Origin: Halarcobacter sp.
GTDB lineage: Bacteria; Campylobacterota; Campylobacteria; Campylobacterales; Arcobacteraceae
Assembly: GCF_963676935.1 (NCBI RefSeq)
Contig: NZ_OY781470.1
Span: forward strand, 992,001-1,056,000
Reading direction: 5' to 3'
Length of the DNA stretch: 64,000 nucleotides
In this document: in pieces, positions 1 to 64,000 of the stretch
How positions within the stretch are numbered: position 1 is the first letter of the stretch
Layout: every line of letters starts with the position of its first letter
Notes under the pieces: generated by a model
What the model saw: the letters and a program-made list of their open reading frames with translations, nothing else
Database searches by the model: none
Told to the model about the DNA's origin: nothing
Position numbers and translations under genes: made by a program

Positions 1-1
1 A

Positions 2-1654
2 ATCGAAAAAGATGGAAAAGTTGTTTCTGAATTTAAATTAGCTCCAAATACTATGACTGATGAGATGAGAGCAGGGGGAAGAATTCCATTAATTATTGGT
101 AAAGGTCTTACTGCAAAAGCAAGAGAAGCTTTAGGATTAGAAGCTACTGATATGTTTATTGCACCTGAGCAACCAGCTGATAACGGTAAGGGATATACTC
201 AAGCACAAAAAATGGTAGGAAGAGCTTGTGGTGTTGAAGGCGTTAAACCAGGTATGTACGTTGAACCAATCGCAACAACTGTTGGATCACAAGATACTAC
301 TGGACCAATGACTAGAGATGAGATTAAAGAGCTTGCAGCATTATCTTTTGGTGCTGATATGGTTATGCAATCATTCTGTCACACTGCTGCTTATCCAAAA
401 CCAGCAGATATCAAATTAAGACACACTTTACCAGATTTCATCAACTCAAGAGGTGGTGTTACACTTAAGCCAGGTGATGGTGTTATTCACTCATGGTTAA
501 ATAGACTTTGTTTACCAGATACTGTTGGTACTGGTGGAGATTCACATACAAGATTCCCAATTGGTATCTCATTCCCAGCTGGATCAGGTCTTATTGCATT
601 CGCAGGTGTTACAGGTATGATGCCTTTAACTATGCCAGAATCAGTACTTGTTAAATTCAAAGGTGAAATGCAACCAGGTATTACACTAAGAGATTTAGTA
701 AATGCTATTCCATATCAAGCTATTCAAGATGGTTTATTAACTGTTCCAAAGAAAAACAAAAAGAATGTTTTTGCTGGTACAATTATTGAAATTGCTGGTT
801 TACCAGATCTTAAAGTTGAGCAAGCATTCGAATTATCAGATGCAGCAGCAGAAAGATCAGCAGCAGCTTGTTCTGTTCAATTAGATAAAGAACCAATTAT
901 TGAATACTTATCTTCAAACATCGCTTTAATTGAAAAAATGATTGAAGAGGGTTACGAAGATGCAAGAACTCTTCAAAGAAGAGCTGATAAAATGAAAGAG
1001 TGGTTAGCAAATCCAGAATTAATTACTCCAGATGAAGATGCAGAATATAAAGCAGTAATCGAAATCGATTTAAATACAATCACTGAGCCAATCTTAGCTT
1101 GTCCTAACGATCCAGATGATGTTGATACACTTTCTAACATTTTAGCTGATCCAAATAGACCAACTGAGAAAATTGACGAAGTATTCGTTGGTTCTTGTAT
1201 GACAAATATCGGATTATTTAGAGCACTTGGTGAAGTTCTTAAAGGTGAGGGTGAAGTTCCTTCTAAATTATGGGTTGCACCTCCAACAAAAATGGATGAA
1301 GCTCAATTAACTGAAGAGGGATATTATGCTACATTTGCAGCAGCTGGAGCTAGAATAGAGATTCCAGGTTGTTCATTATGTATGGGTAACCAAGCACAAG
1401 TAAGTGAGGGGTCAGTTGTATTCTCAACTTCTACTAGAAACTTTGATAACAGACTTGGTAAAAACTCTAAAGTATACTTAGGTTCTGCAGAAATGGCAGC
1501 AGTATCTGCACTTCTTGGAAGACTTCCAAGTGTTGAAGAGTATATGAAAATTGTACCTGCAAAAATTACAGAGCAAAACAAAGATGGTGTTTATAAATAC
1601 TTAAACTTCCACCAAGTTTCTCCAGAGCAACTAACTAACTTAGTTCACTCTTAA
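2..1654 (+). CDS. acnB: Aconitate hydratase B, 3' part (5' truncated by window edge)
   Basis: The frame is open from base 2, so the gene starts outside the window; the ATG at 53 is internal. About 550 C-terminal residues remain of a family that is usually about 850-860 long. The product is the TCA-cycle enzyme that interconverts citrate and isocitrate with a [4Fe-4S] cluster. Visible AcnB features are a GGDSHTRFP stretch, a GSCMTN cysteine and a GCSLCMGNQ motif carrying two more cluster cysteines. This is the AcnB form rather than AcnA, consistent with the oxidative TCA cycle of Campylobacterota. It converges on the HAD gene through a shared hairpin terminator. Confidence 0.95.
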
Positions 1655-1662
1655 TAAGAAAA

Positions 1663-1690
1663 CAAAGAGGTTAATCCCTCTTTGCTTTTT
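1663..1690. terminator. Hairpin terminator between acnB and the HAD gene
   Basis: CAAAGAGG (1663-1670) pairs with CCTCTTTG (1677-1684) and is followed by CTTTTT. The hairpin overlaps the last codons of the convergent HAD gene, so it may serve both strands. Confidence 0.7.
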
Positions 1691-2456
1691 CTAACTTTTC
1701 TTTTAAATCTATTAATGAATCAAAAATCATAAAATCTTTTTTTACAACAAATTTTGGTAAATCATTACCTGTTTTTATCCAAGCTGGATTTATATTGGAA
1801 TTAATTGCTCCTAAAATATCAGTATCATAAGTATCACCAATCATCATTGTTTTTTCTTTTTCTTTTTTAAATTTATTTAGAATTGTTTCATATCCATAAG
1901 AGTTTGGTTTACCTATAATTTTTATCTCTTTATTTGTAAATTCAGAGATTATACTATTTATAACTCCACACTCCAATTCAAATCTATCTTTTAAAGGTAT
2001 TAATTTATCTGGATTAGCTGCTATGATTTGGGTATTGTTTTTTATTAGATTTATTGTATTTGATATATCTTTTAAAGTTATATTATTATCCATTCCAATT
2101 ACAATAAATTCTGGTGAAATAGAGTTTTTTTTATATTTACTATATAAAGTTTCTTGAAGTTGAGTACTTCCTAAAACATAAATATCTTTTGCACTATTTT
2201 CAAATAGATAATGCTCTATTAGTTTTGTTGTTGTGAAGATTTTATTTTCATCTACATCTACACTACCTTTTAAAAGTTTCTCTTTGTATCTTTTTGTTTT
2301 ATAGTTTGAATTATTAGTAAAAAAACAATATTGAATATTTTTTAAATCTAAATAATCAATAATCTCTTTTGTACCTAATATATTTTCATCTTCTCTATAA
2401 AATACTCCATCTAAATCAAAAATTATAAAATCAATATCTTTTAGTATTTTATACAT
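1671..2456 (-). CDS. HAD-superfamily phosphatase, NagD/class IIA type
   Basis: A 261-residue cytosolic phosphatase. Motif I is FDLDGVF near residue 14 (nucleophile and acid Asp), motif II is FFTNNS, the motif III lysine lies in IIGKPNSYG and motif IV is GDTYDTDILGA. NagD-like members dephosphorylate small phosphate esters such as glycolate-, glycerol- or sugar-phosphates. It is the last gene of the ABC-transporter operon and its ATG shares one base with the permease stop (TAATG). That coupling suggests it acts on the imported compound, perhaps glycerol phosphate, but the substrate cannot be read from sequence. Confidence 0.8.
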   Translation of the reverse strand: MYKILKDIDFIIFDLDGVFYREDENILGTKEIIDYLDLKNIQYCFFTNNSNYKTKRYKEKLLKGSVDVDENKIFTTTKLIEHYLFENSAKDIYVLGSTQLQETLYSKYKKNSISPEFIVIGMDNNITLKDISNTINLIKNNTQIIAANPDKLIPLKDRFELECGVINSIISEFTNKEIKIIGKPNSYGYETILNKFKKEKEKTMMIGDTYDTDILGAINSNINPAWIKTGNDLPKFVVKKDFMIFDSLIDLKEKLEKAKRD

Positions 2457-3253
2457 TATTTAATTCCTGTATGTAAAAATGAGTTTACAAACTGTTTTTG
2501 AAAAATTAAAAAAGCTAATAACAGTGGTGCAACAGAGATTAGTGTTGCAGCTGAGATAGTTGACCATTGCACACCTGATTCAGGTGCTGTAAATATTGCA
2601 AGACCAACTGTGAGTGGTTTAACATCATTTGAATTTGCTATAACTAAAGGCCATAAAAAGTTATTCCAGTGGTATGAAACAGATACTAAAGCATAAGCTA
2701 GATAAGTTGGTTTAGCTAAAGGAATATAAACTTTAAATAATATTCCAAGTTGAGAACAACCTTCAACTTTGGCCGCTTCATCTAATTCATTTGGGATTGT
2801 TTTAAAAGTTTGTCTTAATAAAAATATGCCAAATGCTGAAGCAATATAAGGGATAGCCATTCCCCAAGTTGTATCAACTAGATTAAAATCTGCAACTGTT
2901 TTATAATTTTCTATAATCAAATTTTCTGGCATAATCATTAATTGCATTAATACTAAAAAAAATGCAATATTTTTACCATAAAAATCAAACTTTGCAAAAG
3001 CATACGCTGCAAGGGTACAAAGTATCATTTGTCCTATAAGTATCAATGTAACTAATAAAAAAGTGTTAATAAGATATTGTAAAAACGGTGCTTGAATCCA
3101 AGCATCAAAAAAAGCTTGAGTACTTAAAGGTGCAAAAAGTGTAAAATTTGATGAATATTTTTCTTCATGAAATGCTGCCCAAAAAGTATATATTAAAGGT
3201 AGTATCCAAATTATTGCAAGGGTATATGTTGCAGTTTTTTGTAAAATTTTCAT
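2456..3253 (-). CDS. ABC transporter permease, UgpE/MalG type
   Basis: A 265-residue inner-membrane protein with about six hydrophobic segments. It carries the binding-protein-dependent permease EAA loop (ELDEAAKVEGCSQLGILFKV), which docks onto the ATPase. The family is CUT1-type carbohydrate or glycerol-3-phosphate importers (MalG/UgpE half). It lies 7 bp after the second permease gene and is translationally coupled to the HAD gene. The substrate is inferred only from operon context. Confidence 0.88.
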   Translation of the reverse strand: MKILQKTATYTLAIIWILPLIYTFWAAFHEEKYSSNFTLFAPLSTQAFFDAWIQAPFLQYLINTFLLVTLILIGQMILCTLAAYAFAKFDFYGKNIAFFLVLMQLMIMPENLIIENYKTVADFNLVDTTWGMAIPYIASAFGIFLLRQTFKTIPNELDEAAKVEGCSQLGILFKVYIPLAKPTYLAYALVSVSYHWNNFLWPLVIANSNDVKPLTVGLAIFTAPESGVQWSTISAATLISVAPLLLAFLIFQKQFVNSFLHTGIK

Positions 3254-3260
3254 AGTTTTC

Positions 3261-4124
3261 CTATTTGTAGTGTATTTTTCTTTCTACTAATCCAAACTGT
3301 ATTAGTGAAACTATAATTAAAAGTGATAATAATACTATTGTTAATGTTGCAGCATAGGCATAATCAAAAAATGAAAATGCAACATCATAAATATAATACA
3401 ATAGAAGATTAGATGCATTATCAGGTCCACCTTTTGTAAGTATAAAAAGATGGTCAACCATTTTAAATGAGTTTATAAGTGCATTAATCATTACAAAAAA
3501 AGTTGTTGGCATCAATAATGGAAATGTGATTTTCCAAAAAGCTGTCCATGAAGATGCACCCTCTATTTTAGCTGCTTCAAGTAATTCTTTTGGAATTGAT
3601 TGAAGAGCTGCAAGATAAAAAATCATGAAAAAACCTGCTTCTTTCCATACAGTCATAACTATAGTTGCTCCTAATACTAAATTAGAATCTCCTAAAAAAT
3701 TTTGTTGCTCAATACCAAAATATTGAAATATCTGATTTATTAAGCCAATTTCTGGTGCATAAAAAAACAACCAAATATTTGCAACTGCAACCATAGGTAA
3801 AATTGTTGGGGTAAAATATGCCAATCTTACAAGTGAACGTCCTCTTATTTTATCTTGTACAAATACAGCCATTGCTAGTGATATAGTTATTGACAAAGGA
3901 ACTGTTGTAAGAGCAAAGATCAAAGTATTTTTAAAAGTTTGTAAAAATACTGGATCATTTAACATATATTCATAATTATCAAGCCCAATAAATTTTTTGG
4001 GCTTGATAACTGTTTGATTAGAAAAAAATGAGTTAATAAAAGTAGTTACAGTTGGATAATGTGTAAATGCAACTATAAGTATAAATCCTGGAAGTAACAG
4101 TAACCAACCATAAATGTGTCTCAT
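3261..4124 (-). CDS. ABC transporter permease, UgpA/MalF type
   Basis: A 287-residue inner-membrane permease with about six transmembrane segments. Its EAA loop (ELLEAAKIEGASSWTAFWKI) is followed by the LLMPTTFF stretch typical of this half. It pairs with the neighbouring UgpE/MalG-type permease to form the translocation pore. Genes run binding protein, permease A, permease E on the minus strand with gaps of 8 bp or less, indicating one transcript. The long periplasmic loop of enterobacterial MalF is missing, which fits the UgpA/LacF subgroup better. Confidence 0.88.
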   Translation of the reverse strand: MRHIYGWLLLLPGFILIVAFTHYPTVTTFINSFFSNQTVIKPKKFIGLDNYEYMLNDPVFLQTFKNTLIFALTTVPLSITISLAMAVFVQDKIRGRSLVRLAYFTPTILPMVAVANIWLFFYAPEIGLINQIFQYFGIEQQNFLGDSNLVLGATIVMTVWKEAGFFMIFYLAALQSIPKELLEAAKIEGASSWTAFWKITFPLLMPTTFFVMINALINSFKMVDHLFILTKGGPDNASNLLLYYIYDVAFSFFDYAYAATLTIVLLSLLIIVSLIQFGLVERKIHYK

Positions 4125-4132
4125 ATAAACCC

Positions 4133-5401
4133 TTATTGATAATTTCTTAATAATTTTGTTGCTTGTTCTTGAGCTTCAGTTAAAGCTTTTTTTGCACTTT
4201 TTTTATCAGTTAAAACAGCTTGAATTGTATCGTCAAGGATTTTTCTTACTCTTCCTGTTTGATAAGTAGATAACTCAGCTGTAGCATACTTTAATTGATC
4301 TCTTGCAACTTTTGCAGGTGGAAACTCTTCTACATATTTTTTAAGTGCTGGAGTATCGTATGAAGCTTGTGAAATACCAATATACCCTGTACCAATTGAC
4401 CATTTTGCAGAGTTTTCAGGACTTGTCATAAACTTGATTAATTTTATTGAAGCTTCTCTTTGTTTAGGAGTTGTTTTTTTAAAGATATAAAAGTTACCTC
4501 CACCTGTAGGTGTTCCTCTCATCTCATTTGCAGGAAGCATAGCTACACCAAAATCAAAAGTTGCATTCTTTTTAACAGCAGTTAAATTACCAGTTGAGTG
4601 CCACATCATAGCAGTTTTACCACTTAGGAAATTTTTTCTAAGTGTTCCCCACTCAATTGTCCCCTGAGGCATTACATTATATTTATGTGATAAATCTTTC
4701 CAGTATTGTAAAGCATCTACAACTTTAGGATTATCAAAATATGTTTTAGTACCATCTCCATTCATAAGAACTTCACCATTTTGTTTTGCTAATGCACCAA
4801 ACATCCAGTATGGATAACCAGTTGATGGAATCATAACACCCCATTGCTCATCATTTGTAAGTTTTTTACCCATTGATACCATTTCATCCCAATTTTTAGG
4901 TGGTTTTTCTGGATTTAATCCTGCTTTTTTGAAAGCATCTTTATTATAGTACATTACAATAGTTGATCTTTGAAAGGGTATAGCCCAAACTTTACCTAAT
5001 GTTGTTCCATTTTCCATTAATGCTGGATAAAAAGAGTTTAACCATTTTTTATCTTCTTCAGATTTTAAAATATCTGAAAAAGATACAATTGCATTTTGCT
5101 CTATTAAATCATAAGTATCAATTGAAAACATTACAGCTAATTGTGCAGGTTTTCCAGCTTTTAATGCAGCTAATGATTTAATTCTAGCATCATTATAATT
5201 ACCTGCATAGATTGCATTTACATCAATATCTGGATTTTTTTTCTCAAACTCTTCAACCATTGAGTCAACTATTTTTGTAAGTGGGCCACCAACTGAAACT
5301 GGATAATACATTGTAAGTTCAGTTTTTTGTGCGTTTGCACTTGATAAAAAACTTGCAGCTAAAACACTTACTAATGCTGCTTTTTTAAGAATATTTAACA
5401 T
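4133..5401 (-). CDS. Extracellular solute-binding protein family 1 (UgpB-like)
   Basis: A 422-residue periplasmic binding protein. The N-terminus is a Sec signal (basic MLNILKK, hydrophobic core, SSANA|Q cleavage). The mature part has the family-1 pattern: a VDSMVEEFEKKNPDIDV start, a hinge around GKVWAIPFQRS and an AMMWHSTGN stretch resembling the UgpB ligand pocket. It would deliver a sugar or glycerol-phosphate compound to the two permeases. Ligand assignment (glycerol-3-phosphate or a glycerophosphodiester) is an inference from the DeoR and phosphatase neighbours. Maltose-like or other sugar ligands remain possible. Confidence 0.85.
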   Translation of the reverse strand: MLNILKKAALVSVLAASFLSSANAQKTELTMYYPVSVGGPLTKIVDSMVEEFEKKNPDIDVNAIYAGNYNDARIKSLAALKAGKPAQLAVMFSIDTYDLIEQNAIVSFSDILKSEEDKKWLNSFYPALMENGTTLGKVWAIPFQRSTIVMYYNKDAFKKAGLNPEKPPKNWDEMVSMGKKLTNDEQWGVMIPSTGYPYWMFGALAKQNGEVLMNGDGTKTYFDNPKVVDALQYWKDLSHKYNVMPQGTIEWGTLRKNFLSGKTAMMWHSTGNLTAVKKNATFDFGVAMLPANEMRGTPTGGGNFYIFKKTTPKQREASIKLIKFMTSPENSAKWSIGTGYIGISQASYDTPALKKYVEEFPPAKVARDQLKYATAELSTYQTGRVRKILDDTIQAVLTDKKSAKKALTEAQEQATKLLRNYQ

Positions 5402-5428
5402 ACTTATTTACTCCTACTAATATGTAAT

Positions 5429-6502
5429 TTAAGATAAGATATCTCTTCTCTCACCATGTGAATTAAAGAAGTTAACTTTAGCTTCACTCCAATTTATCCA
5501 AACCCTATCACCATTTTTATAGTTGTCAGCTTTTTGTATTCTCATTAATATTGGATTTGTTAAGTTATCATTTAAAGTTTGGATACCTAAAACTGTATCT
5601 GAACCATGATAGTCTTTATAAACTATCCGACCACAAAATCCAATATTGGTTTCTTCAAAATATATATCCTCTGGACGAATTCCAAGAAAATTTATATCTT
5701 CAGTAATACGGCTTGAATAAGTTGATTTTAATTCTTGATTTTCTATCAATATTCTCTCTTTCTCCTTTTTTATATTTATAATATTCATTGGAGGTGTACC
5801 AATAAATTTACCCACAAATGTACTGGCAACATTTTTATATAACTCTTCTGGTTTCCCTTCTTGCTCTATTTCTCCTTTATTTAATAAAATAATATGGTCA
5901 GCCATACTCATAGCTTCAGTTTGGTCATGGGTTACATATAAAACAGTCATACCTAATTGTTGTTGTAATTTTTTTATCTCAATTCTCATTTCATGTCTAA
6001 GTTTTGCATCAAGATTTGATAAGGGTTCATCCATAAGACAAATTTTATTTTTTGCTACAAATGCTCTTGCTAAAGCAACTCTTTGTTTTTGTCCTCCAGA
6101 TAATTGTGATGGTTTATTTTCTAATAAACCATCAAGACCTACAAGTTTTACAACTTTTTTAAGTCTTTTTTCCCTTTCCTCTTTTGCAACTTTTCGCACC
6201 TTTAATCCAAATAAAATATTATCTTCAACACTTAGATGAGGAAATAAGGCATAAGATTGAAATACCATAGAGATTCCTCTTTTTGAAGAGTTTAATTTAG
6301 ATACATCTTTTCCATTAATTAAAATTTGTCCAGAACTTATATCTTCTAAACCTGCAATCATTCTAAGAGTTGTTGATTTACCACAACCTGAAGGTCCTAA
6401 TAAAACTGTAAAACTTCCTTTTTTTATTTTAAAATTTAGATTTTCAATTACTGTTTTATTGCCGTATTTTTTAGATATATTTTTTAGTTCTATATATGGC
6501 AT
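5429..6502 (-). CDS. ABC transporter ATP-binding protein, UgpC/MalK family
   Basis: A 357-residue cytosolic ATPase. It has Walker A GPSGCGKST (residues about 36-44), Q-loop VFQSYALFPH, signature LSGGQKQR, Walker B ICLMDEP and switch-loop His in VTHDQTEAM. A C-terminal TOBE/regulatory region of about 120 residues follows (LGIRPEDI motif), as in UgpC/MalK. It energises the adjacent importer. Its ATG overlaps the stop of the upstream DeoR gene by one base (TAATG), so regulator and ATPase are co-translated at the head of the operon. Confidence 0.92.
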   Translation of the reverse strand: MPYIELKNISKKYGNKTVIENLNFKIKKGSFTVLLGPSGCGKSTTLRMIAGLEDISSGQILINGKDVSKLNSSKRGISMVFQSYALFPHLSVEDNILFGLKVRKVAKEEREKRLKKVVKLVGLDGLLENKPSQLSGGQKQRVALARAFVAKNKICLMDEPLSNLDAKLRHEMRIEIKKLQQQLGMTVLYVTHDQTEAMSMADHIILLNKGEIEQEGKPEELYKNVASTFVGKFIGTPPMNIINIKKEKERILIENQELKSTYSSRITEDINFLGIRPEDIYFEETNIGFCGRIVYKDYHGSDTVLGIQTLNDNLTNPILMRIQKADNYKNGDRVWINWSEAKVNFFNSHGERRDILS

Positions 6503-7278
6503 TAGCTGATTCCTTTTGTATTTGCATAGGTTAATTTAACTTCATTTTCTTCTAAAATTTTACAGATATCTTTTGAAGGTTTTGTATCACAAAAGAAATT
6601 GTCAACCATAGAGATATTGCCCCCTCTAATATAAGCTTTTCTTTTAAACTTAGAAGAATCAGCAGCTAAAAAAACTTTTTTACTAAATTTATTTATTGTA
6701 ACTCTTGCTTGAACCTCTTCATGTGTAAAATCAAGTAAGGAACCATCCTCTTCAATTGCTCCAACACCAAATATCCCGAAATCAACACTATAAGAACTAA
6801 AAAATTTTTCTATATCATTTCCAAGAATATCTCTATGTTTATTTCTTATTAATCCACCATGTAATACGATTTCGAAGCTTGGATTTTCACAACATACAAG
6901 AGCAACATTTATATTATTAGTAAAGATTTTTAGATTTTCATGATTGATTAACTCTTTTGCAATTATTTCAGGAGTTGTACCTATAGAGAAAAATAGTGAG
7001 CTATTGTTAGGTATCTGTTTTGCAATCATTTTTGCAATCACTCTTTTCTCATCATAATGGATAATTTTTCTACTTGTATAAGATATATTATCAGTTTTTG
7101 CAGGTATCTCTACTCCTCCATAGATTCTTCTAAGTAAACCTTTTTTACATAAATCATTGATATCTTTTCTAATCGATTGTACAGTTACTTCAAAAATATT
7201 ACTTAAGTCTTCAACTGAAGCAAATTTTTCTTGTCTAACCTTTTCTAAAATGTAAGCTTGTCTCTCTTTTGGTTTCAT
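6502..7278 (-). CDS. DeoR/GlpR-family transcriptional regulator
   Basis: A 258-residue repressor-type protein. The N-terminal DeoR winged helix-turn-helix is clear (KPKERQAYILEKV, then VTVQSIRKDINDLCKKG, then LLRRIYGGV, residues 1-55). A DeoR C-terminal sensor domain follows, which binds phosphorylated sugars (NNSSLFFSIGTTPE, ADSSKFKRKAY, FFCDTKPS). It is the first gene of the operon and probably autoregulates through CTTTCGTT repeats just upstream. GlpR-like ligand choice (glycerol-3-phosphate) would fit the transporter but is inferred. Confidence 0.88.
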   Translation of the reverse strand: MKPKERQAYILEKVRQEKFASVEDLSNIFEVTVQSIRKDINDLCKKGLLRRIYGGVEIPAKTDNISYTSRKIIHYDEKRVIAKMIAKQIPNNSSLFFSIGTTPEIIAKELINHENLKIFTNNINVALVCCENPSFEIVLHGGLIRNKHRDILGNDIEKFFSSYSVDFGIFGVGAIEEDGSLLDFTHEEVQARVTINKFSKKVFLAADSSKFKRKAYIRGGNISMVDNFFCDTKPSKDICKILEENEVKLTYANTKGIS

Positions 7279-7284
7279 TAATAC

Positions 7285-7317
7285 CTTTCGTTGTTAAGTA
7301 AAAAAATCTTTCGTTCG
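7285..7317. promoter_or_regulatory. Candidate DeoR-type operator, CTTTCGTT direct repeat
   Basis: CTTTCGTT occurs at 7285-7292 and again at 7308-7315, 23 bp apart. The second copy continues as CTTTCGTTCGAAA, which adds a small TTCGAA palindrome. TTTCG/CGAAA-type repeats are typical of DeoR-family operators. The site lies 7-40 bp upstream of the DeoR start codon, as expected for autorepression. Confidence 0.5.
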
Positions 7318-7397
7318 AAAAAAAATTAAGGAATTATAAATATAAAATATTACAGATCAGTTACATGTTACAAAAAGAAGAATTATTAGCTTTAATT

Positions 7398-7409
7398 ATG
7401 AATTTTCAT
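7398..7409. promoter_or_regulatory. Candidate TetR operator, site A (before tetR)
   Basis: ATGAA-TT-TTCAT is a 12-bp inverted repeat centred about 63 bp upstream of the TTG start of the TetR gene. The same core occurs before both hydA genes (10543-10560 and 16778-16791). Confidence 0.5.
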
Positions 7410-7466
7410 TCACAATTAATTATTTTAATAATATAATTAAGAATAAAATTAAGATAAGGATAGATT

Positions 7467-8057
7467 TTGTCATCTAAAGAAGAGAAAAAGAATACTATCA
7501 TTGAAAACTCTTTAAAACTATTTTCTAAAAATGGTTTTTACAATACAACAATTCCTGATATTGCTAAGTCAATGAAGATGAGTGTTGGTAATATGTACAA
7601 CTACTTCAAATCTAAAGAAGAGTTGGCAAAATATGCTATAAAATACTCTACTAATGTAATGGCTAAAGAATTAAAAGCAATTAATCAAATGGATATAACT
7701 TCAAAAGAGAAGATATTTATCTTTACTAAAAAATATTTAGAAAGTGTAAAAAAATCACCTGAAGTAATAGAGTATTTTTTAAGAGTATATCTTTCAAATA
7801 GAGAAGTATTTGCGGAAGGTTGTGAAGGGTTTTTATGCGTAAGTGAATTTGTAACTGAGGTTATGATATTACTAGATGAAGGTGCAGCTAAAAAAGAGTT
7901 TAGACAACAAGAATTTTTTCCAGCTTTTGCTATGATTATGGGAGCTTTGGGAGGATTTGCTTTTCTTTCGGGAGAAAAAGTTTTAGATAAGGATATTTTA
8001 ACGTACTCTGATGAAGTAGCAGAAAACATCTACAGAGCACTTAAATATGAAGACTAA
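7467..8057 (+). CDS. TetR/AcrR-family transcriptional regulator
   Basis: A 196-residue protein. The N-terminal TetR helix-turn-helix spans about residues 8-55 (IIENSLKLFSKNGFYNTTI, DIAKSMKMSVGNMYNYFKSKEEL). An all-helical ligand domain follows with two close cysteines (C119, C124) that could be redox or metal sensitive. The start is TTG, preceded by AAGGA at 7456-7460. Its last 11 bases overlap the start of the sensor-like hydrogenase small subunit, so the two are co-expressed. Together with the palindromes before tetR and both hydA genes, this suggests a local regulator of hydrogenase genes. The ligand is unknown. Confidence 0.85.
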   Translation: MSSKEEKKNTIIENSLKLFSKNGFYNTTIPDIAKSMKMSVGNMYNYFKSKEELAKYAIKYSTNVMAKELKAINQMDITSKEKIFIFTKKYLESVKKSPEVIEYFLRVYLSNREVFAEGCEGFLCVSEFVTEVMILLDEGAAKKEFRQQEFFPAFAMIMGALGGFAFLSGEKVLDKDILTYSDEVAENIYRALKYED

Positions 8058-8934
8058 AAAACCAAAAGTTTTATGGCTTCAAGCCATAACTTGTAATGGT
8101 AATACCCACTCTTTTTTAAGTGCTAATGATAATAGAATGAAACTATTTTTAAATAGTTTTGATTTGATTTATCACCCTTCATTAACTACAGATATAACTA
8201 TTACGGAAATTATTAAAAAAAGAATAGAGATTGATTTTTTATTAGTTGAAGGAGCAATTACTTCTGATACTCATTTTTTCTCAACTTCTGGATATTCTCC
8301 CCATGAATTATTTAATAAATTAGTTAAACAAACAAAATATTTAATTGCTGTTGGTTCATGTGCTTCATATGGTGGTATACATGCAAAGTTTGAACAAAAT
8401 AGTGATATTAGAGGGATTAAAGATTCTCTTGATCCTGAAAACTTATATATTTTGAAGCATCCTATTGTAAATCTTACAGGTTGTCCTGTTAATCCAGAAT
8501 GGATTTTTCAAACTCTTTTTTCACTTAAAGATTTTGGGAAAATCATCCTTGATGAAGAGGGGCGTCCAAAAGAGTTATATTATAGTTTAGCTCATCATGG
8601 GTGTACTAGAAATGAGTATTTCGAATGGAAAATAGAAGGGCATTTTGGTCAAAAAGAGGGGTGCCTTTTTTATGACCAAGGATGTAGAGGTCCAATGACC
8701 CACTCAAATTGTAATAAAATATTATGGAATGATGTAAATAGTAAAACAAGAGCAGGTATGCCGTGTATTGGTTGTACAGAATTTGATTTTCCAAGAGAAA
8801 ATATGCTTGAAACTAAAAAAAATATAGGAATTCCTGATGAAGTGCCATTAGGTGTTACTAAAAGAGCATATCTCTCAGCAGCTGGTGTTGCTAAAACATT
8901 TAAAATAGATAGACTTCACAAAAAACTTATTTAA
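8047..8934 (+). CDS. [NiFe] hydrogenase small subunit, cytoplasmic, HupU/HoxB-like
   Basis: A 295-residue iron-sulfur subunit with no Tat signal and no C-terminal anchor, so predicted cytosolic. The N-terminal flavodoxin-like part begins KVLWLQAITCNGN. The usual CxxC of the proximal [4Fe-4S] cluster reads C16-N-G-N19, so the second ligand cysteine is Asn. The other proximal cysteines are present (VGSCASYGG, LTGCPVNP). The distal/medial cluster ligands are HHGC, EGC, QGC, SNC and PCIGC. It overlaps tetR by 11 bp and precedes its large subunit by 22 bp. It could be a sensory (HupUV/HoxBC) or a group 2 uptake enzyme. Confidence 0.85.
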   Translation: MKTKKPKVLWLQAITCNGNTHSFLSANDNRMKLFLNSFDLIYHPSLTTDITITEIIKKRIEIDFLLVEGAITSDTHFFSTSGYSPHELFNKLVKQTKYLIAVGSCASYGGIHAKFEQNSDIRGIKDSLDPENLYILKHPIVNLTGCPVNPEWIFQTLFSLKDFGKIILDEEGRPKELYYSLAHHGCTRNEYFEWKIEGHFGQKEGCLFYDQGCRGPMTHSNCNKILWNDVNSKTRAGMPCIGCTEFDFPRENMLETKKNIGIPDEVPLGVTKRAYLSAAGVAKTFKIDRLHKKLI

Positions 8935-8956
8935 ATTATATATTCAAGAGGCAAAT

Positions 8957-10312
8957 ATGAAAACAGTTGATATTATAGAAAGAATTGAAGGTGAAGCAAA
9001 ATTAGTTTGCACTTGGAAAGATAATTTAATAGAAGATGCAAGAATTGAATTCTTAAACTTTAGGGGATTTGAATATATATTAGAAAATAAAGCGCCATTA
9101 GATACTTTAGTTTATACTCCAAGAATATGTGGAATTTGTGGGCAGGCACATCTAAAGGCAACAGTTGAAGCTTTAGAGTCAATTTATGAAACTGCAGATC
9201 ATAAAGTTGAACTTACAAAAAAAGCAGAAATCTTAAGAGAAGTGGGGTTAAATATAGAGATAATAGATTCACATATAAAGTGGTTCTATATGTTTATAAT
9301 GCCTGATATGATTAAATTATCAAATAAAGATTTCTCTTCATATGAACCTTTAAAAGGGGAAAAATGGCTAAGAGCTTCATCTGTTGCAAGTGAAACTATA
9401 AAAGCTTTAGCTATTATTGGAGGTCAGTGGCCTCATACTTCATATATGATTCCTGGAGGAGTAGTAAGTGATCCAACACTTTTAGATTTATCAACAATGG
9501 GTAATTATTTAGATAATGCAATAAGTTTTTTTGAAAAGGATTTTGCTGGAGTAGATTTAGAAAACTATTTAAATTTTTCAAAAGTAAGAGATATTGAGAA
9601 AATTGACTGTGATTTAAAAGATTTTATCGATTTATGTTTCGAAAATAATTTAGAAAATGAAGGGAAGAGTCATAATAGACATATTGTTTTAACAAATAGC
9701 GAATTATTTAAAGCTGGTAAAAGTAATAAACGATTAATAAACAAAATTGATTTAGAAAGAATTAGAGAAAATAATGAATACACTTTTAATATAGATAAAA
9801 CAAAGCAATCTTCACAAGCTTATGGTTGGTCTAAAAGTGTTAAATATGGTGAAAACTATTATGAAACAGGTCCCTTATCAAGAGCTATAATTTCAAAAAG
9901 AAAATTTATATCAAAAATTCATGAAAAATATTCAGATTCTGTCTTAACAAGAGTATTAGGAAGAATGGATGAATTAGCTTATTTACTTTATGAAACAAAA
10001 AACATGATAAAAAAAATTGATGTAAATGAAAACTCATTTATAAAGCCTAATTTTTCTTTAAATGAAATATCTGAGGGAAAAGGTATTTCTACAGTTGAAG
10101 CAACGAGAGGTTCTTTATTACATGAAATAAACATTAAAGATGGGAAAATTGATAATTATAATATAATTACACCAACTGTTTGGAATTTAGGACCGGGAAC
10201 TTTAAATGAACTTTCAATAGCCCAAAAAGCAATAATTGGGAATAACTCTATACAAAAAGCACAAATTATATTAAGAAGCTTTGATGTATGTTCAGTTTGT
10301 ACTACACATTAA
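8957..10312 (+). CDS. [NiFe] hydrogenase large subunit lacking the C-terminal extension, HupV/HoxC-like
   Basis: A 451-residue catalytic subunit. Its N-terminal Ni ligands are C58 and C61 in RICGICGQAH and its C-terminal ligands are C445 and C448 in DVCSVCTTH. The chain stops exactly at that final His, so there is no extension for a maturation protease to remove. That is a hallmark of HupV/HoxC H2 sensors. The usual Pro of DPCxxC is Val here, and the usual APRG motif reads ATRG. It is shorter than the two exported large subunits (about 577 residues). It pairs with the preceding small subunit. No HoxJ-type kinase is present nearby. Confidence 0.87.
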   Translation: MKTVDIIERIEGEAKLVCTWKDNLIEDARIEFLNFRGFEYILENKAPLDTLVYTPRICGICGQAHLKATVEALESIYETADHKVELTKKAEILREVGLNIEIIDSHIKWFYMFIMPDMIKLSNKDFSSYEPLKGEKWLRASSVASETIKALAIIGGQWPHTSYMIPGGVVSDPTLLDLSTMGNYLDNAISFFEKDFAGVDLENYLNFSKVRDIEKIDCDLKDFIDLCFENNLENEGKSHNRHIVLTNSELFKAGKSNKRLINKIDLERIRENNEYTFNIDKTKQSSQAYGWSKSVKYGENYYETGPLSRAIISKRKFISKIHEKYSDSVLTRVLGRMDELAYLLYETKNMIKKIDVNENSFIKPNFSLNEISEGKGISTVEATRGSLLHEINIKDGKIDNYNIITPTVWNLGPGTLNELSIAQKAIIGNNSIQKAQIILRSFDVCSVCTTH

Positions 10313-10542
10313 AGTGTATCTTTTTGTAACAACTATAAAATAAATTAAAACTTAAAAAATAATATAAAAAAAATTATATTAATATAAGATAAAAATACTC
10401 ATATTTTATTAATCAACGAAAACATAGCATTTAATCTTATTTATATAAAAACAAAAAATATTTTTTTATTTTTTCACCCTAAATATTAGTTAAAAATAAT
10501 AAGTTTAGCTTAAGTATCTAAAGGATAATTTTACAATGATGC
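10313..10542. other. AT-rich intergenic region upstream of hyd operon 1
   Basis: About 230 bp of very AT-rich sequence without coding potential between the sensor-like hydrogenase and hydA1. It presumably carries the hyd-1 promoter. I see no clear terminator and cannot place -35/-10 boxes with confidence. It ends at the palindrome at 10543. Confidence 0.6.
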
Positions 10543-10560
10543 TAAATGAACATTCATTTA
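10543..10560. promoter_or_regulatory. Candidate TetR operator, site B (before hydA1)
   Basis: TAAATGAA-CA-TTCATTTA is a perfect 18-bp inverted repeat (8-bp arms, 2-bp spacer) ending 21 bp before the hydA1 start codon. Its core matches sites A and C. The position, beside or within the 5' leader, suits repression. Confidence 0.6.
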
Positions 10561-10581
10561 AATAAGACAAAGGAGAGGTTA

Positions 10582-11823
10582 ATGGTTGATTCTCACGACA
10601 TGGTAAAAAAAGTTTTTACCCAGAATTCTGCTAGAGTCGATACAAATAAAGGTGATGCATATTATAGTAAGCTTTTTGAAAAAGCAAAAACTAGATTAGA
10701 GGCATTAAAAAAGCAACCAGCACTTAAAGATATTGATATGATGGATATCGTAGAGAGTGAAGGTGTGAATAGAAGAGATTTCATGAAATGGGCAAGTGCA
10801 ACAACTGCTACATTAATGTTACCTCCTATGTTTACTCCATTAGTTGCTGAAGCTACAGAGTTAATGAATAGGGTTCCTGTAATTTGGATTGAATTACAAG
10901 ATTGTGCAGGTAACTCAGAAGCTTTATTAAGATCTTCTGCACCAACTGTAGATGATTTAATATTTGATGTATTAAGTTTAGAGTTCCATGAAACTATTAT
11001 GGCTGCTTCTGGACATCAAGCTGATGCACAATTAGAAGATGCAATTCATCACTTTAAAGGGAAGTATTTATTATTTGTTGAGGGTGCAATTCCTACAGCT
11101 ATGAATGGTCAATATGGAACAATTGGTGCAAGTGGTGAAACTTTCCAAGAACACTTAGAAAGATTATCTAACGATGCTGCTGCTGTTGTAGCTGTTGGAA
11201 CATGTGCTACTTTTGGTGGGATTCCTGCTGCTGCTCCAAATCCAACAGGTGCAGTTGGTGTTATGGATTTAGTTAAAGGTAAACCAGTAATTAATATCCC
11301 TGCCTGTCCGGCAAACCCTGCAAATATGGTTGGTGTTGTTTTACATTATGTATTAACTGGTCAAGTTCCTGAGTTAGACTCATTATTAAGACCTAAATTC
11401 GCATTTGGATATAGAATTCATGACAACTGTGAGAGAAGAGCTCACTTTGATGCTGGAGAATTTGTTGAAGAGTGGGGAGATGAAGGTGCTAAAAACAACT
11501 TCTGTTTATATAAAATGGGTTGTAAAGGTCCTATGACATTTAATAATTGTTCTATTATTAGATATAACGAAGGTGCAAACTGGCCAATTGGTGTAGGTCG
11601 AGGTTGTATTGGTTGTTCTGAGCCTGATTTCTGGGATAAATATGCTTATGAAAGACCAATGGCAGATGCTAATATCAAAGCACCAACTGGTGGGGTAGAA
11701 AAAACAGTTGATGAGTTTGGTTTAGGATTATTAACGGCAACAACAATTGGTATCGGTGTACATGCGGTAGCAAGTGCTGCAATTGGAAAAAGAACAGTTC
11801 ATAGTGAAGATGGAGAAGAGTAA
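10582..11823 (+). CDS. hydA: [NiFe] hydrogenase small subunit, Tat-exported, hyd operon 1
   Basis: Periplasmic iron-sulfur subunit of a quinone-reactive uptake hydrogenase, 413 residues. The start at 10582 is chosen because AAGGAG lies 6 bp upstream; an in-frame ATG at 10546 falls inside the operator palindrome. The Tat motif NRRDFMKW (residues 63-70) follows an unusually long, charged N-terminus. The proximal-cluster motif reads C108-A-G-N111 rather than CxGC, so one ligand is Asn. GTCATFGG and PACPANP supply the other ligands. RIHDNC, NNFC, MGCKGP, FNNC and GCIGC carry the remaining clusters. A hydrophobic C-terminal helix (about residues 380-402) is the membrane anchor. The stop overlaps hydB by one base. 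Confidence 0.92.
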   Translation: MVDSHDMVKKVFTQNSARVDTNKGDAYYSKLFEKAKTRLEALKKQPALKDIDMMDIVESEGVNRRDFMKWASATTATLMLPPMFTPLVAEATELMNRVPVIWIELQDCAGNSEALLRSSAPTVDDLIFDVLSLEFHETIMAASGHQADAQLEDAIHHFKGKYLLFVEGAIPTAMNGQYGTIGASGETFQEHLERLSNDAAAVVAVGTCATFGGIPAAAPNPTGAVGVMDLVKGKPVINIPACPANPANMVGVVLHYVLTGQVPELDSLLRPKFAFGYRIHDNCERRAHFDAGEFVEEWGDEGAKNNFCLYKMGCKGPMTFNNCSIIRYNEGANWPIGVGRGCIGCSEPDFWDKYAYERPMADANIKAPTGGVEKTVDEFGLGLLTATTIGIGVHAVASAAIGKRTVHSEDGEE

Positions 11824-13559
11824 TGAGTAAACACGTAGTAATAGATCCAATAACAAGGATTGAGGGACATTTAAGAATAGAAGCAGTAATTGATGATAAT
11901 AATGTAATTACTGATGCGTTTAGTTCATCTACAATGTTTAGAGGAATTGAAGAGATTTTAAAAGGTAGAGACCCTAGAGACTGTGGTCTTTTAGCTATGA
12001 GAATCTGTGGAGTTTGTACAGGTACACACTATCAAAGATCAATTGAAGCGGTTGAGCATGCATTTGGTGTTACTATTCCAAAAAATGCAAGACTTGTTAG
12101 AAACTTAATGCAAGGTGCATTATATCTTCATGACCATATTGTTCATTTCTATCATCTACATGCATTAGACTGGGTAGATATTACAGAAGCTTTAAAAGCT
12201 GATCCAAAAGCAACTGTTTTAGAGGCTCAAAAATGGGCAAAAGTTTCAGGGGCTAGACCTTGGAATGCTAGTGAAGATGTATTTGCTGAAGTTCAAGAAA
12301 GAGTTACTAAATATGTAAAACAAGGAAGACTTGGTATATTTGGGAATGCTTATTGGGGAAGTAAAGCATATAAGTTAACTCCTGAACAAAACCTTATTGG
12401 TCTTTCTCACTATTTAGATGCTTTAGATTTACAAAGAAAAATTGCAAAAGCTCAAGCTATTTTTGGTGGTAAAAATCCACATCCACAATCAATTGTTGTT
12501 GGGGGAGTAACTTGTGTACAAGATATTAAAAACCCTGCAAGAATTGCAGAGTTTAAAGATATTATTCAATTAGCTCAAAAATTTATAAAACAAGCATATC
12601 TTCCAGATGTATATATGGCTGGTACTATGTATGCTGATGAGGCACTAGCTGGTGTTGGTGGAGGATTAGGAAACTTTATGTCATATGGTGACTTTAATCT
12701 TGATGATACACCATTTTATGAAGCAAAAAAACTTTTCCCAAGTGGTATTGTAATGAATAAAGATTTATCAAAAGTGTTTGATTTAGATCAATCAAAAATC
12801 ACTGAAGATGTAACTCACGCTTGGTATGAAGGAAATGAAAATCTTCACCCATTTAGTGGGAAAACAAATCCTAATTATACTGGATTTAAAGAGAAAAAAG
12901 ATGGAATTGCATATTTAGATACAGATAAAAAATACTCTTGGATTAAATCTCCACTATATGATGACCAAAGAATGGAAGTGGGACCATTAGCTAGAATGAT
13001 TGTTGGTGTTGCAAGGGGTGATGAGAGAATCACTAAGCATGTTACAACTTTCCTTAAAAATGGAAATTTACCAACAAAAGTATTATTCTCAACTGTTGGA
13101 AGAACAGCAGGACGTGCTATTGAAACTGAATTGATGGCAGATGCTGTTTTAGAGTGGTGTGATGAATTAGCTGCTAATGCCGCATCGGGAGATTTATCAA
13201 CTTGGACTGAATTTGATTTTGACAAAGTTGCAAAAGATGCTCAAGGTTATGGTATGGCAGAAGCTCCAAGGGGTGCTTTAGGTCACTGGGTTAAGATTAA
13301 AGATGGAAAAGTTGCAAATTATCAAGCAGTTGTTCCTTCAACTTGGAATGCTGCTCCAAAAGATTATAAAGGTAGAATGGGTGCATATGAAGCTTCTTTA
13401 GTTGGTACTAAAGTTGTAGACCCTGACCAACCTTTAGAGATTATTAGAACAGTGCATAGTTTTGACCCTTGTATTGCTTGTGCAGTTCACATTGTTGATA
13501 CAAGAGGTAAAGAATTGGCAGTATATAAAGTAGATCCAGTAGGAGGATGCCGTGCCTAA
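11823..13559 (+). CDS. hydB: [NiFe] hydrogenase large subunit, hyd operon 1
   Basis: A 578-residue catalytic subunit holding the Ni-Fe(CN)2CO centre. Ni ligands are C62 and C65 (RICGVCTGTH) and C550 and C553 (DPCIACAVH). A 22-residue tail follows His556 and should be cleaved by the HydD protease before export with HydA. MSKHVVIDPITRIEGHLRIE is the standard N-terminal signature. It is translationally coupled to hydA (TAATG) and overlaps hydC by 8 bp. The length and tail match Wolinella/Helicobacter HydB. Confidence 0.95.
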   Translation: MSKHVVIDPITRIEGHLRIEAVIDDNNVITDAFSSSTMFRGIEEILKGRDPRDCGLLAMRICGVCTGTHYQRSIEAVEHAFGVTIPKNARLVRNLMQGALYLHDHIVHFYHLHALDWVDITEALKADPKATVLEAQKWAKVSGARPWNASEDVFAEVQERVTKYVKQGRLGIFGNAYWGSKAYKLTPEQNLIGLSHYLDALDLQRKIAKAQAIFGGKNPHPQSIVVGGVTCVQDIKNPARIAEFKDIIQLAQKFIKQAYLPDVYMAGTMYADEALAGVGGGLGNFMSYGDFNLDDTPFYEAKKLFPSGIVMNKDLSKVFDLDQSKITEDVTHAWYEGNENLHPFSGKTNPNYTGFKEKKDGIAYLDTDKKYSWIKSPLYDDQRMEVGPLARMIVGVARGDERITKHVTTFLKNGNLPTKVLFSTVGRTAGRAIETELMADAVLEWCDELAANAASGDLSTWTEFDFDKVAKDAQGYGMAEAPRGALGHWVKIKDGKVANYQAVVPSTWNAAPKDYKGRMGAYEASLVGTKVVDPDQPLEIIRTVHSFDPCIACAVHIVDTRGKELAVYKVDPVGGCRA

Positions 13560-14286
13560 AATGAAGCGGGTTGAGAGAATGACTCCAATCATGCGAACCA
13601 TTCACTGGATGAATGCAATTTGTATGGTTGTTGCAGTCATAACCGGGCTATATATAGGTCATCCATATTATCAAACTTTTATTGCAGATCCTGCAGTTGA
13701 TAAATATGTGATGGCGTGGAATAGATGGGGACATTTTATTGTTGCCATTATATTTGATGTAACAGCAATTTTAATTGGTTACTTATATCTTTTTTCAAGA
13801 TTTGAAAAACCTTATAAGAAGATATTACCAACTAAAAAGAATTTTATTGAGTTTTGTGAAGTATTTTTTAACTTAATTACTTTTAATAGAAGAAAAAAAT
13901 TTGATACAGAACATAGTGATAGTTATAATATTATGTTCTTTACTCTATTTCATATTTTATTAGTATTTATGTTATTAACTGGTCTTCAAATGTATGTACA
14001 TGGTTTAGCTTCAGGTCAAAGTTCTATTGGAGCATGGTGGCCATGGATTTTACACTTTTCTACTGATTGGACACTTTGGGTATTTGGTGGAAATATGGGA
14101 GTTAGAATTGCTCACCATACAGCTATGTATATATTAATTATGTGGGTTATGTCACATATTTATTATCAAATCTGGAGAACCGTTTTCTGGAGAGAGGGTG
14201 ATATCAATATTGTATTTGGTGGAACTAAATTTGTTAATAAAAATATCGTTAACTCAAAAGGTAAAGTAGAATCGCAAGGAAAATAG
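13552..14286 (+). CDS. hydC: Hydrogenase cytochrome b subunit, hyd operon 1
   Basis: A 244-residue di-haem cytochrome b that anchors HydAB and passes electrons to menaquinone. Four hydrophobic helices are visible (around residues 18-40, 60-85, 126-150 and 180-212). Candidate haem-ligand histidines lie in IHWMNA, RWGHF, LFHILL and AHHTAM. The start is GTG at 13552, with AGGAGG 5 bp upstream inside hydB. A strong hairpin terminator follows, so hydABC forms one unit and hydDE are downstream of it. Confidence 0.92.
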   Translation: MPKMKRVERMTPIMRTIHWMNAICMVVAVITGLYIGHPYYQTFIADPAVDKYVMAWNRWGHFIVAIIFDVTAILIGYLYLFSRFEKPYKKILPTKKNFIEFCEVFFNLITFNRRKKFDTEHSDSYNIMFFTLFHILLVFMLLTGLQMYVHGLASGQSSIGAWWPWILHFSTDWTLWVFGGNMGVRIAHHTAMYILIMWVMSHIYYQIWRTVFWREGDINIVFGGTKFVNKNIVNSKGKVESQGK

Positions 14287-14304
14287 ATTAGTGTTTCTAT
14301 TTGT

Positions 14305-14340
14305 AATAGGCTGTGTTTTTTTATCACAGCCTATTTTTTT
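14305..14340 (+). terminator. Rho-independent terminator after hydABC-1
   Basis: AATAGGCTGTG (14305-14315) pairs perfectly with CACAGCCTATT (14325-14335) across a 9-nt loop and is followed by a T run. This should reduce read-through into hydD-1. Confidence 0.9.
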
Positions 14341-14414
14341 ATAAAAGTTTATTTAAGTTAAAATATTAGATTATAAATTTTAATTTTAATAAAACTTTAT
14401 ACGCAGGGATTTTA

Positions 14415-14990
14415 ATGAAAAATATTGTTATTGGTGTAGGTAATGTACTATTTAAAGATGAAGGTGTAGGGATTTATGCCTCAAAATACTTAGATGAGAA
14501 TTTTGAATTTGATGATAGTTTAGAGATAATTGAAGGTGGTACATTAGGATTTAAATTAATGACATTTTTTCAAGAGTATGATAATGTAATTATTTTAGAT
14601 ACAGTATCAATCGAAGATAAAGCAGGGGAGATTTTTAGATTGCCTTCTGATGTATTATTGGGACTTGGTCAATATAGAAAAACTGCCCATGAAGTTGAAA
14701 TTGTGGAGATGTTAGAGATTTGTTCTGTTTTAGATAAACATGCAGAAGTTACTATTTTAGGAATAATACCAGAAGATATCGAAAGTGTTGATATTGGTCT
14801 TACAAAAACTATTGAAGAAAGATTTGACGAATATATAGGACAAGCTTTAAAGGAGCTTGAATCTATAGGAATTAATATGAAAAGAAAAGATAATAAATCT
14901 ATTAAACAAATTGCTCAAGAATTAATTGGAAGTTACAATGGTGAACATTTAACTAGAATTCCAAATGAGGAAGATACAACATGGAATTAA
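14415..14990 (+). CDS. hydD: Hydrogenase maturation endopeptidase, hyd operon 1
   Basis: A 191-residue HybD/HyaD-family protease that removes the C-terminal tail of the hydrogenase large subunit after Ni insertion. Ni-sensing residues correspond to E16 (DEGVG), D62-equivalent (LDTVS) and H93-equivalent (TAHEVE). The N-terminal signature IGVGNVLFKDEGVG is intact. The last 10 bases overlap hydE-1. It is separated from hydC-1 by 128 bp that contain a strong terminator, so it may use a separate promoter or depend on read-through. Confidence 0.92.
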   Translation: MKNIVIGVGNVLFKDEGVGIYASKYLDENFEFDDSLEIIEGGTLGFKLMTFFQEYDNVIILDTVSIEDKAGEIFRLPSDVLLGLGQYRKTAHEVEIVEMLEICSVLDKHAEVTILGIIPEDIESVDIGLTKTIEERFDEYIGQALKELESIGINMKRKDNKSIKQIAQELIGSYNGEHLTRIPNEEDTTWN

Positions 14991-16516
14991 TATATAAAAT
15001 CAATTTTTCAAGTACAAATTTTTATTTTAAAAATATTATAGATGATATTGCTAAAGAATCAAATGTTAATGTTAGTACAAAAATGTATAAAGGTTTTATT
15101 CTTTTAGTTTGTGATGATACACAAGAAAAAGTAGAAAATTTTTTTAAAAATCTGGAACAACAACTACCTTTATCTATATATTTATCAAGTGCAGAAGTTT
15201 TAGAAAGTTTTGATTTTGAAAATAATGAAGAGTTAGAAGATAAAGGAATAAAACTAAATATATCATTACTTACTAATAATCAAATTAAAAGAATTTTAGA
15301 AGAAAATCATATTGATTTTTCAAATGACATAAACAAAATAAAAGATGGTGGAGTATCTAGATATGAAACTCACAATGGGTTAAAAGATTTATTTTTACCT
15401 TCATATGAATTAAGAGAAGATTTTGAAGCAAAAGGTTATGAAGTTAAGCTTTTAATTACAAATATTAATGCAGTATCAAACTTATTAGAAGTATCACAAA
15501 AAGATTTACAATTGTTATGTTCAATCGAACGACCTCTTGTAAAACTTAGATTTAAACTTTTACAAAATTCTAATAAAGAGTATTCAAATACTAGATTTAT
15601 TTATGCAAAAATACCTGATGATAAAGAGACTGTATTATTTTCAAATGCTTTAAAAGAAAATGGAATTGATTATTTATTATATGTTAATGATGAGATTTAT
15701 CAAGATGGTTTAAAAGTTACATATAATGATAAACAAAATATTGTAATACATGGAGAAAAAACCCTTTTCCCTAAATATGATTATAATTTAAATAGACAAG
15801 TAAACTCTTGCAAAGATTATTTTGATGAATATGGTTCAGTATTTAAAGCAAAAATTGATCAGTTTAGCTTAAAAAATGTTCCTACTATAGGAGTTTACTT
15901 CTCATACGATAGCGATGAATCGGCAATTAAAATAAATCTTCCTGAAGTTGGAACAAAAGATGTGATTTATGTTCCAAATGTACTAAACAGTGTGGATAAT
16001 TGTTTAGAAGATATAAAGTCTATTGATGAAAATTGTGAAAGATTAGTAGAAAATTATAAAAATAAATATTCTAAATATTTTGAAAAAGAGTTTATAGACA
16101 GAGATAGTGATAGTTTTGCATCAATAATGAATATTCTTGCATATACATTAGGAATGAGAGATTATAAAGAGTTTGAAGATTGTGCTTTATTATATAATGG
16201 AAAAGGTGGAATTCAAATAGATATGAATGTGATTAAAATAGATGGTAAAAACTATTTAGATTACAGAAGAATAATTCAAAGTTCAATGAGTTATAAAATG
16301 GCTGGTGTTGAAGATACTATGATTGCATACTCTTTCTTTGAAAGTTTATCTGATTTTATTACAGATAATGTAAATACTATAAAAAAAGAGATAAAATCAA
16401 ATGATTTAATAATATGTGGAAATCTTTTTGCAAACTCAATACTACTTTCAAAAATAGGAAAAAATCTTAAAAATATTAATTTACATATTCCAAAAGAGTA
16501 TCCTTTAGATTTTTAG
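14981..16516 (+). CDS. hydE: HydE-type hydrogenase accessory protein, degenerate HypF relative
   Basis: A 511-residue protein in the position of Wolinella/Helicobacter hydE, overlapping hydD by 10 bp. It shares a C-terminal pattern with the 541-residue paralogue at 20994 (YKMAGVEDT vs FKLAGVEEK; LIICGNLFAN vs VSFCGDYIGE). Its domain order also follows HypF: an acylphosphatase-like N-terminus, a YrdC-like middle and a Kae1-like end (LIICGNLFAN vs HypF IVLTGGVFQN). It lacks the zinc cysteines, the HHxAH and DGTGYG motifs, and ends at EYPLDF, where HypF has IPLNDGG. A non-catalytic maturation role is inferred. Confidence 0.7.
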   Translation: MELIYKINFSSTNFYFKNIIDDIAKESNVNVSTKMYKGFILLVCDDTQEKVENFFKNLEQQLPLSIYLSSAEVLESFDFENNEELEDKGIKLNISLLTNNQIKRILEENHIDFSNDINKIKDGGVSRYETHNGLKDLFLPSYELREDFEAKGYEVKLLITNINAVSNLLEVSQKDLQLLCSIERPLVKLRFKLLQNSNKEYSNTRFIYAKIPDDKETVLFSNALKENGIDYLLYVNDEIYQDGLKVTYNDKQNIVIHGEKTLFPKYDYNLNRQVNSCKDYFDEYGSVFKAKIDQFSLKNVPTIGVYFSYDSDESAIKINLPEVGTKDVIYVPNVLNSVDNCLEDIKSIDENCERLVENYKNKYSKYFEKEFIDRDSDSFASIMNILAYTLGMRDYKEFEDCALLYNGKGGIQIDMNVIKIDGKNYLDYRRIIQSSMSYKMAGVEDTMIAYSFFESLSDFITDNVNTIKKEIKSNDLIICGNLFANSILLSKIGKNLKNINLHIPKEYPLDF

Positions 16517-16568
16517 TAAAAAAAATTTACAATTTAAAAATCAATCTATAAAAGCATTTTAATTAATT

Positions 16569-16600
16569 ATAAGATATTAGTTTATCTAATATCTTATTTT
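16569..16600. terminator. Hairpin terminator after hydE-1
   Basis: ATAAGATATTAG (16569-16580) pairs with CTAATATCTTAT (16586-16597) across a 5-nt loop. It is followed by TTT and an AT-rich stretch. Confidence 0.7.
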
Positions 16601-16777
16601 AATTATTTGTATATAAACTAAAATGTAAAAATAATGTCCTAAAGCATAAAAAATTGGTTAATTGTCACACTAAAGTCACATTAGAAAGATTATAATTAAT
16701 TATAATAAAAAATTTTTATAAAATAACTAGTATTTTAGTTAAAGTTAAGTTTAAGTCATGTAATATTCTTTATAAAT

Positions 16778-16791
16778 AATGAATATTCATT
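16778..16791. promoter_or_regulatory. Candidate TetR operator, site C (before hydA2)
   Basis: AATGAATATTCATT is a perfect 14-bp palindrome about 86 bp before the hydA-2 GTG start. It shares ATGAA-N2-TTCAT with sites A and B. Confidence 0.55.
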
Positions 16792-16877
16792 CAAATATTT
16801 ATTGGTGTCAAATTTTTTTGCCCTGATTTTTTATAATCTAATTATGAATGAATAATTGTTCAATAAAGGAAAAAATT

Positions 16878-18035
16878 GTGAAAGAGAATAGTTTATTTAA
16901 CAGACTTTCTAAAAGATTAGAGACTCTTGAAAAACTTCCAAAATTAGATGAAAAAAAATCTATTCCACAAGTTTTAGAAGAGAAAGGTATCTCAAGAAGA
17001 GACTTTATGAAATGGGCTACAGCAGTTACAGCTATGTTAGCTTTACCAGCTAACTTTACACCATTAGTTGCAAAAGCTGCTGAAATAAGTGATAGATTGC
17101 CAATTATTTGGCTTCATATGGCAGAGTGTACGGGATGTTCTGAATCTTTATTAAGAACTGATGCCCCTACTATAGATTCATTGATTTTTGACTATATCTC
17201 TTTAGAGTATCATGAAACTTTAATGGCTAGTGCAGGGTGGCAAGCTGAACATAACTTAGAGCATGCAATTGAAAAGCATAAAGGAAACTATATCCTTATG
17301 GTTGAGGGTGGTATTCCAAGTGGAGATACAAATTTTTATTTAACAATTGGTGGTCATGGTAATACTGGTGAACATAGTGCTAAAGTAGCCTGTGAAAGTG
17401 CAAAAGCAATTTTTGCTATTGGTACATGTTCATCTTTTGGTGGTGTTCAAGCTGCAATTCCTAATCCAACTGGAGCAGTTGCTTTAAGTAAAATTACTAA
17501 CAAACCAGTTATTAATGTTCCAGGATGTCCTCCAAGTGAGAAAAATATTGTAGGAACTTTATTACATTTTATTCTTTATGGTACACTGCCAGCATTAGAT
17601 GCTTATAATAGACCAAAATGGGCGTATGGACAAAGAATTCACGATTTATGTGAAAGAAGAGGTCACTTTGATGCAGGTGAGTTTGTTGAAGAGTTTGGTG
17701 ATGAAGGTGCGAAAAAAGGTTATTGTTTATATAAAGTTGGTTGTAAAGGACCATATACATTTAATAACTGTTCTAAAAATAAATTTAACCAACATACCTC
17801 TTGGCCAATTCAAGCAGGACATGGTTGTATAGGTTGTTCTGAACCAGATTTTTGGGATACTATGGGACCATTTGAAGAACCAGTTGCTGATAGATTATAT
17901 GATACTGTATTTGGTGGCTTAGGTGCAGATGCAACAGCAGATAAAATTGGTGTTGGATTATTAGCAGTTACTGGTATTGGTATAGCTGCACACGCTGCAA
18001 TTTCAAAATTTAAAAACCCAAAAGATGAGGAGTAG
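16878..18035 (+). CDS. hydA: [NiFe] hydrogenase small subunit, Tat-exported, hyd operon 2
   Basis: A 385-residue periplasmic subunit of the second quinone-reactive hydrogenase. The GTG at 16878 is preferred because AAAGGA lies 7 bp upstream; an ATG at 16848 has no such site. The Tat motif SRRDFMKW covers residues 39-46. The proximal cluster motif is canonical here (C84-T-G-C87 in AECTGCSESLLR), unlike the operon-1 paralogue. GTCSSFGG and PGCPPSE complete it. There is no supernumerary cysteine of the O2-tolerant type. A C-terminal hydrophobic anchor (KIGVGLLAVTGIGIAAHAAI) is present. It closely resembles Wolinella, Helicobacter and Campylobacter HydA. Confidence 0.95.
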   Translation: MKENSLFNRLSKRLETLEKLPKLDEKKSIPQVLEEKGISRRDFMKWATAVTAMLALPANFTPLVAKAAEISDRLPIIWLHMAECTGCSESLLRTDAPTIDSLIFDYISLEYHETLMASAGWQAEHNLEHAIEKHKGNYILMVEGGIPSGDTNFYLTIGGHGNTGEHSAKVACESAKAIFAIGTCSSFGGVQAAIPNPTGAVALSKITNKPVINVPGCPPSEKNIVGTLLHFILYGTLPALDAYNRPKWAYGQRIHDLCERRGHFDAGEFVEEFGDEGAKKGYCLYKVGCKGPYTFNNCSKNKFNQHTSWPIQAGHGCIGCSEPDFWDTMGPFEEPVADRLYDTVFGGLGADATADKIGVGLLAVTGIGIAAHAAISKFKNPKDEE

Positions 18036-18038
18036 AAA

Positions 18039-19769
18039 ATGGCAACAAAAAGAGTTATTGTTGACCCTATAACAAGAATTGAAGGACACTTAAGAATTGA
18101 AGTAGAGGTTGATGAAAATAATGTAATTCAAGATGCTTTCTCATCAGCTACTTTATGGAGAGGGTTAGAAACAATTGTAAAAAATAGAGACCCAAGGGAT
18201 GCAGGTTTTCTTATGCAAAGAATTTGTGGTGTATGTACTTTCTCTCACTATAGAGCTGGAATTGAAGCAGTTGAAAATGCCTTAGGAATTGTTCCTCCTT
18301 TAAATGCAAAATTAACTAGAAGTTTAATGAATCAAGCACTATTTATGCATGACCATGTTGTACATTTTTATCATTTACATGGATTAGATTGGGTTGATGT
18401 TGTATCAGCACTTGATGCAGATCCTGCAAAAGCAGCAAAAGAAGCTTTCAAATATACTAAATATCCAATTGCAACAGGAGAAAATGATTTAGTAAAAGTT
18501 AAAGATAGAGTAAAAGCTTTTGTTGATAAGGGTGAATTAGGGCCTTTCGCAAATGCATATTGGGGACATGGGACATTTAAATTTACTCCAGAACAAAACC
18601 TTATTGCACTTTCTCACTATTTAAAAGCACTAGAAGTACAAAGAACTGCTGCACAACTTATGGCAATGTTTGGTGGTAAACAACCACACCCTCAAAGTTT
18701 AACTGTTGGTGGGGTTACTTGTGTAATGGATCTATTAGATCCATCAAGACTTGGCGAATATATGGTTAAGTATAAAGAGGTTGCAGAGTTTATTGAACAT
18801 GCATATTATGCAGATATTAAAATGGCTGCAAGTGTTTATGCAAGTGAAGAAAGTGTTGTTCAAAAAGCTGGAACTATGAACTTTATGTCACATCAAGAGA
18901 TGCAATTAAACAGAACTGAGTATCTATTTGATACTGGTATTATTATGAATGGAGATTTATCAAAAGTTTATCCAATCAATGAAGATTTAATCACAGAAGA
19001 AGCAACTCATGCATGGTATGCAGATGATGAACCTTTACATCCATATAATGGAAAAACAAATCCAAAATATACTGGATTAAATGATAGAATGACTGTTGGG
19101 CCTGATGGGAAAGAGATTCATTCTAAATCAGTAGATGATAAAGGTAAATACTCTTGGATTAAATCACCAAGATATGATGGAAAACCGATGGAGGTTGGAC
19201 CATTATCTGGAGTATTAGTATCTTATGCTAGTGGAAATAAAAGAATTAAAAAAGTTGTAGATGAATTTTTAGCAGAAACTGGATTGCCAACAGAAGCTTT
19301 ATTTACTGCACTAGGTAGAACAGCTGCTAGATGTTTACAAGCTATGGCAATCATTAAAAATGGTGATGAGACATTTAATACATTAATTGAAAACTTAAAA
19401 GTTGACCAAGATACTTGTGCTTCTTATCTTATAGATAAAGATAAAGAGTATAAAGGAAGATTTATTGGTGATGTTCCAAGGGGTATGTTATCACACTGGA
19501 TTAGAATTAAAAATGGTGTTATAGAAAACTACCAAGCAGTTGTACCTTCAACATGGAATGCTGGTCCTGAGGATTCTAAAGGTCAAAAAGGTCCTTATGA
19601 AACAAATCTAATTGGTCTAAAAGTAGAAGATATTTCTAAACCTTTAGAGATTATTAGAGTTATTCATAGTTTTGACCCATGTATTGCTTGTGCTGTTCAT
19701 GTAATGGATAAAAAAGGTAATAACCTGGGAGTTTACAAAGTTGACCCAGTTTATGGAACTAGCTGTTAG
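18039..19769 (+). CDS. hydB: [NiFe] hydrogenase large subunit, hyd operon 2
   Basis: A 576-residue catalytic subunit. Ni ligands are C63 and C66 (RICGVCTFSH) and C548 and C551 (DPCIACAVH). A 22-residue cleavable tail follows His554. It lies 3 bp after hydA-2 with GAGGAG at the junction. It is clearly paralogous to the operon-1 large subunit and carries an extra insertion around residues 345-365 (LNDRMTVGPDGKEIHSK). It would be exported as a folded pair with HydA through Tat. Confidence 0.95.
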   Translation: MATKRVIVDPITRIEGHLRIEVEVDENNVIQDAFSSATLWRGLETIVKNRDPRDAGFLMQRICGVCTFSHYRAGIEAVENALGIVPPLNAKLTRSLMNQALFMHDHVVHFYHLHGLDWVDVVSALDADPAKAAKEAFKYTKYPIATGENDLVKVKDRVKAFVDKGELGPFANAYWGHGTFKFTPEQNLIALSHYLKALEVQRTAAQLMAMFGGKQPHPQSLTVGGVTCVMDLLDPSRLGEYMVKYKEVAEFIEHAYYADIKMAASVYASEESVVQKAGTMNFMSHQEMQLNRTEYLFDTGIIMNGDLSKVYPINEDLITEEATHAWYADDEPLHPYNGKTNPKYTGLNDRMTVGPDGKEIHSKSVDDKGKYSWIKSPRYDGKPMEVGPLSGVLVSYASGNKRIKKVVDEFLAETGLPTEALFTALGRTAARCLQAMAIIKNGDETFNTLIENLKVDQDTCASYLIDKDKEYKGRFIGDVPRGMLSHWIRIKNGVIENYQAVVPSTWNAGPEDSKGQKGPYETNLIGLKVEDISKPLEIIRVIHSFDPCIACAVHVMDKKGNNLGVYKVDPVYGTSC

Positions 19770-19778
19770 GAGCAAATT

Positions 19779-20447
19779 ATGATAAAAAAACATTATGAAT
19801 TTTCATATTGGCTTAGAGTAACTCACTGGGTTAGGGCAATTGCAATTGTAATATTAACTGCATCAGGATTTTATATTGCCTATCCTTTTATTTCTCCTGC
19901 AACAAATGGGGGAGAACCAACAAATTTTTTAAATGCTTTATTTAGATCGTGGCATATTATTTTTGGTTTTCTTTTAATTGCAGTTACAATAGGAAAATTT
20001 TATCTATTTATTTTTGATAAGCAAAGTAGATTAGAAAGGGATTCTTTCTGGGATTTTATAAATCCAAAAGTTTGGATACAACAAATAGGTTATTATATGT
20101 TAATAACTAAACATCCACATGGAAAAGGTGTTTATAATCCTCTTCAATTTATGGCATATGTAGGTATATATATATCTATAGTGATGATATCTTTAACAGG
20201 ACTTATTTTATATGTACATGTTTATCATGAGGGAATGGGCGGAGTACTTTTTGATGTAATGAGAAGTTTTGAAGTACTTTTAGGTGGATTAGCATGGGTT
20301 AGAGAATTACACCATATATTTATGTGGGTATTTATTATATTCTTGCCAATACATGTATATCTAGCAGTATTTAATTCTGTATACGGTAAAAGTGGAGCTA
20401 TGGATTCAATTATCAGTGGTTACAGATGGATTAAAAGTAAAAAATAA
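19779..20447 (+). CDS. hydC: Hydrogenase cytochrome b subunit, hyd operon 2
   Basis: A 222-residue inner-membrane cytochrome b with four helices. Candidate haem ligands lie in VTHWVR, RSWHI, ELHHIFMW and PIHVYL. Sequence similarity to the operon-1 HydC is modest, and this one matches the classical Wolinella HydC layout better. AGGAGC precedes the start. It transfers electrons from HydAB to the menaquinone pool. Its stop overlaps the hydD-2 ATG by one base, so here the protease is directly coupled, unlike in operon 1. Confidence 0.92.
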   Translation: MIKKHYEFSYWLRVTHWVRAIAIVILTASGFYIAYPFISPATNGGEPTNFLNALFRSWHIIFGFLLIAVTIGKFYLFIFDKQSRLERDSFWDFINPKVWIQQIGYYMLITKHPHGKGVYNPLQFMAYVGIYISIVMISLTGLILYVHVYHEGMGGVLFDVMRSFEVLLGGLAWVRELHHIFMWVFIIFLPIHVYLAVFNSVYGKSGAMDSIISGYRWIKSKK

Positions 20448-21010
20448 TGAATATATTAATACTAGGAATTGGTAATATTTTGTTTCAAGATGAGGGTATA
20501 GGTGCTCATTTTATACATTATATAGATGAAAAATATGAGTTTTCATCTGACAAACATAGTGTCAATATAGTTGATGGAGGAACTTTAGCCCAAAGGTTAA
20601 TTCCTCTAATCATCAAATTTGATAAAGTTTATGTGGTTGATTGTATTGATGCACTAGATTCAAAAGCAGGTGATGTTTATTTTTTTGATTATTTAAAGGC
20701 ACCTTCCGAGATTGATTGGCAAGGTAGTGCCCATGAAATTGAGATGTTACAGACATTAAATATGATAAAAATGAATGGAGATTTGCCTGAAACTCATGTT
20801 ATTGGAGTTATTCCTAAACGAATAGCAGATGATACAACTTTTGATTTAAGTGAAGAGATTGTAAAAGCAACAGCTACTATGGAACATACACTTATTAAAT
20901 CATTAGAAGAGATGGGTGTAGAGATATCTATTAGAAACAAAGATATTACTATTGAAGATATTTCAAAAATATCTTTTAAAAGAGAGATTATAAATGATTC
21001 TAGAATATAA
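20447..21010 (+). CDS. hydD: Hydrogenase maturation endopeptidase, hyd operon 2
   Basis: A 187-residue HybD-family protease. LGIGNILFQDEGIG holds the Ni-binding Glu, VVDCIDALD the Asp and SAHEIEML the His. It should process the operon-2 large subunit tail. It overlaps hydE-2 by 17 bp, repeating the hydD-hydE overlap of operon 1, which suggests the two products work together. Confidence 0.93.
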   Translation: MNILILGIGNILFQDEGIGAHFIHYIDEKYEFSSDKHSVNIVDGGTLAQRLIPLIIKFDKVYVVDCIDALDSKAGDVYFFDYLKAPSEIDWQGSAHEIEMLQTLNMIKMNGDLPETHVIGVIPKRIADDTTFDLSEEIVKATATMEHTLIKSLEEMGVEISIRNKDITIEDISKISFKREIINDSRI

Positions 21011-22619
21011 ATTTGTTTATCAATCAAACAATAATTATTTTGTTGAGTATATTGATAACATATTAAAACAAAAGGAGACAAAATATTATATTAATAGAGA
21101 AAATGAAAATATATTTTTATATGTAGAAGATGAAGAAGAAAGATTACTAAAAATTTCAGATGAGTTGTCAAATGAACTTCCAATATCAATATTTTTAAAA
21201 GATTTTGCATTGGAAGTTGTATCACAAATACCTCTTATAAACTATCAATATACCCTAGATAGTTGCCAAAAGTCTTATTGTTCAAATTGTTTAGCAGAAA
21301 TCGAAAATAAAGAAATGACAAATTATTATAATCCCTTCATAAATTGTCAACTTTGTGGTACAACTTCCAATGTTAAATCTCTTGATATCTTCGAAAATAA
21401 AGAAAAAATTGAATTTGATAATTTCAAAAATAGTTTTGAATTTTTAGCTTCTAAAATTGCCCAAGGCAAAACATTAGAGATAAAAAATGCAAATAAAAAA
21501 ATATATCTAAAAAAATTGGAAAAAGTTGAATATGAAAATCAAACTGTATTATGTACAGATATTAATAATCTGTCAAAAATAGCAGTTGGTTCAAAACAAA
21601 AAAATATATTGCTTTTAAGTCTTGAAAAACCAATTATTGAATTTAATCTAAATGCAATCTATAAAAAAAGTATGGAAATAGAATTTGATAAGATCAATGT
21701 GATTGCTTCTTGGGATTTAGTAATATATTTACTTTCAAAAGAGTTACAGAAATTAAATATAGATTTTTTAAGTATTGAGCAAGATAATCAAGAATCTAGT
21801 GTTACAGTTGAATATAAAAGAGAGTTAAATTTTCCAAAAATTTCTGTAACAGAAAACAATATCTATATACTTGAAAACAATTGTTATGATAAAAGATTAA
21901 ATAAGGTTTATAATAGTTTTGATGAGAAGTCTAAGTCTCAATTTATGGTCTTACTAGATGAAAATAAACTTTATGAAAAAACAGTTTTAAACTTTTTTAT
22001 CTCTTCAAAATATGATGATGGTATCAATCTGTATTCATCAAAAATTGATGGTCTTGTTGATATTGTAAAATATAATATTCCAAATAGTATAAGTGAGCTT
22101 ATTGAAAATATTGAAAAAACTGAAAATGGTGATAAACTAATAAATAGTTATAAAGAAAAATTTCCAGATATTTATAAAAAAGCAATAGAGTCAAATATAG
22201 ATAATAATCTAAATTCTATTACAAACTTGTGGAAAATAGCTTCAACTATTTTGGATTTGGATGATATTTATAAAACTGCAAAATCTTGCCTTTTACAAAA
22301 GGGACCAAGAATAGATTATAAACTTAAAAAAAGTGATAAATTATTTAACAAAGAGTTTGATATTGTTAGTTTTATAAAAAGTGGCATTAGTTTTAAACTT
22401 GCAGGAGTTGAAGAAAAAACTCTATCTTTAGGCTATGTTGAAAGCTTTATATATTTTATTAGTGATTTATATGATGAGGTAAATGAACAGTTTGAAGTTG
22501 ATGGAGTCTCATTTTGCGGAGATTATATAGGTGAGGAGATTATAAATAAACTAATTGCTAAAGCTTTCAATAAAACTTCTAAATTATATTATAATAAGGA
22601 TTTTCCAATACAATTATAA
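20994..22619 (+). CDS. hydE: HydE-type accessory protein with HypF-like zinc finger
   Basis: A 541-residue paralogue of the protein at 14981. It retains one zinc finger with the spacing C96-x2-C99-x18-C118-x2-C121. This is exactly the spacing of the first HypF finger encoded in the next gene, including the YxxxxxNCxxCG end. Downstream segments align in order with HypF YrdC (LASKIAQGKTLEIK vs IALKIDKGEIVAIK; SLEKPI vs SKEKPI) and with the end of the Kae1-like domain. The carbamoyl-transfer metal motifs and the final DGG are missing. It lies 18 bp before hypF. Origin by hypF duplication and decay, and a non-catalytic role, are inferences. Confidence 0.75.
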   Translation: MILEYKFVYQSNNNYFVEYIDNILKQKETKYYINRENENIFLYVEDEEERLLKISDELSNELPISIFLKDFALEVVSQIPLINYQYTLDSCQKSYCSNCLAEIENKEMTNYYNPFINCQLCGTTSNVKSLDIFENKEKIEFDNFKNSFEFLASKIAQGKTLEIKNANKKIYLKKLEKVEYENQTVLCTDINNLSKIAVGSKQKNILLLSLEKPIIEFNLNAIYKKSMEIEFDKINVIASWDLVIYLLSKELQKLNIDFLSIEQDNQESSVTVEYKRELNFPKISVTENNIYILENNCYDKRLNKVYNSFDEKSKSQFMVLLDENKLYEKTVLNFFISSKYDDGINLYSSKIDGLVDIVKYNIPNSISELIENIEKTENGDKLINSYKEKFPDIYKKAIESNIDNNLNSITNLWKIASTILDLDDIYKTAKSCLLQKGPRIDYKLKKSDKLFNKEFDIVSFIKSGISFKLAGVEEKTLSLGYVESFIYFISDLYDEVNEQFEVDGVSFCGDYIGEEIINKLIAKAFNKTSKLYYNKDFPIQL

Positions 22620-22637
22620 AAAATAAATGGAAAATAA

Positions 22638-24857
22638 ATGGAAGCAGTTTTTATTGAAGTAAAAGGTATTGTTCAAGGGGTGGGTTTTAGGCCCTTTGTT
22701 TATAACTTAGCTATTTCAAACAATCTTAATGGATGGGTTAACAATGATGACCAAGGTGTAAATATTCATCTTGAAGGTGACACTACTTCTATAAACAACT
22801 TTTTAACTAAACTTGAAAACTATGCACCACCTTTATCAAAAATAGATTCAATAAAAAAAACTAAAATTAAACAAAAAAACTATAATAGTTTTGAAATAAC
22901 AAAAAGTGAAAATACTTCAAATAAAACCACAATTATCTCCCCTGATATGGCAGTATGTGATGATTGCATTAATGATATAAATGATAAAAACAACTTTAGG
23001 TATAACTATGCTTTAACAAATTGTACAAACTGTGGACCTAGGTATTCTATTATAAAAACAGTTCCTTATGATAGATGTAATACTTCTATGGCAAATTTTC
23101 AGATGTGTAATGATTGTGAAAAAGAGTATATGGATCCAACAAATAGAAGATACCATGCACAACCAGTAGCTTGTGAAAAGTGTGGACCAAAAATCGCCTT
23201 GTATGATTCAAAAAATCAATTAATATCATCTAATGAAAGTGCAATTAAAAATATTGCTTTAAAAATAGATAAAGGTGAAATTGTAGCTATAAAAGGTATG
23301 GGTGGTTTTCATTTAATTTGTGATGCAACAAATGATAGAGTAGTTAGAAAATTAAGGGAAAGAAAAAATAGACCTACAAAACCATTTGCAGTTATGTTTA
23401 AAGATATTATTCAGATAAAAGAGTTTGCAAAATTAACAAAAAAAGAGGAAGAGATACTTGTCTCAAAAGAGAAACCTATAACTTTAGTTAAAACTATAAG
23501 TTCAAAATTGAGTTCACAAGTTGCACCAAATATTGATAGATTAGGGTGTTTTATAGCTTATACTCCTTTACATATAATACTTTTTAAGCATCTAAAAAAT
23601 CCAATTGTTGCAACTAGTGCCAATCTTTCAGATGAACCAATAATTAGACAAAAAGAGGAGTTACTTCAAAAGCTTGGAAACGTTATAGATTTTGTTTTAG
23701 ATTTCAATAGAGAGATAATAAATGCTTGTGATGATTCTGTTGTTCAAGTTGTAAATGATGATATCTCTGTCTTAAGAAATGCAAGAGGTTACGCACCATC
23801 ATCAATAAAACTTGATAAAAAAACAGACAAAAAGATATTAGCTTTAGGTGCAAATCAAAAAGCAACTATTGCATTAGCATTTGAAAACAACTTAGTATTA
23901 TCTCCTCATATAGGAGATTTAAACTCTATTACCTCAATGGAATATTTTGAAAGAACAATTAATACTTTTAAAAATTTTTATGACTTTAAACCAGATATTA
24001 TAGTTTGTGATAAACATCCAAATTATGAAAGTGTTAAATGGGCAAAAACTCAAAATATTAAAATCGTACAAATACAACATCATTATGCACATGTTTTATC
24101 AACTATGGCAGAATATAAATTAGATGAGCAGGTTTTAGCTTTCTCTTTTGATGGTACAGGTTATGGTGATGATAAAAATATTTGGGGTGGAGAGGTTTTT
24201 ATTGCAAATAAAAAAGAGTATAAAAGAATTAAACATTTTAAATATTTTAAACTTTTAGGTGGAGAAAAGTCAGTAAAAGAGCCTAAAAGAGTTGCACTTT
24301 CTTTACTTTTTGATACTTTTTCACTTGATGAAATATTAACTTTAGATACTCCTACTGTAAAAGCATTTTCAACAAATGAGATTAAAATAATGCATACAGT
24401 TTGGCAAAAAGGTTTAAATGCCCCTTTTACAAGCTCACTTGGAAGATTATTTGATGCCATAGCATCTTTTAGTGGCATATTACAAATTCAAACTTATGAA
24501 GGTCAAACAGGTCTTCAAATTGAAATGGCATATAATAGAAATATTAAAGAAGCTTATACTTATAAGATTGAAGATGAAGATATAGATTTATCAATGGCTA
24601 TCAAAGAGATTATAAAAGATAATAATAAAGAACTTATATGTACTAAGTTTATAAATATGCTTGTTAATCTAATCTTAGATATATCAAATCTATATAAACT
24701 TCCTATTGTATTAACAGGTGGCGTATTTCAAAATAAAACACTCCTAGAAGCAGTTTGTGAAAATTTGGAAAAGAGCAAAAAGAGATATTATTATTCTAAA
24801 AATATCCCTTTAAATGATGGTGGAATTGCAATGGGACAACTATATTCACAAATTTAG
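22638..24857 (+). CDS. hypF: Carbamoyltransferase HypF
   Basis: A 739-residue cytosolic enzyme that starts cyanide-ligand synthesis: it makes carbamoyl-AMP from carbamoyl phosphate and ATP and transfers the carbamoyl group to HypE. Domains in order are acylphosphatase (GIVQGVGFRPFVY, 1-90), two zinc fingers (CDDC...CTNCG; CNDC...CEKCG, about 105-185), YrdC-like (about 200-380) and Kae1-like with HHYAH, SFDGTGYG, TGGVFQN and NDGG. All key motifs are intact. It follows hydE-2, so one HypF appears to serve all three hydrogenases. Its 3' end overlaps the convergent DUF420 gene by 4 bp. Confidence 0.95.
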   Translation: MEAVFIEVKGIVQGVGFRPFVYNLAISNNLNGWVNNDDQGVNIHLEGDTTSINNFLTKLENYAPPLSKIDSIKKTKIKQKNYNSFEITKSENTSNKTTIISPDMAVCDDCINDINDKNNFRYNYALTNCTNCGPRYSIIKTVPYDRCNTSMANFQMCNDCEKEYMDPTNRRYHAQPVACEKCGPKIALYDSKNQLISSNESAIKNIALKIDKGEIVAIKGMGGFHLICDATNDRVVRKLRERKNRPTKPFAVMFKDIIQIKEFAKLTKKEEEILVSKEKPITLVKTISSKLSSQVAPNIDRLGCFIAYTPLHIILFKHLKNPIVATSANLSDEPIIRQKEELLQKLGNVIDFVLDFNREIINACDDSVVQVVNDDISVLRNARGYAPSSIKLDKKTDKKILALGANQKATIALAFENNLVLSPHIGDLNSITSMEYFERTINTFKNFYDFKPDIIVCDKHPNYESVKWAKTQNIKIVQIQHHYAHVLSTMAEYKLDEQVLAFSFDGTGYGDDKNIWGGEVFIANKKEYKRIKHFKYFKLLGGEKSVKEPKRVALSLLFDTFSLDEILTLDTPTVKAFSTNEIKIMHTVWQKGLNAPFTSSLGRLFDAIASFSGILQIQTYEGQTGLQIEMAYNRNIKEAYTYKIEDEDIDLSMAIKEIIKDNNKELICTKFINMLVNLILDISNLYKLPIVLTGGVFQNKTLLEAVCENLEKSKKRYYYSKNIPLNDGGIAMGQLYSQI

Positions 24858-25330
24858 AAAAATAGTAGAATATAAATAGCTACTCCCTTATAAGATGTTA
24901 AAGTTAAACATAGAAAAATATATTTACCAATTTTTTTATGTTTACTACTTTTAAGTTTTTCCACTTGATTATTTTTATATAGTTTATATGAGTATATATA
25001 AAGATAAAGCCATCCAGCAACTGAAAAAATAGCAATGATTATATGAATTATTAGAAAACTTAATAAAAATGAGTAAGATACTAGAGTTGACTCTTTAGAG
25101 AATTCAATAAAACCACCTGTAATTCTAACTCCTGTTTCAAATATTATAATCATAAAAAGAGTAAAAAATAATATAATCGATTGAGAAGTTAAATGTTTTT
25201 TATACTCTTTCTTTATAGCAAACCTTATGCTTATTGCTAATAAAATAGGCAAAAAAGCAAAATAGATAGTGATTAAATCTAAAAAAAAAGGGGCTTTTGT
25301 ATTTAAAAAGCCCTGTTCTAATAAAAACAT
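24854..25330 (-). CDS. DUF420-like integral membrane protein
   Basis: A 158-residue protein with about four transmembrane segments (residues 15-38, 50-70, 85-112 and 135-155). It carries a conserved-looking HIIIAI histidine. The layout resembles the DUF420 family found near respiratory and haem-copper oxidase genes, whose function is not established. It lies 1 bp downstream of the DUF3817-type gene on the same strand, so the two are likely co-transcribed, and it is convergent with hypF. Confidence 0.6.
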   Translation of the reverse strand: MFLLEQGFLNTKAPFFLDLITIYFAFLPILLAISIRFAIKKEYKKHLTSQSIILFFTLFMIIIFETGVRITGGFIEFSKESTLVSYSFLLSFLIIHIIIAIFSVAGWLYLYIYSYKLYKNNQVEKLKSSKHKKIGKYIFLCLTLTSYKGVAIYILLFF

Positions 25331-25331
25331 A

Positions 25332-25625
25332 TTAAACTGCTTTAGGCTTTATTTTTCTCTCAATAACAAATGCGCCAAAAGGGATAAGAGATAATACAAA
25401 AAGTTGAAACATTAAACCAGTATTCCATTTCTCTTTTATTTTTGCTTCAAATAATGAAATCATAAAAATTATAAATAAAACACCATGAATCATTCCAAAG
25501 ACTTTTACCGGGTAAGGGTTTTCTCCAATGTATTTTATAGGCATTGCAACAAAAACTAAAATTAAATAAGATAAACCTTCAATTGCAGATATAAGTCTAA
25601 ATCTACTTAAAGCATTACTAAACAT
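25332..25625 (-). CDS. DUF3817-like small membrane protein
   Basis: A 97-residue protein with about three hydrophobic segments. The pattern RLISAIEGLSYLILVFVAMP and GMIHGVLFIIFM matches the DUF3817 family (small integral membrane proteins of unknown function, seen in CtaG/DUF420 neighbourhoods). It is probably the first gene of a two-gene unit with the DUF420-like gene. No functional link to hydrogenase can be read from sequence. Confidence 0.65.
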   Translation of the reverse strand: MFSNALSRFRLISAIEGLSYLILVFVAMPIKYIGENPYPVKVFGMIHGVLFIIFMISLFEAKIKEKWNTGLMFQLFVLSLIPFGAFVIERKIKPKAV

Positions 25626-25740
25626 AAACGTCCTTAAATTTTTTGATATTATAATGAATTAAGATTATATTATCTTTAGCTAATTGATAAAAATTATCAT
25701 TTTATAAAAAATTAATATAATAAAAAGCTAATTATAAGAA

Positions 25741-26385
25741 TTAGTTATAATATAACTCTTTTAATATCTCAATTTGTTTGTTTTGCAGATAATTAAATTT
25801 AAATTCGCACTCTTTTAAATAGTAAAAAAAATTTTCTTCATCTACACCTTTGTATTTTTTAAGATTTTCTTCTAAATATTTCCAAAAAATATGTAAAGGT
25901 GTAGTATATGCGTATTGAGAATATATTTTATGCCATTTTAAATAGTTTTCGAAGTTTTTATTATCTTCTCCTCTATCATATCTACTAAGCTTAGGCATTA
26001 AAAGTGTAAAAACTTTTTTATTTGAGTAAAAACCTATTATATTTATAGCTTCATATAGGGAACGACTTTTATCTTTTTTTTGTCTGTTTGTAAAGTAATA
26101 GTATTCTTCATATGAACTATTATCTTGTACTGTATTGTAATGTTGTTCTTCTAAATAGTAAGCAATAAGTTTTCTAAAAAGAGTAAATCTATTTTGTATA
26201 GTTCTATAATTTACATTTAATATTTTTGCACATCTATTCGCGTTAATATTATTACAAAAAAGCTCAATAACTCTTTTGTCTATTTCTAGTTTTTTAAGAG
26301 AAAATTTTTTTTTACATACACTACATTTTTTATAATTATTTTGTAGGTTATACAATCTTTTACTTTTACAAAAGGGACATCTCAT
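25741..26385 (-). pseudogene. IS1595-like transposase relative with decayed catalytic core, possibly domesticated
   Basis: A 214-residue protein. An N-terminal zinc ribbon (CPFC...CSVCKKKF, residues 3-26) and a helix-turn-helix (CAKILNVNYRTIQNRF) are followed by an IS1595/ISXO2-like segment (KWHKIYSQYAYTTPLHIFWK, GVDEENFFYYLKECEFKFNY). The usual first acidic pair reads SYEEYYYFT and the segment carrying the second catalytic Asp is missing, so transposition activity is unlikely. The frame is intact and no terminal inverted repeats are visible. It diverges from hypB and may have been kept as a DNA-binding protein. It is listed under pseudogene only because the transposase core is decayed. Confidence 0.6.
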
Positions 26386-26541
26386 AGCTATTTCTTCTTA
26401 TAATTTTATTTAAAATGTAACATTATAAATTTAATGGTTCAAATAATACATAAGTGTACCATAATATTAGTTTAGTTTTAGTTTAGATTTACTAGACTGT
26501 CTAAAATGAACAGATATTCACAACAAAGAAAAGGATAAAAA

Positions 26542-27336
26542 ATGTGTCAAGATTGCGGATGTAGTATAACAGACCATCATCACCACCACGACCATGAGCA
26601 TAGTCATGAACACTCACATGAACATGGAGATTCATCTTCTCATCAAGCTGCACATGAAACTTTACATCATAACCCACAATTAAATGATAGTAAAACAGTT
26701 TCTGTAATAAAAAAGATTTTAGATAAAAATGATCACGAAGCAGCTCATAATAGAGCTCATTTTAACAATCACAAAGTTTTAGGAATAAATCTTATGAGTA
26801 GTCCAGGAAGTGGGAAAACTACACTATTAGAGCATTTAGCTGATTTGGCTGATTTTAAATATGGAGTAGTAGAAGGTGATTTAGAAACAAATAAAGATGC
26901 TGATAGATTAAAAGCGAAGGATATAAAAGCTGTACAAATACAAACAGGAAGTGCATGTCACTTAGATGCTTTTATGGTTCATAAAGGGTTACACGATATG
27001 CCTTTAGATGATTTAGATGTATGTTTTGTTGAAAATGTAGGAAATTTAGTTTGCCCAGCATCTTATGATGTAGGTACTCATTTGAATATTGTATTAGTTT
27101 CAGTTCCAGAAGGGGAAGATAAAATAGCAAAATATCCTGTTATGTTCCGTGCTGCTGATCTGATTTTATTTACAAAAACTGATCTCCTTCCTTATTTTGA
27201 ATATGATTTAGAAAAAGAGAAAGAAGTAGCAAGAAAACTAAAACCAAATGTTGATATTTTGGAAGTTTCTACTAAAGATAAAGACTCTTTACAAGCAGTT
27301 GTAGATTGGATTAATTTTAAAAGAAAGTTTAGATAG
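26542..27336 (+). CDS. hypB: Hydrogenase nickel incorporation GTPase HypB
   Basis: A 264-residue GTPase that stores and hands nickel to the large subunit with HypA. The N-terminal high-affinity motif CQDCGC is followed by a His-rich nickel-storage stretch (about residues 13-45). Walker A/G1 is SSPGSGKTTLLE. Metal-site residues lie in the GSACHLDA region and a GTPase motif in TKTDLLPYF. It is the first gene of the hypBCD-GATase-hypEA cluster. Imperfect half-sites ATGAA (26506-26510) and TTCA (26517-26520) lie upstream and resemble the island palindrome with a wider spacer. Confidence 0.96.
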   Translation: MCQDCGCSITDHHHHHDHEHSHEHSHEHGDSSSHQAAHETLHHNPQLNDSKTVSVIKKILDKNDHEAAHNRAHFNNHKVLGINLMSSPGSGKTTLLEHLADLADFKYGVVEGDLETNKDADRLKAKDIKAVQIQTGSACHLDAFMVHKGLHDMPLDDLDVCFVENVGNLVCPASYDVGTHLNIVLVSVPEGEDKIAKYPVMFRAADLILFTKTDLLPYFEYDLEKEKEVARKLKPNVDILEVSTKDKDSLQAVVDWINFKRKFR

Positions 27337-27341
27337 TTTAG

Positions 27342-27486
27342 GTGTAACTCGTTACACTCTTTAAAGTTTGTTACAAAATGTGCTTTTTAAAATCTAGATT
27401 TTGAAAAGGGACATTCAAAACTTTTTACAAGTTTTGATAAAAGTAATTAAAGATTATAAAGGTCCCTGGAAATGGGACATTTTTTA
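27342..27486 (+). promoter_or_regulatory. hypB-hypC leader with hairpins and a GGGACATT repeat
   Basis: The 160-bp gap is unusually long for this operon. GTGTAAC-TC-GTTACAC (27342-27357) is a perfect inverted repeat. GGGACATT occurs at 27408-27415 and 27474-27481. GTCCC (27462-27466) can pair with the GGGAC of either copy; the nearer pairing is followed by ATTTTTT just before the hypC ribosome site. This looks like a weak terminator or attenuator. Function is inferred. Confidence 0.4.
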
Positions 27487-27496
27487 GGAAAATAAT

Positions 27497-27781
27497 ATGT
27501 GTTTATCAATACCATCAAAAGTTACAAAAATAGATGAAGAAAATAATATAGCAACTGTAGATACAATGGGAGTTGAAAGACAAGCAAGTTTAGATTTAAT
27601 AGACCAGCCTGTTACAGTTGGAGATTATGTACTTATTCATATTGGTTTTGCAATGAATAAAATAGATGAAAAGGATGCTTTGGCATCATTAGAAGTTTAT
27701 CGAGAAATTATAGAAAAAATGGAAGAGGATGATAGGCGTCAGGCAATACTTGAAGATGATGCCTGTGCCAATAGAGCTTAA
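27497..27781 (+). CDS. hypC: Hydrogenase assembly chaperone HypC
   Basis: A 94-residue chaperone of the HypC/HybG family. The essential N-terminal MCLSIPSKV cysteine is present, as is an OB-fold with GDYVLIHIGFAMNKID. With HypD it carries the Fe(CN)2CO moiety to the large subunit. The acidic C-terminal tail is somewhat longer than in Escherichia coli. AGGAAA precedes the start. Its stop lies 1 bp before the chosen hypD start. Confidence 0.96.
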   Translation: MCLSIPSKVTKIDEENNIATVDTMGVERQASLDLIDQPVTVGDYVLIHIGFAMNKIDEKDALASLEVYREIIEKMEEDDRRQAILEDDACANRA

Positions 27782-27782
27782 A

Positions 27783-28907
27783 ATGGCAGAATTAAAACTA
27801 AAAGACCTATATGATGGGTTTAGAGATCCAAAAGCTATTAAAGCCTTAAAAAAGTTGATTGATGAAGAATCTTCAAAACTTCCAAGAAAAATAAATGTTA
27901 TGGAAGTTTGTGGAGGACATACTCATACTATTATGAAATATGGGCTTAATCAACTTATGCCAAAAAATATTGAGTTTATTCATGGTCCAGGCTGCCCTGT
28001 TTGTGTAATGCCAAAAGAGAGAATAGACCATGCATATATTTTAAGTTTACAAGAAGATGTAATCTTAGTTACTTTAGGTGATATGATTAAAGTTCCAGGA
28101 AGTCGTGGAAGTTTGCAAGATGCAAGAAGTAAAGGTGCTGATGTAAGATTTGTATATTCACCTTTAGATACTATAAAAATTGCCCAAGAAAATCCAAATA
28201 AAAAGATTATATTTTTTGCAATAGGATTTGAAACGACAACTCCTATGACAGCTGCACTTTTAGAACATGTAACAAAAAATAAATTAAAGAATGTTTTTTT
28301 TCATATAAATCATATAACTGTACCAGAACCAATGAGAGTTTTACTTGATAGTGAAGATTGTAAAATAGATGCTTTTATTGGTCCTTCTCATGTGAGTGTG
28401 ATTACAGGTTCAAAGATTTATGAAGAGTTTGTATCAAACTATAATAAACCAGTTGTTGTAGCAGGTTTTGAGCCAGTTGATGTTATGCAATCAATATTAG
28501 CAATTGTCAAACAGTTTAATGAAAATAGATGTGAATTAGAGATTGAATACTCAAGAGCAGTTTCTTATGATGGAAACTTAGCTGCACAAAAATTAAATGA
28601 TAAATATTTTACTAGAGCTACACATTTTAGATGGAGAGGTTTAGGTGATATTTCACACTCTGCACTTAGATTAAAAGATGAGTTTGTTTTTTTAGATGCG
28701 GAAATACTTTATAAAGATATTTTGCCAAATGAAAAAATTGATGATCATAAACTTTGTATTTGTGGGGATATTATGCGTGGAGTTGCAAAACCAAATGATT
28801 GTAAGGTTTTTGGAACGGCTTGTAAGCCAAGTTCACCCTTAGGAAGTTGTATGGTAAGTAGTGAGGGTGCATGTAGTGCTTATTATAAATATGGAAATTT
28901 ATTGTAG
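27783..28907 (+). CDS. hypD: Hydrogenase formation protein HypD
   Basis: A 374-residue iron-sulfur scaffold on which the Fe(CN)2CO unit is assembled with HypC and HypE. Motifs: EVCGGHTHTIMKYG, HGPGCPVCVMP, the redox and [4Fe-4S] cysteines of GDIMRGVAKPNDC and FGTACKPSSPLGSCMVSSEG. The start at 27783 (MAELKLKDLY) is chosen because it gives normal family length. An in-frame ATG at 27729 would overlap hypC and adds residues with no family match. No strong Shine-Dalgarno is visible, so translation may be coupled to hypC. Confidence 0.94.
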   Translation: MAELKLKDLYDGFRDPKAIKALKKLIDEESSKLPRKINVMEVCGGHTHTIMKYGLNQLMPKNIEFIHGPGCPVCVMPKERIDHAYILSLQEDVILVTLGDMIKVPGSRGSLQDARSKGADVRFVYSPLDTIKIAQENPNKKIIFFAIGFETTTPMTAALLEHVTKNKLKNVFFHINHITVPEPMRVLLDSEDCKIDAFIGPSHVSVITGSKIYEEFVSNYNKPVVVAGFEPVDVMQSILAIVKQFNENRCELEIEYSRAVSYDGNLAAQKLNDKYFTRATHFRWRGLGDISHSALRLKDEFVFLDAEILYKDILPNEKIDDHKLCICGDIMRGVAKPNDCKVFGTACKPSSPLGSCMVSSEGACSAYYKYGNLL

Positions 28908-29627
28908 ATGAAAAAACTTTTTATTATAAAAGCTGGTATTACTTTTGAAAATACAAAAAAATCGTATAAAGATTTTGATACTTGGGTAATTGATAAATTA
29001 GATAATCAAAATTTGGATATAGAAGTAATTCATATTCAAGAAAAAATCTATTTACCTGAACTTGATACTATTGCAGGAGTTGTTATAACTGGTTCACATT
29101 CTATGGTTACTGATGAAGAGTCATGGAGTGTGGCTATAGAAAAATGGATTCCAATTTTAATAAAAAATGAAATTCCATTATTAGGTATATGTTATGGACA
29201 CCAACTGTTAGGTAAAAGTATGGGTGGAGTAAGTGGATATCATGCCAATGGAATAGAAATAGGAAGTGTAGAAATAACTTTATCAAAAAATGCTAAAGAT
29301 GACATTTTGTTTAAAGGAATTCTAAAATCATTTATGGCTCATACTATTCATTCTCAATCTGTATTAGAACTACCTAAAAGTAGTATTAATCTAGCATATA
29401 ATAAACATGATAAAAATCATGCTTTTAGATTAGGGAAAAATGCTTGGGGTGTACAGTTTCATCCTGAATACAATGAAGAAATTATGAAATCATATATAGA
29501 AGAAGTAGGGAAGTCAAAAAATATTCCTGTTGAAGAATTGATAAAAAATATAGAAAAAACTCCATATGCAAATCTAGTTTTAAAGAGGTTTGGTGAGATA
29601 GTTGAAGAAGAGGTTAAAAATGACTAA
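28908..29627 (+). CDS. Class I glutamine amidotransferase-like protein in the hyp operon
   Basis: A 239-residue protein of the GATase-1 (GuaA-like) fold. It has a nucleophile elbow LGICYGHQLL (Cys), a GSHSMVTDE stretch and a catalytic His-Glu in QFHPEYNEE, so the triad looks intact. It begins right at the hypD stop and its end overlaps hypE by 8 bp, so it is co-translated with the hyp genes. Such domains release ammonia from glutamine for a partner synthetase or act as peptidase-like enzymes. No synthetase partner is present. A link to carbamoyl phosphate supply for HypF is speculative. Confidence 0.8.
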   Translation: MKKLFIIKAGITFENTKKSYKDFDTWVIDKLDNQNLDIEVIHIQEKIYLPELDTIAGVVITGSHSMVTDEESWSVAIEKWIPILIKNEIPLLGICYGHQLLGKSMGGVSGYHANGIEIGSVEITLSKNAKDDILFKGILKSFMAHTIHSQSVLELPKSSINLAYNKHDKNHAFRLGKNAWGVQFHPEYNEEIMKSYIEEVGKSKNIPVEELIKNIEKTPYANLVLKRFGEIVEEEVKND

Positions 29628-30615
29628 TATAACACTAGCACACGGAAATGGTGGACAAGAAAATAATGAGTTAATAACAAAGATCTTTTATAAAGCTTTT
29701 AAAAATGAAATATTATCAAAAAGTGAAGATGCCGCAGTTATTGAAAATGGAACTTTAGCTTTTTCAACTGATTCTTTTACTGTAAGTCCTTTAGAGTTTC
29801 CAGGAGCAAATATTGGTAAGTTAGCAGTTTGTGGTACTTGTAATGATTTGGCTATGATGGGAGCAAAACCTAAATATCTTACTTGTTCTGTGATAATAGA
29901 AGAGGGCTTTGAAGTCGATACTTTAAAAAGAATTGTATCTAGTATGGAAAAAGAGTTAGAGTTAAATGGTGCAATTGTAGTAAGTGGTGATACTAAAGTT
30001 GTTCCAAGAGGAAGTGTTGATAAGATATTTATTAATACTACTGGAATAGGCGAGATAAAACAAAAAGGGATCTCTTCTAACTCAATTAAAGAGGATGATG
30101 TAATAATTGTATCAAATTCTGTTGGTAAACATGGAGCAACAATTTTTGCAGCAAGAGAAGGGATAGATTTTTCTACAGATTTAAAATCTGATTGTGCATC
30201 TTTATGGCCAGTTGTTGAAAAACTTATAGAAGCGAAGATTGATGTAAGAGCTTTGAGAGATGCAACTAGAGGGGGAGTTAGTGCTGTTTTAAATGAATGG
30301 GCAAAGCAATCTGATATTTGCGTAGAGATTGAAGAAGAAAAAATCCCCGTATGTGATGAGGTAAATGGGGTTTGTGAACTTTTAGGCTTTGAAGCTTTAA
30401 GTTTAGCAAATGAAGGAACATTTGTAATGGCTATTTCAAAAGAGCAGGTTTCAAAAGCAATGGAAGTTTTAAAATCAATTGAAACTTCAAAAGAAGCAAG
30501 TATCATTGGACAAGTTACATCTAAACATAAAGGGAAAGTTGTTTTAAATACAGCTTGGGGAACTCAAAGATTTATTGATTTGCCTACAGGTGAACTTCTT
30601 CCAAGAATTTGTTAA
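29620..30615 (+). CDS. hypE: Hydrogenase maturation protein HypE
   Basis: A 331-residue PurM-like ATPase that dehydrates the HypF-delivered thiocarboxamide on its C-terminal Cys to thiocyanate, the cyanide donor. The N-terminus LAHGNGGQEN and the C-terminus PRIC (acceptor Cys) are both intact. The start at 29620 (MTNITLAHG) fits the family and has AGAGG about 7 bp upstream; the ATG at 29602 would add a basic stretch with no family match. It overlaps the amidotransferase gene by 8 bp. Confidence 0.96.
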   Translation: MTNITLAHGNGGQENNELITKIFYKAFKNEILSKSEDAAVIENGTLAFSTDSFTVSPLEFPGANIGKLAVCGTCNDLAMMGAKPKYLTCSVIIEEGFEVDTLKRIVSSMEKELELNGAIVVSGDTKVVPRGSVDKIFINTTGIGEIKQKGISSNSIKEDDVIIVSNSVGKHGATIFAAREGIDFSTDLKSDCASLWPVVEKLIEAKIDVRALRDATRGGVSAVLNEWAKQSDICVEIEEEKIPVCDEVNGVCELLGFEALSLANEGTFVMAISKEQVSKAMEVLKSIETSKEASIIGQVTSKHKGKVVLNTAWGTQRFIDLPTGELLPRIC

Positions 30616-30660
30616 AAGAAGATAAATAAGAATTTAGTCCCCATCAAAATAGGAGCATAT

Positions 30661-31002
30661 ATGCATGAATACAGCATTGTACAATCATTATTAGATAGTT
30701 GTGAGGAACACGCAAAACAAAATGAATCTTCAAAAGTTACTAAAGTAATAGTTAAGATTGGAGTACTTTCAGGTGTTGAACCAGACTTACTTCAGACAGC
30801 ATTTGACACATTTAAAGAAAAAACAGTTTGTGATAATGCACAATTTATTATTAACCATCAGAAAGTAGTGATACATTGTTTATCCTGTGATGAGGAATCA
30901 GTTTTAGAAAAAAATGAGTTTTTATGCCCAAAATGTAAATCAAATCAAGTAAAAGTTATTGATGGTGAGGATATGTTTCTTATGAGTTTAGAGATGGAAT
31001 AA
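30661..31002 (+). CDS. hypA: Hydrogenase nickel incorporation protein HypA
   Basis: A 113-residue nickel chaperone. MHEYSIVQSLL contains the Ni ligand His2. The zinc site is formed by CLSC and CPKC (about residues 75-95). It works with HypB to insert nickel. The start is preceded by AGGAGC. It is the last hyp gene, 45 bp after hypE, and completes the set A-F. In relatives HypA also supplies urease, but no urease genes are present here. Confidence 0.96.
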   Translation: MHEYSIVQSLLDSCEEHAKQNESSKVTKVIVKIGVLSGVEPDLLQTAFDTFKEKTVCDNAQFIINHQKVVIHCLSCDEESVLEKNEFLCPKCKSNQVKVIDGEDMFLMSLEME

Positions 31003-31097
31003 TAAATAAACTTAAGAATTTTTTTTAGTTGATTTTTTTATTTATAAAAATTATCTTTAGGTTATATAATAGTTAAAACTTTATATAGAGATTCATT

Positions 31098-33008
31098 ATG
31101 AATAAGATTAGACTTGAAAAACTAATATATAAAAATTATTTAAAAACATCTGTATTCTCTATTCTATTTATTGAACTTGCACTTTTAATTATATATTTCA
31201 CAGTAAATAATAAAATTGTTAATATAAGCATTCAAAGTTTATTGAGTGATATAGAAAAAAGTGTTTATTCGACGATTAAAAATTCTATTAAAGATACTGA
31301 ACAAAAATTTAATAATATAGAAAATTTATCTTATATCTTACAAAATGAACATCAAAACTTTTTTAAATATGTTGTTAAATTAAATGATTTTGATGGTAAA
31401 TATTATAGGTATGCAAATAATGGAGTTTTCTATAAATATAAAAATATAGATGGAGCTTCACTTTTTGTATCAAATAAGGAAAAAATAGATAGGAGTTTAA
31501 AAGAAGAAATATTTAAAACAGAAATTTTTGATAATACATTAAAAACACTTGTTGATAGAAACAATTTAATAACTGCTGCTTATTATAATTCCCATAGAAA
31601 TTATATTAGGTATTATCCTTTTTTAAAAAATGCATATAATGTTTTCCCTTCTGATTTTGAAATCTCAAACTACAATTTTTATTATGAAGCAAATAAAAAA
31701 AATAATCCAGAGAAAAAAGCTGTATGGACAGATGTGTATTTAGATCCAGCTGGTCAAGGTTGGATGTTGAGTGTAGTTGTCCCAATTTACAATAATGATT
31801 TTTTAGAAGGGGTATCAGGAATAGATATTACAGTTGAGAATATTATTAAAAATATTCTTGAATCAGAAATTCCTTACAATGCGTCATCAATACTTTTAGA
31901 CAAACATGGAAGTATAATTGGTCTGACAAAAAACAGTGAAGATACTCTTAATCTAAAAGATAGTAGTGATTATAAACATTTTAAAGATGAAAAAATAGGT
32001 AAAACAATATATAAAAGGGATAGTTTTAATATTTTAAATCATAAAGACGAAAAAATAAGAGAGATATTTAGTAAAGTGTTAAATGAAGAAAATTATTCAA
32101 GAGAGATTTATTTAAATAACAAAAAATATCTTCTTTTCTCAGAAAAAATAAAAAAAACATCATGGTATGTTGTATCTTTAATAAATGAGGATAATATTAC
32201 TTCAGAGGTTAGAAGTTTAGAAAGTTATTATAAAAATCTTGGGTACACAATTATTGCCTCTATTATAATTTTTTATTTAGCATTTTTTGTTTTTTTACAC
32301 TTTAGAGCAAAAGATTTTGTAAGAAAAATAAATCTTCCTTTATCAAAAATTATTGAGATGACTAAAAATATTGGAAATAAAAAATCAGCTGAAAAACTTG
32401 AAGAGTGTGGAGTATACGAGATTGATTTGCTAAATGATAATTTTAATAAAATGGCAGATAAGTTAGAAGAAAAAAACCGAGAGCTTATTAAGTCGGAATA
32501 TAAGGTTGCTTTTAATGAAAAACTTGCATTGACTGATTCTTTGACTAAAGTTTATAACAGAAGATTTTTAGATGAGTTTTCAAATAAATATTCAAATGAA
32601 ATATCATCAAGTAAAGAGGGATTATCTTTATTTGTAGTAGATATTGATAACTTTAAAAATATAAACGATACTTATGGACATGATAGAGGAGATGAAGTTA
32701 TTACAACTCTTGTTTCCATTGTAAAATCAGTAATAAGAAAAAATGATTTTATAGTAAGATTAGGTGGGGATGAATTTTTAATACTTTTACCAAGTAGTAA
32801 TCTTAAAAACTGCAAAAAAATAGCAATAAAACTTATTGAAAAAATAAATGAAAGAAATGAAAAACTAGAATCATTTGAAATAAATTTTACAATTAGTATA
32901 GGATCTGCAAATTATGAAAAAGATGATATGGGTATAGTTGACACAATTAAAAGAGCAGACAAACATCTTTATAAGGCAAAAGCCCAAGGAAAAAACTGTA
33001 TTATTTAA
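31098..33008 (+). CDS. Membrane diguanylate cyclase with dCache sensor
   Basis: A 636-residue protein. TM1 covers about residues 15-36, a periplasmic double-Cache region about 40-385 (WTDVYLDPAGQGWMLSVVVP and GVSGIDITVENI are Cache signatures) and TM2 about 390-410. A HAMP-like linker and a C-terminal GGDEF domain follow with an intact RLGGDEFLILLP active site. It should make c-di-GMP in response to a periplasmic ligand. It begins 95 bp after hypA behind a TATATAAT-like -10 element near 31063-31071, so it is probably a separate unit. No EAL domain is present. Confidence 0.88.
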   Translation: MNKIRLEKLIYKNYLKTSVFSILFIELALLIIYFTVNNKIVNISIQSLLSDIEKSVYSTIKNSIKDTEQKFNNIENLSYILQNEHQNFFKYVVKLNDFDGKYYRYANNGVFYKYKNIDGASLFVSNKEKIDRSLKEEIFKTEIFDNTLKTLVDRNNLITAAYYNSHRNYIRYYPFLKNAYNVFPSDFEISNYNFYYEANKKNNPEKKAVWTDVYLDPAGQGWMLSVVVPIYNNDFLEGVSGIDITVENIIKNILESEIPYNASSILLDKHGSIIGLTKNSEDTLNLKDSSDYKHFKDEKIGKTIYKRDSFNILNHKDEKIREIFSKVLNEENYSREIYLNNKKYLLFSEKIKKTSWYVVSLINEDNITSEVRSLESYYKNLGYTIIASIIIFYLAFFVFLHFRAKDFVRKINLPLSKIIEMTKNIGNKKSAEKLEECGVYEIDLLNDNFNKMADKLEEKNRELIKSEYKVAFNEKLALTDSLTKVYNRRFLDEFSNKYSNEISSSKEGLSLFVVDIDNFKNINDTYGHDRGDEVITTLVSIVKSVIRKNDFIVRLGGDEFLILLPSSNLKNCKKIAIKLIEKINERNEKLESFEINFTISIGSANYEKDDMGIVDTIKRADKHLYKAKAQGKNCII

Positions 33009-33127
33009 ATATCTAACTTGCAAAAAAAAGAAACTTACATGTAATTTATAAATAATTTATACAGCATTTATAATAAGTTTTTATAATTTTATGTTATTAT
33101 CTCCCAATAGATTTAAAAGGAGTATAT

Positions 33128-34243
33128 ATGAAGAAACTAATTAGTTTAGCACTAGCTTCTGCTTTAACTTGTGGTATAGCATTAGCAAAAGAGATTAAAG
33201 TTGGAGCAGTAATGCCAATGTCAGGGCCATTAGCTGCTTATGGTCAAGTTTGTTATTTAGGTTTAGAATTAGCAAATAAATTACAACCTACACTAAAAAA
33301 TGGTGATACTATAAAGCTTGTTTTATTAGATAATAAAGGTGATAAAGTAGAAACTGCAAATGCAACAACTAGATTGATTTCATCAGATAAAGTTGTAGCT
33401 ATTTTAGGTGCATTAACTTCTACTAATACAGCACAGACTATTGCAATTGCAGATAAAAAGAAAGTTCCAGTTATTGCTTCTGTTGCTACAAATGATAAAC
33501 TTACAGCAAGAAGAAGTTTTGCAAATAGAGTTTGTTTTACAGATTCATTTCAAGGAGAAGTTGTTGCAAATTATGCAAAAGAGCAAGGTTATAAAACTGC
33601 AGTTGTAGTTGTAGACCAGGCACAAGTTTATTCTCTAGGTCTTGCAAAAGCTTTTCAAAAAGCATTTAAGAAAAATGGTGGAAAACTACTTAAAAAAATC
33701 ATGGTAACATCTGGGGATAAAGATTTTAAAGCAGTTGTTTCTCAAATTAAAAGTTTAAATCCTGATTTTATGTTCTTACCTTTATATCATCCAGAAGCTT
33801 CAATGATTGCTAGACAAGCTAAACAGTTAGGTTTAGATAAACCAATGTTTAGTGGTGATGGTGTTGCAAATCAAACATTTATTGATTTAGGTGGAGATTC
33901 AATTGAAGGTTATATGTTTACTGACTTTTTTGATTATACAAATCCTCCATCTAAAACTTCAGCAGACTTTGTAGCTTTCCATGAAAAAGAGACTGGAAAT
34001 AAAGAGGTTAATTCATTTACTGCTCTTGGAGCTGATACTTATAATATTTTACTTGATGCAATGAATAGATGTGAAGATCCAACTGACTCTATTTGTGTTA
34101 ACAATGAAATTAAAAAAACAACAAACTTCGATGGTGTTTCAGGAACTATAACAATTGATAAAACTGGTAATGCAACTAGATCAGCTGTTATAAAAGAGAT
34201 TAAAAATGGTAAAGCAGGTTTTAAAGCTACTGTTAATCCATAA
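33128..34243 (+). CDS. livJ: Branched-chain amino acid ABC transporter substrate-binding protein (LivJ-like)
   Basis: A 371-residue periplasmic type I binding protein. It has a Sec signal (MKKLISLALASALTCGIALA|K), then the Leu/Ile/Val-binding pattern KVGAVMPMSGPLAAYGQ, a GALTSTNTAQT loop and QIKSLNPDFMFLPLY. AAAGGAG precedes the ATG. A strong hairpin between it and livH should give an excess of binding protein over permease. Specificity (branched-chain or other amino acids) is a family-level inference. Confidence 0.9.
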   Translation: MKKLISLALASALTCGIALAKEIKVGAVMPMSGPLAAYGQVCYLGLELANKLQPTLKNGDTIKLVLLDNKGDKVETANATTRLISSDKVVAILGALTSTNTAQTIAIADKKKVPVIASVATNDKLTARRSFANRVCFTDSFQGEVVANYAKEQGYKTAVVVVDQAQVYSLGLAKAFQKAFKKNGGKLLKKIMVTSGDKDFKAVVSQIKSLNPDFMFLPLYHPEASMIARQAKQLGLDKPMFSGDGVANQTFIDLGGDSIEGYMFTDFFDYTNPPSKTSADFVAFHEKETGNKEVNSFTALGADTYNILLDAMNRCEDPTDSICVNNEIKKTTNFDGVSGTITIDKTGNATRSAVIKEIKNGKAGFKATVNP

Positions 34244-34260
34244 TTAAAATATGATTTTAT

Positions 34261-34294
34261 GAGTTTGGCATATTTTGCCAAGCTCTTTTTTTTT
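34261..34294 (+). terminator. Hairpin terminator/attenuator between livJ and livH
   Basis: GAGTTTGGCA (34261-34270) pairs with TGCCAAGCTC (34276-34285), with one G-T pair, followed by a T run. It likely causes partial termination after the binding-protein gene. Confidence 0.85.
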
Positions 34295-34360
34295 GTTATA
34301 AGAAAATAAATAATTTTTCTTTTCTTATGGTAAAAGTCTTAAAAAAACTTGGGAGACTCG

Positions 34361-35257
34361 ATGGATTTATTAACATTTATGCAGCAGATGGTAAATGGAT
34401 TCTCTTTAGGATCTATGTATGCCTTGATTGCTATTGGTTATACTATGGTTTATGGTGTGCTTAGACTTATTAACTTTGCACATGGTGATATAATGATGGT
34501 TGGTGCCTTTTTAGGTTATGCATTTATTGCAATTTTTGGTTTACCTTTTCCTTTAGCAGTTTTATTAGCAGTGATTGGTTCGGCATTATTAGGGATGCTA
34601 ACAGATAAGATTGCTTATAAACCTTTAAGGGAAGCTCCAAGAATATCTTTATTAATTACTGCAATTGGAGTATCTTTCTTTTTAGAAAATGCTTTTACTG
34701 TTTTTGCAGGTGGAATTCCAAGAGCATTTCCTGTTCCAGCATATATGGAAAATATTTTTAATGTAGTTGGTGTTACCTTTTCTGTATCCTCTATAATGGT
34801 TCCTATTGTTACATTAATATTACTTGCAGGAATACTATATATCTTATATAAAACAAAATATGGTATGGCTATTCGAGCTTTATCTTTTGATTTTAAAACA
34901 GTAAATCTAATGGGTATTGATGCAAATAAAATTATTTCATTGGTTTTTGCTTTAGGTTCAGGTTTAGCAGCGGTAGGAGGTATTTTTTGGGCAGTTAATT
35001 ATCCTTCTGTTGAACCTATGATGGGTGTATTAGTAGGATTAAAAGCTTTTGCTGCAGCTGTTGTTGGAGGAATTGGTTCTGTGACAGGTGCTGTTCTTGG
35101 TGGATTTATTATAGGATTTACTGAAGTTGTAGTTATTGCATTTTTCCCTGAACTTGGTGGGTATAAAGATGCATTTGCTTTTATTTTCCTTATTTTTGTA
35201 CTTTTATTTAGACCAACAGGAATTATGGGTGAAGATTTAGAAAAGAGTAGGTTTTAA
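34361..35257 (+). CDS. livH: Branched-chain amino acid ABC permease LivH
   Basis: A 298-residue inner-membrane permease with about eight hydrophobic helices. The LivH signature INFAHGDIMMVGAF is near residue 45 and GGIGSVTGAVLGG near 245. The start at 34361 is chosen because GGGAGA lies just upstream; a TTG at 34349 is less likely. It pairs with LivM to form the channel. It lies 2 bp before livM. Confidence 0.93.
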   Translation: MDLLTFMQQMVNGFSLGSMYALIAIGYTMVYGVLRLINFAHGDIMMVGAFLGYAFIAIFGLPFPLAVLLAVIGSALLGMLTDKIAYKPLREAPRISLLITAIGVSFFLENAFTVFAGGIPRAFPVPAYMENIFNVVGVTFSVSSIMVPIVTLILLAGILYILYKTKYGMAIRALSFDFKTVNLMGIDANKIISLVFALGSGLAAVGGIFWAVNYPSVEPMMGVLVGLKAFAAAVVGGIGSVTGAVLGGFIIGFTEVVVIAFFPELGGYKDAFAFIFLIFVLLFRPTGIMGEDLEKSRF

Positions 35258-35259
35258 TT

Positions 35260-36306
35260 ATGATAGAAGATAAAATTTTTACAAAACAAAGATTAATAAA
35301 TCTAGCGATTATAATTACAGCTATTTGGTTTACTTGGTTTGCACAAAACTTTTTTGATGAATATACTGTAAGGATAATTAACAATGTTGCAATTTTTATT
35401 ATACTTGCAGTTTCATATAATTTAATAAATGGTATTACAGGTCAATTATCACTTGAACCAAATGGATTTGTTGCTGTAGGAGCTTATGTTACAGCAATCT
35501 TAACTTTAGATGCAGATGCTATGTATTATCAATTTGATATTGAAGATCCTGCTGGATGGATACTAGTTTTACAAGCAGATTTTATTTGGGCGCTTTTATT
35601 AGCTGGGATTGTTTCATCACTTTTAGCTTTATCTTTGTCATTTCCTGTATTTAGAGTAAGAGGTGACTATTTAGCGATAGTAACACTAGGATTTGGTTTT
35701 ATTATTAGAATTTTAGCAATCAATAACCCTCAAGTGACAAATGGTTCTTTAGGTTTAAATGATATACCTGAATTTTCAAATCTTTATTGGACAGGTGGTA
35801 TTTGTATTTTAGCAGTTTTAGCAATTTTAAATGTAATCTATTCAAAGTATGGTAGAGCTATGAAAGCTGTTAGAGATGATGAAGATGCAGCTACAGCTAT
35901 GGGGATTAATACTTTTAAAACGAAAACATTAGCATTTACAACTTCAGCATTTTTTGAAGGTGTAGGTGGTGGTCTGTTAGCTGCTTTATTAACATCTATT
36001 TCTCCAGATTTATTTACTTTCTTCTTAACTTTCCAACTTTTAATTATAATAATTTTAGGTGGTTTAGGAAGTACAACAGGTGCTATTATTGGTACTGTGT
36101 TTGTTATGGCTGGACTTGAATGGATTAGATTCTTAGATGAACCAATGAATATATTTGGTTATCAAACAGAAGGTTTACCTGGAATGAGAATGGTTGTATT
36201 CTCTCTTATTCTTATCATAGTTATGTTATTTGCAAGAGAAGGAATGATGGGTAAAAAAGAATTATTTGAATTGAAATTTTTCAAAAAAAGAAAGGGTGGT
36301 AAATGA
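35260..36306 (+). CDS. livM: Branched-chain amino acid ABC permease LivM
   Basis: A 348-residue permease with about nine or ten hydrophobic helices. LivM landmarks are GQLSLEPNGFVAVGAY, the cytoplasmic SKYGRAMKAVRDDEDAATAMGIN loop that contacts the ATPases, and GGLGSTTGAIIG. The C-terminus is basic. It overlaps livG by 4 bp (ATGA), so it is translationally coupled. Confidence 0.93.
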   Translation: MIEDKIFTKQRLINLAIIITAIWFTWFAQNFFDEYTVRIINNVAIFIILAVSYNLINGITGQLSLEPNGFVAVGAYVTAILTLDADAMYYQFDIEDPAGWILVLQADFIWALLLAGIVSSLLALSLSFPVFRVRGDYLAIVTLGFGFIIRILAINNPQVTNGSLGLNDIPEFSNLYWTGGICILAVLAILNVIYSKYGRAMKAVRDDEDAATAMGINTFKTKTLAFTTSAFFEGVGGGLLAALLTSISPDLFTFFLTFQLLIIIILGGLGSTTGAIIGTVFVMAGLEWIRFLDEPMNIFGYQTEGLPGMRMVVFSLILIIVMLFAREGMMGKKELFELKFFKKRKGGK

Positions 36307-37070
36307 TTTTAGAAGTATGTAACGTAACAAAAAAATTTGGTGGAGTTACAGCTATAAATGAAACATCTTTTCATGTAAAAGAGAAAGAGATTTATGGTTT
36401 AATTGGTCCAAATGGTGCTGGAAAAACTACAATGTTTAATATTATTACAGGTAATTATGAACCAACTCAAGGACAAATAAAATTTCATGGTCAAAGAATT
36501 GATGGTATAAAGCCTCATAAAATTGTACATAGAGGAATAGCAAGAACTTTTCAAAATATTAGATTATTTACATCTATGACTGTTTTAGATAATGTTTTAA
36601 TAGGATTTGATTATCAAGCGGAGTATACTTATTTAGAAGCTATTTTTAGATTACCTAGATTTTTTAAAGAAGAAATAAGAGTTAAAAAAAGAGCTTTTGA
36701 AATTATGGAAATACTAGGTATCTCTAAATATGCAGATGAGATGGCAACTTCACTTTCTTATGGTCAGCAAAGAAAAGTTGAGATAGCAAGAGCTTTGGCA
36801 GCTTCTCCTCAACTTTTATTATTAGATGAGCCAGCTGCAGGAATGAATCCTCAAGAAACCCATGAGTTAGCAGAACTTTTTTTTAAGATTAGAGATGAAT
36901 TTGATATTACAATTTTATTAATTGAACATGATATGAAATTTGTAAACAAACTTTGTGATAGAGTTATGGTACTTGATTATGGTAAAACTATTTTTGAGGG
37001 TGATATTAAAGATGCAATTAAAGATGAAGAAGTTATAAAAGCTTATCTTGGAGATTTTAAACATGCTTAG
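36303..37070 (+). CDS. livG: Branched-chain amino acid ABC ATPase LivG
   Basis: A 255-residue ATPase with Walker A GPNGAGKTT, a Q-loop in ARTFQNIRLF, signature LSYGQQRK, Walker B LLLLDEPAAGMNP and switch His in LIEHDM. The GMNP stretch is typical of LivG rather than LivF. Together with LivF it powers the LivHM channel. The last 8 bases overlap the livF start. Confidence 0.95.
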   Translation: MILEVCNVTKKFGGVTAINETSFHVKEKEIYGLIGPNGAGKTTMFNIITGNYEPTQGQIKFHGQRIDGIKPHKIVHRGIARTFQNIRLFTSMTVLDNVLIGFDYQAEYTYLEAIFRLPRFFKEEIRVKKRAFEIMEILGISKYADEMATSLSYGQQRKVEIARALAASPQLLLLDEPAAGMNPQETHELAELFFKIRDEFDITILLIEHDMKFVNKLCDRVMVLDYGKTIFEGDIKDAIKDEEVIKAYLGDFKHA

Positions 37071-37758
37071 TGTAAAAAATTTAGAAGTATATTATGGTTT
37101 AATTAAGGCTGTAAAAGGAATTGATTTTGAAGTAAAAGCTGGGCAAATAGTTTCTTTAATAGGAAGTAATGGTGCTGGTAAAACTTCAACCTTGCAATCA
37201 ATTGTTAATGATGTAAAGAAAAAAGGTGAGATTATTTTTAATGATTTAGATATCTCAAATCATAAAACACATAAGATAATAAAAGAGGGGATTTCATTAG
37301 TTCCAGAAGGAAGAAGAGTATTCCAAAATTTAACTATAGAAGAAAATCTTAGAATGGGTGCTTTTAATAATGATGAGTTATACAAAGAGTATCAAGAAAG
37401 GATGTTTAAATTATTTCCAAGATTGATTGATAAAAAAGGTCAATTAGGAGGTACAATGAGTGGTGGAGAGCAACAAATGCTTGCAGTTGCTAGAGCATTG
37501 ATGTCTTCACCTAAACTTTTAATGTTAGATGAACCTTCATTAGGCTTAGCTCCTAAAATTGTGGGTGAACTTTTTGAAACAATTATAAAATTAAAAGAAG
37601 AGGGTATTACAATTCTTTTAGTTGAGCAAAATGCTTTTGCAGCTTTAGATATATCTAATTATGCGTATGTATTAGAAAATGGTCTAGTAGCTTTAGAAGG
37701 TGATGCAAAAGAACTTATTAACTCAGATGAAATAAGAAAAAAATATTTAGGTGCTTAA
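37063..37758 (+). CDS. livF: Branched-chain amino acid ABC ATPase LivF
   Basis: A 231-residue ATPase with Walker A GSNGAGKTS, signature MSGGEQQM, Walker B LLMLDEPSLGLAP and switch residue VEQNAF. The LGLAP stretch is the LivF form. The ATG at 37063 (MLSVKNLEVYYG) fits the family and has GGAG 9 bp upstream; a TTG at 37048 would add five residues. It is the last gene of livJHMGF and is followed by a perfect 14-bp hairpin. Confidence 0.95.
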   Translation: MLSVKNLEVYYGLIKAVKGIDFEVKAGQIVSLIGSNGAGKTSTLQSIVNDVKKKGEIIFNDLDISNHKTHKIIKEGISLVPEGRRVFQNLTIEENLRMGAFNNDELYKEYQERMFKLFPRLIDKKGQLGGTMSGGEQQMLAVARALMSSPKLLMLDEPSLGLAPKIVGELFETIIKLKEEGITILLVEQNAFAALDISNYAYVLENGLVALEGDAKELINSDEIRKKYLGA

Positions 37759-37780
37759 TTAAATATTTTCTGCAAAATTT

Positions 37781-37822
37781 AAAAAGTTAATAGTAAAACT
37801 ATTTATAAACTATTAACTTTTT
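37781..37822 (+). terminator. Terminator of the liv operon
   Basis: AAAAAGTTAATAGT (37781-37794) pairs perfectly with ACTATTAACTTTTT (37809-37822) across a 14-nt loop. The symmetric A/T ends could let it work on both strands. Confidence 0.8.
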
Positions 37823-37862
37823 ATCACTATAATTACAATGATAAATTTAAATTAGGATAGAT

Positions 37863-38264
37863 ATGCTTTTAATGAAACTTGAAGCAAGAGAGAAATTCTC
37901 TTTTTTGCAACTTGCGCACTATTTAGCGAGAATTGATAATGATTATGGTGAAAAAGAACAAGAAATTATTTTAGAATATTGTGCAGAGATGGGTATTGAA
38001 AATGATGATAATTTTGATATAAATGAGTTTTCTTTAGAAGATACATTAAAAGATTTTAGAACGGAAAAGAGTAAAAAAATTGTTGTATTAGAATTAATGA
38101 TTTTAATACATGCTGATGATAAATTTGATTTAAAAGAAAGAACATTGATCTCAAAAATAAATGATACTTTTAAATTATCTCCACAAAATTTAGAGTTTTG
38201 TTCACAATGGGGAAAAGGTGTTGCAGCGTTATATTCACAGGGAAAACTTTTTATTAATAACTAA
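37863..38264 (+). CDS. TerB-like small acidic protein
   Basis: A 133-residue soluble, mostly helical protein. FLQLAHYLARIDNDYGEKEQEII and LELMILIHADDKFDLKERTLI form the paired acidic helices typical of the TerB/DjlA fold (xxADGxxxxxE-like repeats), thought to bind metal or partner proteins. AGGATAG precedes the start. It is the first gene of a short run towards priA. A specific function cannot be given. Confidence 0.6.
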   Translation: MLLMKLEAREKFSFLQLAHYLARIDNDYGEKEQEIILEYCAEMGIENDDNFDINEFSLEDTLKDFRTEKSKKIVVLELMILIHADDKFDLKERTLISKINDTFKLSPQNLEFCSQWGKGVAALYSQGKLFINN

Positions 38265-38326
38265 TAAAAAAATAATTTTTACTGTTTAAACAGTTTTTCT
38301 AGGATAAATTAGATAAAATAATATGT

Positions 38327-38530
38327 ATGGAAATCATTGAAAAATTAAATATGAAAATTGACAAACTATTATATCAATATGAACTCTTGAAAAAAGAGAA
38401 TGAAAACTTACGTCAAGATTTAGATGATTTAAAAAATAAAAACGATGAGTTGGAGAGAAATAACCAAGATATGCTTCTAAGAATTGATAGTACTCTAACT
38501 TTTGTAGAGGCAAAGAATATTGGAAAATAA
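38327..38530 (+). CDS. Small coiled-coil protein (possibly ZapB-like)
   Basis: A 67-residue protein, almost entirely a heptad coiled coil (KIDKLLYQYELLKKENENLR, DLDDLKNKNDELERN). Its end overlaps the next gene by 11 bp, and that gene resembles ZapA. A short coiled coil paired with ZapA-like protein suggests a cell-division accessory role, but this rests on context and overall shape only. Confidence 0.55.
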   Translation: MEIIEKLNMKIDKLLYQYELLKKENENLRQDLDDLKNKNDELERNNQDMLLRIDSTLTFVEAKNIGK

Positions 38531-38729
38531 ATTGACATTTCATATAAATAATATGGCTTATACTATTGTTGTAGATGAAAAAATAGCAAAAGAGATTACT
38601 CGATATTTAGATTTAGATAAAAATTTAGATACAAGAGAATTATTAGCTGCTTATATTAGAATTTCGCAAGAATTTAGTAGTTTTAAGAACGATTTAGAAG
38701 AGATTTCTGAAAAAATACCCAAACTTTAA
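38520..38729 (+). CDS. ZapA-like small protein
   Basis: A 69-residue protein starting at TTG (38520). NKLTFHINNMAYTIVVDEKIAKEI followed by a helical tail resembles the beta-hairpin plus helix layout of ZapA, a stabiliser of FtsZ filaments, though shorter than usual. It overlaps the coiled-coil gene and ends 2 bp before the pseudopilin-like gene. The homology is weak by eye. Confidence 0.45.
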   Translation: MENKLTFHINNMAYTIVVDEKIAKEITRYLDLDKNLDTRELLAAYIRISQEFSSFKNDLEEISEKIPKL

Positions 38730-38731
38730 TT

Positions 38732-39163
38732 ATGAGGAAAGCTTTTTCACTAATTGAATTAATATTAGTACTTGTAGTTATCTCAATATTATCTGTATTT
38801 ATTTTGTCAAAATTTGATGACTCTTCGGAATTTGCTAATAAAACAAAAGTTAAATCAGAAATTGCACTTATTAGAAACGGAATAAGTAAACAAATTAGCT
38901 CCAATGTTTTACTAAATAAAGATGAAAATATATATTTAGATAAAGAGAGTGTTAATCTAGAAGGAAGTTTACTTTTTAAAAATATTTTGGATTTTCCTTT
39001 AATCTCAACAAGTGAAGACAAAAAAGAGTTAGGAAAGTGGATAAAAACTTCATCAAATAGATATATAATTTATATCTCAAATGATGAATATTTAGAATTT
39101 ACTTTTGAAAATAACAGTTTTGTATGTAAAAGTGATAAAGAATTATGTGTGAGTTATGAATGA
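38732..39163 (+). CDS. Prepilin-like protein with type IV N-methylation motif
   Basis: A 143-residue protein. The N-terminus MRKAFSLIELILVLVVISIL has a short basic leader, then F/SLIEL with the conserved Glu5 and a hydrophobic helix, as in type II secretion or type IV pseudopilins. Two cysteines near the C-terminus (FVCKSDKELCV) could form a disulfide loop. It overlaps priA by 4 bp. No secretion or pilus genes lie nearby, so its machinery is unknown. Confidence 0.75.
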   Translation: MRKAFSLIELILVLVVISILSVFILSKFDDSSEFANKTKVKSEIALIRNGISKQISSNVLLNKDENIYLDKESVNLEGSLLFKNILDFPLISTSEDKKELGKWIKTSSNRYIIYISNDEYLEFTFENNSFVCKSDKELCVSYE

Positions 39164-41007
39164 ATTATTATGAACTTGTTATATTAAAATCTCCTCAGTC
39201 ACCATTAACTTATCAGAGTGATGAACAACTAGAAATTGGTTCAAAAGTTTTAGTTTCAATAAGAAATAGAAAAAACTTATGTGAAGCTGTAGTTATTAAA
39301 AATGTTGAAAAGCCATCTTTTAAATGTAATGATATACTTGAGATTACTAAATACTTTTATAATGACAAGATGATTGGAATCTCAACATTTATCTCTCAGT
39401 ATTATGTTTGTTCTTTAGGTGAGGCATTAAGCATTTTTACCCCATATAACAAAGAGATAGAATATATAAATGATGAGATTAATTATAACTCAAATATACA
39501 ATTATCTACTGAACAGCAAAAAGCTTTCGACTTTTGTGAAGAGAAAAAACAAGCTTTGCTTTTTGCAAATACTGGTAGTGGTAAAACAGAAATTTATATA
39601 AAAACTATAGAAAAAATTTTAAATAGTGGATCAAATGCAGTACTTCTTATGCCTGAAATTTCCCTAACACCTCAAATGCAAAATAGATTAGAAAAAGTTT
39701 TTGGTGAAAATGTTGCAATATGGCACTCTAAAGTATCTAAAAAAAGAAAAAATGAAATATTAGAAGGTGTTTATACAAATAAAATAAAGTTAATAGCAGG
39801 AGCAAGATCCGCACTTTTTTTACCTTTTAAGGATTTAAAATTAATAGTTGTTGACGAAGAGCATGATGAGTCTTATAAAAGTGATAGTAAACCAAGATAC
39901 AATGCAAAAGATTTATCTTTATATATTGCTAAAAAATATGATTTAAGACTTATATTAGGAAGTGCTACAGCTTCTATCTCTTCTTTCCATAAAATTCCAT
40001 ATTATAGATTAAAACAAACATTTTATGAAACTAAAAAAAGGATTTTATTTGATGATTCCTCTTTAGAATTATCTCCTAAGATTATCAATAAAATAGCTTC
40101 AACTTTAAACAATGAAAATCAGGTAATTGTATTTTTACCTACTAGAGCAAATTTTAAATATCAAATATGTACAGATTGTGGAAAATCTGTAGAGTGTCCT
40201 TTTTGTTCAGTATCAATGAGTTTACATAAAAATGATTTAGCCTTAAAGTGCCATTATTGTGGATACACACAAAAAATACCTGAAACCTGTCCCTCTTGTA
40301 ATACTGGGGTAATACATAATTTAAGAGTTGGTACAGCAGAGATAGAAGAGAGATTAAAAGAGTTATTTCCAGAAAAATCTATAAAAAGATTTGATAGAGA
40401 TGAGATAAAAACAGATACAAAACTAAAATCTGTGTTAAATGATTTTAACAACAATAAAATAGATATCTTAGTTGGTACACAAATGCTTTCAAAAGGGCAT
40501 GATTATCACAATGTTAAATTAGCAGTTGTTTTAGGAATTGATGCTGTTTTAAATATGAACTCTTATAAATCAAGGGAAAGAGCCTTGTCTTTACTTATAC
40601 AAATAGCTGGAAGAAGTGGAAGAAAAGGTGAAGGTGAAGTAATAGTTCAAACGCAAAATCAAGACTTCTTTGAATTTTATATGAATGATTGTGATTATGA
40701 AGAGTTTTTATCTAGTGAATTAGAGTTTAGAGAAGAGCTTTATCCTCCATTTTTAAAGATGGCAAAAGTATTATTTGCCCATTCAAATGGTTTAAAAGTA
40801 AAAGATGAAATGGATAAATATATAAAGATTTTGAAAAAGATTGAGAATATTGAAGTAGTAGGCTTTGGACAAAGTGCAATTTTTAAGTTGGCAAATAAAT
40901 ATAGATATGAGATTATTTTACGCTCTTCAAATATAAAAGCTCTATTAACTGCTTTACATAGTATTGATTCTTCTATGGCAACTATTGATATGGATACTAA
41001 CTTTTAG
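39160..41007 (+). CDS. priA: Primosomal replication helicase PriA
   Basis: A 615-residue superfamily 2 helicase that reloads the replisome at stalled forks. It has Walker A FANTGSGKTEIYIK, a DEEH box (VVDEEHDESYKSD) and a zinc-binding block with eight Cys (CTDC, CPFC, CHYC, CPSC, about residues 335-385). Motif V/VI regions are GTQMLSKGHDY and LIQIAGRSGRKGEG. It is shorter than Escherichia coli PriA (732) because the N-terminal DNA-binding domain is reduced, which is common in Campylobacterota. Confidence 0.95.
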   Translation: MNYYELVILKSPQSPLTYQSDEQLEIGSKVLVSIRNRKNLCEAVVIKNVEKPSFKCNDILEITKYFYNDKMIGISTFISQYYVCSLGEALSIFTPYNKEIEYINDEINYNSNIQLSTEQQKAFDFCEEKKQALLFANTGSGKTEIYIKTIEKILNSGSNAVLLMPEISLTPQMQNRLEKVFGENVAIWHSKVSKKRKNEILEGVYTNKIKLIAGARSALFLPFKDLKLIVVDEEHDESYKSDSKPRYNAKDLSLYIAKKYDLRLILGSATASISSFHKIPYYRLKQTFYETKKRILFDDSSLELSPKIINKIASTLNNENQVIVFLPTRANFKYQICTDCGKSVECPFCSVSMSLHKNDLALKCHYCGYTQKIPETCPSCNTGVIHNLRVGTAEIEERLKELFPEKSIKRFDRDEIKTDTKLKSVLNDFNNNKIDILVGTQMLSKGHDYHNVKLAVVLGIDAVLNMNSYKSRERALSLLIQIAGRSGRKGEGEVIVQTQNQDFFEFYMNDCDYEEFLSSELEFREELYPPFLKMAKVLFAHSNGLKVKDEMDKYIKILKKIENIEVVGFGQSAIFKLANKYRYEIILRSSNIKALLTALHSIDSSMATIDMDTNF

Positions 41008-41069
41008 GTTTAGAAGCTTTTATGACAAATTTGAGTATAATCAGCCTCAAAATTTTATAAGGAAAAGTT

Positions 41070-42257
41070 ATGGCATTTACAAAAGATGATTTTAAAAATA
41101 AAATTGAAGAGATTCAATCTCAACCTTGGTATAAAGAACCTTTAGGTTTTGGTATTGCAAGAGTTGATAGAGGACAATTAAATAAAGATAAAATTCTACA
41201 AGCTACTTATCCTGTAGTAAACTGGAAAGAAAATTATGGTTCAGCAGCAGTTTTCTTAAATGCATTAAAAGAATCAGGTGTTGAAGTAGATACTTCAAAG
41301 TCTGAATTTGTATGTAGTGTAAGTGATGAATTTTTAACTTCTTGTATTGAAGTTTTTAGACCATATATTCCAGAAGCAAAAGGATCTGAGCATAGAAATG
41401 TTCAAGTTGTTTCACAATTAGCTTCATTACCTATAGATACAGGTTTTTCTGGTGATGATTATAAGATTGTATTTATTTTCGCTGATGAAACAGTTGAGTC
41501 TGTAGAAGCTGCATATTTAAAACTATATGCACTTTCAACTGGAAAAGCTGCTCTTAGATCACTTAATTTAAATGGTATTTTTGGAGCACTTCACAATTGT
41601 GCATGGGTTGGAAATGAACCTATTGAATTAGATTGGTTAAGAGAGAATGAGATTTCACTAAAATTAAGTGGTAAATATCCAGAAGTTACAATGGTTGATA
41701 AGTTCCCAAGATTTTTATCTCATGTAATTCCTGCTGATAATACAAGAATTTTAGAAACTAGTAAAGTTAGATTTGGTGCTCAATTGGCAGCTGGAACAAC
41801 AGTTATGCCTGGTGCTGCATATATTAACTTTAATGCTGGTACTGAAGGTTCAGTAATGGTTGAGGGAAGAATCTCTTCTTCTGCTGTAGTTGGAGCTGGT
41901 TCAGATGTTGGTGGAGGAGCTTCTATTCTTGGTGTTCTTTCTGGAACTGATGGTGTACCTGTTTCTATTGGTGAGAATACACTTCTTGGTGCTAACTCTT
42001 GTACTGGTACAGCTATTGGTGATGGATGTATTTTAGATGCAGGTGTAACAATCTTACCAGGAACAAAAATTACTCTTTCTGAAAAAGCTGTAGCAGCAAT
42101 TGCTGAGATTAATCCAGATAAAGAGATTAAAACACTTATGAGAGGTATGGACTTCTTAGGAGTAAATGGAGTTCACTTTAGACAAAACTCTGTTACAGGG
42201 CAAATTATTGCTATGAGAAGTACTAGAGAAGTTAAACTTAACGCTGACCTTCACTAG
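41070..42257 (+). CDS. dapD: Tetrahydrodipicolinate N-succinyltransferase
   Basis: A 395-residue enzyme of lysine/diaminopimelate synthesis that succinylates tetrahydrodipicolinate using succinyl-CoA. The C-terminal left-handed beta-helix shows hexapeptide repeats (AAGTTVMPGAAYINFNAGTE, ISSSAVVGAGSDVGGGASIL). It is the long actinobacterial/campylobacterial type rather than the ~274-residue Escherichia coli form. AAGGAAAAG precedes the start. A strong hairpin follows immediately. Confidence 0.92.
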   Translation: MAFTKDDFKNKIEEIQSQPWYKEPLGFGIARVDRGQLNKDKILQATYPVVNWKENYGSAAVFLNALKESGVEVDTSKSEFVCSVSDEFLTSCIEVFRPYIPEAKGSEHRNVQVVSQLASLPIDTGFSGDDYKIVFIFADETVESVEAAYLKLYALSTGKAALRSLNLNGIFGALHNCAWVGNEPIELDWLRENEISLKLSGKYPEVTMVDKFPRFLSHVIPADNTRILETSKVRFGAQLAAGTTVMPGAAYINFNAGTEGSVMVEGRISSSAVVGAGSDVGGGASILGVLSGTDGVPVSIGENTLLGANSCTGTAIGDGCILDAGVTILPGTKITLSEKAVAAIAEINPDKEIKTLMRGMDFLGVNGVHFRQNSVTGQIIAMRSTREVKLNADLH

Positions 42258-42258
42258 T

Positions 42259-42297
42259 AAAAAGATATAAAAGGTGAAAACCTTTTATATCTTTTTT
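42259..42297. terminator. Bidirectional hairpin terminator after dapD
   Basis: AAAAAGATATAAAAGG (42259-42274) pairs perfectly with CCTTTTATATCTTTTT (42281-42296) with a 6-nt loop. It lies between convergent dapD and the GGDEF gene. A second hairpin (42301-42310 with 42319-42328) overlaps the GGDEF stop. Confidence 0.9.
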
Positions 42298-42309
42298 GAT
42301 TAGTGTAGA

Positions 42310-44151
42310 TTAAAATAGATCTACACTAGTAACTTGTTCCTCTTTAAATCTAACTACTTTATCTCTACCACTATTTTTAGCTTCATAAAGTGCTATATCA
42401 GCATTTTTAATTACTGTATCTAGTTTTGTTGAGTCTTGAGGATACATAGATAAACCAATACTTACAGTCTTTTTCAATTTACTTCCTGCATAAACATCAA
42501 TCTCATTTTCTCTAACTCTTTGGGCAATTTTTTGTGCCACATTTAAAGCATCCTCTTCAGATTTAATATTTACAAGAAGTACAATAAACTCTTCACCACC
42601 ATATCTAACAACAATATCTGATTCCCTAACTGTATCTTCTAGTATTTGAGCTAATTCTTTTAATACTAAATCCCCAATATCATGGCCATATTCATCATTT
42701 ACAGCTTTAAAGTGGTCCATATCAAGCATTAAGATACCAATATTTCCATTTTCTCTTTTTATTTGAGGGAGAAGCTTTTTAGAGTGTTCTTCTAAAAATT
42801 TTCTATTATATAAACCAGTTAGTCCATCTTTAAATGCAGATTCTTTTAATACTGCCATTAATAATTTAACTTCTATTACGGGAGCAGTTTCAGTTAAATA
42901 ACTTTTGATAAATGTAACTTTTTCTTTTAATTTTTCTAGTTTTTCTTTTGTATCACATGTGATATGAATAATTAGATAATGACTTTTTGAAATATCAATA
43001 TTTATACAATAATAGAATTTTTCCGTGTTTGTATAATATTGGCAACTATTATGAAAATCAATAGATACTACATCGTGTTTAGTTCTAGCACATCTACACA
43101 ATTCAGGTGTACTAGTCATAGTTTTTTCACAATAAAAAGAATCACCATACTCAATAACTTTTCTCATTTTATGTTTTGCTACATCTATTTCAACAAAAGT
43201 AAAATTTTCTAAGTCAAATCTATTTATCATAACTTGTTTTAGTCTACAGTAGATTTCATCTAAAGTACTATCAAATTCGATTTGTTTTTTGTATTCAAAA
43301 AGATTTGATAAGTTATCGATAATCTCTTTAGATTCTATTAAAGGATTTCTTTGTATATTTGAAGTTTTAAATCCTGTATAAACTTGTAGTTTTTTATCAA
43401 TATCACTTGTTGTATCTTTAAAAATTTCAAGTAGATTATTATAATCATTTGTAATATGAATAATATCATTTGACAACTCTTTTGGTGCATCAATTTTATC
43501 AAATATACCTTGTGTTGCATTTGATATATTTGATTTAAATAGTTCATATAGTCTAAAATATGGCATTATATATTTTTTATTATAAATTAAGAAGAATATA
43601 ATCGTCAGTAGAATAAATACAGAAACGATATAAATAGATTCAATTCCTATCTCTTTTAGTGTACTTATATCTAAAACTAGTGACACAGCACCTAAGGTTG
43701 TTCCTTGTTTTACATTATGACATTGTAAACAATCAATCCCTTTTTCAGCTATGGCATTGTATGGAATAGTAACCCTAACAGTTGTATGGGTTATTGATTC
43801 ATCAAGTTCATAATACATCTCACCACTATTTAATACTTTTTTATCAATATCATCTTGTGGTAAATCTCTTACATTACCAAATTGTTCATTAACATGATCA
43901 CTTCTTGATATCCAAAGTTTATTAACATTTTTCATATTTGATATTGATTGGATAAAAGTTCCAACTTGATCCATATTTCCATTAACCATATGTGAAGTTA
44001 ATCCACTTTTTACAGCTTCAGAAATAGAAACAGCGTTATGAATTGCTGATTTAATACCTGCACTTCTTAAGTTGTATAAACTTAATGCAGTAATTGAGAT
44101 AGATAATGCAATTACCATTAAAACAGAATTTAAGATTATATTTCGACTCAT
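42310..44151 (-). CDS. Diguanylate cyclase with periplasmic haem c-type (CLQCH) sensor domain
   Basis: A 613-residue protein. TM1 covers about residues 7-27, a periplasmic domain about 28-170 and TM2 about 172-192. A cytosolic linker with a cysteine-containing GAF-like region follows (ELCRCARTKHDV, NSCQYY), then GGDEF with RYGGEEFIVLLV. The periplasmic domain contains C141-L-Q-C144-H145, the covalent haem c attachment motif, as in Tll0287/DUF3365-like sensors. It may therefore sense redox state, O2 or NO and set c-di-GMP. It is a single-gene unit on the minus strand. Confidence 0.88.
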   Translation of the reverse strand: MSRNIILNSVLMVIALSISITALSLYNLRSAGIKSAIHNAVSISEAVKSGLTSHMVNGNMDQVGTFIQSISNMKNVNKLWISRSDHVNEQFGNVRDLPQDDIDKKVLNSGEMYYELDESITHTTVRVTIPYNAIAEKGIDCLQCHNVKQGTTLGAVSLVLDISTLKEIGIESIYIVSVFILLTIIFFLIYNKKYIMPYFRLYELFKSNISNATQGIFDKIDAPKELSNDIIHITNDYNNLLEIFKDTTSDIDKKLQVYTGFKTSNIQRNPLIESKEIIDNLSNLFEYKKQIEFDSTLDEIYCRLKQVMINRFDLENFTFVEIDVAKHKMRKVIEYGDSFYCEKTMTSTPELCRCARTKHDVVSIDFHNSCQYYTNTEKFYYCINIDISKSHYLIIHITCDTKEKLEKLKEKVTFIKSYLTETAPVIEVKLLMAVLKESAFKDGLTGLYNRKFLEEHSKKLLPQIKRENGNIGILMLDMDHFKAVNDEYGHDIGDLVLKELAQILEDTVRESDIVVRYGGEEFIVLLVNIKSEEDALNVAQKIAQRVRENEIDVYAGSKLKKTVSIGLSMYPQDSTKLDTVIKNADIALYEAKNSGRDKVVRFKEEQVTSVDLF

Positions 44152-44207
44152 ATTATAAATACCTTTAAGAATATTATTTTATTATAATTTTTCTTAATAG
44201 CTTATTT

Positions 44208-45506
44208 TTATATTCTAAATAAGTCTTTAGGATTTACGTGTTTTTCATTTTTTGTAGCTTGAAAAGTAAGTGTATCATTTACTCTTCCTACAACATAACC
44301 TTTTTTTATCCAACGACCAACTTTTAAAGATGGTGATATTTGATCTAAATGTGAGTATATTGTGTGTAATCCATCTTTATGCTGGATTATCACTACATTT
44401 TCTAGCATACCAGCATCTTTCTTTGCATATACTATTTTACCATTAAATATTGCTTTTACTTTTGCCTGGGGTTTTTTTGTTTTTAATACAATTGACTCAT
44501 TAAAAAGCTCAATCTTATATACAGGATCAAAATATTTACCAAACTTTTTAACTACATTAAATGAATCTAAAGGTGCGATTGTTTTTCTTCCTCTATATTT
44601 TGTCATTTTTATACCAGAAGTTGATGAACCAATCATTCTAACATCTATATCAATGTCATTTGCATATTTACTATTTCTAGCCTCTTCATCTAAAGTATAA
44701 TCTTTTTTTGAAGAACTTTTTCTTTTTTTCTTTTTTTGTTTTGCAAGTCTTCTAGCTTTTGCTATTCTAGCTTTTCTTTCTTTTTCTAATTCTTCTTTTT
44801 TTAAGATATTAAGTCTACCTAAAAGGTCTTTTAGAGATTCTTGTTTTTGTACAGTCTTTTTTAATTCAGCTTGGTATTCTTTATGTTTTTTTTCTAGGCT
44901 AACTAAAGATTTAGAGTATTTCTTTTTTAAAATATTTAGTTCATTTTTTTTCTTTTTCCTATCTTCAATATATGCAGATATTTTTTTAATACGTTTTTGA
45001 TTTTCTTTTTTATTTTGTGTAATAAGCTCATAGCTATTATTTAGTTTAAGTATTTCATCTTTTGAGTTTTGTGAAAGTATTGAATATATTTCTGAATCTA
45101 CTAATTCTTTAAGATTACTTTCCCCTGCAAGTTTAAGTGCAATAGAAGAGGAAAAATCATCTATTATAACTTTTATGATTTGTTTTTCATTATCTTCTCT
45201 TTTTTTCATTAAAGATTTTGAATCTTCTTGTAGATTGCCTAAAGATTTTTTAGCATCTTCTAATTGTGATTGATGTTTTTTAATATCATTATTTACAATA
45301 TCAATAACTTTTTCTAATTTACTTAATTCTTGATTTTGATTAGAGATTTGTTTTGCTAATATTTTAACTTGAATATCTGCTTTTTCTTGTTTACTTTTAT
45401 TTTTTTCCAATATTTGTTTATTTTTTTCAATTTTTTTATCAATAGTTTTAGTAGATGCATCTAAAAAAGAGATAATTAAAATAAAAATAAATAAAAATTT
45501 AGTCAT
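44208..45506 (-). CDS. EnvC-like murein hydrolase activator with degenerate LytM domain
   Basis: A 432-residue protein with a signal peptide (MTKFLFIFILIISFLDA) and a long coiled coil (about residues 20-270). The C-terminal LytM/M23 domain has zinc ligands that appear lost: the HxxxD region reads LFNESIV and the HLHFE region reads TLTFQ. That combination matches EnvC, which activates amidases rather than cutting peptidoglycan itself. It overlaps ftsX by 8 bp, fitting FtsEX-controlled septal or cell-wall hydrolysis. Confidence 0.82.
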   Translation of the reverse strand: MTKFLFIFILIISFLDASTKTIDKKIEKNKQILEKNKSKQEKADIQVKILAKQISNQNQELSKLEKVIDIVNNDIKKHQSQLEDAKKSLGNLQEDSKSLMKKREDNEKQIIKVIIDDFSSSIALKLAGESNLKELVDSEIYSILSQNSKDEILKLNNSYELITQNKKENQKRIKKISAYIEDRKKKKNELNILKKKYSKSLVSLEKKHKEYQAELKKTVQKQESLKDLLGRLNILKKEELEKERKARIAKARRLAKQKKKKRKSSSKKDYTLDEEARNSKYANDIDIDVRMIGSSTSGIKMTKYRGRKTIAPLDSFNVVKKFGKYFDPVYKIELFNESIVLKTKKPQAKVKAIFNGKIVYAKKDAGMLENVVIIQHKDGLHTIYSHLDQISPSLKVGRWIKKGYVVGRVNDTLTFQATKNEKHVNPKDLFRI

Positions 45507-46317
45507 GTTTCATTTTATATTTTAAAAGTACACCAATTATAGTTAATATAGAAATACCAAACGATAGAAGAAATATCTTCATAAGTGAATCTTCTATTGT
45601 GAGTGTAACTAAAACAATGTTTTCTAAATCATCAGGTAATATAATTCCTATATTTCCAACTAAATATATAAAAATTGCTGAAACTACAAAAAATGATATT
45701 AGAGAACTAAATATAGCATATTTCAATATAGTTGCAGAACTATACAAAATAGAGGCACCATGTAACTTTAAAATTGTAATTTTTTCATGATGTTCATAAA
45801 ACCAAATTCTTATTTGTTTTGAAATCATAATAATTGCAAAAATAGTAATAATAGAAAAAAGTATCATACTTATTTGACTAAGCAGAAGAAGCAGAAGATA
45901 GATACTATTGTGATTTTTAGAAAATATTTCTACTTTTCTTATATTTTTATTTTCATAAAGTTCATTTTTAATACTATCTAATTCACTTGTTGTTGGAAAA
46001 ACTTCTAGTTTTATTTTATAAAAATGTGGAAGTTTTCTTTTTAATAAATCAACTGAAGTACTAGATAAACTTGAACTTATATTTTTTATAATTTTATCAT
46101 TTTGAAGTGTAATAATCTTATCAACTTTTATATTAGCTAATTGGCTAATATTTTCTTTTATTAAAGGCGTATTTGTGATTATTACAATTGAATAATCATC
46201 AGCAATTGTTTTTTTATAGTTATTAAGAATATTTGTAGCAAAAATATAAATAATAAAAGAGATTAACATCGCTGTTAATGGTATTATAAAAGCAAAAGTG
46301 TTTTTAAGAAACTTCAT
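45499..46317 (-). CDS. ftsX: Cell division protein FtsX
   Basis: About 272 residues with an N-terminal TM, a periplasmic loop (about 30-150) and three C-terminal TMs, the FtsX topology. It transmits FtsE ATPase activity to the periplasmic EnvC-like activator encoded next. The start is taken as the Met of MKFLKNTF (46317). An upstream in-frame ATG at 46329 is also possible and would lengthen the overlap with ftsE. Both overlap the 3' end of ftsE. Confidence 0.85.
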   Translation of the reverse strand: MKFLKNTFAFIIPLTAMLISFIIYIFATNILNNYKKTIADDYSIVIITNTPLIKENISQLANIKVDKIITLQNDKIIKNISSSLSSTSVDLLKRKLPHFYKIKLEVFPTTSELDSIKNELYENKNIRKVEIFSKNHNSIYLLLLLLSQISMILFSIITIFAIIMISKQIRIWFYEHHEKITILKLHGASILYSSATILKYAIFSSLISFFVVSAIFIYLVGNIGIILPDDLENIVLVTLTIEDSLMKIFLLSFGISILTIIGVLLKYKMKHD

Positions 46318-46966
46318 AAATAATACCATCTTCTATAGAGAGTTGTTTAAATCTAATACCAAAGTTTTTAGGAACTCTATGGGTTACAACAACAACTGTA
46401 ATACCCAACTGTTCATTTGCACCTTTTAAAAGATTCCATACCACTTCAGCTGAATAATCATCAAGGTTCCCTGTTGGTTCATCAGCAATTATGATTTTTG
46501 GATTATGAGCTAGTGCACGTGCCACTGCAACTCTTTGTTGCTCTCCACCACTTAGTTCATTTGGATAATACCCTTGTCTATGGGCTAATTTTACGTGGGT
46601 TAGAAGTTTAATTGCTTGTTCTTTTGAAACATCACTTGAATATCCATTGATTTTAAGAGGAATCATAATATTTTCTTCAATTGTCCACTCTTTTATAAGT
46701 TTATAATCTTGAAAAATAATTCCAATATCTTTTCTTAAACGTCTAAGAGGTTTTCCTTTTATTCCAAATACCTCTTGTCCAGCTATATTTAAACTTCCAT
46801 GTTTTAAAGGAATCTCTCCATAAAATGATTTTAAAAGCGTAGATTTACCACTACCACTTGTCCCACCAATAAATATAAACTCTCTTTCTTTTACTGAAAA
46901 ATTACCTTTTTTTATAATGTATTTATTTTCATCATAAGAGAGATATATATTTTTAGCTTCAATCAT
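46304..46966 (-). CDS. ftsE: Cell division ATPase FtsE
   Basis: A 220-residue ABC ATPase with Walker A GGTSGSGKSTLL, a Q-loop in IIFQDYKLIKEW, signature LSGGEQQRVA, Walker B IIIADEPTGNLD and switch His VVVTHRV. The ADEPTGNLD stretch is typical of FtsE/LolD. Identity as FtsE rests on the FtsX and EnvC-like neighbours. It overlaps trmB by 8 bp. Confidence 0.92.
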   Translation of the reverse strand: MIEAKNIYLSYDENKYIIKKGNFSVKEREFIFIGGTSGSGKSTLLKSFYGEIPLKHGSLNIAGQEVFGIKGKPLRRLRKDIGIIFQDYKLIKEWTIEENIMIPLKINGYSSDVSKEQAIKLLTHVKLAHRQGYYPNELSGGEQQRVAVARALAHNPKIIIADEPTGNLDDYSAEVVWNLLKGANEQLGITVVVVTHRVPKNFGIRFKQLSIEDGIIYEVS

Positions 46967-48158
46967 CTTGCAATATCTCTTTTAATTTATTGTGAGCTTT
47001 TATATTTGCACTTGTAGGTAGAGGTGTATCCTGAAAATATTTAGCTTTTTTCTCATCTATTAAAATATATTTATTTAAAGGTCTGTCAAAACTTCCATAG
47101 GTAACCTGAATAAGTCCCGAATCTCTTTTATCTTCAATAATAAAAATATCTTCAATATGTATAAAGTAATCCTCTTCGACTATTGCCTTTGTACAAATAT
47201 TTTTGATTATTTTAGAAAACTCAATCTCTTTATTAAAACTAAAATCATACTCAAGACTAATATCTTCATCTAAATTATCACAATAAAGAGTTACATCATA
47301 AATATGTTTTCCTTGCTTTTTCCATCTATCTTCATATTTACTTGAAACTTTTAAATCTTTGTTTATATCAATTTCTATTTTACCTTTAGGAAGGTTAGTT
47401 AAAAGTTCAGTACAATAATCAAAATATTTTCTACTATCTGTTCTTAATTCTAAAGTCCCACCAATTTTTAATACCCTTAAAGCCTCATTTATAAAAGCAT
47501 TAGAATATATTCTTCTATGTGGTTTTTTATCCCAAGGTACAGGAAAATGTACAAATATTCTTCCAACTTTATTTGAATTGATAAATTCCATAAAAAGTCT
47601 TGCATCATAATTTACAACTAAAACATTTTCTATTTTTTGTATAGTTAATTGTTTTAATAGTTGTTCAATTGATGGTGTATGAATCTCTAATCCAATAAAC
47701 TGAATATCTGGATTCTCTTTTGCTTGATGTAAAAGATGTCGTCCACTACCAAAACCAATCTCAATTTGTATCTCTTTATCTGTTTGAAAGTCATTAACGA
47801 AAAAATCAATATCTTTTAAGTTTTCTTGGTCAGGTTTAACTTTTTGATTAAAGTTTTGAGTATTACTAAAAACTACGTTAGCCTCTACTGTCTCTGCATA
47901 AGAATTTATTGCATCTTTAACAATCTGTACAGGAGTAACTCTTGTGACTTTATCTGCTTTTAAAAGTAAACTCTCATCTTTTGATTTAAGAGTTAGGAAA
48001 AACTCTTTATTATTGTTTGTAACTGCTATTTTATATTCTGGATTTCTTTTCTTTTGTGTAAAGTTGTAAGACTTTGCAACAAAATCAAAAGAGATATTAT
48101 TGAATTTTGATGGCGTTACTAATTCTTTTTTATATTTATCAAAAACTATATGCGGCAT
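46959..48158 (-). CDS. trmB: tRNA (guanine-N7)-methyltransferase, long campylobacterial form
   Basis: A 399-residue protein. The TrmB core is in the middle: SAM site EIGFGSGRHLLHQA (about residue 135) and the FVHFPVPWDKKPHRR catalytic/tRNA-binding stretch. Extra N- and C-terminal regions (about 120 and 100 residues) make it nearly twice the Escherichia coli length, as in Campylobacter and Helicobacter. It makes m7G46 in tRNA. It is separated from the FN3 lipoprotein by only 3 bp. Confidence 0.9.
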   Translation of the reverse strand: MPHIVFDKYKKELVTPSKFNNISFDFVAKSYNFTQKKRNPEYKIAVTNNNKEFFLTLKSKDESLLLKADKVTRVTPVQIVKDAINSYAETVEANVVFSNTQNFNQKVKPDQENLKDIDFFVNDFQTDKEIQIEIGFGSGRHLLHQAKENPDIQFIGLEIHTPSIEQLLKQLTIQKIENVLVVNYDARLFMEFINSNKVGRIFVHFPVPWDKKPHRRIYSNAFINEALRVLKIGGTLELRTDSRKYFDYCTELLTNLPKGKIEIDINKDLKVSSKYEDRWKKQGKHIYDVTLYCDNLDEDISLEYDFSFNKEIEFSKIIKNICTKAIVEEDYFIHIEDIFIIEDKRDSGLIQVTYGSFDRPLNKYILIDEKKAKYFQDTPLPTSANIKAHNKLKEILQDD

Positions 48159-48161
48159 ATA

Positions 48162-49442
48162 TTAATTTTTCTCTTGTAATTTTGGTAACACCAATTCTGT
48201 GTTATTTGTTATTTCTGAAACAATTCCATTTTCATCAACTGCTTGTACAGAGTAGCTATACTCTACACCTCTTGCAATATCAGCATCTTCAAATCTTAGA
48301 GCTTTTATATTCTCAAATTTAGTAGTTTTTTGTTTGAAAAAAGTCTCTTTTACTGTTTTGTATACTGTATAAGATACTGCTCTATTATCTCCTGGTTGCC
48401 AATTTAAAATTGCCTTTTGACCTTGAATTTGTGCTAAAGTCATAATTGGTTTTCTTAATTTAACTAGTGTAGACCCCATCACAGAATTTACATGTTCACT
48501 ACTTTCTAAACCATCTTTATCAACAGCTCTTATTTTATAAAAATAAACTTTTCCATCTTCGTTTATAAAATCATCATAATTAAAAGTATTTGCATTTACT
48601 ACATGTAATTTATCAAAACCACTAGTTGCATTATTACTTCTGTATATGTTGTACTTAATTACATCAGAAGATTTTGAAGCTTCCCACGTAATAGATATTT
48701 TTCTAGGTAGGTCTCTAGTTGCTGTTACTTTTAATACACTTTCAGGTAAAGGTTTAGTTTGTGCTTGTACAATTTTACTTGGCATTGATTCTAAATCATC
48801 ATAAGTTAAAGCTGTAATTTTATATTGGTATATTACATTGTCTTCTAAATCCATATCAATATATTCAGCTTGTAATCTTCCATCTATTGTTGTTAAAACT
48901 TCCCACTCACTAGTTTCTGGTGAACTTCTTTCTACTTTATATCCATTTACTCTTTCGTTTGAGTGTGGTCTCCATATAATTTTTATTTGTCTTGGAAGAT
49001 TGGAAATTGCTTGGATAAAAGATACACCCTCCATTAAAGGTAATGTTGAAACTACATAATCATTAGTTGTTTTTGATTCAACTTCACCATCTGTAGCAGC
49101 AGAAATTTTATAAACATATTTTGTATTTGGTTCCAAGTCTTCATCAACATAGTGTGTAGTATATCTATTTTCAATTGTATCAATATGCTTTAATTTAGTT
49201 CCATCTTTTTGCATATTTGCTCTGTAAAAATGATAACCTACAACTCTTGGGTCATCAACTTTTCTCCACTCAAATGCAATAGAGTTTATATCTGCAATTG
49301 ATCTTACTGAACTTGAATCTACAACTTCTAGTGTTTCATCAATTTTTGGTTTTTGAGGTTCATTTAATTTATTTTTATAGCTACAACCACTAACTAATAA
49401 AATCAAAGTTGCTAATGATGTTAGTTTCATCAATTTTGTCAT
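48162..49442 (-). CDS. Lipoprotein with repeated fibronectin type III domains
   Basis: A 426-residue exported lipoprotein. Signal and lipobox TLILLVSGC put the lipid Cys near residue 20. Four FN3-like repeats of about 90 residues follow, each with W-x(n)-V-x-Y-x-V/I-Y-R-S and Y-x-Y-x-I-x-A patterns (HFYRANMQ, KVERSSPE, NIYRSNNA, TVYKTVKE). The start at 49442 has GGAG at good spacing. The first 53 bases overlap the end of the RluD-type gene. It may be an adhesion or envelope protein; it is widespread in Campylobacterota but of unknown role. Confidence 0.8.
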   Translation of the reverse strand: MTKLMKLTSLATLILLVSGCSYKNKLNEPQKPKIDETLEVVDSSSVRSIADINSIAFEWRKVDDPRVVGYHFYRANMQKDGTKLKHIDTIENRYTTHYVDEDLEPNTKYVYKISAATDGEVESKTTNDYVVSTLPLMEGVSFIQAISNLPRQIKIIWRPHSNERVNGYKVERSSPETSEWEVLTTIDGRLQAEYIDMDLEDNVIYQYKITALTYDDLESMPSKIVQAQTKPLPESVLKVTATRDLPRKISITWEASKSSDVIKYNIYRSNNATSGFDKLHVVNANTFNYDDFINEDGKVYFYKIRAVDKDGLESSEHVNSVMGSTLVKLRKPIMTLAQIQGQKAILNWQPGDNRAVSYTVYKTVKETFFKQKTTKFENIKALRFEDADIARGVEYSYSVQAVDENGIVSEITNNTELVLPKLQEKN

Positions 49443-50394
49443 TAATCTTCTCCATATCAAAATTATTTATTAGGTATTGATGCATATCATCACTAAGCTT
49501 AGCTTTGAAGCTCATTTTTTCATTTGTAATTGGGTGAATTAAGTATAAAATATATGCATGCAAATAAAATCTATTTATTTTATTTAATTCGCCCTTAAAT
49601 CCATATAAATTATCCCCTAATATATGCCTATTTATCGAACTTAGATGAACTCTTATTTGATGAGTTCTTCCTGTGAAAAGTTTACAAGCGATTAACTCAC
49701 TTTTTTCATTATTTGAAGTCTCAATTTTTGCAAAGGCAGATTTTGCATTTTTGCCATTTTCAACTATTGCCATTTTTAATCTATTGTTAGGGTTTCTTGC
49801 AATTGGTTTTTCAATTATTATATTATCTTTGAGAGGTAAATCAAGTATCGCTAGATAATATCTTCCCATACTTTTATCTTCAAGTTGTTTTGAAAGATTT
49901 ACATGAGCTTCATTTGTTTTTGCTACAACCATCACTCCACTAGTACCTTTATCTAGTCTATGAACAATACCATGTCTCTCTTCTCCACTAATTGTTGATA
50001 AAGCTATATTCTTGAGTTTTAGCCAATCAACTAGGGTAGCATCTTTGACACTTGGGGCATCATGCACTGTTAAATTATATGGTTTATTTACCACTAATAT
50101 ATAGTCATCTTCATAGATAATATCTATCTTTTTATCTTTTAATGATTCTTTTATAAACTCTTCATCTTTTACATTTTCAAAAACAGCTTCAGGAAAATTT
50201 ACTTCAACCTCTTGATTTGGTTTTAATTTAATACCTGGTTTTGATATAGTTTTGCCATCAACTTTTACAAAATCTTTTTTAATAAGTTGTTCAATTTGAT
50301 TTCTTGAAGCATCAATATGTAAAGTTAAAAATTTATCTAATCTATTTGCTTCTAAAACAATAAAATTTTTATACATTTTTGGGTACTCTTTCAT
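49390..50394 (-). CDS. RluA/RluD-family 23S rRNA pseudouridine synthase
   Basis: A 334-residue protein. An N-terminal S4 RNA-binding domain (RLDKFLTLHIDASRNQIEQL, about 15-75) precedes the synthase core with catalytic Asp in IVHRLDKGTSGVMVVAKT and the TGRTHQIRVHL motif. RluD (helix 69) is most likely but RluA/RluC-like targets cannot be excluded. The ATG at 50394 abuts the divergent rodA ATG; an internal Met (50376) would leave room for promoter elements. Confidence 0.85.
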   Translation of the reverse strand: MKEYPKMYKNFIVLEANRLDKFLTLHIDASRNQIEQLIKKDFVKVDGKTISKPGIKLKPNQEVEVNFPEAVFENVKDEEFIKESLKDKKIDIIYEDDYILVVNKPYNLTVHDAPSVKDATLVDWLKLKNIALSTISGEERHGIVHRLDKGTSGVMVVAKTNEAHVNLSKQLEDKSMGRYYLAILDLPLKDNIIIEKPIARNPNNRLKMAIVENGKNAKSAFAKIETSNNEKSELIACKLFTGRTHQIRVHLSSINRHILGDNLYGFKGELNKINRFYLHAYILYLIHPITNEKMSFKAKLSDDMHQYLINNFDMEKINDKIDETNIISNFDFIS

Positions 50395-51501
50395 ATGCGT
50401 TTATTTGATAAAAGAATTATATCTCATTTTGATTATTTACTTATTATATTTATACTACCTTTGGTATTACTTTCATATAATTTGATTAGTGAAACTAATA
50501 CTACCCTTGCAAATAAACAATTAATATATTTCTCAATATCACTTATAGCTTTTATTGTTGTTTTTATCTTGCCTATTAGAAGAAATATAAGAATAATACC
50601 TTTACTTTATTGGATTGGTATTTTTTTACTTTTAGCTGTAGAGTTTTGGGGCGTTACTAAACTTGGAGCAAAAAGATGGTTAAGTCTTCCTTTGATGAGC
50701 ATGACAATACAACCAAGTGAACTATTTAAACCAGTATTTATACTTATGTTAGGGCATCTAATACAAAATAGACAACCTGAGGAGAGTGGATATAACTTTA
50801 AAGATTTTGTTTATTTTTCTTTTTTTATCCTTTTACCATTTTTTCTTATAGCAAAAGAGCCTGATTTAGGTACAGCTTTAGTTTTATTATTAGTTGGATA
50901 TGGAATTTTATTTATTATTGGAGTAAATTGGAAAATTTGGGCAGGTATATTTTTAGTAATAGGACTTGCTTCACCTTTGATTTATACCTATATGATAAAA
51001 GATTATCAGAAAAAAAGGATAAAAGACTTTTTATCAGAAAAACCAAGTTATCAAGTACAACAATCAATTATTGCAATTGGAAATGGTGGATTGTTAGGTA
51101 AAGATGCAGAAGATGCAACCCAATCACAATTAAAATTTTTACCTATTGCAACAAGTGATTTTATTTTTGCTTATTTTGTAGAAAGATATGGATTTTTAGG
51201 AGCATTTGGATTAATTGTAATATATGCTTTATTGATTTTACACCTCTTGTCCTTGAATTATTATTTTAAAGATGATTTTGTAATACGTAGTTTTGCCTCC
51301 GGATTAGGACTATTGATTTTTCTAAATATGAGTGTAAATATTTTGATGGTGATTGGTTATGCACCTGTTGTAGGCTTGCCTTTACCGATGTTTTCATATG
51401 GTGGAAGTTCTTTTATAAATTTTATAGTACTATTTGCTATTTTAGAAAATCTATTAGCTTTTAGATTTATGGATATGTATAGTTTTGAGAGGAGATTATA
51501 A
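50395..51501 (+). CDS. rodA: Rod-shape determining glycosyltransferase RodA
   Basis: A 368-residue SEDS-family membrane protein with about ten transmembrane segments. Landmarks: LGAKRWL, QPSELFKPVFIL, KEPDLGTALVLL, KDYQKKRI and the PLPMFSYGGSSF signature. It polymerises peptidoglycan for elongation together with PBP2. RodA is preferred over FtsW because of length and the KEPDLGTA/YQKKRI motifs, though FtsW shares parts. The stop is followed directly by the speB GTG. Confidence 0.88.
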   Translation: MRLFDKRIISHFDYLLIIFILPLVLLSYNLISETNTTLANKQLIYFSISLIAFIVVFILPIRRNIRIIPLLYWIGIFLLLAVEFWGVTKLGAKRWLSLPLMSMTIQPSELFKPVFILMLGHLIQNRQPEESGYNFKDFVYFSFFILLPFFLIAKEPDLGTALVLLLVGYGILFIIGVNWKIWAGIFLVIGLASPLIYTYMIKDYQKKRIKDFLSEKPSYQVQQSIIAIGNGGLLGKDAEDATQSQLKFLPIATSDFIFAYFVERYGFLGAFGLIVIYALLILHLLSLNYYFKDDFVIRSFASGLGLLIFLNMSVNILMVIGYAPVVGLPLPMFSYGGSSFINFIVLFAILENLLAFRFMDMYSFERRL

Positions 51502-52353
51502 GTGGAAGCTCAATTATCTTGTTTTATTGGTTTTGAGGATAGTTTTGAAGAATCAAAAGCTGTTCTATTTGGAGCACCTTTTGATGGAACAACATCATTT
51601 AAACCGGGAGCTAGATTTGCACCTAGTGCCATGAGGGAAGATTCATGGGGTTTAGAAAGTTATAGCCCATATCTTGATAAGGATTTAGAAGATATAAAAC
51701 TGTTTGATTATGGTAATTTAGAACTCCCTTTTGGGGATAAGAAAAATGCCCTTAGAATGATTCAAGAAAAAACTCAAGAGATAATTGATGCAGGAAAAAT
51801 TCCAATTATGATAGGTGGAGAACACCTAGTTTCACTAGCCCCTGTAAAAGCACTAAGTAAAAAATATAAAGATTTAAACATAATTCACTTTGATGCACAT
51901 ACAGATTTAAGAGAAGACTATTTAGGTGAAGCATTAAGTCATGCTACAGTAATCAGAAGAATATATGACCAAGTAGGTGATGGAAATGTAAATCAATTTT
52001 GTATAAGAAGTGGACTAAAAGAGGAGTTTGAATGGGCAAAAAAACATACTCACTTAGAAAAGTTTACATACAACACTTTAGAATCATGTGTTAGAAGAAT
52101 AAAAGACAAACCAGTATATATAACAATAGATTTAGACGTATTTGATCCAGCAGTATTCCCAGGAACAGGAACACCAGAACCAGGTGGAATAAATTTTCAC
52201 CATATGATGGAGATAATCTCTATATTAAGTAGACTTGAAAATGTAGTAGGGATGGATGTGGTAGAGCTAAGTCCAAAATATGATGCGAGTGGGGTTTCTA
52301 CAGCTGTTGCTTGTAAGACTTTAAGGGAGCTTGTTTTGGCTACTGTTAAATAG
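51502..52353 (+). CDS. speB: Agmatinase/ureohydrolase SpeB
   Basis: A 283-residue arginase-family enzyme. Mn-binding motifs are intact: GGEHLVS, HFDAHTDLRE and DLDVFDPAVFPGTGTPEPGG. It would convert agmatine to putrescine and urea; guanidinobutyrase-type substrates are also possible. The start is GTG at 51502, preceded by GAGAGGAG. It directly follows rodA. The region just after it is the boundary to the defence-like gene. Confidence 0.88.
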   Translation: MEAQLSCFIGFEDSFEESKAVLFGAPFDGTTSFKPGARFAPSAMREDSWGLESYSPYLDKDLEDIKLFDYGNLELPFGDKKNALRMIQEKTQEIIDAGKIPIMIGGEHLVSLAPVKALSKKYKDLNIIHFDAHTDLREDYLGEALSHATVIRRIYDQVGDGNVNQFCIRSGLKEEFEWAKKHTHLEKFTYNTLESCVRRIKDKPVYITIDLDVFDPAVFPGTGTPEPGGINFHHMMEIISILSRLENVVGMDVVELSPKYDASGVSTAVACKTLRELVLATVK

Positions 52354-52430
52354 TTGTGGAATAACGGTTGACTTCACCGACAGTTTAACTGTTCTTTGCT
52401 AGGTTGATTTTCTCCATTTCTTATTTAATC

Positions 52431-55400
52431 CTATTCAATAGCTGATTTAGTACTAAATCTAAGTGTGTCATTTATTAAAAACTTATCAATTAAATCTAAA
52501 ATCTTTACTTTTTGTTCATCAGATTTAGTTCTTGTATTAAGTTCTAAAATAAACTCAATTAATGGTCTTGAATCATAATATCCAGTCTCTTTCGAAGAAT
52601 CTATTTTTTGTATCAGTTCTTCCAAAAGTTCAAATATTTTTTCAGCAATATTTGTATCTGCATGATATTCATTTTGAAGATACTCAATAAAACTTTTTAC
52701 ATCTTTCTTTATATGAATAGATGATGCTAAACTTTTTACAAATTCAAAATCATCTTGAATAAAATTTAATCCATTCATTTTGACTAAATCCAATGTATAA
52801 AAATAGTCATTTTCTTCATTGTTTTTAAATCTTAGAATAATCTGTTTTGATTTTTCAATTTTTTCTTTGTCTTTTGAATGTATTTCTTGTTCAAAAATTT
52901 GATGTAACACTCCATGAATAACTTGGGGGTTTGAATCTATTGCTTCATTAAGTAGTTTCTCAAAAATCCCATCATCTTCATTTAAATAGTAAAAATATAA
53001 ATACATTCCCAAATTATTAATGTAGCTTGAATCTTCTCTATCTTTTACAACTTTTGCAAAAGATATACATTTTCTGATATAAACTACCACTTCTTCTTTA
53101 GAAACAAATTTATTCATATATAGATAATGAAAATTTTGCAATGAATAAATTGCCACTTGTCCTATTTTATCTTTTTCAATTAAATCAACCAAGAGCTTTG
53201 TAAATAAGGATTTATCAACAGATTCGATATTGCCTATCGTTCTTAGTAAGCCAAATATTACAAAGTCAATATTTTTTGCGATAACATCCTTAATAAGGTC
53301 TAAAACTCTCTTTTTAGCATTTTCATCTTCAAATACATATTTATAAACTAAAGGCAATAATTCTGCAAAATCGCCTTCAAAAGAATTTATTGAGCTAGAC
53401 ATGTGGTCATGTATAGTTTGAAACTTAGTTGTATCCCTCACTAAACCTTTATATTTTATATCTTTATTAGATTCTAAAATATCTAATAAACTCACATCAA
53501 ATTTATTTTTACTAATCAAGTATTTTATAGCTTTGAGTATAGTTCGTTTTAACCATTTATCATCAATATCTGAATACAAATGAATTATTTGTAATACTTT
53601 TTCTTCGTTATAATTTGATGCTATAAGTCCGCTTAATCCAGCAGATAAATAATCAGGATGAATATTTTTAGATTTCAACTGTAATAAAAAATCAAAAAAC
53701 TTATCTGGATTTTCTGTAACATCTTTTTCAAATTGCCTATGATGTTCAGTTTTACCACCTCGTAAGTGAAAGCCTTTATCTTTTCTTGATTGAGTACCAT
53801 CAAATACGTTCATTGATTGAAGCCAATTACTCAAACTCATTTTTGAGTAAACATCACTACTTAATGGTGTTCCAACCCAGCCATTATTTGATTTATGAGG
53901 TTTTTCAAGTTTATACCAATGAAACTTTCTTTGTAGTTCTTGATATTTTTTAAAATAACCAAATTTTTTTATATCATCTATTTCAAGTTGATATAGAAGT
54001 TTATATTTTTGTTCGCCTTTATATGTACCATGACATCTACCTGGATAGTAACTATTTTCAAATTCTGGATTCACTTGTATAATTGAATTTAAGATTTCTT
54101 TTTGTTCTTTTTCATCAAATAGTCTAAACGACTTCTTTAATAATAATGCAAATTTATATCCGTCATCTTGCCTAAAGGATAATTCTTCTAAAAGCTTTAC
54201 ATTTGTAAATAAGTCCAAAATTTCATTTTTATATTCTTTAGGGTCTTTAGAATATCCAAATATAAGAAATGTAATGAGTGCAAGATAATGAGTATCTTGA
54301 TAGGGCTTGATAAGTTCTAAAAAACTGTCCTTGTCATCTATAGCTAACTGAGAAACTTTTTTTAGTGTTTTTAAATACAAATTCCATACTGTATATAAAT
54401 TTTCATGTTGCCACATACCAGAATCAAATATATTGTCAGTAATTAAAAAGTCTTTTTTAGAGTATTCACTTTTAAATTTATTACTGATTTTTTGGATTGA
54501 TTCTAAAAGCCTTTGTAATATATCTATCTCTTTTTGTTCCAATAAAAATTCAAATATTTCATACCAATCATGGTCTAATAACTCTTTTTTATCATGGTCA
54601 TCTACTTCCTCAATACGATTATTCAAATAATTGAAAAATAAGTTAATTGAGTATTTTTGATCTAGTAGGTAGATTCTTTTATAAAGCTTTTTCAAGTCAT
54701 AATAATGAATATCGCCTTCATATAATAAGCTATTATATTTTTTCAATATTTTAAAACTTGTGTTACTCCAGTTATCTAATCTATTTAAACTATTGAGTAT
54801 TGAAACATTTTTTATTTTCTCTTCACATTGGCAATTATCTAATATGTCAAAAACCAAATCTGTTTCTTTATTTACAAAAGTTTCTAATCTATTTTGTAGG
54901 TTGTACTTTTTAAAATTTTCAGTATTAAAAAAACCTGCTTCTTTTAAATGGATTAGCCAATCAGAGGATATCCAGCTCTCAATAAAGTATTTTTCATAAT
55001 CTGGTTTATCTTTAAAAAGTTTTTGAATAAAAGTAAACTCTTCAACAGTAGGACTTTCTATGCTTCCAAGATAAGAGATTAATAAGAGTTTAATATGGAA
55101 TCTTATTTCATCTGAATAGAGTATATTTTCAAGTTCAGACAAGTATTTATCCTCATCTGTCCCTCTTAAAAATTGAATAATCTGTTTAAACTGTTCCCTT
55201 ATAGTTAAGTCTTGAGTAGTTGTTAATATATATTCGTATAGAGACATATCTTTTTGTGCAAAATCCCTTGCAAATACATAATCATAAAAAGTTTGATGAA
55301 AAAAAGATATTTTTTTATTTTCCTCTTTTAAAATACCTCTACTCAATAAAAGAGCAATTTCATCCTCAAATTCATCTTCAAAATATAACTTAGGAACTTC

Positions 55401-56705
55401 TATTTTATTTAATTCATTCATCCTATGAACTATTGATTTTAATAATTCAACAGTATTTTGTCTCAAAGTTTTATCTAAACTTCTATCTTGAATTTTTTGT
55501 TCCCAAAATTTTCTGTATAAATCTTGTAAAGTTTTAATAGATATACAACTGTTATCGTTAGGGTATAGCTCTATAAAAATTGAAAAATGTAAAGGTGTTC
55601 TTAGTAATTCGACCAAAGTGTTATTTAATTTTGTAGACTCTTTGACATAAGATTTTAGTTTGTTACTAACATAGTCAAAATCTAATAGCTGTGTATTTAT
55701 AATGTTTGTGCCATCTAAATTTTTAAACAAGGGATCGTTTTTTAAGTCATATTCTCTAATAGAAACAATTACTTTCACATTTGAAATATATTTTAACTGT
55801 TCTATGAATTCTAAGATTATGTTAATCACTTTTTTATTTGATGACATTGTTAAAGATAGAGCATCAAGCTGGTCTATTAAAACAATGACTTTTTCTTTTC
55901 TTGCTAACTTTTTTATAGAAAGTAAAATGTCATTCACCCCAAAAAATGTAGATAATGACTTTTTATTCTCTATCTCAAACTGATCACTTTTAATGCTTAA
56001 ACAGGCTGTTTGATTTTTTATAAAACTACTTTGTATTCTACTTAATATTGCTGTTTTACCAATACCTGCTTTGCCAGTTAAAACTAGTAATTTATCATCA
56101 AAATTTTCACTATTTATAAAATCAGTTATTTGATTAATTTCAGGCATTTCAATAAAACTATTTTCAATATATAAACTTTCAGAAGAAAGCAATGTCACAG
56201 AGTTTTCTTGAAACTTATGTTTAATATCACTTTCTGATAATATATTTTTATCAAATATCTCTGGATAATGCTGTTTAGCAATATCCCAATGTTTTTCAAG
56301 TAAACCTTCAATCTCTTCCCAACTCCATACAATAACTGTAAATCCATATTGTATAGTTAAGTCTGTTGCTTTGTCTTGTAAAACTGTGTCTTGTTTAAAT
56401 GAATTTGCGAAAATGAAAGTATCAATATTAGAGAATTCAGCACTAGCTGACTTTACTTCAGTATCAATATCATCTAAAAGTTCTGCTTGAATCTTTTTAT
56501 CATCCCTAGCAATTATTTTATTTTTACATTGGTAAACTATTTGTTTTTCGTCTTTAGAAAAAGAGAGTCCATCTATACCATTTTGTTTCTGACCTTTTCT
56601 TCCATAGACTTGAAATTCAATACCATACTTTTCTACACATAAATCATTAACTAAAGATTCAAACTCTTTTTCATCTTTTAATGGTAAAAACTGATATTTA
56701 CTCAT
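52431..56705 (-). CDS. Large nuclease-STAND NTPase, Avs-like antiphage defence candidate
   Basis: A 1424-residue protein. The N-terminus (about 1-150) is an Mrr/Cap4-like PD-(D/E)xK nuclease: E16 in FESLV, D45 in NGIDG and Q59-C-K61 in VYQCKN. A STAND/NACHT-type ATPase follows (about 195-450): Walker A LTGKAGIGKTAIL, Walker B VIVLIDQLDAL and sensor-like VIVSIREYDL. A winged-helix end reads FFHQTFYDYVFARDF. The remaining 950 residues are helical-repeat-like. This order (nuclease, STAND, long sensor) is that of Avs proteins, which recognise phage proteins and degrade DNA. It stands alone, flanked by non-coding DNA, between housekeeping genes. The trigger is unknown. Confidence 0.7.
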   Translation of the reverse strand: MSKYQFLPLKDEKEFESLVNDLCVEKYGIEFQVYGRKGQKQNGIDGLSFSKDEKQIVYQCKNKIIARDDKKIQAELLDDIDTEVKSASAEFSNIDTFIFANSFKQDTVLQDKATDLTIQYGFTVIVWSWEEIEGLLEKHWDIAKQHYPEIFDKNILSESDIKHKFQENSVTLLSSESLYIENSFIEMPEINQITDFINSENFDDKLLVLTGKAGIGKTAILSRIQSSFIKNQTACLSIKSDQFEIENKKSLSTFFGVNDILLSIKKLARKEKVIVLIDQLDALSLTMSSNKKVINIILEFIEQLKYISNVKVIVSIREYDLKNDPLFKNLDGTNIINTQLLDFDYVSNKLKSYVKESTKLNNTLVELLRTPLHFSIFIELYPNDNSCISIKTLQDLYRKFWEQKIQDRSLDKTLRQNTVELLKSIVHRMNELNKIEVPKLYFEDEFEDEIALLLSRGILKEENKKISFFHQTFYDYVFARDFAQKDMSLYEYILTTTQDLTIREQFKQIIQFLRGTDEDKYLSELENILYSDEIRFHIKLLLISYLGSIESPTVEEFTFIQKLFKDKPDYEKYFIESWISSDWLIHLKEAGFFNTENFKKYNLQNRLETFVNKETDLVFDILDNCQCEEKIKNVSILNSLNRLDNWSNTSFKILKKYNSLLYEGDIHYYDLKKLYKRIYLLDQKYSINLFFNYLNNRIEEVDDHDKKELLDHDWYEIFEFLLEQKEIDILQRLLESIQKISNKFKSEYSKKDFLITDNIFDSGMWQHENLYTVWNLYLKTLKKVSQLAIDDKDSFLELIKPYQDTHYLALITFLIFGYSKDPKEYKNEILDLFTNVKLLEELSFRQDDGYKFALLLKKSFRLFDEKEQKEILNSIIQVNPEFENSYYPGRCHGTYKGEQKYKLLYQLEIDDIKKFGYFKKYQELQRKFHWYKLEKPHKSNNGWVGTPLSSDVYSKMSLSNWLQSMNVFDGTQSRKDKGFHLRGGKTEHHRQFEKDVTENPDKFFDFLLQLKSKNIHPDYLSAGLSGLIASNYNEEKVLQIIHLYSDIDDKWLKRTILKAIKYLISKNKFDVSLLDILESNKDIKYKGLVRDTTKFQTIHDHMSSSINSFEGDFAELLPLVYKYVFEDENAKKRVLDLIKDVIAKNIDFVIFGLLRTIGNIESVDKSLFTKLLVDLIEKDKIGQVAIYSLQNFHYLYMNKFVSKEEVVVYIRKCISFAKVVKDREDSSYINNLGMYLYFYYLNEDDGIFEKLLNEAIDSNPQVIHGVLHQIFEQEIHSKDKEKIEKSKQIILRFKNNEENDYFYTLDLVKMNGLNFIQDDFEFVKSLASSIHIKKDVKSFIEYLQNEYHADTNIAEKIFELLEELIQKIDSSKETGYYDSRPLIEFILELNTRTKSDEQKVKILDLIDKFLINDTLRFSTKSAIE

Positions 56706-57060
56706 GTTGTTTTTTGAATTCCCTATTGAATATTTGTGAATTTATTTAAATATATTTATGCAACCTAACTAATTATTAATAATATATAAAAACATCTAAT
56801 ATCTTAACATTAAAAATGTAAAGATATTAACTCAATTAAGCCTTAAATAGTCTAAATTTAGTGAAATACAAAATAATATAAGAAAAAGTAGAATATTTTT
56901 TATGTTAAATTATCAAGGTATATCCTTAATATCTTATCATTTTGTATGACTATTGGATGAAAATCTTAATAGTTTAGCAATATGATAAATATATTATATT
57001 GTGTTATTGTGTAACTATTATCAATATATTTGAGTGTGAATAAACTTTTACTGTACGTCT
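56706..57060. other. AT-rich intergenic region upstream of the STAND gene
   Basis: About 355 bp with no convincing gene on either strand. It is very AT-rich, like the flanking genome, and presumably contains the minus-strand promoter of the STAND gene. I see no strong repeats here, in contrast to the adjoining block. Confidence 0.6.
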
Positions 57061-57152
57061 TAACTTATTCCGACTTTCTTTTGTGAAAAAGAAAGTAGCA
57101 AAGAAACCATCCCACAGGTTTCGAAGGCGGAAGCTCCCCTCGCGCTTATTAG

Positions 57153-57249
57153 TTATCCCTTTTGAGTGCCTAAAAACTTGCTAAAATGTGCTCCCAGCAC
57201 ATTTTTTTACGCTTCAGACAGTTTAGTCACTTGTTTTCAAAAGAGATAA
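57153..57249. other. Nested stem-loop domain I
   Basis: TTATCCCTTTTGA (57153-57165) pairs with TCAAAAGAGATAA (57237-57249), 12 of 13 positions. Inside, GTG/CAC (57166-57168 with 57228-57230) and TAAA/TTTA (57171-57174 with 57222-57225) continue the stem. At the tip AAAATGTGCT-CCC-AGCACATTTT (57183-57205) is a perfect hairpin followed by TTT. Confidence 0.55.
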
Positions 57250-57375
57250 ATAAACACTCGGCTTCTCAAATGCGGGGATAGGGGATAATGACCTTTTCAT
57301 TTTTTGGTACCATTTTGTTTGGATTTGTGTAATACTCAAATAGTATGAGAAAGTTCAAGGCTAGGGTATTTTAGT

Positions 57376-57536
57376 CCAGACTTTGTTGAAGCCGGAAGTT
57401 TTCTAATTATTTTCGGAAAAGACCGAGGACCGTTCAACTGGATAAAAGGTACTGAATGTACCTTTTAGGAAGGCGTTCCGCAGGTCAGGAAATAATTATA
57501 AAACTGTAGGGAACTTTAGCTTCAACAACCGTCTGG
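57376..57536. ncRNA. Candidate structured RNA, nested stem-loop domain II
   Basis: Complementary segments nest in order: CCAGAC (57376-57381) with GTCTGG (57531-57536); TTGTTGAAGC (57383-57392) with GCTTCAACAA (57519-57528); AGTTTT (57397-57402) with AAAACT (57500-57505); AATTATTTTC (57405-57414) with GGAAATAATT (57488-57497). At the top are AAAAGGTAC-N5-GTACCTTTT (57444-57466) and GGAA-N4-TTCC (57468-57479). Such ordered pairing is hard to get by chance. It does not match RNase P RNA, tmRNA, 6S or SRP RNA motifs that I know. The transcribed strand is unknown. Confidence 0.5.
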
Positions 57537-57547
57537 TTGCTTTTTGC

Positions 57548-57654
57548 CATACTTTTTACAATTAAAAAGTATGAAAGCGTACTCACCTCTGTGAGTACAA
57601 GAGACTAAGAGGAGTGTCCAACTCCTCATTAATAAAAGATAATCTATCTTTTAT
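57548..57654. repeat. Row of four perfect hairpins before metF
   Basis: In order: CATACTTTTT/AAAAAGTATG (57548-57573), GTACTCAC/GTGAGTAC (57579-57598), GAGGAGT/ACTCCTC (57609-57627) and ATAAAAGAT/ATCTTTTAT (57632-57654). The arms differ in sequence, so this is not a simple repeat family. The last one sits directly after the metF stop and may be its terminator. Confidence 0.6.
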
Positions 57655-57657
57655 ATC

Positions 57658-58584
57658 CTAAGAATGTTTTTCTATTATAGCTTTTACTTCCTCCAAAAGC
57701 TCAATAGAAGCATCTATCTCAGCTTTCCTAATAGCAACACTCTCTATGTTACATCCAACAGGAATCCCTCTTTTTAATCCAAAAGTATATAACTCTTCAA
57801 AAATCTTTTTTGAGATTAAAATAGAATCACTTAAGATATCTCCTGATTCTTTTAAATCCTCTTCTAAATAGTTTGGAATACTAATCCCTAACCATTTCAT
57901 AAAATCAAGTGTTTTTTTACTTCCACAAGGAGTTAGTGTAAAAATAATAGGAACCATTGGAAGATTGTTCTCTTTTACATATTTTACATAATCAGTTAAA
58001 AATATTTTTGATGCTTCAACATCATATACACATTGAGTTATAAAAAACTCACAAGAGTTTTCTATCTTTGATGCAACTCTTAAATGTTCATCCTCTTTTT
58101 TCTTATGTCTTTCAGGAATAGCAATTCCTCCTAAGCATAGATTGTCATTTACTTCTCTTTTGAGTTTATATGCTTCTTTTAGAGTTAAAGGATTTTTTTG
58201 TTCATGTGAAGCAGCTCCAACAAATACTGAATGTACTTGTCCATCTTTTTTTGTAAAATCAAGCCATTTTGTAAATGTTTCAGTGTTATAGTTTCCTACT
58301 GCTCTATATACAATTCTTGGTGTTTTCAAATCTTGCAAATAGTTGTGTGAATATTCACAAGGGTCTATAGTTTTAATAAAAGGAAAAGGTCTTTCTTCAT
58401 CTGTTCTGTCTGATTCATCTTGGATATCGTAAAGTACTAAACCATCCACATCAAGTTTTGATATTCTTTCAGTATGTTTTTTAGCAATCTCTTTTATCTC
58501 TTCTTCTGTGTGGTTAACTTTTGGTGGTGTAATACCATATAAAACTATCCCTTTTTCTTTATTCCTAATTTTGTCTGTTAACAT
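57658..58584 (-). CDS. metF: Methylenetetrahydrofolate reductase family protein
   Basis: A 308-residue flavoprotein of the MetF TIM-barrel family, which reduces methylene-THF to methyl-THF for methionine synthesis. Supporting stretches are FFITQCVYDVEASKIFLTDY (the MetF FxxTQxxFD-like motif), KIENSCE and a PMVPIIFTLTPCGS region. The N-terminal GITPPK replaces the usual FEFFPPK, so it belongs to a divergent branch seen in Campylobacterota. It stands alone, with a 67-bp gap to the TonB-like gene upstream. Confidence 0.75.
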   Translation of the reverse strand: MLTDKIRNKEKGIVLYGITPPKVNHTEEEIKEIAKKHTERISKLDVDGLVLYDIQDESDRTDEERPFPFIKTIDPCEYSHNYLQDLKTPRIVYRAVGNYNTETFTKWLDFTKKDGQVHSVFVGAASHEQKNPLTLKEAYKLKREVNDNLCLGGIAIPERHKKKEDEHLRVASKIENSCEFFITQCVYDVEASKIFLTDYVKYVKENNLPMVPIIFTLTPCGSKKTLDFMKWLGISIPNYLEEDLKESGDILSDSILISKKIFEELYTFGLKRGIPVGCNIESVAIRKAEIDASIELLEEVKAIIEKHS

Positions 58585-58651
58585 TCAATATCCTAATAGT
58601 ATTTATAAAATTTTGTTATTTTACTTATTTTATAGTTAAAATTGTGTAAAA

Positions 58652-59437
58652 TCAATATGTTCTATAAGTAATAAAAAATCTTATTTTAGTTTTTACTTTT
58701 GGTCTTGGATAATCTTTATATGCAAATTCAATAGTTTCTAAAATTGATTTATCATAAAAAGAGTATCTTCCTTTTTGAACTATTCTCAAATCACTTATAT
58801 CACCATTTGGATAAAGATAAAATTCGACTATATTGTAATCATTTTTTTGTAGTTTTTCTGCAATTGGGGGAAATCTATAATATCTTCTAGTAATAACTAC
58901 AATATTCTTTAAATTGTTTTGGATAAATACCTTTTGTACATTTGTAAATTTATCATACTCATCTCCATAAGTTTTAATCTGTTTTTGAGTAAAAACATCA
59001 AGCATATTTAAATCAACTGGAACAGGATTACTTAACAAAAAGTTTTCAAGACTTCTATTTGGAATAGTTTTTCTTTTTTCTTGTGGTTTAATAGCAACTT
59101 TCTTTTTTGCTTTAAATTTCTTAACAACTTTTTTAGGTTTAGAAGAGGGGATTTTTTTAGCTTTTTTTATTGGTTGTTTTTTTTGTTGTGGAACTATTTT
59201 CTTTTTTTCTACAACTTTATAATTTTTAGGTTTAGGTATAGGTTTTATTTCTTTTTTAGGTTCTGCTTTAGGGACAACAACTTTTTTAGGCATAAGTTTT
59301 ACATACCTAAGAGTAGATTTTTTTTCTATTTTTTCCTCTTTTTTCTTTTTAGGTTCCTCTTTTTTTAATTCAATAGGTAGAAAAATAAGTAAGTGTAAAA
59401 TAATTGATAAAATAAAAGCATATATAATTGGTTTCAT
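58652..59437 (-). CDS. TonB-like energy transducer
   Basis: A 261-residue protein. One N-terminal TM (residues 5-22), a Lys/Pro-rich periplasm-spanning linker (about 25-125, many KKP and PKK repeats) and a C-terminal TonB-like domain (VEFYLYPNGDISDLRIVQKG, SILETIEFAYKDYPRP). TonB couples the proton-motive force to outer-membrane receptors. No ExbB/ExbD or receptor is nearby, so the partner is elsewhere, and a TolA-like role cannot be excluded. It diverges from hemL. Confidence 0.8.
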   Translation of the reverse strand: MKPIIYAFILSIILHLLIFLPIELKKEEPKKKKEEKIEKKSTLRYVKLMPKKVVVPKAEPKKEIKPIPKPKNYKVVEKKKIVPQQKKQPIKKAKKIPSSKPKKVVKKFKAKKKVAIKPQEKRKTIPNRSLENFLLSNPVPVDLNMLDVFTQKQIKTYGDEYDKFTNVQKVFIQNNLKNIVVITRRYYRFPPIAEKLQKNDYNIVEFYLYPNGDISDLRIVQKGRYSFYDKSILETIEFAYKDYPRPKVKTKIRFFITYRTY

Positions 59438-59534
59438 AACGGAATTATAGTAGAATAATGCTTTTAAAAAATAAAGAGAAATTTTTTATCATCCATATTT
59501 AGATATATGGCAGTTTAATATATAGGACGTAATA

Positions 59535-60818
59535 ATGTTTGAAAACTCAATCAAAGCTTATGAAGATGCAAAAAAAGTTATCCCTGGTGGAGTTGATTCT
59601 CCTGTAAGAGCATTTAAATCAGTTGGAGGAACACCACCATTTATTGATAGAGGTGAGGGTGCTTATTTAGTTGATGTTGATGGAAATAGATATTTAGATT
59701 TTGTTCAAAGTTGGGGACCACTTATTTTTGGTCATTGTAATGAAGATATTGAAAATGCAGTATTAGATACAGTTAAAAAAGGTTTATCTTTTGGTGCACC
59801 AAGTGTTTTAGAGACTCAATTAGCAGTTGAGATTGTAGATATGTATGACAATATTGATAAAGTAAGATTTGTAAGTTCAGGTACGGAAGCAACTATGTCA
59901 GCAATTAGACTAGCTCGTGGTGTAACTGGTAAAAACAATATATTAAAATTTGAAGGGTGTTATCACGGTCACTCTGATTCTTTATTAGTGCAAGCTGGTT
60001 CAGGACTTGCTACATTTGGAACACCAAGTTCTCCAGGAGTACCAGCAGATTTTACAAAACATACTATTGTATGTGAGTTTAATAATATAGAAAATCTAAG
60101 ACAATGTTTTAAAGATTCAGATGATATTGCTTGTATCATAATTGAGCCAATTGCAGGAAACATGGGATTAGTTCCAGCAAGTGAAGAGTTTTTAGCTGAG
60201 TGTAGAAAACTTTGTAATGAAAATGGAACTTTATTAATCCTTGATGAAGTTATGTCTGGATTTAGAGCTAGTTTAACGGGAGCTCATGGGGTAATAAATG
60301 TAAAAGCTGATATTATCACTTTTGGTAAAGTTATTGGTGCTGGTATGCCTGTTGGTGCTTTTGCTTCAACAAGTGATATTATGGAACAACTTTCACCAAA
60401 TGGAGCAATTTATCAAGCAGGAACATTAAGTGGAAATCCAGTAGCTATGGCAGCAGGTTTAACAAGTCTTAAAAAACTAAAAGCAAATCCAGAGATTTAT
60501 GATGAATTAGAAAGAAAGTCTAAAAAGTTAGTAAATGGATTAAAAGAGGTTGCAGACAAAAATGGTGTAGCACTTCAAGTTGACACAAGAGGAAGTATGT
60601 TTGGTTTCTTCTTTGCTGAAAAAATGCCAACTAATTTTAGTGAAGTAAGTAACTTATGTGATTTTGATAGATTTGCTAAATTTCATCATGAAATGATTAA
60701 AAAAGGTTTCTATTTTGCTTGTTCACAATATGAAGTAGGGTTTATGTCTACTGTAATTACTGATGAAGAGATTGATGCTTGCATTAATGCAGCAGATGAT
60801 ATTATGAAGAACTTCTAA
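59535..60818 (+). CDS. hemL: Glutamate-1-semialdehyde 2,1-aminomutase
   Basis: A 427-residue PLP enzyme of the C5 haem pathway that makes 5-aminolevulinate. Motifs: [32 protein letters not shown] (PLP phosphate site), [26 protein letters not shown] and the PLP lysine in [16 protein letters not shown]. Length and motifs are canonical. It heads a compact run with ppnP and atpZ (gaps of 10-12 bp). Confidence 0.97.
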
Positions 60819-60828
60819 GGAGAAAACA

Positions 60829-61146
60829 ATGAGTTTTATTGAAAAAAATGTTGATTTGCTGAAAAAAGCAAATATCTATTTTGATGGAAGAGTTACAAGT
60901 AGAAACTACACTGATAGCGATGGAGTTATAAAATCACTTGGTATTATGTTACAAGGTGAATATACTTTTAATACAAAAGCAGCTGAAAAAATGGAAATAA
61001 TCTCTGGAAAAGTTGAAGTATTATTATCAGGTATGGAGAGTAATTGGGAAACTTATGAGGCTGGAGATATTTTTGAGGTTCCAGCTAATTCAAGTTTTGA
61101 AATAAAAGTTGAAGATATAACTGATTATTGTTGTACATACTTATAA
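60829..61146 (+). CDS. ppnP: Pyrimidine/purine nucleoside phosphorylase, DUF1255
   Basis: A 105-residue cupin. The PpnP pattern is clear: NIYFDGRVTSRNYTDSDG near the N-terminus, LGIMLQGEYTFNTKAAEKME, and the C-terminal cupin strands VPANSSFEIKVEDITDYCC. Family members phosphorolyse several nucleosides. It lies 10 bp after hemL with AAGGAGA upstream. Confidence 0.92.
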   Translation: MSFIEKNVDLLKKANIYFDGRVTSRNYTDSDGVIKSLGIMLQGEYTFNTKAAEKMEIISGKVEVLLSGMESNWETYEAGDIFEVPANSSFEIKVEDITDYCCTYL

Positions 61147-61158
61147 AATAGGAATATC

Positions 61159-61470
61159 ATGGAAAATAAAGAAGAGAATCAAGTTCCTAAACATAGAGGT
61201 AAATTACAAGCATTAGATAATTTATCTTTAGGTATATCTCTTGTTGCTGCCGTGGCAATTGGTTTTGGTATAGGTTATGGTTTAAAAGAACTAACTGGTT
61301 ATGAATGGACTTTATGGTTAGGTTTATTTTGGGGTATTGCAGCTGCTGTACTTAATGTCTATAAAGCATATAAAAGAGCTATGAAAGAGTATGAAGGTTT
61401 AGAAAATGACCCAAGATACTCTTATAGAGCAAAACACGGTGATAAATCTTTCGACGACGAAGATGAATAA
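61159..61470 (+). CDS. AtpZ/AtpI-like membrane protein
   Basis: A 103-residue protein with two transmembrane helices (about residues 20-43 and 50-72), a GIGYGLKELTG turn and a charged tail. The layout matches AtpZ/AtpI proteins that assist F-type ATP synthase assembly or ion transport. No atp genes are in the window. It overlaps the next gene by 8 bp. Confidence 0.75.
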   Translation: MENKEENQVPKHRGKLQALDNLSLGISLVAAVAIGFGIGYGLKELTGYEWTLWLGLFWGIAAAVLNVYKAYKRAMKEYEGLENDPRYSYRAKHGDKSFDDEDE

Positions 61471-62014
61471 TATTTTTAGATTTGCAAAGGTCTTTGTATT
61501 AGTTGACCTTTGCTTTATAATATACTGCTTAGTTTTTCAAGATTCCTTATGGCTTTTAAATACTCAAATAGCCTTTTTAGGTTCACTATTTGTCACGCTG
61601 GCTTCTTTTCTTTCATATAAAAGAAATGTAAGTAATAGATTATCAAACTTTGATTATTCAAAAGAGATAAAAGGTGATGATAGAGATAAAGTTGATGAGA
61701 TAGATGACCCTTTTGATTTATATAGTGAGTATGAAGAGATTCCCCAAGAGGAATTGACTCCTGAAAAAATTAAAGAGATAATCAAAGAGGAAAAAACAAA
61801 AGTTAAAAAGAATTCATTGAAAAATACAGTTTTCTCTGCTAGTGGCTTTGTTTCTATTTATAGAATCTTAGGTTATGGGGCTTTAGTTTTTGGATTTTTT
61901 GCCTTGAATAACAATAAACTACTTCTACCAATCCCATTTTTAATAGGATTGGCAATAGTACCAATTTCTGTTTTAGTGTCTAAACTTACTTTAAAATCAG
62001 GGGAAGATCAATAG
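61463..62014 (+). CDS. Membrane protein of unknown function
   Basis: A 183-residue protein. The start at 61463 (MNNIFRFAKV) overlaps the atpZ stop by 8 bp, giving translational coupling. Two N-terminal TMs (about 8-28 and 35-53), an acidic cytosolic stretch (about 60-115) and two C-terminal TMs (about 128-147 and 154-175). I do not recognise the family. Its 3' end overlaps the convergent gene by 29 bp. Confidence 0.65.
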   Translation: MNNIFRFAKVFVLVDLCFIIYCLVFQDSLWLLNTQIAFLGSLFVTLASFLSYKRNVSNRLSNFDYSKEIKGDDRDKVDEIDDPFDLYSEYEEIPQEELTPEKIKEIIKEEKTKVKKNSLKNTVFSASGFVSIYRILGYGALVFGFFALNNNKLLLPIPFLIGLAIVPISVLVSKLTLKSGEDQ

Positions 62015-62672
62015 TGATTTTATCTTCATCTTTTGTTACTATAAATGATGCATTTTCATCTTTATAGTCAAAAGTTGAGATATCACATTTACTATTAGAT
62101 AAAACCTCTACACTAATAATAGAGTGTTTTTCTCCCTCTATTCTAATATATTCACCAATTTTTAATATAACTGATGTTGTAAGCATTTCTGATGTATCAA
62201 AAGCATCATAAATAAGATTAAGTGCTTTAATAAACTCACTAGCATTTATTTTAAATTCTGGAATTGAAGGGTCATAATTTTTTATAAACCTTGCTTGAGA
62301 TTTAATTTTTTTACTAGATATTGCTAAATCAACAAGTGTAAATATATTTGTAATATTTGTGTTTTTAGTACTTAATTGTGAATCTTTTTTAACCATAGCA
62401 CTTTTATAAAGTTTCATATGGATTTCATCTTCATCATTATATTTAACTGTAATTGCATAAAAAGTATAGTTTTTTATAGATAAATCAATGTAAGTACTCT
62501 CTACACCATAAGTTTTTGGTGCATACTTTAATGCTAAATCAAAAAGCTCTTTTTGCTTAATTCTACTAAGCAAAAATTGAGCCTCATGATTAGAGTAAGT
62601 TAATTTTCCTGCTGAGGAAAAAGATATTATTGGGTTAAGGTCTAACTCAACCCATTCTTCGTAAAAGTTCAT
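61986..62672 (-). CDS. PAS-like N-terminus protein of unknown function
   Basis: A 228-residue soluble protein. The start WVELDLNPIISFSSAGKLTYSNHEAQFLL reads like a PAS-type sensor segment, and the later part (about 150-228) loosely resembles the beta-rich part of kinase-like folds, but no catalytic motif is visible. It starts 1 bp after the rpoD stop, so it is probably co-transcribed with rpoD. Tail-to-tail overlap with the membrane-protein gene is 29 bp. Function unknown. Confidence 0.6.
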   Translation of the reverse strand: MNFYEEWVELDLNPIISFSSAGKLTYSNHEAQFLLSRIKQKELFDLALKYAPKTYGVESTYIDLSIKNYTFYAITVKYNDEDEIHMKLYKSAMVKKDSQLSTKNTNITNIFTLVDLAISSKKIKSQARFIKNYDPSIPEFKINASEFIKALNLIYDAFDTSEMLTTSVILKIGEYIRIEGEKHSIISVEVLSNSKCDISTFDYKDENASFIVTKDEDKITIDLPLILK

Positions 62673-62673
62673 A

Positions 62674-64000
62674 TTAGCTCTCTACGTAATTTTTAAGGTT
62701 TTTACCAACTTTTGGATGTTTTAATTTTTTAATTGCACTTGATTCAATTTGTCTAACTCTTTCTCTTGTTACAGAAAGTTCTTTACCAATCTCTTCAAGT
62801 GTTCTATCTGATGCATCATCCATAAGACCAAATCTCATTCTAACAACTGCTTGTTCTCTCTCATTTAACTGAGCTAAAATTTGATCTATTTGACCTTGTA
62901 AATCCTCTTTCATGATATTATCAACTGGAGTTGGTGCCTTTTCATCAGGTACAAAATCTCCAAATTTACCATCATCATCTGAACCAATAGGCGCTTCAAG
63001 TGATACAGGCTCTTTAGTGATTTTAATTACTTGTTTAACTTTGTCAACTGGCAGTGCAACCTCTTTTGCAATCTCTTCTACATCCGGTTCTTTACCATTT
63101 TCTTGAATACCTTTTCTAATGATTTTATTGATTCTATTAATAGTTTCAATCATATGAATAGGGATTCTAATAGTTCTTGCTTGGTCGGCAATTGCTCTTG
63201 ATATAGCTTGTCTAATCCACCATGTTGCATAAGTAGAGAATTTATAACCTTTTTTATATTCAAACTTGTCAACAGCTTTCATAAGACCAATATTACCCTC
63301 TTGGATAAGGTCTAAGAATGGTAACCCTCTATTTGTGTATCTTTTTGCAATAGATACAACAAGTCTAAGGTTTGATTTAGCCATTCTTGTTTTAGCCTTA
63401 TCTGTAATTCTTTTACCACGTTTAATTTGCTCAAGAACATCCAGTAACTCTTCTGGCTCTAAATCAAATCCACCTTTACTAGCTTCTGCTGTTTGGAAAA
63501 GCTTTTTAATTTCCATGTAAGTAGAAACCATAGTAGCTTCTGGAACCATTGATGTAATTTGTACTTTAGAAAGATTTACAATGTTATCTAAAATCTTTTG
63601 GTGATTTTTAAGAAGAATATCATTAAAAAGTGGAAGTTTATATTCTAACTTTTTAAGTTCTGTTTCAAAACCTGATTCTGATTTAAGTGCAGTTTCCATA
63701 GCTCTTACTATTTCACTAATAAGTTTAGAAGTTGGACCTAAATCTAATAAAGCTTCTTTTAATACTCTTTTTTTGAATGCAACTGCAAGGTTAAATTGCA
63801 TTTGGTCAACATCACCATCAGATTTTGGCTCTTCTTTCGCTTGAAATTTTAACCAGTCTTTTTTCGCTTTTTCTAAAACTTTAAAAGCAGCAATAATAGT
63901 CTCTGCTCTTTTATCAAGTTTTTTTGTAGCTTTTTTTGAAGAGCTATCTTCATCTTCAGATTCAACATCATCATTTTCATCTGAATCATCATCATCACTG
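62674..64000 (-). CDS. rpoD: RNA polymerase primary sigma factor RpoD, 5' truncated by window edge
   Basis: The frame stays open to base 64000, so the start lies outside; at least 442 residues are present. The N-terminal part has an acidic stretch and a region 1-like segment. Region 2 is [46 protein letters not shown] and [12 protein letters not shown]. Region 4 ends with [20 protein letters not shown]. This is the housekeeping sigma-70. Confidence 0.96.

Follow-up and report, generated by a model that had tools for sequence, protein, structure and literature searches.

The Hydrogenase Locus

The window, a 64,000-nucleotide stretch of DNA from Halarcobacter sp., contained two hydABCD operons, and in both, as in the loci of relatives, hydE was placed after hydD (Table 1). 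There was nearly always one hydE copy per hydABC(D) operon, hydD and hydE overlapped in 93 of 105 operons when the first start codon was taken, and hydE adjoined hypF in many operons. The hydE gene of Wolinella has the same name and operon place. The same applies to hydE (HP0635) of Helicobacter pylori, the last gene of hydABCDE (PMC7695850). The radical-SAM maturase of [FeFe] hydrogenases that is also called HydE has the name alone in common with these proteins, and no radical-SAM domain was found in HydE-1 or HydE-2 with Pfam and NCBIfam.

Table 1. Hydrogenase genes and HydE domains in the window (positions of the whole stretch).
Feature	Position	Strand	Length	Description
hydB1	11823..13559	+		[NiFe] large subunit; proposed HydE-1 client
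hydD1	14415..14990	+		Maturation protease, HycI family; 3' end overlaps hydE1 start
hydE1	14981..16516	+	511 aa	HypF paralogue without zinc fingers
HydE-1 acylphosphatase-like domain	14981..15208	+	aa 1-76	E-H-E-E-H-E secondary structure; catalytic Arg and Asn lost
HydE-1 YrdC/TsaC-like domain	15275..15748	+	about aa 99-256	TsaC-type matches at 104-276, Z 10.5-10.7
HydE-1 Kae1/TsaD-like domain	15749..16513	+	about aa 257-511	TsaD/Kae1 matches up to Z 15.1; HypF_C_2 (Pfam)
hydB2	18039..19769	+		[NiFe] large subunit; proposed HydE-2 client
hydD2	20447..21010	+		Maturation protease; 3' end overlaps hydE2 start
hydE2	20994..22619	+	541 aa	HypF paralogue, one zinc finger
HydE-2 acylphosphatase-like domain	20994..21227	+	aa 1-78	E-H-E-E-H-E; aligned to 3vti_A from residue 1
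HydE-2 zinc finger, HypF spacing	21279..21359	+	aa 96-122	zf-HYPF E 1.9e-4; C-x2-C-x18-C-x2-C
HydE-2 YrdC/TsaC-like domain	21423..21878	+	about aa 144-295	Structure and profile alignment
HydE-2 Kae1/TsaD-like domain	21879..22616	+	about aa 296-541	Structure alignment
hypF	22638..24857	+	739 aa	Carbamoyltransferase with all motifs, catalytic paralogue; TIGR00143 831.6 bits (cut-off 466.1)

Homology of HydE and HypF

The sequence-only reading had regarded both HydEs as HypF paralogues, and profile-profile comparison bore this out over their full length. HydE-1 and HydE-2 each aligned with HypF end to end (99.6%, E about 1e-23), and nine long HydEs matched 25 HypFs at 99.9% (E 1.9e-37). The probability was at most 6.2% in 28 control comparisons, in which four HydE sets were paired with reversed HypF, HydB, HypD, HypE, HypB, the second large subunit, and HydA. 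Among solved structures, HypF was the sole significant match of the HydE profile. Pairwise identity to HypF was very low, and BLASTP gave E-values of 6e-4 and 0.006 (single comparison), so the signal on which the first reading relied was close to the detection limit.

Pfam was a weak detector of this family. HypF_C_2 was recognized in HydE-1 (30.3 bits, cut-off 27, aa 413-502), zf-HYPF in HydE-2 scored slightly below its cut-off (21.6 against 23 bits), and the isolated Kae1 part of HydE-2 was not recognized (10.7 bits). Among ten relatives scanned, one (L043) had no match at E 0.01 and two (L042 and L038) had one sub-cut-off match each. The TIGR00143 scores of the two HydEs (13.9 and 18.3 bits) lay far under the NCBIfam cut-off of 466.1, and no further known enzyme family exceeded its cut-off in Pfam or NCBIfam. 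The finger of HydE-2 (C96-x2-C99-x18-C118-x2-C121 plus YYNPFINCQLCG) has exactly the spacing of the first finger of HypF (C107-x2-C110-x18-C129-x2-C132 plus YNYALTNCTNCG), as had been noted from the sequence, with the correction that HydE-1 has no zinc finger. Both HypF fingers are present in five long HydE relatives.

AlphaFold models of the two HydEs (pLDDT 93 and 92; HydE-1-type sequences made up 7 of the 46 rows in A4, the alignment for the HydE-1 structure) superposed on HypF along the whole chain. Using VIA-align, HydE-1 matched 3vti_A with a Z-score of 19.4 (4.4 A, 467 residues, 1..511 on 10..734) and HydE-2 with a Z-score of 17.8 (5.0 A, 511 residues, 1..541 on 10..734). The domain order is that of HypF, namely acylphosphatase, finger region, YrdC, and Kae1, with the fingers missing from HydE-1. 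The YrdC and Kae1 parts had been recognized earlier, and the acylphosphatase-like N-terminal region of about 78 residues in both proteins had been overlooked. HydE is thus homologous to HypF over its whole length by both sequence profile and fold. The very low pairwise identity might suggest chance or convergence, but this is hardly conceivable given end-to-end profile matches with negative controls, significant matches by sequence in the PDB to HypF only, and a fold search in which the first nine chains for each HydE model were HypF.

Loss of Catalytic Residues

Compared with HypF (TIGR00143; PDB 3vth, 3vti, 4g9i, and 3tsp), which has the same fold and domain order, HydE lacks the catalytic residues and is shorter. 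HHxAH and DGTGYG are missing from both HydEs, whose C-termini (PLDF and PIQL) lie where PLNDGG stands in HypF, in agreement with the first reading. In an alignment of 125 HydEs, of which 47 came from the window and the genomes compared and 78 from named contigs, no HydE kept more than two of ten catalytic HypF residues. Identical sequences and those shorter than 440 aa (495 aa for named contigs) had been dropped before counting, and part of the set was selected at 440-700 aa and >150 bits. R18 and N36, which we take to be the acylphosphatase catalytic Arg and Asn of HypF, were kept in 0 and 1 of the 125 HydEs, respectively, and in 76 of 77 HypFs. Of the Kae1 residues, the His pair H481 and H485 was found in 3 and 4 HydEs and the Asp residues D505 and D727 (the latter presumably catalytic) in 4 and 8, against 76-77 of the 77 HypFs. 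K243 and R245 occurred in 9 and 4 HydEs, counts that vary with the alignment in the very divergent KxR region, and S327 and N329 in none; all four are present in 77/77 HypFs, and the SxN segment is deleted in HydE-1. KxR...SxN is the motif of YrdC, and HxxH...D is that of Kae1-type proteins (PMC9654439). As judged from the aligned residues, the catalytic motifs of HypF have been lost across the 125 HydEs.

All four cysteines of the first finger were kept in 58 of the 125 HydEs, and the second finger was kept in 5 and gone in 119-120. The most conserved HydE sites (HydE-2 numbering) were E211 and G509 (both 125/125), which are frequent in HypF too, and D441 (122/125), S466 (121/125), and E483 (118/125), which are not. 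Three HydEs lack the conserved Asp, and two of them (L148 and L061) have lost their hydrogenase. The third (L057) has Ala in place of the Asp although hydB1, hydC1, and hydD1 remain, so the Asp is not absolutely required.

Distribution and Evolution

HydE was present in 46/46 genomes in which a large subunit was assigned by score to the hydABC type, a count that covers 30 genera, includes 16 genomes of one genus, and omits one genome (G031) whose gene is without hydC. In the whole survey of 60 genomes, which were chosen by kinship and also include 16 of one genus, five had HypF over the cut-off but no HydE, and three (G030, G037, which is 83% complete, and G040) had HydE with HypF not over the cut-off. 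HydE therefore tracks the hydrogenase and not HypF. G040, a 99% complete draft with HydABCD and HydE, is not predicted by a model in which HypF acts upstream, unless the draft has a gap.

HydE occurred with hydC in 106 of 108 loci, although most of these (L068-L147 and many others) had been fetched for holding HydE, so that the count is biased and the 60-genome survey is the fairer test; in L143, hydE lies further down. None of seven large-subunit genes without hydC had an adjoining hydE. One locus (L160) carries hydABD without hydC or hydE, but two other HydEs are encoded elsewhere in that genome. G009 (L066) contained hydA2B2C2D2 without hydE2 and with E1 present, indicating that E2 is dispensable there.

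Both hydE genes are under purifying selection, with dN/dS of 0.061 for HydE-1 and 0.122 for HydE-2, compared with 0.126 for HypF, in one species pair; values of 0.06-0.12 rule out a decaying gene. Across 68 operons, the patristic distances of HydE correlated with those of HydB (0.871), HydD (0.834), and HypF (0.629), and the partial correlation with HydB given HypF was 0.866. HydE has thus evolved in step with HydB and HydD, and the correlation with HydB could stem from operon linkage alone. In a tree of 39 sequences, the 15 HydEs made up a single clade on a very long branch (1.98, ultrafast bootstrap 85). It joined a long-branched Butyrivibrio HypF, a grouping that looks like long-branch attraction. 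The clade lay outside the 17 Campylobacterota HypFs, so descent from the neighboring campylobacterotal hypF is unsupported. The earlier proposal that HydE arose from hypF nevertheless likely holds as to origin, because HypF is widespread and the HydEs found here are from Campylobacterota, two vaguely labeled loci among 80 apart; the tree gives neither the time nor the donor lineage.

Putative Role of HydE

In Helicobacter, hydE has been reported since 2004 to be needed for hydrogenase (PMC7695850), and H. pylori hydE mutants are reported to have no hydrogenase activity (PMC7695850, citing Benoit 2004). The discussion of the same paper (2020) calls the function of HydE unknown, and HypF ancestry is not mentioned in the part of PMC7695850 that concerns hydE. 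No statement of the homology was found in the open-licence literature searched. HydE had been proposed to be a non-catalytic assembly factor. The loss of motifs in 125 HydEs substantiates the first half of this proposal, and the operon position, the co-occurrence with hydABC, and the mutants in PMC7695850 support the assembly role.

HydE is probably a pseudoenzyme form of HypF that acts as a hydrogenase-specific assembly holder. It keeps the fold and domain order of HypF but no longer has the residues with which HypF hydrolyzes carbamoyl phosphate, makes carbamoyl-adenylate, and transfers the carbamoyl group. It would work after or beside HypF, off the nickel branch. The surface on which HypF docks the C-terminal tail of HypE may have been reused in HydE. 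There it would grip the cognate pre-HydB, whose own C-terminal extension may be the part that is held, or alternatively it would hold HypE or HypCD against pre-HydB. Holding would last through the handover of Fe(CN)2CO, until HydD cleaves the tail. We infer that the partner is pre-HydB, HypE, or HypCD.

HydE could instead be a membrane or Tat assembly factor that holds HydA/HydB until the complex reaches the cytochrome b anchor HydC. Its company with hydC and the locus that lacks both hydC and hydE are consistent with such a role. So is the lack of HybE and HupH_C, two accessory families for which 41 of 41 genomes gave no match, a result that also fits an assembly holder, and one table of PMC7695850 ties HydE to membrane localization of the complex. 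On the other hand, the discussion there leaves the function as unknown, most of the loci were fetched because of HydE, and the genome of L160 carries two other HydEs, which makes this role unlikely though still credible. To our knowledge, no HypF fold serves in membrane or Tat assembly. Somewhat less likely again, HydE could work with or regulate HypF or HypE themselves and so tune cell-wide synthesis of the cyanide ligands. Common ancestry and adjacency to hypF would fit, as would the precedent of TsaB, a TsaD paralogue and partner with a Kae1-type fold but without the nucleotide/metal site of TsaD (PMC9654439). However, HydE and HypF over the cut-off occur without each other in both directions, HydE occurs with hydABC operons, and its distances track HydB more than HypF. 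Unlike TsaB, HydE retains the HypF scaffold end to end and follows its client hydrogenase rather than the enzyme.

The conservation of E211, G509, D441, S466, and E483, the last three not frequent in HypF, could also mean that the old pocket has acquired a different activity, either catalysis or ligand binding, but nearly all HydEs have lost the YrdC and Kae1 motifs for ATP and metal, and no other known enzyme family scored over its cut-off, so this is improbable. In two biofilm assays, hydE and hypF mutants of H. pylori behaved in opposite ways (PMC7695850), which a purely shared role in hydrogenase leaves unexplained.

As an assembly holder, HydE would be a further inactive relative that serves as a scaffold in metal-center assembly, beside HoxV/HupK, which is thought to hold Fe(CN)2CO (PMC12134894), and the NifE-type scaffold (PMC3534401), both of them related to a protein of their pathway but inactive. 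HoxV/HupK resembles the large subunit, whereas HydE resembles the maturase HypF; no large-subunit family was found in HydE with Pfam or NCBIfam, and profiles of HydB-1 and the second large subunit gave at most 6.2% probability. The HydE proteins appear to have kept the shape of an enzyme and lost its chemistry, and are probably dedicated holders during hydrogenase assembly. Their identity as inactive HypF gives them a fold, likely partners (HypE, HypCD, and pre-HydB), and residues to mutate, so that their role is directly testable.

Related Accessory Genes and Annotation

HyaE (PF07449) had matches in 40 of 41 genomes, 39 of them above the cut-off (best 28.9 bits). Nearly all of these covered around half the profile and lay in ORFs 104-185 aa long, which we read as thioredoxins. 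An exception is G048, where the match spans profile positions 5-97; the gene is immediately upstream of hypF and may encode a HyaE-like protein.

Genome contigs were scanned with a 14-sequence HydE profile (A2), a 30-sequence profile (A1) being too diverse. The best 80 of 173 confirmed HydE places belonged to Campylobacterota groups, except for two vaguely labeled "bacterium" and "Proteobacteria bacterium". In the plasmid collection, HydE was found in Sulfurimonas and Sulfurovum only, and in two plasmid records, one with the gene directly beside hypF, the NCBI annotation for HydE is "hypothetical protein".

Relationship of HydE to HypF

Each hydE closed a hydA-hydB-hydC-hydD-hydE unit, and its start overlapped the end of the HycI-type protease gene directly before it (hydD1 and hydD2, respectively); hypF came after the second unit. 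The motifs that the sequence-only reading had listed for HydE-1 and HydE-2 against HypF proved correct.

Features of the hyd-hyp region, with window positions
Feature	Position	Strand	Remarks
hydE1 (HydE-1)	14981-16516	+	511 aa ORF
hydE2 (HydE-2)	20994-22619	+	541 aa ORF
Transposase-like protein, about 214 aa	25741-26385	-	No Pfam match; upstream of hypB, opposite strand
Class I glutamine amidotransferase gene	28908-29627	+	GATase 71.3 bits; between hypD and hypE

Single-sequence BLASTP of HydE against HypF was marginal (E 6e-4 and 0.006, one comparison each), HydE-1 and HydE-2 were clear relatives of each other (E 8e-20, 25% identity), and Pfam placed HypF_C_2 over the cut-off in HydE-1 and zf-HYPF slightly under it in HydE-2. 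HydE relatives were gathered from 60 related genomes and named genome contigs, and five long HydEs (L037, L039, L040, L047, and L050; 586-672 aa) contained both HypF-type fingers, with zf-HYPF scores of 51.9-60.9 bits (cut-off 23). The others of the ten relatives scanned with Pfam scored weakly, including one without a match. The longer HydEs bridge the gap between the window HydEs and HypF. In profile-profile comparison, nine long HydEs matched 25 HypFs over nearly the whole length (99.9%, E 1.9e-37); separate HydE-1-type and HydE-2-type sets reached 90.8 and 97.1%, and with more sequences both window proteins reached 99.6% (E about 1e-23), end to end on HypF. Controls (reversed HypF and six other families of the same loci) gave at most 6.2% against HydE. 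Among all PDB sequences, the first four rows for the HydE profile were HypF (E 1.9e-29 to 1e-7), and no non-HypF match was below E 0.02.

The confident AlphaFold models of HydE-1 (pLDDT 92.1) and HydE-2 (pLDDT 93.3), both with a pTM of 0.89, had HypF as their top nine PDB chains in Foldseek, the best being 3vth for HydE-1 (8.0e-21) and the HypE-HypF complex 3vti for HydE-2 (5.3e-23), with single-domain relatives of TsaC/Sua5, TsaD/Kae1, and kinase type ranking next. VIA-align on 3vti_A covered the whole chain of HydE-1 (Z 19.4, rmsd 4.4, 467 residues) and of HydE-2 (Z 17.8, rmsd 5.0, 511 residues); therefore, the acylphosphatase-like N-terminus is also retained, a point absent from the sequence-only reading. 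The claim that HydE is akin to HypF was thus borne out by end-to-end profile matches and a HypF-like predicted fold, and neither a missing HypF match nor an unlike fold was encountered.

HydE itself was already known; that it is an inactive form of HypF appears to be new. No statement of this kinship was found in the open-licence literature searched, HydE was unmentioned in a 2025 maturation review, and two plasmid records annotate hydE as hypothetical.

Loss of catalytic residues and conserved positions

Residue counts cover 125 HydEs and 77 HypFs aligned together. The acylphosphatase Arg and Asn, which together with the C-terminal Asp we take to be catalytic in HypF, were retained in 0/125 and 1/125 HydEs, respectively. 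The YrdC KxR residues were retained in 9/125 and 4/125, counts that vary with the alignment in this gap-rich region, and every one of the 125 has a deletion of the SxN segment. Of the Kae1 histidines, one persisted in three HydEs and the other in four; the HxxH...D Asp and C-terminal Asp persisted in four and eight. The motif pairs KxR...SxN and HxxH...D follow PMC9654439. The same ten residues were nearly invariant in HypF (76-77/77) and did not vary at all across 15 HypFs aligned separately, seven of them from Alpha- and Gammaproteobacteria and Firmicutes. The proposed absence of catalytic motifs therefore held, as no HydE among the 125 kept more than two of the ten. All four Cys of finger 1 were present in 58 HydEs and none in 57, and finger 2 was complete in five.

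A dying gene was ruled out by dN/dS against the nearest species, which was 0.061 for HydE-1 and 0.122 for HydE-2, versus 0.126 for hypF. In HydE-2 numbering, E211 and G509 (125/125), D441 (122/125), S466 (121/125), and E483 (118/125) were conserved, and the last three differ from HypF's residues at those places. The conserved Asp was missing from three HydEs: L148, an orphan in a genome without detected hydABC-type HydB or HypF; L061, a HydE-1 at a locus that lost hydABCD1; and L057. Loss of the Asp where the hydrogenase is lost is suggestive, and the rule is not clean because the L057 operon keeps hydB1, hydC1, and hydD1. The L148 gene (8907-10454; genome 98% complete) had no recognised hydrogenase neighbours, and its protein differs at six further positions that are otherwise strongly conserved and carries Ile in place of one Leu. 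In L061 (13805-15337, minus strand) and L069 (3068-4600), hydE1 remains with hydA1B1C1D1 gone from the locus, and conserved Gly410 and Asp414 are altered.

Co-occurrence and operon context

Large subunits of hydABC type were read from the score table at ≥600 bits, or 344 bits for the truncated one in G037; G031, whose large-subunit gene is without hydC, was left out. They occurred in 46 of the 60 genomes (30 genera, 16 genomes of one genus), and HydE was present in all 46 and in one genome without such a subunit (G030). HypF was over the cut-off in 44 of the 46, the exceptions being G037 (83% complete) and G040 (99% complete), and it occurred without HydE in five of the 60 (G031, G046, G054, G056, and G059). 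The G040 draft carried hydABCD and HydE (L045), its missing HypF being either a draft gap or real.

Among fetched loci, most selected by HydE, hydE lay within 4.5 kb of 106/108 hydC genes. In L143 it lay further down, behind two inserted genes, a molybdopterin oxidoreductase and an NrfD-type (polysulphide reductase) gene between hydC and hydD-hydE (4251-8436), suggesting a hydrogen-to-sulfur respiratory unit. In L066 (13342-13963), hydE2 was absent and hypF directly followed hydA2B2C2D2. As hydE1 was present, nature here offers a test of HydE-1's ability to serve both enzymes. No hydE stood beside seven large-subunit genes without hydC in the fetched loci. One hydA-hydB-hydD operon closely resembling the hydABC type (L160, 6925-10482, minus strand) lacked hydC and hydE, and the same genome holds two other HydEs. 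Over 68 operons, HydE distances tracked those of HydB (r 0.871) and HydD (0.834) more closely than those of HypF (0.629), a difference that linkage could explain. A search of 41 genomes gave no member of the HybE or HupH_C families; E. coli, one of 14 control genomes, was positive. Directly upstream of hypF in G048, a 123-aa frame (C3:16964-17239) matched HyaE (profile 5-97, 28.4 bits).

Proposed role of HydE

HypF cleaves carbamoyl phosphate, forms carbamoyl-adenylate, and passes the carbamoyl group through an internal channel to the C-terminal Cys of HypE (PMC6022934 and PMC12134894). HydE has the HypF scaffold and is predicted to lack HypF chemistry, and it probably acts as a non-catalytic assembly factor for its hydrogenase. 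In PMC7695850, hydE mutants are reported to be without hydrogenase activity, with no rescue by nickel and with normal urease; therefore, the step served by HydE would most simply concern Fe(CN)2CO or the large subunit rather than nickel. Since HydE follows its client hydrogenase and the protease of that enzyme, a client-specific holder of pre-HydB is favoured over a general partner of HypF, and HydE may put to use the HypE-tail groove of the scaffold. Against this simple picture, H. pylori hydE and hypF mutants are reported to differ in opposite directions in two biofilm assays (PMC7695850). The evidence linking the window HydEs to H. pylori HP0635 consists of the shared name, the position in the operon, and a remark in PMC3561388 that makes HP0635 the counterpart of Campylobacter hydrogenase E; the HydE family included Campylobacter-labelled loci among the best 80 of 173 places in the named-contig scan.

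Other genes of the hyp region

The glutamine amidotransferase gene had no homologue among the ORFs of loci L036-L159 (phmmer, E 1e-6). Homologues of the transposase-like protein lay ≤3.5 kb upstream of 31 hypB entries, always divergent. These entries come from 30 of the 43 loci with hypB, and some of the loci share a genome. Similar-sized genes at the same place on Sulfurimonas and Sulfurovum plasmids were labelled "transposase"; the protein appears to be a domesticated hyp-operon regulator. Plasmids of Sulfurimonas paralvinellae (L161) and Sulfurovum mangrovi (L162) carried a large part of the hydrogenase cluster, HydE and hyp genes included, and in the latter hypF was annotated as two genes, an acylphosphatase part and the remainder.
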